This document shows positions 1 through 25,280 of a DNA stretch of 25,280 nucleotides, one piece after another. Below the pieces are notes generated by a model, which had not been told where the DNA came from, ran no database searches, and saw only the letters and a program-made list of their open reading frames with translations. Location: positions 1 to 25,280 of the IMG/VR virus record IMGVR_UViG_3300047557_004013, one strand, 5' to 3'. The translations under genes and the position numbers were made by a program. Each line of letters begins with the position of its first letter. Within the stretch, counting starts at the first letter, position 1. The stretch is from a virus.

Positions 1-441
1 CTTTTCATTCAGTTCTTTAATTTTTTCTTCATAATATTTTTTGGTACTCTCATGATTTTCACGCTCTTTAATCAACTCTTTTCTGAAAATTTCAGAATTT
101 GCTAATTGAGATTTTAATGTTTCAGATTCAACTTTATATTTTGTCAACAAAGCTACCTGAGATTTTAAATCATTCAATTCACTATTTGAACTGTTCAATT
201 GTGTGCTTAAAGATTTGATATTTTCACTTTCATTTTTTTCATTTTTTTCTCTTAATTCATTCAAAGCTTTTGATAATTCATCATTTGCGGACTTGAATTC
301 TAAAATTTTTTCATTTAATTGTTCTATCAATTCATCTTTTATTTTACCATTAGCTTGCATAGAAACATTTCTTACAATGCAATCTGTCATTGTTGCAGTT
401 AATATTTCTACATAATGCTGCGTATATTTTTCCTGACTCAT
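1..441 (-). CDS. coiled-coil protein, C-terminus cut by window edge
   Basis: An open frame of 147 codons runs from an ATG at 441 to the window edge with no stop, so the C-terminus is missing. The protein begins MSQEKYTQHYVEILTATMTD. After about residue 45 it becomes a charged, Leu/Ile/Lys/Glu-rich helix with heptad-like spacing (for example DELIEQLNEKILEFKSANDE and later KELIKERENHESTKKYYEEK), so a long coiled coil is expected. There is no signal peptide, membrane segment or enzyme motif. A good ribosome binding site (AAAGGG, 448-453) precedes the ATG, and a late-promoter-like AGTAAATA lies at 467-474. It follows the fibre genes, so a structural or fibre-assembly role is possible, but that rests on position only. 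I do not recognise the family. Confidence 0.75.
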   Translation of the reverse strand, partial: MSQEKYTQHYVEILTATMTDCIVRNVSMQANGKIKDELIEQLNEKILEFKSANDELSKALNELREKNEKNESENIKSLSTQLNSSNSELNDLKSQVALLTKYKVESETLKSQLANSEIFRKELIKERENHESTKKYYEEKIKELNEK

Positions 442-466
442 ATCAAACCCTTTTTATAACAAAACA

Positions 467-474
467 TATTTACT
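467..474 (-). promoter_or_regulatory. candidate T4-type late promoter -10 (AGTAAATA)
   Basis: On the minus strand this reads AGTAAATA, one mismatch from the NATAAATA late element of T4-like cyanophages (TATAAATA in T4). It overlaps the stop codon of the upstream fibre gene and lies 25 bases before the ATG of the coiled-coil gene. That spacing is close to the 27-28 bases seen at the three better sites in this window. Because of the mismatch it is the weakest of this spacing class. Confidence 0.35.
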
Positions 475-2735
475 TAAAAAGTTCCTCCATCAAGTGCATA
501 AGAATAACGAACTTCTTTTGTGCTTGAATTATAGAACATTAGACCATCATAGGTGGCATCTTGAGTTGCTGTGTATCGAACTGGATTGATAAACAAACCA
601 GAAGTGAGAGAACTCAAATCGTTGCCGGAAGCATTCAAAATAATGCTGTTGGCTGCTGCTCTTTCGAAACCGGCTTTACGACCGATAACGATTGCATCAG
701 TACCGATTGCAGTAGTGTTTGCTGCACCTGCTAGATGGCCAATTGCAACAGAATAACCACCTGCGGCTGAACCGGCAGAATAACCCAATGCAATCGCATC
801 TGTTCCTTGTCCAGAACCAGCAGAATTACCAATTGCAACACCATTATATCCTTGGCTTGAAAGACCAGCATTCAAACCGATTGCAATAGCTGCTACTGAT
901 TGATTAACATTACCTGCACCATAACCGATTGCAACACCATAAGTTCCTTGTGTGTTATAACCAGCAGAATCACCGATTGCAACAGCTTGGCCACCTTGGC
1001 TTAATGTACCAGCATTTTGGCCGAATGCAATTGCATCACCAACGGTGTCTTTGATTATTGCACCGTTTTGTAACTGAAAACCTGCGCCGTTTGAACTTAA
1101 TAATCCATCAGTTCCAGAAATACTTAAAAAATAGATACCATTAGCAATTGATGAAGGTGTCAATGCATTGTCTGAAGCATAGGACAACTCACCTGTTGTA
1201 GCATTAAAATAAACAAGGTTTGATGTTGCACCTTGGCTGAGACCTGTCAGATAAGTTTGCTTACTGATTTCAAATTTGTTTGGTGTGAAATAAGCAACAT
1301 CGGTATTGTCGGCATAAAAGTGTACATTGCCATCAGCATTGCTGAACATACCAGAATCATAACCACCTTCGGTGCCACTAAAAGAGTATCCACCAGTAGT
1401 TCCTGCACCTTGAGCAGCTATAATTTTGCCAGCTAACTCTAATATGCCATCATCTCTGAAGGTCCAAACATGAGCATTGTTTGCACGAATGTATACTTGT
1501 TTTGCAGAATCACTTACATTAACATTAGTTTCTTCGCCACCCAAATATAGTTCGGCAGAAGAAGCATCAATTGTGCCGCCTGCTCGTACATGAATGTGGT
1601 TAGGTACGGTTGGATCTAAAATAATATATTGATCGTTAACACCAGGACCATAGTTAGTGCTTGGTGCCAGAATTAATGTATTATTTGATGTATCACCGTA
1701 AATACGATTGGCAACATAAAGTGTTGCAATATTACCTGTATTTGCTGTTAAGTTTGCATGTAATGTCGCTAAACGGAAACTTGCATCAGCCGGATTGATT
1801 GTGTTGGCAGCTGGTTCTTGATCATAATTATCAAAGACATAGAACTGTTTATCGCCAGCATGTCTGTAAACACCAGCATGTCTGTTTGTGCCATCATTAT
1901 AATGACCATAGAAGCCAATATCAACTATGTCCGTTGTATTATTTCTTGCTAGTGCAATCAATGAATCTTCAACCGATAGTGAGGAAACATTAATAGTTGT
2001 TGTATTTCCTAAAACAATTAAGTTACCAGAAATCTCAACATCACCATCAATTAATTGATATTGAATTGCTGTATTTGAACGAACAACTGTATCATCAACA
2101 TCAATTAAAACAGTGTTGTTTGCGTCAACAGCAATAGTAGAAAGACCTGATCTTCCGGCAATTGTTAGTGTGTCTGTTAATAAACTTAAATTGGCAGTTC
2201 CTGTGTCAGCAGCAAATGCAAGTGTAGTTGCAACAGAAACATTGGCAGCAGAAGTTAAACGGCCTTTAGAGTCAACAGTAAAAACTGGAATCTCTGTTTG
2301 TCCACCATATGTGCCAGCAGCTACGCCGGTTGTCTTTAGATTACCTTGTAGAACAACATTGCCAGTTCCATCAAAAGAAACTGTAGAAGAATCAACATCA
2401 TCGCCGTTGATACTGAAATCTCTGGCTGTTTGTAATTTGGTTGCACTGTTGGCATTACCTTCGATAGTACCAATAATATTGGCGCTAATGTAATTAAAAC
2501 TTGCATTACCTGACGCATCACGGCGAACTAATGTACTTCCTGTGGCAGCGTCTGTGGCATTATCAATTTGTGATGTATAATGATAACCACCAATATTAAT
2601 TACACCAGTTCCACTAGGCGAACCAATGAAAATTGTATTGGAAAGATATGAATATGCAAGTTCACCAGCAGCTAATAATACTGGTTGACTGTTAGCGACT
2701 GAGCGTTTGATTAAGATTGAGGTATTAGCTGCCAT
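474..2735 (-). CDS. tail fibre / adhesin with Mtd-like N-terminus and YadA-like head repeats
   Basis: A 753-residue virion structural protein, probably a trimeric host-recognition fibre. Residues 1-50 resemble the N-terminal domain found in many phage receptor-binding proteins (an I-x-x-x-R-S start, then AGELAYSYLSNTIFIGS). Residues 230-330 hold a block typical of T4-like cyanophage structural proteins (SVEDSLIALARNNTTDIVDI, then the NDGTNRHAGVYRHAGDKQFY region). Residues about 570-690 are a run of AIG-x-x-AG units (VAIGDSAG, VAIGYGAG, AIGLNAG, VAIGNSAG, IALGYSAG, VAIGHLAG), the pattern of YadA/Hia trimeric adhesin head repeats. The protein ends YALDGGTF, an ending shared with the small protein encoded just upstream. 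The ATG at 2735 has an AAAGGAT ribosome binding site and a late-promoter element 28 bases upstream. Fibre assignment is confident; the receptor is unknown. Confidence 0.8.
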   Translation of the reverse strand: MAANTSILIKRSVANSQPVLLAAGELAYSYLSNTIFIGSPSGTGVINIGGYHYTSQIDNATDAATGSTLVRRDASGNASFNYISANIIGTIEGNANSATKLQTARDFSINGDDVDSSTVSFDGTGNVVLQGNLKTTGVAAGTYGGQTEIPVFTVDSKGRLTSAANVSVATTLAFAADTGTANLSLLTDTLTIAGRSGLSTIAVDANNTVLIDVDDTVVRSNTAIQYQLIDGDVEISGNLIVLGNTTTINVSSLSVEDSLIALARNNTTDIVDIGFYGHYNDGTNRHAGVYRHAGDKQFYVFDNYDQEPAANTINPADASFRLATLHANLTANTGNIATLYVANRIYGDTSNNTLILAPSTNYGPGVNDQYIILDPTVPNHIHVRAGGTIDASSAELYLGGEETNVNVSDSAKQVYIRANNAHVWTFRDDGILELAGKIIAAQGAGTTGGYSFSGTEGGYDSGMFSNADGNVHFYADNTDVAYFTPNKFEISKQTYLTGLSQGATSNLVYFNATTGELSYASDNALTPSSIANGIYFLSISGTDGLLSSNGAGFQLQNGAIIKDTVGDAIAFGQNAGTLSQGGQAVAIGDSAGYNTQGTYGVAIGYGAGNVNQSVAAIAIGLNAGLSSQGYNGVAIGNSAGSGQGTDAIALGYSAGSAAGGYSVAIGHLAGAANTTAIGTDAIVIGRKAGFERAAANSIILNASGNDLSSLTSGLFINPVRYTATQDATYDGLMFYNSSTKEVRYSYALDGGTF
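690..1040 (-). repeat. degenerate repeats encoding AIG-x-x-AG head units
   Basis: Within the 753-residue fibre gene, a degenerate unit encoding (V/I)AIG-x-x-AG recurs about eight times. The plus strand shows recurring caattgc / accgattgcaa segments. The spacing is irregular (mostly about 14-17 codons), unlike an exact tandem array. The unit matches trimeric autotransporter head repeats, which form a left-handed beta-roll. Confidence 0.6.
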
Positions 2736-2763
2736 TTTTTATTATCCTTTTTGAGCTATCCTG

Positions 2764-2771
2764 TATTTATT
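2764..2771 (-). promoter_or_regulatory. late promoter -10 element AATAAATA
   Basis: A perfect match to NATAAATA on the minus strand, overlapping the stop codon of the 68-residue gene and ending 28 bases before the ATG of the 753-residue fibre gene. The spacing leaves room for a short leader with the AAAGGAT ribosome binding site. T4-type late promoters have only this -10 element, read by the gp55 sigma factor. Confidence 0.55.
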
Positions 2772-2976
2772 AAAATGTACCACCATCCAAAACTGATATG
2801 GTGTTGTTTATGGTGTTTGAAATGAAACTTGGGCCACCTATAGAAATGATCTGATTTGTATTGCTTCCAATAAAAAGTGTATTGGAAACAAAAGAAAAAG
2901 CCAATTCACCATCATCCAATACAGTCGGCGCCGTATTGGAATATGATCTTAAAATTTGTATGGTGGTATTGGACAT
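2770..2976 (-). CDS. small structural protein, miniature of the downstream fibre
   Basis: A 68-residue protein. Its first 45 residues align with the N-terminus of the 753-residue fibre encoded next: here TIQILRSYSNTAP, DDGELAFSFVSNTLFIGS and ISIGG; there SILIKRSVANSQP, AAGELAYSYLSNTIFIGS and INIGG. It ends VLDGGTF, against YALDGGTF in the fibre. It therefore looks like the fibre's N-terminal domain joined directly to its C-terminal tag. The ATG follows the upstream TAA with no spacing, so coupled translation is likely; a weak GCAGG lies upstream. It could be a short baseplate adaptor or cap that occupies the same attachment site, or a decaying or duplicated fibre end. The role is inferred. 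Confidence 0.7.
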   Translation of the reverse strand: MSNTTIQILRSYSNTAPTVLDDGELAFSFVSNTLFIGSNTNQIISIGGPSFISNTINNTISVLDGGTF

Positions 2977-3195
2977 TTAAAAGAAACCTGCATCCAAATT
3001 GGCCGTGGCGGTCGCTAACCTGAAATTATTATTTGCAGCATCATAAACAATGGAATCGCCAGTTTGGCCACCCACTATTGTTAAATCGGTGGCACTTTTA
3101 AGTGTTCTGGTTCCATAAGCTATGGATTGAACGGTTGTTGGTTTTCCACCAACTTGCACCTTAATTACAGATGGTTGCGATACGGTTACGTCCAT
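2977..3195 (-). CDS. small phage structural protein ending LDAGFF
   Basis: A 72-residue protein of beta-rich composition: VTVSQPSVIKVQVGG, VQSIAYGTRTLKSATDLTI, then a C-terminal SIVYDAANNNFRLATATANL. The segment FRLATATANL resembles SFRLATLHANL in the 753-residue fibre, and the ending NLDAGFF resembles LDGGTF in the two genes that follow. A GAGC ribosome binding site sits about 7 bases before the ATG, directly after the stop of the 114-residue gene. The next gene starts at the base after its stop codon. It is probably part of a fibre-base or baseplate-edge complex with its neighbours; no enzymatic motif is seen. I recognise the style from T4-like cyanophage clusters but no named family. Confidence 0.65.
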   Translation of the reverse strand: MDVTVSQPSVIKVQVGGKPTTVQSIAYGTRTLKSATDLTIVGGQTGDSIVYDAANNNFRLATATANLDAGFF

Positions 3196-3204
3196 GTTTA
3201 GCTC

Positions 3205-3549
3205 TTAAAAAACTGTAACTCTTGGAAGAACATTAACAATACCTTCCAAAACTCTCGTTACAGTATTTGCGGTGTTATTTTTTATAATCACATCATATAC
3301 ATAACGTCCAGCTGCAATATTTGCGGTATTGGAAGAAGAAAGACCTAAAATCAATTCTCCATCGGTTGGATTATTGATTGTGATTGTAAATTGAGCTGTT
3401 GCATTAGTGGAATAATATGATTTTCTTATTTGGCTTTTGCCGGTGTAACCAGTCAAATCATATGGTGTTCCATCCACATCATCTAGTGTGATTGTGGTAT
3501 TATAATCTGCACCTTGTTCTATGAAAAGTTCTTGATATCCTGCTGCCAT
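3205..3549 (-). CDS. small beta-sandwich structural protein (BppU-N / fibre-base-like)
   Basis: A 114-residue protein reading FIEQGADYNTTITLDDVDG, then YDLTGYTGKSQIRKSYYS, a mid segment on DGELILGLSSSNTANI, then AGRYVYDVIIKN and a final LEGIVNVLPRVTVF. This order (dG-x-x-yDLTGyt, then aGrYvYDv, then leG-x-v-V-x-P-x-vT) is typical of small phage baseplate or fibre-associated beta-sandwich proteins, including the N-terminal part of BppU-type upper baseplate proteins. The ATG at 3549 has GGA 6 bases upstream and a late-promoter element 27 bases upstream, so it may head the transcript carrying the small structural genes and the 753-residue fibre. The domain resemblance is from memory of the pattern, not from a search. 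Confidence 0.65.
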   Translation of the reverse strand: MAAGYQELFIEQGADYNTTITLDDVDGTPYDLTGYTGKSQIRKSYYSTNATAQFTITINNPTDGELILGLSSSNTANIAAGRYVYDVIIKNNTANTVTRVLEGIVNVLPRVTVF

Positions 3550-3576
3550 GGTAATCCATTTTTAGTTTTATTTAAA

Positions 3577-3584
3577 TATTTATT
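3577..3584 (-). promoter_or_regulatory. late promoter -10 element AATAAATA
   Basis: The minus strand reads GTAAATAAATATTTAAATAA across 3568-3587, with the AATAAATA element at 3577-3584. It overlaps the stop codon of the 905-residue fibre gene and lies 27 bases before the ATG of the 114-residue gene. Motif and spacing match the sites at 2764 and 6326. Confidence 0.55.
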
Positions 3585-6297
3585 TACCATTGTTTTGCTT
3601 CAATTCATCAACTTCAGATTTTAATTCTTTGATGGCTTGAAAAGCAAGGACACAAAGTTTTTCATAATCTACAGCTAAAGTTCCGTCAGCTCTTTGTCTT
3701 ACAGCTAATGGGAAAACTTTTAATACATCTTGAGCGATAACACCAAAATCATTTTTTCTAACAAAATAACCATCTTCACCACCTCTGTTGGCAAGATATT
3801 CGTCTGTCCAGTCGAACATTTTACCACCAATGAATTGCACAATAGATAGTGCATTTTCAATATCAGAAATATTTTCTTTATGTTTCTTATCGGACGAATA
3901 AAACGCTGTAATATTTTCTGTAGCTCTAATTTCACCTGCGGTACCAGAAGCTGCAGTGCCAACACCTAAAGAATTGACTTGTGCGTTTGAATTTGTTGTG
4001 AAACCACCTTGTGGTCCTTGTGCACCGGCTGGTCCTGTTGCGCCTTGAACACCTTGTGGTCCCTGTGGCCCGGTAGTACCTGTGGGTCCAGTTGGACCGG
4101 TTGGTCCGGTGAGGCCTGTGGCGCCCTGAACACCTTGAGCACCTTGTGCTCCTACGGCACCTTGTGCTCCTACGGCACCTTGCACGCCTTGTGGACCTTG
4201 AGCGCCAACTGCACCCTGTACACCCTGAGGCCCTTGTGCACCAGCAGCACCTTGGACGCCTTGTGGACCTTGTGGACCAATTAAATTCGTGGATGCACCA
4301 ACCCAAACTCCGTTAGCAGCAATAACTCTGTTGGAACCCATGAACAGCCCGCCGGTTCCATTTACAGTCAAGTTACCGGTTGTTGTTAAAGCACCAGCAG
4401 TAATAATTGTAACTGTGTTTGCAAGTGCTGAATTTGCAACTGCAAAAGCTGAATTGGCATATGAACCAGCTGTTACTGCTTTGGAATCTGCTGTTGCTGC
4501 ATTAGTTGTAGCTGTGTTGGCTTGATTATAACTAGCATTAGCTTGATTGAAAGCACCATTGGCATAAATTGCTGCTGAATTTGCTACATGACTTGGTGTA
4601 TTTGCCTGTAAGAAAGCAGCATTCGCGTGATTGAAAGCTGCATTAGCTTGTGCAAAAGAACCTATTGCAAATCGATTTACAGTGTTAACAGAATTGGCTG
4701 TTGCGACGGATGTTGTGCTTGTTGAAATTACTGTGTCGTTAAAATTTTCATCTGTTAAAATTCTGTAATATGCAGGAGAATCAACATTCAACAATTGCCA
4801 ATTTTTGCTGGCTTCAGACCAACGAATTGCAGCATTTGTACCTGAAATTCCTCGGCCAACTTGCAAATAGGAATCAATACCTGTTCCGCCACCATCATTT
4901 AACCTAAATGTATTCGCAGCATAAACTGTAGAACCACTAATAACAAAGTTGCCTGATACGGTTAAACCACCAGCGCCAGCTTGAATACCAGCGAAATACG
5001 CAATTGCTGTATTACCGTCTAGTCGAGTTGCAACATTTAATGTCGGCACTGTTGCACTTACATTTGCAGTTAATGTGTTTCCAGTAATGGAATTTCCAAC
5101 TAAAGATGTGCTGGTAATGGAAGAATTTGACTGTATTGATCCAAATACACCTGCACCGGCAGCACTAATTGCACCTGTTGAAATAACATTTGGTGCTTGA
5201 ATACTATTGTTGGCGACCAGTCTGTTAACGGTTGCTGTTCCTCCCGTACTAATTGCACCTGAAGCAATTACATTAGTGGTTTGAACATCATTATTGGCCA
5301 CCAGTCTATTGACAGTTGCTGTGCCAGCTGTGCTGATAGCACCTGAAGCAATTACATTAGTGGTTTGAACATTATTATTTGATACTAATCTATCAACAAA
5401 TGCTGGACCAGCACTACTGATTGAAGCACTAGCAATTAAACTTTGTGTTGTAACTGAGGTATTAGCGGTTAAAGTTCCAGTTAAAATAGAAGTGTTGGCT
5501 TGAACTGCATTTGAAAAAACTGTTGCACCAGCACTAATTGCACCACTTGAAATTACATTAGTTGCTTGAACATCATTGTTTGCTATTAAACGATTAACTG
5601 TAGCTACACCGGCAGCACTAATTGCACCAGTAGAAATGATATTGGCAGCTGTAACCAATGTATTTGCTGTTACAGTTCCTGTTAAAATTGATGTATTGGC
5701 CTGTAATCTGTCACCAAAAACTGTGCCGGCCGCACTAATAGCACCATTTGATATTACATTGGCAGCAATAACAGAGGTGTTTGCGACAATATTATTCGCA
5801 TATACAACAGTATTGGCTTGTAAAACTCTTGTAAATGTGGTATTTGTTACACTGGCAAATGTGGTATTTACAGAGGTGTTGGCTTGTAAATTGTTGGTAA
5901 TTGTATCATTAACAATTGTGGTACTTCCACCAACAAATGCACTGTTAGAAACTCTAATACCGATACCTGATCCTTGAACCAAAACCAAACCGTCCAGGTT
6001 TGCTTGACCTGAATGTGTTAGACCAAGTGTGGTGTTTGTAAAATAAACTTGACGGCCAACAGTTAGGTTGTTTTGTATAGTGGCGGAAGAGCCAACACCT
6101 TGTACTTGCAATTGACCATAAACAATGGTATTTGCAGCTTGTAATGCCAAATTTGAATCGGTTAAGAAAAGTGTACCGACAGATTTGGTAAAATTATTTG
6201 CTGCCAAATCATTATTTTCTCTTACTAATGAATTGGTTGCCACCAACCATTGAGCAAAAGTGTTTGCGTAACTTAAAATAGGGACTGTATTGGCCAT
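3580..6297 (-). CDS. long tail fibre with collagen-like stalk and Peptidase_S74 chaperone
   Basis: A 905-residue tail fibre. The N-terminus ([20 protein letters not shown], then [14 protein letters not shown] and [11 protein letters not shown]) has the form of T4-like cyanophage fibre starts. Residues about 165-400 carry NVI-x-x-GAIS-type tandem repeats. Around 560-640 there is an Ala/Asn-rich AF-x-x-AN heptad-like stretch. Residues 673-763 are about 30 Gly-X-Y triplets ([12 protein letters not shown]), a collagen-like stalk. The last ~104 residues are a Peptidase_S74 intramolecular chaperone: SDKKHKENI, then [27 protein letters not shown] and [12 protein letters not shown]. Ser802 and Lys807 match the Ser/Lys pair used for self-cleavage, so release of the C-terminal chaperone after trimerisation is expected. 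An AGAG ribosome binding site and a late-promoter element precede the ATG. Confidence 0.9.
4005..4282 (-). repeat. collagen-like Gly-X-Y coding repeat
   Basis: About 30 consecutive Gly-X-Y codon triplets inside the 905-residue fibre gene, visibly more GC-rich than the surrounding sequence. It contains a perfect 18-base direct tandem (4141-4158 and 4159-4176, encoding GAQGAV twice), prone to length change by slippage or recombination. Gly-X-Y runs in phage fibres form trimeric collagen-like stalks. Confidence 0.85.
5080..5800 (-). repeat. 84-bp (28-residue) tandem repeats in fibre gene
   Basis: The fibre gene carries a 28-codon unit of the form [15 protein letters not shown], then about 9 variable residues and RLVAN. 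The plus-strand landmark actaattgcacc at 5164 recurs at 5248, and as gctgatagcacc at 5332, an exact 84-base period. Older, more diverged copies with an inserted ANTSILTGT segment lie at higher coordinates up to about 5800. This suggests growth of the fibre shaft by tandem duplication. Confidence 0.8.
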
Positions 6298-6324
6298 TTT
6301 ACTCTTTTTATATTAGTAATTCTT

Positions 6325-6522
6325 TTATTTATTCAGGTTTTCCATGATTACACTCAACATATTTTTAATATCTTTCATTTCATTTTTGAGTGAGTCAATG
6401 TCCTGTTCGACCTTTTTTTTCTTTTTGTATTCCATCAGAGCTGCATAATTTGTATTCAATACAGCTTTACTATCCATATCTTTCACCAAATCAGGGTGAT
6501 CCTTGACTTTGTATATTTTCAT
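6325..6522 (-). CDS. small coiled-coil protein (65 residues)
   Basis: Chosen start: the ATG at 6522, one base after the TAA (6524-6526) of the upstream gene, typical of stop-start coupling. An in-frame ATG further up (6567) would overlap the upstream gene by 44 bases and add an atypical N-terminus. The protein starts MKIYKVKDHPDLVKDMDSKA, continues with NYAALMEYKKKKKVEQDIDS and ends in an amphipathic helix (LKNEMKDIKNMLSVIMENLN). Basic KKKKK followed by a coiled coil suggests a small assembly or linker protein. I know similar short proteins beside large structural genes in T4-like cyanophages, but no assigned function. Confidence 0.7.
   Translation of the reverse strand: MKIYKVKDHPDLVKDMDSKAVLNTNYAALMEYKKKKKVEQDIDSLKNEMKDIKNMLSVIMENLNK
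6326..6333 (-). promoter_or_regulatory. late promoter -10 element AATAAATA
   Basis: A perfect NATAAATA match on the minus strand, overlapping the last codons and stop of the 65-residue gene and ending 28 bases before the ATG of the 905-residue fibre. It has the same arrangement as the sites at 2764 and 3577. Confidence 0.55.
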
Positions 6523-6523
6523 A

Positions 6524-7855
6524 TTATGCTGTTGCAATTGCTCTAAAGTTTTTGATACTTGGCACAAGTGCGGGATTGGAAGAATACATCACAACTTTAA
6601 TCGCAAAAGTATTAAAGTTAGTATATAAAGTTCCTGAAGTGATATCGTTATAAGTAATATCTAGGGCTTGATATGTGTCAGTTGTCCAATCGGTTGGTCC
6701 TGTTGTTTGCAGAGAACCTCCAATTGTGAATTTAGGATTCATTAACACATATGGATTATTATCGAAGTTGTTTGCATCCTTTTGATTCAGAACTTTATAA
6801 TAAACTTCAATTGATGTTCCCGGTGGACGATTGACATCCAAATATACAGTAATACCAGTTGCTTCAAAATCATTGTTTAATGTTACTCGGCGTGTAATAT
6901 ATCTTGCAGATGCACCACCAACATTTCTTACACCACCTAATGATTCAACGGCTGTATTTGCACTATTGTATGGTGTAATATTGTTTTTAACCAAAACAGT
7001 GTTCAGTCTTTCCAAATCAATAACTGGTGATGTATAGATATCTGTGTTGGTTATGGTTGGTCGAATGATAATATCCGATGCCGCAGCCATAATTTTTCTG
7101 GTTGTTAATTGTGTGTTTTGATTATCAAGAACATTCGAAGTTGTTGATGTGGATGATGTTGCTGCGTCTTTTGTGACAACATCATATTTAACTGAACTCA
7201 ATGAGTTGAATGTTAAATCTTGTGTCAGCAATTTAATTAAATCATAATAAACGGCACTGCTATTTGGATTTGTCACTGAAGCTTCCGGTACAGTTGATGT
7301 TACATCGAAAGTTGCGGTACCACCAGCAAAAGAACAAATGTTCAATTTAAATGTTAGTGTTTCTCCTGGCACCGCCACCCAAGTAGAAGCATTTTGCGAC
7401 TTAAAAAATGAAGCAGTATAATTTAATTGATTTATAATTTTTGTAGTACCAAATTCAAAATCACCAAGCTTCGATGTATAAACAGTATAGTCACTTGAAT
7501 CTGAAGCAATAATCAATGAATATTGTCCTGGTTCCAAATAAACTGGAAAATCAAATTTAAAATTGGTTGATGGTCCAATTGATTTTGTTTGATTTTCTAC
7601 AGTTGGAACATTAACTTCATTAGGTTTTTTATAAACAATTGAACCTGGGATATCGTTTGATGTGTCTGGATATCCATTTACAGTAGGACGTATACGAACA
7701 TTTACTGGTGAAGTTGTGTCGGCCGAAGCAAAATAGAGATCAACAGAAGAAAGAAAAACACCATTTGGATATTTTCCAGCATCAACAAAAAAGTTTTGTG
7801 ACAGTGGATCTGTTCCGTTTAATGTGTTTAAATTGTCTCTTTGTATTAAACGCAT
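6524..7855 (-). CDS. virion structural protein, partner of the DUF4815 protein
   Basis: A 443-residue protein. The N-terminal half has a jelly-roll-like pattern I associate with the C-terminal part of large T4-like cyanophage structural proteins: DPLSQNFFVDAG, GVFLSSVDLYFASAD, VNVRIRPTVNGYPD, FDFPVYLEPGQYSLIIASDS, then FFKSQNASTWVAVPG. The second half (IIIRPTITNTDIYTSPVIDL, then VTLNNDFEATGITVYLDVNR and YYKVLN) also looks beta-rich. It lies 16 bases after the 1821-residue gene with an AAGGA ribosome binding site. The two were probably once, or are in relatives, one polypeptide or an obligate pair at the baseplate periphery. There are no catalytic motifs. The name is withheld because T4 itself has no obvious counterpart. 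Confidence 0.7.
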   Translation of the reverse strand: MRLIQRDNLNTLNGTDPLSQNFFVDAGKYPNGVFLSSVDLYFASADTTSPVNVRIRPTVNGYPDTSNDIPGSIVYKKPNEVNVPTVENQTKSIGPSTNFKFDFPVYLEPGQYSLIIASDSSDYTVYTSKLGDFEFGTTKIINQLNYTASFFKSQNASTWVAVPGETLTFKLNICSFAGGTATFDVTSTVPEASVTNPNSSAVYYDLIKLLTQDLTFNSLSSVKYDVVTKDAATSSTSTTSNVLDNQNTQLTTRKIMAAASDIIIRPTITNTDIYTSPVIDLERLNTVLVKNNITPYNSANTAVESLGGVRNVGGASARYITRRVTLNNDFEATGITVYLDVNRPPGTSIEVYYKVLNQKDANNFDNNPYVLMNPKFTIGGSLQTTGPTDWTTDTYQALDITYNDITSGTLYTNFNTFAIKVVMYSSNPALVPSIKNFRAIATA

Positions 7856-7871
7856 TTTATTTTATTTCCTT

Positions 7872-10800
7872 TTACACAAGAGAAGTCGAATCATTTAGTT
7901 GATCGCTTAATTTTATTCCGCCGGCACTATAACTGGTTGAACCATCAGTAAGTGTGTTCAAAGCTGAATTATTGATTTCAGTATTTAACATATTCATGGC
8001 CGTGGCTGAACCGTACACAAGAGACATGTTTGCATAATAGTCTGCTGAAGCTGCATAATCATTAAATGTTGGAACATTGCCAATGGAAGATGTTAATGTA
8101 TCATAAAGTTCTTGTACTAAAGTTGTGCCAAAATTTTGAATAACATCAGCTCCATTATCATCAATTTGAGGTATTCTGCTTAGAGTTAAAGAAGATACCA
8201 ATTCTATTATATTTAATGTTCCTGTAGCATAATCAAAAATATCTGTTGTGATTGTACCTCCGCCACTAACAAACACAGTGTTGCTTGTGTCAATCGTTGT
8301 ATTTGTTGTGGTTGTTGTATCAATTGTTGTATTTGTTGTAATAATTTCCACACCACCGACATTTGTCGTTGTGTTTGTTGTATTTGATGTGGTTGTTGTA
8401 TCTGTTGTTTCGGTTACTGTTAGTGGTGTTGCAACAGCTGGACGATAAAGTTGTTCCACTCTGAATGTTGGATAAGATCCAGTGTAACCATCAGCTAAAA
8501 ATCCCCAAGCAAAAGCCACATCAGCTTGTAATGGTGAGGAAACTGAGAATCCGAAAGATACTGAGCCGTAAGGAATAATTGTTTGGCTAGCGGGCCATAT
8601 TCTGCCATCTGGTGCTAAAGTTGGACGCTCAATTAATTGTGGTGTAACAGTAACTGATGATCCCGACAAGTTTCTGACAGTAATTGTACCAGTTGTTGCT
8701 GTTCCTACAGTTTGAATAATTGATGTTACGGGTGATCCAAAAACTTCTAAAGGAGAATCTAATCGAGCCGCAGAAGAACTTCTGGAGTTTACACCAACTT
8801 CATTGACCCAATCAGTAAATCCTGATCTAGAAATACGAATTCTTAGTGTGCCGGATGGATGTGGCGTTGTTAAGGACAATGTTGTTGATGGTGAACCTGC
8901 TGTCAATGATCCACTTACAGCATTTAATTTTGTAGAAAGGTCTGCATAATTTGTCATTGATTGTTCCACTCTCCAAGAATAAGTTCCCGGATTGTTGGCA
9001 ATAAATGTTGGACTTAAAGCAAGTATAAATTTAGTAATATTTGAACCATCATCATATGCTTCTAATGATGCTATAATTAATGGATCATATGAAGGAGTTG
9101 GACTTGGATTATTCACAACTACCGGTGTTTCGTCAATAATCGGTGCTGGCGGATCGATAGGTCTGACTGGAGTTTGTGGTTTTGGTTTGATGATAGGAGG
9201 TCTTGTGGAAACAACGGTTGTTTCTACAACTTCCAATGTACCTTGTGAGTAGAACGTTGCTCTTGCATATGATTTCGATGTTGCCGGATTCAACAAACTG
9301 TCCGACCATTCTAAACTAAGAGCTCCAGTTGGAAACTTCAAGAAACTATCATTAGGTAATGTGAGTTCACCTGATGCAAATCCATTAATATCTGTGACGA
9401 GAGGAACACCACTACCATAAGCTGTTGTATTCGAAGTCAGTATTGCTGTCGAAGTATTTGAACCAGTGACTCTGATTGTTGGTGTTGATGTGTATCCAAA
9501 TCCTGGATTTACAATTTGAACAGAAACAATTTGACCACCAGAAACATTAGCTGTCAATTGTGCTTGTACTTGGCAATCTCCAACGACAGTAATAATTGAT
9601 TGATTATTGCCATTTGTATAACCTGTTCCAGCACCCGTTATATCGACCTTGTACACACCAGTTGGTGTTGTTGGACGAACATAACGATTAACTTGATTGC
9701 CGTTAATGAATGTATTGATTTGTGTAAACGGTGCTAATCCACGCAGATTGAATTGTATCTTTTTGCTTCTAGCAACGTTTACAATTTCACTAGACAATAC
9801 TTTTTGTGTTGATGAAACTTGTATTGGACCGCCACTCACAGCTGCTTGCAACCCTCTTGAAGCAATAACATCTGCAATCGCTTGAGTATTTCTAGTTACC
9901 TGTGCTGTATCACCAGAATTTACAATCGAATCTGTTGATTGGCCAGTCCAATTTATTTGCCAATCGTTCCATTGAGAACCATTTCCAGTTTGATTGACAG
10001 CAGCAATCCAAGCTGACTGGTCTTGATTAACAATGTTAATGATCGGTTTGCTCTGTGTATCATACCAAATATCACTTCCTGGAGAAATTGATGCATCACC
10101 AATAAATGTTGCAACGTCGAAAGGATTAACTTTGACGATTTGTGATGCAACATTTTGAAATACTAAAGGTACTTCTGTATAAGAGAATGTGATAATATTG
10201 TTGCTCAAGAAAATCTTATTGTTTTCTCGACCAGTTGTTAATTTAAATGTACCTTGATTCGTATCAACTGTATAATTGGCAATTGTAGAATTGAACAATG
10301 GTCTAGCAAGTTGTTCCAACTTATCGATGGAAGCAGCATAGTCTGGATTTACTACATCAGCAACACTAGAACCTGTAAAACCATCAACTAAGAAACCGTT
10401 TTTGAACAATAAATTTTGACCAGTTGAATCTGTAACATCCATGCCACTTACTTCATTTTCTAATATTGAAAGTGAAGTGTAGTATTCTAGATTGGATATT
10501 CTCTTATCCAATAATCCAATATCTCTCATTGTGTAACGGCGTAATACCGTTGGAGTATTTACAACATCTTTAGCTGTAAATGTGTATGCTGGAATATCCA
10601 ACTTAAATAAAGTTAGTGCACCAGGTATATCGGCTGGTGGAACAGGATTCTCATATGAACTAATACCGCGAAGTGTTCTAAATTGTCCGTTTGGATACAA
10701 AACAATTTTATCTACTCTGCTCAAATAATAAGCATAATCAACATACACATCTTCAAATGGTGCAGGTATTTCAAAGTTATCAAATATTTTTGTTCCAACT

Positions 10801-13337
10801 CCATCACTTCTTCTAGGTCTGAAATCTAAACAATCTCTTAATTGTCTTGTAACGCCATATTTTTTTGATGTGAATGTTGGAATTGATGCATAATCAACTG
10901 GATACGAATTGAGTGTCATGTATCCAAGACCACCAGAATGTGTGAAATAATCAAATACAGCTACAACATTTCCTTTAGCGACACCACTTATATTTCTGAT
11001 TGTTCCATGGTCATACATATTATCTTTTTGACCATTATCAAAAACATAGTTGTTGAGACTATTTTGAAGCTGAATCCAATTTGTCAATGATGTATCTGGT
11101 GTATTGTTTAAGTTACTATTTGTTAGTGACTTATAAACTTTACCATTGTAAATAACGGATTGTGTATTTGAATAGGTATTTGATCCAGACCATGTGTTCA
11201 TAAAAGATATGGTGTTGCCTAATTCATATACACCCTTGAACTGATAAATGTCGGCATATCCAAGTTCAATCGTTTCGTTTAATGTGTTGGCCGAAACTAA
11301 AGAATACCCGTTTGTGTTTAAAACTTTGTTCTTTAATTGAGCATTTGTAGAACTAATTGTAGCAAAAATCGTAGCAGAACCACTGAAGTTCCCGCCAATA
11401 TTGATTGTTGCTTGTGGTGTGCCAGAGTTATTGATCGTGATCGTTACATTAGCCTGATCCATCGGAATGAATGTGCCAGCGGTATAATTTCCACTTGATG
11501 ATGTAACAACTACACCATAATTTTGCCTTCTTTCAGCAGAAGAAATTGAACCTGAACCACCCACAAATATTTCATCTGGACCCGAAGTATTGATTGTAAA
11601 CACACCACTTACAAATGATGGTGCACTATAATATCTTCTTGTAATATAATCAGCGTTTGTAATATTGGCCAAATTTTCTTGTGGCATAACAAACAACAAG
11701 TCATCATAAAGTTCATCATTCAACGTTGTAGGTGAAACTGTATTTGCTGAGAATGAAACTGTTGTGTAATTATTTGATCCGCCAGGAATAATCAATGAAC
11801 TAACATTGGCAAAAGCGTTGTTCGACAATGCAATTTCCGACAAGAAAACTTTATAAATGGTATTATTAGCCGTGCCACTATCATAATCAAAATTAAACAC
11901 AGCGGCTGTACCAATTATTGTGTTGGCATTTGCTGCACCATAAGAAGCCTTGTGTAATTCTACTTGAGTGCCATTCTTAAAGTTTACGAAAGAACCCCTG
12001 ATATCTCTACACTCAACATAATTACCGTAATAGGTGGAAATAAGTTGTTCACTCAGAGAAGTTGTATCTCTAGACTTTTCAATCTTATAATTTGTTGGTG
12101 CAATTCTTTCAACAGGTTTTCCATAAATGTAAGCCTTACCAGCACTGATTGAAGCAGGGAAATTGCTTTCTGATGAGAATGAATCATTGATTAATAGCTT
12201 GAAAGGATTAACAATGAAGTCTCCCGATTGGTCGTAAATACCCTGTTGAATATATTTGGAGATTTCAGAATAAACTGGCGTATTATTTAAGTTTTCAATT
12301 ACACCATTGTTAACTCTGACAAGTTCAATAAATTTTTCTGTTGTTAAATTTGAAATTGTTTGGTCGCTCACATAAGGACGAGAAACAATTGTAAAAGAAA
12401 TCTTATATCTATCTGCACCTGGTGCTTGATAGTTTGATGCTGCAATAGCTGGATCTAACAACGACGAGTCATTGAATGAGTCAATAATATTTTCATTAAC
12501 TTCGAATCCAATTATAGCAGAAGGAAAAGCATTTAATTCATCTGGTACAATTGATGATGCGTCATTTCTGACAAAGAATCCGTTTGTGAACCAAACACCT
12601 TCATCAACGCTGATTTGCATGGCACGATTTGATGCAACAGAGGTGACAGAGATGTTCTGTGAACTTAAATTGGCTATCAGATTTTTACTGATTAAAATAT
12701 TATCTGCGTCTATAATTTTAATAACAATTGCTGTTAAATTGGATTGTGATGAGATAACAATTTTATCACCAACAGAAATTCCGGAAGCAATGTTTGAACC
12801 ACTTAATTTGTTCTGCAAATATGTACCTGAAACACCAGTTTTAGTGACTGTGGTTTCGGTTAAAAGTGTTGATGTGTAAACAGGACTTACTGTGGCCTTC
12901 AATGAAGAAAGAGCATCAGTTTTAGTATTGAAAAAGTTGAGAGTTTCGCCGGATGTAAATGATTGTCCGTTACTTACATTAACTGGTTTTGTGATAATAT
13001 AAAAATTTTCAATGTTAACATCAATAACTTTTGACACAAAGCCTGAAGTTGCACCAACAACAAAAAGTCCAATATAAGACTCAATATCATCTACAGATGT
13101 GCTCAAAAGTTTACCAGTTACAACATTACTATCATATGTAATGTTTGCACCAGAAACTTTTGATCCGTCACGATAAATTCCATTACCAAATTTTGAAATT
13201 TGATCTTGGAGAATTGTTTGGCTTTGTGTTAATTCTCTAGCCTGTACAGCAAATCCAGGTTTGAATAAGATTCGATGAAAGTTTTTTGCTGCATCAAAAT
13301 CGTCATAGTAGGGGTCAACATTGAAGTTCAGAGACAT
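7872..13337 (-). CDS. very large DUF4815-type baseplate/tail structural protein
   Basis: A 1821-residue protein. Its start (NVDPYYDDFDAAKNFHRILF, then KPGFAVQARELTQSQTILQD and FGNGIYRDGS) is the signature of the DUF4815 phage structural family. Other visible parts: residues about 1225-1300 hold two G-x-GYT beta repeats; 1367-1417 are a Pro-rich linker (RPPIIKPKPQTPVRPIDPP); about 1420-1630 look like one or two beta-sandwich domains; 1631-1697 are extremely Thr-rich (TTTTTNTTIDT). The C-terminus is short and Ser/Asn-rich. Its position between gp8 and the fibres corresponds to T4 gp9-gp12, so it probably takes a peripheral baseplate role, but I see no clear homology to any of those. The ATG at 13337 has a strong AAAGGA ribosome binding site, and the gp8 gene ends 9 bases upstream. 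Confidence 0.8.
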   Translation of the reverse strand: MSLNFNVDPYYDDFDAAKNFHRILFKPGFAVQARELTQSQTILQDQISKFGNGIYRDGSKVSGANITYDSNVVTGKLLSTSVDDIESYIGLFVVGATSGFVSKVIDVNIENFYIITKPVNVSNGQSFTSGETLNFFNTKTDALSSLKATVSPVYTSTLLTETTVTKTGVSGTYLQNKLSGSNIASGISVGDKIVISSQSNLTAIVIKIIDADNILISKNLIANLSSQNISVTSVASNRAMQISVDEGVWFTNGFFVRNDASSIVPDELNAFPSAIIGFEVNENIIDSFNDSSLLDPAIAASNYQAPGADRYKISFTIVSRPYVSDQTISNLTTEKFIELVRVNNGVIENLNNTPVYSEISKYIQQGIYDQSGDFIVNPFKLLINDSFSSESNFPASISAGKAYIYGKPVERIAPTNYKIEKSRDTTSLSEQLISTYYGNYVECRDIRGSFVNFKNGTQVELHKASYGAANANTIIGTAAVFNFDYDSGTANNTIYKVFLSEIALSNNAFANVSSLIIPGGSNNYTTVSFSANTVSPTTLNDELYDDLLFVMPQENLANITNADYITRRYYSAPSFVSGVFTINTSGPDEIFVGGSGSISSAERRQNYGVVVTSSSGNYTAGTFIPMDQANVTITINNSGTPQATINIGGNFSGSATIFATISSTNAQLKNKVLNTNGYSLVSANTLNETIELGYADIYQFKGVYELGNTISFMNTWSGSNTYSNTQSVIYNGKVYKSLTNSNLNNTPDTSLTNWIQLQNSLNNYVFDNGQKDNMYDHGTIRNISGVAKGNVVAVFDYFTHSGGLGYMTLNSYPVDYASIPTFTSKKYGVTRQLRDCLDFRPRRSDGVGTKIFDNFEIPAPFEDVYVDYAYYLSRVDKIVLYPNGQFRTLRGISSYENPVPPADIPGALTLFKLDIPAYTFTAKDVVNTPTVLRRYTMRDIGLLDKRISNLEYYTSLSILENEVSGMDVTDSTGQNLLFKNGFLVDGFTGSSVADVVNPDYAASIDKLEQLARPLFNSTIANYTVDTNQGTFKLTTGRENNKIFLSNNIITFSYTEVPLVFQNVASQIVKVNPFDVATFIGDASISPGSDIWYDTQSKPIINIVNQDQSAWIAAVNQTGNGSQWNDWQINWTGQSTDSIVNSGDTAQVTRNTQAIADVIASRGLQAAVSGGPIQVSSTQKVLSSEIVNVARSKKIQFNLRGLAPFTQINTFINGNQVNRYVRPTTPTGVYKVDITGAGTGYTNGNNQSIITVVGDCQVQAQLTANVSGGQIVSVQIVNPGFGYTSTPTIRVTGSNTSTAILTSNTTAYGSGVPLVTDINGFASGELTLPNDSFLKFPTGALSLEWSDSLLNPATSKSYARATFYSQGTLEVVETTVVSTRPPIIKPKPQTPVRPIDPPAPIIDETPVVVNNPSPTPSYDPLIIASLEAYDDGSNITKFILALSPTFIANNPGTYSWRVEQSMTNYADLSTKLNAVSGSLTAGSPSTTLSLTTPHPSGTLRIRISRSGFTDWVNEVGVNSRSSSAARLDSPLEVFGSPVTSIIQTVGTATTGTITVRNLSGSSVTVTPQLIERPTLAPDGRIWPASQTIIPYGSVSFGFSVSSPLQADVAFAWGFLADGYTGSYPTFRVEQLYRPAVATPLTVTETTDTTTTSNTTNTTTNVGGVEIITTNTTIDTTTTTNTTIDTSNTVFVSGGGTITTDIFDYATGTLNIIELVSSLTLSRIPQIDDNGADVIQNFGTTLVQELYDTLTSSIGNVPTFNDYAASADYYANMSLVYGSATAMNMLNTEINNSALNTLTDGSTSYSAGGIKLSDQLNDSTSLV
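8278..8420 (-). repeat. Thr-rich low-complexity repeat in the 1821-residue gene
   Basis: The plus strand shows a 30-base period: tcaatcgttgtatttgttgt at 8290 and tcaattgttgtatttgttgt at 8320. It encodes TTNTTIDTTT-like decapeptides, with related ttgttgta blocks beyond. It is a flexible linker or a candidate slippage-prone tract inside a structural gene. Confidence 0.6.
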
Positions 13338-13346
13338 TTTTTTCCT

Positions 13347-14723
13347 TTAGTATCCTAATACGATTTTAAATTGTTCAATTCCATCAGGACTTCTTTGTAT
13401 TCCTGTTCTGTTTTCGATGTAAAATATGTATCCTGATTGCAAAACAAAATTTGGTGTGCTAACCGAAAACAATGTTCTTGTTGTTTTTGATACATCACCA
13501 TACACCGGTGAGTTAGTAACCAATGAACCTACAGTATTTATGAGTCTTATTACATTGGTTGAAGTATCAAAACTTAAAACTGTGCCTTTAAATGTAGCTG
13601 TTTCTAATGTGTTACCTTGAAAAACAATTTCATCTTCAGTGTATACACCAAAGCCTGGCGAAACCACAAGGTCTGTTGTTGTTTTATAGATGGTTGCGTT
13701 TGCAGGGTTTGGACTATATTGTATTGTGGTTGGATTAATTATAATACCAACTTGATGAAAATCAATGTCTGTTGGTACTATGTTGTTTTCCGAACCATCA
13801 AATTCAATTGAAAACATGGTGTGTGAGCATCCTAGTTCGGATTTTGCATCGAATCCATGGCCACCAATTGGAGATGGATATGCAACAACTTCCACATTTG
13901 AACCAGCAGATGAAGTAATAATCACATTTGCGAAAGAATAATCTTTTCCGGCAGAGGTTACAATAACATCTGTAATTGCACCATTCGAAACTTCGGCAGT
14001 ACCAATTGTTGCATTTGCACCAGTTCCATCTCCAACCACCTGAACTGTAATCGATGAATTTGCAGGATCATATCCTGAACCACCATTTAATACATTGATG
14101 GTATCAATACTACCTGAACCTGATGAAGCAATCAATGGTGAAGGTGTATTTGCGCCGATTGGGACTGGCATCCAAGTGTTGTCTAAAAATTTAACTTTTA
14201 GTCCCGAATCAATAACATACATGAAACGCCATTTATAACCATCAGCACCTTGGAATATACTGTTGTTGCCGTATGTACCTGGTTCGAAATATGGTTCATC
14301 TGTTGAAGGATCACCATTGGCATTCCATAAACATTTAAAAACTTGGTCGTATTTGTTTTTTACATAGAATTTTTTAACAAGATATCCGTTTGTATCAAGT
14401 TCAAACATGTCAATTGTATCATCATAATGGTCATAAACTGTACCAGAAACCCAATCATTTCTTTCAATTACTGGTGATACATCATTCGAAGTAATTTTCT
14501 TTGCAACAAACATGTTCTTAAATGTTTGTTTAATATATCTTTGTGTTTGTTCTGGATCAGGAGGACTTTCTTCGTTTGGCCATGGATCAACCTTTGACAA
14601 GAAAAAGTAGGTCGAATTCAAAGGAACACTAGTATTTGTTGGTAAAACAACAACTGAGCTATAGTAATCCTGTTTTACAGAATATACTTTTGAACCGTAG
14701 GTGAGTAGATTTTTACTTGTCAT
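13347..14723 (-). CDS. 8: baseplate wedge protein, T4 gp8 homologue
   Basis: A 458-residue protein, longer than T4 gp8 (334). The pattern matches gp8: an N-terminal TYFFLSKVDPWPNEESPPDP (T4: FGRSEPWSSNENE), a central VIERNDW (T4: IPRRDW), then GADGYKWRFMYVID (T4: GDGYVWEYLFEI). The gp8 dimer joins gp10, gp7 and gp6 in the wedge. Residues about 206-271 carry an inserted beta module (INVLNGGSGYDPANSSITVQ, VVGDGTGANATIG, IVTSAGKDY) also found in the gp6, gp7-position and DUF4815 proteins; this may account for much of the extra length. The stop of the 569-residue fibre gene is 13 bases upstream. No clear ribosome binding site is seen, only CAGATC just before the ATG. Confidence 0.8.
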   Translation of the reverse strand: MTSKNLLTYGSKVYSVKQDYYSSVVVLPTNTSVPLNSTYFFLSKVDPWPNEESPPDPEQTQRYIKQTFKNMFVAKKITSNDVSPVIERNDWVSGTVYDHYDDTIDMFELDTNGYLVKKFYVKNKYDQVFKCLWNANGDPSTDEPYFEPGTYGNNSIFQGADGYKWRFMYVIDSGLKVKFLDNTWMPVPIGANTPSPLIASSGSGSIDTINVLNGGSGYDPANSSITVQVVGDGTGANATIGTAEVSNGAITDVIVTSAGKDYSFANVIITSSAGSNVEVVAYPSPIGGHGFDAKSELGCSHTMFSIEFDGSENNIVPTDIDFHQVGIIINPTTIQYSPNPANATIYKTTTDLVVSPGFGVYTEDEIVFQGNTLETATFKGTVLSFDTSTNVIRLINTVGSLVTNSPVYGDVSKTTRTLFSVSTPNFVLQSGYIFYIENRTGIQRSPDGIEQFKIVLGY

Positions 14724-14730
14724 GATCTGT

Positions 14731-14738
14731 TATTTATT
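14731..14738 (-). promoter_or_regulatory. AATAAATA element close to the gp8 gene start
   Basis: A perfect NATAAATA match, but only 7 bases before the gp8 ATG and overlapping the stop codon of the upstream gene. A start from here would give an almost leaderless mRNA, and the gp8 gene also lacks a good ribosome binding site. It may be functional or may be chance in AT-rich DNA around a TAA stop. Confidence 0.25.
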
Positions 14739-16446
14739 ACGCTGTAATCGAAACAAATGTGTTTGCCTGGTCACCATCAATACTAAAATATCTCAGATAA
14801 GCACATGAGCTAGCTGAAATGGTAAATGTTGTCAGTTTCGATGTTGAGTTATTTGCCAAACATCCGTGTGTAATTGTTTTGTTTTGTGCAGCAGAATTGG
14901 TAATCCAAACTTCCACAACCTTGCCGTACACATAATTTGAAAGTGTGATTGATGCATCGGCCGTCACATTAAATTTAATAAGACTGTCACGATTAAAATC
15001 TATTGCAAATGTTGTTAAAGTTGACTGTACATTTGGAGAATATATAAGTCCTTTGTCAGGTTTAACGGCTCCGGAAAACTCAACACTATCACCATTAAAT
15101 GATGCAATTTTGTTTAATGTGTTCGAACCAACTGGCATATTCCAGAATTCAATTCTAGAACCTCTGGCTGCATCAGTATAGTTTTCTGTTGCAACAAAGT
15201 CGATGCGACCTGTTCCTAATGGTGCATATCCCGTTGCACCATAACCATTACCTGAGAAACGAGCAATTACATCATTAGCTTGCAGTGCGGTTGGATAACT
15301 CACATTACCTCTTGCAGCACGACCAGCAAATACGATGTAAGAGTTTGCACCATATGAATCAGCAACGATTCTGGATGGTACACCGTTTTTACCTGAAATG
15401 TGAATCATGTAACCATCATTTGATGGTGTTGCAACACTAGGAGAAGCAGAGATTGTCAGTGCAGCTTGTGTTGCACTGAAGTTACTGTTGGCCAACAACA
15501 TGGTGCTATTAACAGTCACAGCTCCAGTCAAGTATGTTGTGGCGTTCATGGTCACATTGCCAGTGAAATTGCTGGTGCCATTGACAATCAAATTGCCTGT
15601 AGTGATAGGGCCAGTTGAACTTGTGGTACCAAGAACGGTAACATTTCCGGAAACAGTTAAATTGCCACCAAATGTTCCTGAGGTGTTTGCCAGTGCAGAG
15701 TTTGCTTTATCAAATGCGGCATTGGCTTGAACAAATGCACCATTAGCATAAACTGCTGCTGAGTTGGCCACATGGCTTGGTGTATTGGCTTTCAGGAAGG
15801 AAGCTTCTGAATATGCTAGAGTTGCAGCAGCAGTAGTTTGTGTTGAACTATCTGAGAATTTTAAACCTGAACTTGATAGGGCAGTAAGGCCTGAAACAGC
15901 AAAGTTGCCTGTGACATTGAAACCTGTTTTATAGAATGTACCAACAATATTGCCTGTTTGTGTATTACTCACCACAACATAGACATTTGCACCGGCCGAT
16001 GCAGTACCTAGAATAAGGTTACCACTAACAGAAGAATCGGATTGACCGTGTACATACAAATAACCATCATATGGTTTCATCGAAGAATATTGTACACCAC
16101 CATCAAACGCAGAATTATTGACTCCAAGATCAATATAACTGTTTGCGTTTGTGCCTGTATCGGCTGTTATAACATAGTCACCCGATCCGTTCGAATTTAA
16201 ATTTTGAAGATTAACTTGTAGAAAACCAGGATCATCATTAGAAAATTGACCAATTGTATTTGAGAATAACGAAATGTTATTACCAACCGTCAGAGCATTG
16301 TTTGCATACAATTGTTGTGCAAGTGTTGTTGCTGTAAATTTACCTGTTACCGAAGTGGGTAAATCGACACCTAAGAAAAGTGTATTTGATGTGTTCGCAC
16401 TAATTGATGGTAAACTTGGTAGTTCTGAAATTTTGACTGTTGACAT
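14737..16446 (-). CDS. fibre-like virion structural protein
   Basis: A 569-residue protein. The start MSTVKISELPSL, then NTLFLGVDLPTS, is a common opening of cyanophage-like tail-fibre or structural proteins. Residues 80-200 (GDYVITADTGTNANSYIDLG, then MKPYDGYLYVHGQSD) form a second recurrent fibre block. Residues about 213-250 hold an AF-x-x-AN heptad stretch containing [18 protein letters not shown], almost identical to a segment of the 905-residue fibre. Then come beta-repeat fibre units (NLTVSGNVTVLG, LIVNGTSNFTGNVTM) and a compact C-terminal domain (VEVWITNSAAQNKTITHG to the end). It lies between the gp7-position and gp8 genes, where T4 has no fibre gene. The ribosome binding site is AGGAT, overlapping the stop of the upstream gene. 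Confidence 0.75.
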   Translation of the reverse strand: MSTVKISELPSLPSISANTSNTLFLGVDLPTSVTGKFTATTLAQQLYANNALTVGNNISLFSNTIGQFSNDDPGFLQVNLQNLNSNGSGDYVITADTGTNANSYIDLGVNNSAFDGGVQYSSMKPYDGYLYVHGQSDSSVSGNLILGTASAGANVYVVVSNTQTGNIVGTFYKTGFNVTGNFAVSGLTALSSSGLKFSDSSTQTTAAATLAYSEASFLKANTPSHVANSAAVYANGAFVQANAAFDKANSALANTSGTFGGNLTVSGNVTVLGTTSSTGPITTGNLIVNGTSNFTGNVTMNATTYLTGAVTVNSTMLLANSNFSATQAALTISASPSVATPSNDGYMIHISGKNGVPSRIVADSYGANSYIVFAGRAARGNVSYPTALQANDVIARFSGNGYGATGYAPLGTGRIDFVATENYTDAARGSRIEFWNMPVGSNTLNKIASFNGDSVEFSGAVKPDKGLIYSPNVQSTLTTFAIDFNRDSLIKFNVTADASITLSNYVYGKVVEVWITNSAAQNKTITHGCLANNSTSKLTTFTISASSCAYLRYFSIDGDQANTFVSITA

Positions 16447-16450
16447 TTTT

Positions 16451-19282
16451 TTATCCTAAAAGAATGATTGATCCACCTTCTGTTGTGATTGTATTGCCTG
16501 ATTCTGTTATTAATTCTGGGAAATATTGTATTCCTTGTGGACCCAAAATCTTAATTTCCAATTGTTTAGGTACAGTTCCACCAGCTGTGAATGTTCTACT
16601 TACTGTTATCAATGAGTTTGCTGTATTCGAAAGATTTGTTTTAAGTGTAACAACTTTTGTGTCATAGTTAATCGATTGAATTTCTAATGGAGGATTGTTT
16701 GCAATCAACAATCTATCTCCAGCAAACATAATATCTCTCAAATGATTGGAAGTATTACTATACAGACCATTGTTGATCAGATCATAAGTTCCAGTTATTT
16801 CTGTAATATTTATCGTGTTTGAGTTAGCAGTTCCATTTCCACGAGCCACATTTGCATATGATAACATCGAAGTTGATGTAATTGTTATCTGATTATTTGT
16901 TGGATCAATAGAAACAATATCAGATTTAACATTTGGTCCAGTCTGACTACTTAGAATAACAATTGAATTTGCAAATATGAAATCAGCGATGTTTGTGCCG
17001 CCACCAATATTATTAAATTTAATGATGTTGCTACCAAGAGCAAATTTATTATTACCAGAATAATAATCTGCTTTCATCACCGCATTTGCTGCAGCTTCAT
17101 TGGTATAATAATATAATGTGAAGCCTGTTTGTAAGGCTTGTTCTACCGTTTTTGTGATACTTGTATTTGATTTCAACAAATAACGGCCAAAAACTTGCAT
17201 GCCAGTTGGATGCAACAAGTTCAACAAAATGTCACGATACTTTGAAATTTCTTTTTCAACAATGATTTCATATGTGTAATCATTATATTTCAAACTTTGC
17301 AATACATCATATGAACTTGGTTGACCTCTCTTATTGAGGTATTCACCTTGACTTACAACAAGACCATTCAAGAAACTAGCATTTGCTCTTGCTTTACCAT
17401 CACCATAAGTTCTGACGCCAGTTGAATCATACTTATTACTGTAAGCGGTATTCGCCATCAACAATACAATATTTTTTCCATCAACTTTAAGTGTTTTTGT
17501 TGGGTCGGGTTTGGTGTTATATTCAAAAACTCTCAAATTAAATTGAGAGAGTTGTGTATTTGCATCAGAAGTTAACAAGGTGATGTTATTTACTGTTGCT
17601 TTATAAGTTGCAGAAATTAAATCTGTTCCCTGAAAAACAATATCATTTTTCTCTGGTAACAAAGAAACACTCACATTTGTAACTACAACGTCTTGTACTT
17701 TCAACGAGACATTGGGACGGCTCACATAATCTTCACCGGCATCAAGAATATTAATTGTACTGATTGCACCAATTCTGTCCACAACTGTTTGAAATGTTGC
17801 ACCATCACCAATAATACCCGGTACAAAAAGACTTGCACCATTTGCTTGAACATTGGCTGATTGTACTGATAGTGTTGGTAAAGAAGAATTCTTATAACCT
17901 AAACCACCTGGTGGATATAAATCGGATTTGTAAACATACGATACAGCGGTAATAGTTCCATTTGCATTGACATTTGTTACATTTGCATATGCACCATAAC
18001 CACTGCCACCTGTAAATACAATTACATCATTTGCTTGATAACCTAAACCACCATTCGCAATTTGAATTGGTCCCAACATACCCAAAGTTTTCAAATCAAC
18101 AGAATCACCTTGGTCGGTTTCAACTATTGATGCTGCGCTAACGGTAGGTGTAACTTTAATGTCACCGCCACCATTCAGAAGAAGTATTGAAGAAATTGGG
18201 TAAGTGGAAAATGATTCAAATGTTAATGCATTCTGTAGAGTTGTGTTTGCATTTGCATTGGGATAAACAGGAAAATCATAATCTGCGGCACCAATAGTAA
18301 AGTTATTTTTGGATCCAATTGAATCAATTGCGATGAAAGCAAGATTCGCTCTTGTTGTTGGATCGGGATCAACAGAACCAACAATAGCGACAGCGCCGCC
18401 ACCATTTAAGATATCAATTTCTGTGTTTGGATGTTCTCTATAACCATAACCACCGGTCAAAACATTGATGTTTTGTATAGAACCAGTTGTGGTTGTTCCA
18501 ACTTGAGCTACAGCATCTTTGGCATTTGGAATATCTGGATTTAATCCATCATACACAATGACCGGATCACCAGTCTCATACAATAATCCTCTTTTGTTAG
18601 GATCAATTCTTATTTGGCTAATTTGGCCAACTAGTTTTGCACGTAAAATTTCCCCATCAATAATAACATCTTGATTATTATTGTCTACGATGCGTACAAA
18701 TTCTCCAGATTCAAATAATCTTTGAATATCTGATACAAATATTTCAGTTTTATTTCCTGACCTTATTGTATTTTCAATAGTTGCAATTGATTTTGATGTT
18801 TCACCAAAAATTCTATAGTTATCAATGGATAAGAATCGATCATCGGTTGTGGCCAATCTTAAACTTTTAGCTACATACCACAATCCTGCTGACGCTCTTA
18901 GAACAGAATCTTTTGTATAATAATAATCAAAATCCGAATTATATAGTAGTCTGAATAAAAATTTAAATGAAGGTGGTGTGCCTTTTGTTGCATACAGTTG
19001 TCTTGCCATCTTAACGGCAAGTTCTTCATTTGTTAAAGCATCTTTTGGAAAATAAGGCAAAAAATCATTAATGTAGTATTCCAAAAATTCTGAACTAGTT
19101 TTATCAATATCACGATAGTTCAGTAAATTTTTGGATCTTTCGGTAACATTACCATTTTCTTCCATCCATTCATAGTAGGCCTGCAAAAAAAGTACAAATG
19201 TACTATAGTCGGGATTATCCCGAATATATTCAGGTAACTGTGATGGAATTAATAATGATGTTTTTTGTCCGTCAGTTATCAT
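16451..19282 (-). CDS. large baseplate wedge protein at the gp7 position
   Basis: A 943-residue protein, close in size to T4 gp7 (1032), directly after gp6 and overlapping it by four bases (ATGA). The N-terminal ~130 residues are a distinctive helical block (LQAYYEWMEENG, FLEYYINDFLPYFPKDAL, ARQLYATKGTPPSFKFLFRL, LYNSDFDYYY) that I know from T4-like environmental phages. I cannot match it by eye to T4 gp7, so that name rests on synteny and length. Residues 260-520 contain at least four G-x-G-Y beta repeats (VLTGGYGYREHP, ANGGLGYQAND, PPGGLGYKNSS, LDAGEDYVSRP). The region about 620-720 (YLNKRGQPSSYDVLQSLKYN, HPTGMQVFGRYLL) resembles a conserved C-terminal core. It likely spans the wedge and contacts gp6, gp8 and the outer proteins. 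Confidence 0.65.
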   Translation of the reverse strand: MITDGQKTSLLIPSQLPEYIRDNPDYSTFVLFLQAYYEWMEENGNVTERSKNLLNYRDIDKTSSEFLEYYINDFLPYFPKDALTNEELAVKMARQLYATKGTPPSFKFLFRLLYNSDFDYYYTKDSVLRASAGLWYVAKSLRLATTDDRFLSIDNYRIFGETSKSIATIENTIRSGNKTEIFVSDIQRLFESGEFVRIVDNNNQDVIIDGEILRAKLVGQISQIRIDPNKRGLLYETGDPVIVYDGLNPDIPNAKDAVAQVGTTTTGSIQNINVLTGGYGYREHPNTEIDILNGGGAVAIVGSVDPDPTTRANLAFIAIDSIGSKNNFTIGAADYDFPVYPNANANTTLQNALTFESFSTYPISSILLLNGGGDIKVTPTVSAASIVETDQGDSVDLKTLGMLGPIQIANGGLGYQANDVIVFTGGSGYGAYANVTNVNANGTITAVSYVYKSDLYPPGGLGYKNSSLPTLSVQSANVQANGASLFVPGIIGDGATFQTVVDRIGAISTINILDAGEDYVSRPNVSLKVQDVVVTNVSVSLLPEKNDIVFQGTDLISATYKATVNNITLLTSDANTQLSQFNLRVFEYNTKPDPTKTLKVDGKNIVLLMANTAYSNKYDSTGVRTYGDGKARANASFLNGLVVSQGEYLNKRGQPSSYDVLQSLKYNDYTYEIIVEKEISKYRDILLNLLHPTGMQVFGRYLLKSNTSITKTVEQALQTGFTLYYYTNEAAANAVMKADYYSGNNKFALGSNIIKFNNIGGGTNIADFIFANSIVILSSQTGPNVKSDIVSIDPTNNQITITSTSMLSYANVARGNGTANSNTINITEITGTYDLINNGLYSNTSNHLRDIMFAGDRLLIANNPPLEIQSINYDTKVVTLKTNLSNTANSLITVSRTFTAGGTVPKQLEIKILGPQGIQYFPELITESGNTITTEGGSIILLG

Positions 19283-21351
19283 GTTTTGGCCGTTACGTTA
19301 ACTGTGATTGCAACTGGATCAAACTCATCTATTGTAATGATGCGGTTGTAACTTGAAGATATAATTGTTGTTGTAGGTTCCACAGTCAAAGTTAGTAATC
19401 CTAAAGGATCATTTACATCCGAAGGATTAAAATCCGCCAAGTTCAGAATACCATTTTCATATTCTATAGTGCCAGCTGTTTGATTAATAATTGTTTTCTT
19501 TGAATTGGAATCATAGAAATATGTTCTCAATACACCATTACGGCCTTCTAGGTTCACCGAACCCACCGCACCTTGACCTGTTGTGTCATTGGCAACTGGT
19601 GTGAATGTGACGCGAGCACTAGTGTAGTTGTTACCAGGATTTGTAATGGTGATCGAACTGACCGATCCAATGTCATTTATTTTGGCTGTTGCTGTTGCGC
19701 CGGTACCATCTCCTATGATGGTAACTTTTGGTGGTGACTGATAACCAAAACCAGGATTTACTATAGAAATTGTTTCTACTCCACCGGTAGAAGATGCCAA
19801 TTCTTCGAAATATGCATCATTTATTGTGCCAAAACTTTCAGTTATAAGTTTAAATGATGGAGAACTACTGATTCCACTCAAGAAATTATTCTTTTTAATA
19901 CCCGAACCATAATAAAATTTATAGTTCGTAGAAGAACCTAATGTTGGAAAGAATTTTTTCTGTAGTTGAACACCTACTTCATTTGTTATAATTGATGGAT
20001 TTGCATTTTTAATTACTATTGAAAGGTCGGTGCTCGAAAATGTGGAATTAAAAGTATTCAGATTTGTATTTGAATAAGATAGGATAGCATTCTTAACTGC
20101 TGTTGCAATTTGTGAAGCAGTGGATGTTGTTTTCTTTGAATCATACAAAACATTTACATTCAATTTCAAATATGTGTAGTCGGGATCAACAATTGTGGGT
20201 TCAACAGTCATTACAGATATTGGTCTGATTACATCTGCAATTAACTTTTGTTTTTGTGTTTGTGTTAAATTGTAACCACCAGATGGTTTCAATGATACAA
20301 AAACTTTGCCATAAACTGGAGGATCATTTTGTTCTCCACCCCAAACATTTACTGCATCAAAAGAAAGTCCAAGTTTGTTTTGTTGAATTGATGTGATATA
20401 ATCTTCTTTTGTGACAGCTCTACTTTGTGCAGAGTATGTTTTTGGTGCTTGAAATTTGATAGAATCAATTGATTCTTTTTCCGATCCATTACTTGCAGAT
20501 AAAATAGAACTTACCGCTGTGTTTGAATAACCAGATATTGTGTCCATCAACACAAAATTGTTTGCTCCTGCAGCTGAAGTTCCTTCTGTTACAATATAGG
20601 ATACGTTAACAATGTTACCATCTGTTAATTTTTTACCAATGATGCCGTCACCAAAATAGATTTGATAGTTTCCACCAACTGTCTCTTGCAAGAAATAAAC
20701 GGTTGAATCGGGATCCAAACTCAAATAATTTTTAGAAAGTGTGTATGTGGTACTATAAGTATTGGAACTAGATACTTGAACTGTCACCGATAAAGTTGAA
20801 GTATCAACTTGTGATTCTGGTATTGTAAAAATATATTTTGGGTTTGTAATTGAATCAACAATAAACGATTGTGATGTTGGTATTCCTTGTCTAATATCCA
20901 CATCACTAAAGACTGCGGTGTTCGCAGATACATTTACAGTAACTGAATCGGTCGTAACAAAGTTATAGTTTACACCATCAATTGCTTCCGACATAAAGTT
21001 GGTGAACTTTGGCAATGTTAGTGAAGCATCATTTACTTGATTGACCGTCAAATTGATTGTGGCTACAGGTGCAGTTGCAGATTTTGGTGTATAATCTAAT
21101 AGTTTTGCTTGAGAGACAACAGAATCTCTTTGTAAAGCGGTGTCCAAAAACATCTCATTTGCAACCATATTCAGATAATATGCATTATATTGCGTATTGT
21201 ATGCGAGAACATCCAGCAAAACTGAAAGTGCTGAACCCTCATAGTTATAATCTTTCAATACATCTTGTGATTGAAGATATGTTTTGAGGTTGTTCTTTAT
21301 TGCATTAAAATCAAGTTCGGTCACTTGAATGTTTGAATTTGCACCTGCCAT
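19279..21351 (-). CDS. 6: baseplate wedge protein gp6 (Baseplate_J-like)
   Basis: A 690-residue homologue of T4 gp6 (660), the wedge protein whose dimers form the inner ring around the hub and control the baseplate change at sheath contraction. The N-terminus is unmistakable: DFNAIKNNLKTYLQSQDVLK, then DYNYEGSALSVLLDVLAYNT and YNAYYLNMVANEMFLDTALQ. A Baseplate_J-type middle follows (residues about 300-370: FQAPKTYSAQSRAVTKEDYI). Residues 521-582 carry two G-x-GY beta repeats (IVNPGFGYQSPPKVTI, IGDGTGATATAKI, ITNPGNNYTSA), which T4 gp6 does not have as far as I recall. It starts 2 bases after the gp25 stop with a GAGATAG ribosome binding site and overlaps the next gene by 4 bases, so translation is coupled. 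Confidence 0.93.
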   Translation of the reverse strand: MAGANSNIQVTELDFNAIKNNLKTYLQSQDVLKDYNYEGSALSVLLDVLAYNTQYNAYYLNMVANEMFLDTALQRDSVVSQAKLLDYTPKSATAPVATINLTVNQVNDASLTLPKFTNFMSEAIDGVNYNFVTTDSVTVNVSANTAVFSDVDIRQGIPTSQSFIVDSITNPKYIFTIPESQVDTSTLSVTVQVSSSNTYSTTYTLSKNYLSLDPDSTVYFLQETVGGNYQIYFGDGIIGKKLTDGNIVNVSYIVTEGTSAAGANNFVLMDTISGYSNTAVSSILSASNGSEKESIDSIKFQAPKTYSAQSRAVTKEDYITSIQQNKLGLSFDAVNVWGGEQNDPPVYGKVFVSLKPSGGYNLTQTQKQKLIADVIRPISVMTVEPTIVDPDYTYLKLNVNVLYDSKKTTSTASQIATAVKNAILSYSNTNLNTFNSTFSSTDLSIVIKNANPSIITNEVGVQLQKKFFPTLGSSTNYKFYYGSGIKKNNFLSGISSSPSFKLITESFGTINDAYFEELASSTGGVETISIVNPGFGYQSPPKVTIIGDGTGATATAKINDIGSVSSITITNPGNNYTSARVTFTPVANDTTGQGAVGSVNLEGRNGVLRTYFYDSNSKKTIINQTAGTIEYENGILNLADFNPSDVNDPLGLLTLTVEPTTTIISSSYNRIITIDEFDPVAITVNVTAKT

Positions 21352-21353
21352 TT

Positions 21354-21746
21354 TTATCTATCTCTTTGTAGAAGAAGTGTTATTGTTGTTGGTTGTGTTG
21401 CATTTTCAATAAAAAAGGTCAAACTGACAGAATATGCATTTTCATCAGGCAAAGCGGAAACAACCACACTTTGTATAGTTGCTCTAGGTTCATAATTTTG
21501 AATAGCTGTCGTTATTTCACTTTCTAAAGCGGAAGCTGTTAAAGGAGAAACATTTTCAAACAACAATGCATCGACATTAGATCCAAATGTTGGATTGAAT
21601 TTCTTTTCATATTGTTTGGTGAGCAAAATATTTCTTATTGAACGAATAACAGCCTGTTGGTCAAAGCTCAACGCAACATCATTCGTCACCGGTTTTCTGG
21701 TGAACGTGAAGTCTATATCTGAATATATTTTCTGAATTGTTGCCAT
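21354..21746 (-). CDS. 25: baseplate wedge protein gp25 (GPW/gp25 family)
   Basis: A 130-residue protein, the usual length for T4 gp25 (132). It opens IYSDIDFTFTRKPVTNDVAL, with conserved SFDQQAVIRSIRNILLT, then EKKFNPTFGSNVDALLFENV (the E-K-x-F-x-P-x-x-G core) and a C-terminal strand pair ending TTITLLLQRDR. gp25 joins the gp6 core of each wedge and seeds sheath attachment. It is the first gene after the longest non-coding gap in the window and is tightly followed by gp6. No strong ribosome binding site is visible: the sequence just upstream of the ATG is TATAATAAATAAAAC. Confidence 0.93.
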   Translation of the reverse strand: MATIQKIYSDIDFTFTRKPVTNDVALSFDQQAVIRSIRNILLTKQYEKKFNPTFGSNVDALLFENVSPLTASALESEITTAIQNYEPRATIQSVVVSALPDENAYSVSLTFFIENATQPTTITLLLQRDR

Positions 21747-21840
21747 GTTTTATTTATTATAGGACTAAAATAGCTTTTAGGAATCTGAGTTTGCGTTCAA
21801 AAAATTCTGGAGCCGGAACGAAAAATTCGAAATTTTGAAA
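21747..21840 (-). other. 94-base intergenic gap with possible transcription signals
   Basis: The longest non-coding stretch in the window, between the 264-residue gene and gp25. On the minus strand, just after the upstream stop, it holds an AT-only inverted repeat (AAAATT-TCG-AATTTT, 21822-21836). Next comes an imperfect stem TTCCGG/CCAGAA followed by TTTTTT, a weak terminator-like shape. A 6-bp hairpin CTAAAA-GCTA-TTTTAG lies at 21765-21780. Directly before the ATG, TATAAT (21756-21761) overlaps an AATAAATA (21751-21758). None is strong alone; together they suggest a boundary between hub and wedge transcripts. Confidence 0.35.
21751..21758 (-). promoter_or_regulatory. AATAAATA element next to the gp25 start
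   Basis: A perfect NATAAATA match, overlapping a TATAAT hexamer, but only 4 bases before the gp25 ATG. Initiation from it would start at or inside the codon. It is reported because the motif recurs in gaps, but its spacing differs from the 25-28 bases of the more convincing sites. Confidence 0.25.
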
Positions 21841-22635
21841 TTATACCCTACTCTTGAGTTTATCTGTTCCCACATAATCAACAAGATATTTCTCCGTATC
21901 ACCCATTTCAGAGAAAGTAGATACTCTATTGTAATCATCAACAATTAATTGACAATTTGTATAGAATTCTTCATCATGTGTTCTTCTGGTATTCATGAAT
22001 GTTGCAACAGAATTAATATTGTTCGCAATCGTTGATATTTGTGTTGGTGTCAAATTTGAAGTATATTCATCCGGTACTATTCCTCCACCCGGTGTAAAAA
22101 TAATACTATTTGCCACAGTATTTGGATAATTTTGAATGGTTTGATAATAAGTTATCAAGTCATTTGCAGTAAACAAACTAGTGAAATTACCAATAATTGG
22201 TGCGTTATTTGTGATTCCATCTGTTTGACTGGTAATATACACCACTATTTTACCCGCGGAAATGGCACTTTGATAATGTGGCAGATTTGTGGTTTCTTCG
22301 GTGGGTTCAGCCACGCCAGAAATTCTGTCGGTATGTCCCATGAAACTGTTTGCAGCTTCATAGAGATTATTTGATGCATCTAATATGGAAGATGCGTTTG
22401 TTTCACTCAAACCGACAATAATATTAATAGCATTGCTCACCGACCACAAACTGACAATGTTTGCAGACAATTTATTTTCATAATAACCTCCAGCATTGTT
22501 TGCTGACATATCTTGTGTTTGCCACTCATTTAAAAATGGTGGCAGTTGTTTCAATGTTTTTTGTGTGTCAGCCGACAATTCTGTTGAAACTGATATAGTT
22601 GTATTATCAACATTTAAACGACCAAAGATTGACAT
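21841..22635 (-). CDS. unassigned protein between spike and gp25
   Basis: A 264-residue protein starting MSIFGRLNVDNTTISVSTEL at an ATG with a strong GAGAGGA ribosome binding site. The visible composition is mixed: an N-terminal Ser/Asn-rich part, a helical stretch (LYEAANSFMGHTDRISGV), a strand-turn region (GKIVVYITSQTDGITNNAPI), a helical NDLITYYQTIQNYPN, and a charged C-terminal helix (RRTHDEEFYTNCQLIVDDYN). The FMGHTDRISG segment looks conserved from memory of cyanophage structural clusters, where an unnamed protein also sits beside gp5. It is not a PAAR tip protein (too long, no Pro-Ala-Ala-Arg repeats) and shows no enzyme motif. A hub-associated structural or assembly role is inferred from position only. 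Confidence 0.7.
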   Translation of the reverse strand: MSIFGRLNVDNTTISVSTELSADTQKTLKQLPPFLNEWQTQDMSANNAGGYYENKLSANIVSLWSVSNAINIIVGLSETNASSILDASNNLYEAANSFMGHTDRISGVAEPTEETTNLPHYQSAISAGKIVVYITSQTDGITNNAPIIGNFTSLFTANDLITYYQTIQNYPNTVANSIIFTPGGGIVPDEYTSNLTPTQISTIANNINSVATFMNTRRTHDEEFYTNCQLIVDDYNRVSTFSEMGDTEKYLVDYVGTDKLKSRV

Positions 22636-22648
22636 GATATCCTCTCAA

Positions 22649-23374
22649 TTAAACCATAGGTGGTTTTGGACCACTGAATACTTTGCCTGCGTGGCGGTGT
22701 ATATTATGTAGTGCCTTATTGACCGAGTCTGTCATGAGGTTCGCCTTCATTGTTGTGAAGTAACCAAAAGGTGAACTTACGGACAAACCAGCTGTCATGA
22801 ATCCTGGTGTTTGAACGCTCAGCGTTGCGGATAGATTTAATCCCGCAGTAATGTTACCTACAGCGGTTATCGACTGATTGGAACCAATATCACCTGTTGC
22901 ATTTACATCCGAATTTATATTGACACTACTTGCACTCACGTTGAAGTTACCCGAAATATCTAAATCGTAATCACCATCAATTGTTTGTTTGCAATCACCA
23001 TTTATTAATTGTTCAACACTTCGGCCAACTGTCTGAAAACAATCTCCATCAATTTGTGTGTATGCGTCACCTCTCACATGTAAAACCGAATCTCCTTCGA
23101 TGGTAATATTGCATTGTCCTTGAATTAAAACATTTTTGTTTTTGATGGTAATTTCATAACCGTCACCATAAACTTTATGTACTTCATCACCATTTGGATG
23201 CATTTCAATGAACGTGCCAATGCGGTGTTGCAATCTAACACGCTCGCGTGTAGGTGTATCATCCAATTCAAAAAGATGGCCAGATTCAGTTTGTGTGATA
23301 TTATTATACGGATATACAGGTTGATAGTCCGTATTTGCAGCTGATTCTGGTTCTGTCCATGCTGAGTCTGCCAT
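22649..23374 (-). CDS. 5: central tail spike (gp5 C-terminal beta-helix) as a separate gene
   Basis: A 241-residue protein equivalent to the C-terminal needle of T4 gp5. Residues 1-80 (YPYNNITQTESGHLFELDDT, then RERVRLQHRIGTFIEMHPNG, VHKVYGDGYEITI) are the entry strands seen in VgrG/gp5 spikes. From residue 86, glycines recur at an exact 8-residue period (86, 94, 102, 110, Arg at 118, then 126, 134, 142), the VxGxxxxx octad of the gp5 triple-stranded beta-helix. The C-terminus reads HNIHRHAGKVFSGPKPPMV. The His226-x-His228 motif and Gly/Pro-rich end resemble the iron-binding tip of P2 gpV-type spikes. The gene follows the OB-fold gene by 9 bases with an AAGGAAA ribosome binding site, so the two are a split gp5. 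The spike should puncture the outer membrane. Confidence 0.88.
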   Translation of the reverse strand: MADSAWTEPESAANTDYQPVYPYNNITQTESGHLFELDDTPTRERVRLQHRIGTFIEMHPNGDEVHKVYGDGYEITIKNKNVLIQGQCNITIEGDSVLHVRGDAYTQIDGDCFQTVGRSVEQLINGDCKQTIDGDYDLDISGNFNVSASSVNINSDVNATGDIGSNQSITAVGNITAGLNLSATLSVQTPGFMTAGLSVSSPFGYFTTMKANLMTDSVNKALHNIHRHAGKVFSGPKPPMV

Positions 23375-23383
23375 TATATTTCC

Positions 23384-24319
23384 TTATGGTGATGAAAATG
23401 AAACTGTCTCGGGACTTTCGGACACCGTTACATTACTCAACTCTGATGTTGTGCTCTTGATTGATTTTTGTATATCAGCAACAGCTGAAGAACTGACAAT
23501 ACTTTTTGAATTAACAATCGCATCTCTTAAACTTGCGGTTGCTTGATCCAAACATTCTCTTAGTTTTTCAGCTAATTTTGTTGGTAAATTGGCAATATCT
23601 TGTATAAGTTTTTGTAATTTTTCTATCACTTCACGAACTACAGCAATTTTTTCCGAAATATCTTTTGCAATTTTATTTAATACTTCAATTTTACCTTTTA
23701 TAGTTTTGATTTTGTTTCGCACTTCGTCTGCAAAAGGTGATGATGAAACGGAAGCCCACAAACTTTGTATTGTTGTTCGTATGAGTTGAAGAACTTCTTT
23801 TATTTTTGTCGAAACGACAGCAATATTGTATCTTAATGGACCTGTTATATCACATACGTGAGCTGTTTCTTTATTTGTTTTATCGACACCTGTTTTTTCG
23901 ACAACGCCACGAGCTAGAGGTGGTGTGTTTGGCTGTCCAACTTGATTAGCTTCTACACCTTCTGGCAATTGCGGGCCCACTTCGGCATCATTTTGAGGTG
24001 AAAAACCTTTGTTTGTATCTGGTTCAGTGCTTTGTATTGCTGCGAAAACACCAGTCATTATGGGCATTTGAGCTGAACGACCATCACCAAAAAATCCAAC
24101 AACATATTCACCTTCTCTTGGCGCCTCAAACTTTTTAGAATTATTTGGTGAATTTACTGGTGTGGCCCAAGGTAAAGCTTCTGTTGGCAATTCTTCTAGG
24201 TTATCTGTGTGCCAACCAAAAATTCTAACTTTACAACGACCAATACCTAACGGATCATCTCTTTTTTCTACAACCCCAACCCACCAAACAAAATTATCTT
24301 TACCAATAAAATTATCCAT
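23384..24319 (-). CDS. 5: baseplate hub OB-fold protein (gp5 N-terminal type) without lysozyme domain
   Basis: A 311-residue protein. Residues 10-95 are the gp5 OB-fold: VWWVGVVEKRDDPLGIGRCK, then VRIFGWHTDN, ALPWATPVNS and GEYVVGFFGDGRSAQMPIMT. In T4 gp5 a lysozyme domain and then the beta-helix follow on the same chain. Here residues 100-165 are a Pro/Gly/Glu-rich linker, and 165-270 form a long charged coiled-coil region (KIKTIKGKIEVLNKIAKDIS, then VVREVIEKLQKLIQ), with no lysozyme catalytic pattern. The Ser/Thr-rich tail ends VSFSSP. The ATG overlaps the end of the gp27-like gene by 8 bases. It presumably sits on the hub and connects to the separately encoded spike. Confidence 0.88.
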   Translation of the reverse strand: MDNFIGKDNFVWWVGVVEKRDDPLGIGRCKVRIFGWHTDNLEELPTEALPWATPVNSPNNSKKFEAPREGEYVVGFFGDGRSAQMPIMTGVFAAIQSTEPDTNKGFSPQNDAEVGPQLPEGVEANQVGQPNTPPLARGVVEKTGVDKTNKETAHVCDITGPLRYNIAVVSTKIKEVLQLIRTTIQSLWASVSSSPFADEVRNKIKTIKGKIEVLNKIAKDISEKIAVVREVIEKLQKLIQDIANLPTKLAEKLRECLDQATASLRDAIVNSKSIVSSSAVADIQKSIKSTTSELSNVTVSESPETVSFSSP

Positions 24320-25280
24320 TTACTGCCTCTTTATATTCTCTTGATCTTGGATCTGGTTGAACATAAGAAACTTTAGTGCTTTCTTTTGCCATCTCAATAA
24401 ATGTTTGATATGTGCCTGGTGGTTGAATAACATGTCTTACAGCAGTGATGAGATATTTTCCGGAAAAATGTTCATCTAATTTTCTTGCATTTTTGACTTG
24501 TAATGAATAAAAGTTGAAATTAATAGTTTTTCCAACTGTCACATCACTGTCACCAGGAACAACAAGTTTAACCACGGTATAATTTGCTAAAGCTATTTGT
24601 GCAGTTCTATTGGGAACATATGTTTCAATGTAAATGTCTTTAGCTGTGCTGCCTTGTCTTTCTTTGATGTATTCAACATCTTTTTGATTTGAATTTGTGA
24701 ATGCAACTTTTAATCTAGAATCGTAAGCTTCAGTTTGTTTTACACCTAGAGCATTTGTTGAGGGTGCAATAACAGGATTTCCATTTTTAGATTTTGTTTT
24801 TTCTGCATATGATTCATAACTAAAATTTGTAACCTTATATGACTTTGTTGTTGGATCAATTGATATTAATCGATTCGCATAAAGTCCAGAATTTGTGCTA
24901 TCTAATGCGTCAAAAGATTTGACTAATTCAAAATCCAAAACAGTTATAATATTTTCTCCAAAACTTTTATTGTCAAAATTTAAGTTTTTTGGTTGATATT
25001 TGTATGTTGCATATGGCTCTTGTTTTAACATAGATTGCAATGATCTGAAATTAAAACCATCTTTTGTTTCGAAAAAAACCATATCAGCACCAAGTTGATT
25101 ACCTGATGGCCTTGCATATGTTGATAACCAACTAATAGCTTCAAATGGTTTTAATCTGGGAACAACAAAATCATATGTTCCGATTGTTTCTTCTATAACA
25201 TTAATTTTATCGGGATCAACTTTTAATTTTTCAATTAAAATATTATTGACAATTCCAGTATTGTTTTTGGATGTGGCAAT
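24312..25280 (-). CDS. 27: baseplate hub protein, gp27-like, N-terminus outside window
   Basis: The frame stays open to the window edge, adding 66 codons upstream of the internal Met at 25082, so 322 residues are visible and the true start lies outside. The added part reads PRLKPFEAISWLSTYARPSG and then NQLGADMVFFETKDGFNFRS, so the ATG at 25082 is not the start. The C-terminal part (FSGKYLITAVRHVIQPPGTY, QTFIEMAKES) matches in order and style the end of T4 gp27 ([20 protein letters not shown]) and of other tube-like hub proteins. Position directly before the gp5 OB-fold gene also fits. gp27 trimers bind gp5 and adapt the hexameric tube to the trimeric spike. Eye-level similarity to T4 gp27 is weak; another hub protein of the same fold is possible. 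Confidence 0.75.
   Translation of the reverse strand: MATSKNNTGIVNNILIEKLKVDPDKINVIEETIGTYDFVVPRLKPFEAISWLSTYARPSGNQLGADMVFFETKDGFNFRSLQSMLKQEPYATYKYQPKNLNFDNKSFGENIITVLDFELVKSFDALDSTNSGLYANRLISIDPTTKSYKVTNFSYESYAEKTKSKNGNPVIAPSTNALGVKQTEAYDSRLKVAFTNSNQKDVEYIKERQGSTAKDIYIETYVPNRTAQIALANYTVVKLVVPGDSDVTVGKTINFNFYSLQVKNARKLDEHFSGKYLITAVRHVIQPPGTYQTFIEMAKESTKVSYVQPDPRSREYKEAVNG

Follow-up and report, generated by a model that had tools for sequence, protein, structure and literature searches.

A conserved C-terminal tag and an Mtd_N-like domain as a proposed plug-and-socket connector of modular phage tail fibres

The window analysed here, a viral record of 25,280 bases, carries part of a T4-like tail region on its minus strand. 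Read along this strand, a 905-aa collagen/S74 fibre is followed by proteins of 114, 72 and 68 aa, a 753-aa fibre and the start of a coiled-coil protein. The sequence confirmed the three open reading frames and C-termini of the original prediction, namely LDAGFF for the 72-aa protein and LDGGTF for both the 68-aa protein and the 753-aa fibre. The features of the region are as follows, in reading order.

3580-6297, minus strand: 905-aa collagen and S74 fibre, untagged, directly upstream of the LtfC gene
3205-3549, minus strand: LtfC-like fibre-attachment protein, 114 aa, untagged (PHROG, Pfam, profile and fold matches)
2977-3195, minus strand: 72-aa adaptor, the "+1" protein by its position after LtfC in relatives, with an N-terminal VTVSQPSVIKVQV stretch, one hairpin-like repeat and a C-terminal tag
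2980-2997, minus strand: tag LDAGFF of the 72-aa adaptor (sequence; ADAGFF, VDAGYF or LDAGTF in relatives)
2770-2976, minus strand: 68-aa mini-protein, the proposed coupler, with Mtd_N-like domain, short helix and tag (relatives and AlphaFold)
2827-2976, minus strand: Mtd_N-like putative socket domain of the 68-aa mini-protein, residues 1-50 (similarity to the fibre N-terminus)
2773-2790, minus strand: tag LDGGTF of the 68-aa mini-protein (sequence and relatives)
474-2735, minus strand: 753-aa fibre with Mtd_N-like N-terminus and C-terminal tag (sequence and database matches)
2556-2735, minus strand: Mtd_N-like putative socket domain of the 753-aa fibre, residues 1-60 (sequence comparison)
477-494, minus strand: tag LDGGTF of the 753-aa fibre (sequence and tagged relatives)
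1-441, minus strand: beginning of the coiled-coil protein (MSQEKYTQHYVEILTATMTDCIVRNVSMQ...), truncated by the window edge (translation; relatives end in KDGGTF or KDGGSF)

The 905-aa fibre contains many ISAGTV/NTS-type repeats. When named phages were searched by tblastn, the 68-aa and 72-aa proteins and the 241-aa coiled-coil protein gave zero matches, and the search of named phages with the 753-aa fibre led to cyanophage fibres that share other regions and are tagless. Among the viral contigs, a relative with 55% identity to the 72-aa adaptor was found (contig L016). The motif FRLAT-x-x-ANL of the 72-aa protein also occurs in the interior of the fibre, but the adaptors of relatives have not retained it, so that it looks incidental.

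The 114-aa protein belongs to the LtfC (T5 p132) family by sequence profile as well as by fold. It matches phrog_3304 ("L-shaped tail fiber protein assembly") with E=1.7e-26 and Pfam LtfC PF23926 with E=9e-5, the latter at a score under the curated cut-off, and profile matches to the solved LtfC of DT57C and T5 were obtained (8hqz_Q, E=6e-4; 7qg9_R, E=4e-3). In Foldseek, the best fold matches were likewise the DT57C and T5 tail-tip chains 8hqz and 7qg9, with E-values of the order of 1e-8 (3e-8 to 7e-7), and the model has the beta-sandwich fold of LtfC (TM-score by target about 0.65). In DT57C, LtfC forms a dodecameric collar ring that holds the fibres, whereby the N-terminal strands of LtfA extend the LtfC sheets (PMC10713586). 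LtfC-like proteins also occur in 24 Streptomyces phage records.

The 68-aa mini-protein consists of the fibre N-terminus followed directly by the tag, as the original prediction stated: within the record, residues 2-66 align to the fibre with 45% identity (E=4.7e-13). It is conserved, with 15 relatives among viral contigs, the best of which are 62-65% identical at full length. Its AlphaFold model (mean pLDDT 83.5) shows a small domain with values above 90, then a helix and a flexible C-terminal tag. The domain follows the pattern IQIKRS...P..L..GELAYS...LFIG...IGG and is, by sequence comparison, apparently related to Pfam Mtd_N (PF18454), the N-terminal domain of the major tropism determinant. 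This model was matched at E<=0.01 by 9 of 40 aligned relatives of the domain, whereas the two copies of the window, in the 68-aa protein and at the fibre N-terminus, gave no match to it in the Pfam search; one relative, a homologous fibre from contig L403, matches it above the curated cut-off. Foldseek with the domain model listed the N-termini of phage hyaluronidase and Mtd among its top matches, which were weak (E 0.2-1.7), and no PDB chain was matched by sequence.

The consensus of the tag is [ILV]-D-G-G-T/S/x-F/Y-COOH, and a strict tag was defined as [DN][GA]G-x-[FY] with at most one more residue before the C-terminus. A search for the tag in related phages had been named beforehand as the test that could refute the original prediction, and it yielded a strong enrichment at C-termini. 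The tagged set is larger than the three proteins first recognised: where relatives of the 68-aa protein occur, four consecutive genes are tagged, encoding a 70-180-aa protein, the mini-protein, the fibre and the coiled-coil protein that corresponds to window positions 1-441. For an estimate free of selection for the tag, 80 loci were fetched solely via the LtfC profile, i.e., via the 114-aa gene. Here, tags were present at position +1 after LtfC in 55 of 77 genes, at +2 in 50 of 73, at +3 in 18 of 67, at +4 in 14 of 63 and at +5 in 8 of 52 (145 of 332 in total), whereas outside positions +1 to +5 the tag occurred in 0 of about 650 genes of these loci. A set of 19 contigs or genomes, with about 3,800 called genes between them, contained 33 strict tags, 31 of which lay within a fibre cassette; P-SSM4 has one chance match outside any such cassette. 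Thus, the tags are not chance occurrences. Isolates with the tag are P-SSM2, P-HM1, S-SRM01, ACG-2014f, Melnitz, Mosig, DSL-LC02, DSL-LC03 and Limnohabitans phage DC31. The final F or Y agrees among tags on unrelated proteins of one locus (FF 57, YY 24, mixed 15), which speaks for the connector proposed below but could be a lineage effect. In one contig (L172, 9786), a 71-aa coiled-coil protein has an internal SDGGSF followed by about 20 further residues. A second recurrent C-terminal ending, [AV][IVM]ALG (QAIALG, MSVALG, VAVALG, FAIALG), was seen on other short fibre-like genes near LtfC cassettes of SAR11 and Methylophilales T4-like phages (L146, L148, L169, L170, L054 at 19151-19366, and L217).

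The tag and the Mtd_N-like domain occur together. Among the distinct complete genes fetched by the fibre N-terminal domain, 50 of 51 end in the tag. Domain-bearing genes lie directly after a tagged gene in 190 of 257 cases compared to 135 of 2368 for other genes, and when the tagged gene itself is without the domain, the next gene is domain-bearing in 120 of 153 cases. Since many domain-bearing genes are themselves tagged, part of this correlation stems from one and the same protein. In 33 loci fetched via the neck gene gp13, tag and domain also co-occur (10 of 12 versus 2 of 21, p=4e-5), although L201 and L203, two of these loci, carry the domain but no strict tag. Among whole contigs, those with a tag in a fibre cassette all have the domain as well, even if the two are far apart: S-SRM01 and ACG-2014f each encode a single tagged and a single domain-bearing protein, located at 119 versus 212 kb and at 81 versus 179 kb, respectively, so that about 93-98 kb separate them. 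Conversely, both the domain and a tagged fibre cassette are missing from HTVC008M, syn9, P-RSM6 and P-SSM4, and at the loci with a long untagged +1 fibre (L053, L066, L067, L089, L097, L130, L131 and L175) the following genes are without tag and without domain. Simple marine loci are organised as an adaptor with tag, a fibre with domain and tag, a last protein with domain but no tag, and then a neck gene. In the window's clade, the 68-aa mini-protein, which has both elements, and a tagged coiled-coil protein come in addition. A strict rule by which the number of tags equals the number of sockets holds in several genomes and was rejected, as it fails in the window's clade, where 4 tags face 3 detected domains because the coiled-coil protein is tagged and has no domain.

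A natural fusion is found at the very joint between the two elements. In DSL-LC03, adaptor and Mtd_N-like domain form one chain (...KWVVTNEIDGQVNPTIKIKRTTSTN...), with ...NEIDG at the place of the tag; among 7,090 distinct called proteins, no other carries the domain at an internal position. The split versions have both as separate proteins, in P-SSM2 with the tag INGGNF (...LDINGGNF / MASIIRIKRSSG...) and in P-HM1 with the tag VNGGSF, and the fusion point of DSL-LC03 coincides with the end of the tag in such split versions, e.g., that of P-SSM2. Thus, the C-terminus of the adaptor should adjoin the domain in the assembled fibre.

From the comparison of several hundred related loci, we therefore propose that the tag and the Mtd_N-like domain constitute a plug-and-socket connector by which a fibre is built from anchor, coupler, fibre and distal part, a reading to which we assign a probability of roughly 0.6. 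An anchor or adaptor protein would bear the tag distally as a plug, and the following fibre part would receive this plug in its Mtd_N-like N-terminal domain, the socket. At the base of the chain, the LtfC ring would sit at the baseplate and the 72-aa adaptor would follow, binding LtfC by its N-terminal strands in the way of LtfA in T5-like phages. The 68-aa mini-protein would come next and act as a coupler, having a socket as well as a plug; it would be followed by the 753-aa fibre, which again has both, and finally by further parts encoded downstream; we infer this order in the virion, the physical docking and a trimeric state of the parts. A shared docking signal, as originally suggested, thus fits the data well, whereas the partner is better sought in the Mtd_N-like domain of the next part than in a chaperone. 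Two tags fit the connector poorly, namely that of the coiled-coil protein, which has no domain, and the distal tag of the 753-aa fibre, which has no certain partner. An AlphaFold monomer of a read-through fusion of LtfC with the 72-aa and 68-aa proteins, a weak test with 9 sequences and no trimer, left the tags disordered and gave no interface. Small Mtd_N-like proteins of about 100-165 aa with the variant ending D[YF]G[ST][LI] were observed elsewhere (L069 at 12180-12671, L104 at 8135-8485, L125 at 2351-2662), and this ending is possibly a second plug specificity.

It could also be that the tag acts on each protein by itself, as a folding or trimerisation cap or as a recognition signal for a fibre chaperone. 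The tagged proteins do look like trimeric fibre parts, and behind the tagged fibre most genomes have a coiled-coil gene (e.g., L447 at 6825-7043, L104 at 7904 and L388 at 9286), its product ending in DGGSF or DGGTF in the window's clade and in NDF, DDF or DDTF in others; this protein might serve as a chaperone of the fibre or belong to the fibre itself. We regard such a function as improbable though still the strongest competitor of the connector, as it leaves unexplained both the co-occurrence of tag and domain at distant genome sites and the loss of the inner tag in the fused adaptor-fibre.

Somewhat less probable is that the tag is an attachment signal to the LtfC ring, with every tagged protein docking on LtfC independently, e.g., by strand addition. 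This resembles our initial view of the tag as belonging to LtfC, and it would agree with the addition of LtfA N-terminal strands to the LtfC sheets in DT57C (PMC10713586) and with the gp13 loci of T4-like contigs, which are tagged in 12 of 17 LtfC-positive but 0 of 16 LtfC-negative cases (p=2e-5). This view was dropped after loci of podovirus-like contigs proved to be tagged without a detectable LtfC: there, the tag sits on an unrelated anchor family, again ahead of a domain-bearing fibre, so that the tag is not tied to LtfC. L414, initially counted among the tagged loci lacking LtfC, turned out to have it. The N-terminal region of this anchor begins much longer proteins or long fibre families elsewhere. 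Furthermore, HTVC008M is LtfC-positive yet tagless, and in P-SSM2 the LtfC lies about 73 kb away from the tagged pair; its genome (NC_006883) has two LtfC-like genes at 173643-175177, far from the adaptor-fibre pair at 100 kb.

That the mini-proteins are competitors, with the 68-aa protein occupying or plugging joints and thereby blocking or varying fibre attachment, had been part of the original prediction and is in our view rather unlikely. In its favour, the protein is made up of the first domain of the fibre plus a tag; for blocking alone, however, one of these two ends would be enough. Moreover, the small gene is kept at full length in the clade and lies between adaptor and fibre, and this order, together with the presence of both domain and tag, suggests a coupler rather than a blocking subunit.

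Least probable by far, and largely refuted, is a nucleic-acid feature behind the shared ends, such as a recombination site, gene conversion or a Shine-Dalgarno motif located within the end of the gene. Among tags that lie <=6 nt from the next start, 38 of 45 do have GGA as their second Gly codon, compared to 28% in internal Gly-Gly. However, a distance of >=20 nt to the next start was found for 108 of the 174 tags, and in 97 of these 108 cases the next gene has a Shine-Dalgarno-like site of its own; moreover, same-residue codons within a locus are no more alike than codon usage predicts (Asp/Asn position, 65 identical observed and 74 expected; Phe/Tyr position, 61 and 69). This agreement at or below expectation speaks against gene conversion or a DNA site and renders the initially noted TTT TAA likeness of the three 3' ends trivial. 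The GGA preference close to a start implies that the tag can double as a ribosome-binding site; as the cause of the tag, such an overlap was rejected, since it accounts for the codon bias only. Thus, the tag is conserved as protein and not as DNA.

If the connector is generalised, a C-terminal plug and an N-terminal Mtd_N-like socket would serve T4-like phages, podovirus-like phages and the 76-kb Limnohabitans phage DC31 alike, forming multi-part fibre chains whose parts can be exchanged without redesigning their neighbours, with the 68-aa protein as a stand-alone coupler; we consider the chances for this wider version to be about even. The arrangement has counterparts in known systems. LtfC/p132 of the T5-like phages DT57C and T5 is homologous to the 114-aa protein by profile and fold, whereas in those phages the fibre is held by the N-terminal strands of LtfA, and in the window a tagged adaptor encoded by its own gene and, downstream, a fibre bearing the socket would be interposed. 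Conserved docking peptides of receptor-binding proteins are known from phages of the K1-5, K1E, SP6, KP32 and KP34 type (PMC6872550), and with these the proposed connector would share a short conserved terminal peptide that joins fibre or spike proteins. There, the peptide is N-terminal on the distal protein and docks on a T4 gp10-like domain (PMC6872550), whereas in the window it lies at the C-terminus of the proximal protein, with the distal protein contributing its N-terminal domain as the proposed socket. The tag therefore does not belong to the K1-5/KP32 type, as the conserved peptide lies at the C-terminus of the upstream protein and not at the N-terminus of the second, and a Pfam scan of six window proteins reported no gp10-like branching domain. 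The Mtd_N family description includes no C-terminal tag as part of the family. Pelagimyophages and cyanomyophages possess a hypervariable host-recognition cluster with tail fibres and major tropism determinant domains (PMC7029224), and the cassette of the window lies at the corresponding genomic position, with VrlC on one side and the neck genes on the other; the passages considered describe no shared C-terminal tag or joint. Like the mini-proteins of the window, the Tfa and Pam3 gp25 chaperones (PMC9608196) are small and encoded beside fibres, but they are separate chaperones that embrace the fibre tip, whereas the mini-proteins are reduced fibres with a tag. In the literature searched, with subscription journals outside the search, no description of the C-terminal tag was found. 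Short terminal docking peptides as such and the genomic place are already known, whereas a C-terminal tag as a modular connector was not found described.

The fibres of T4-like phages that infect cyanobacteria, SAR11 and freshwater bacteria change fast and are poorly annotated. If the proposed connector is true, a six-residue tag would mark the proteins of one fibre and their order, so that host-recognition parts could be annotated from sequence alone, and the modular joining of fibres would become a simple binding question on small proteins such as those of P-SSM2 and P-HM1.
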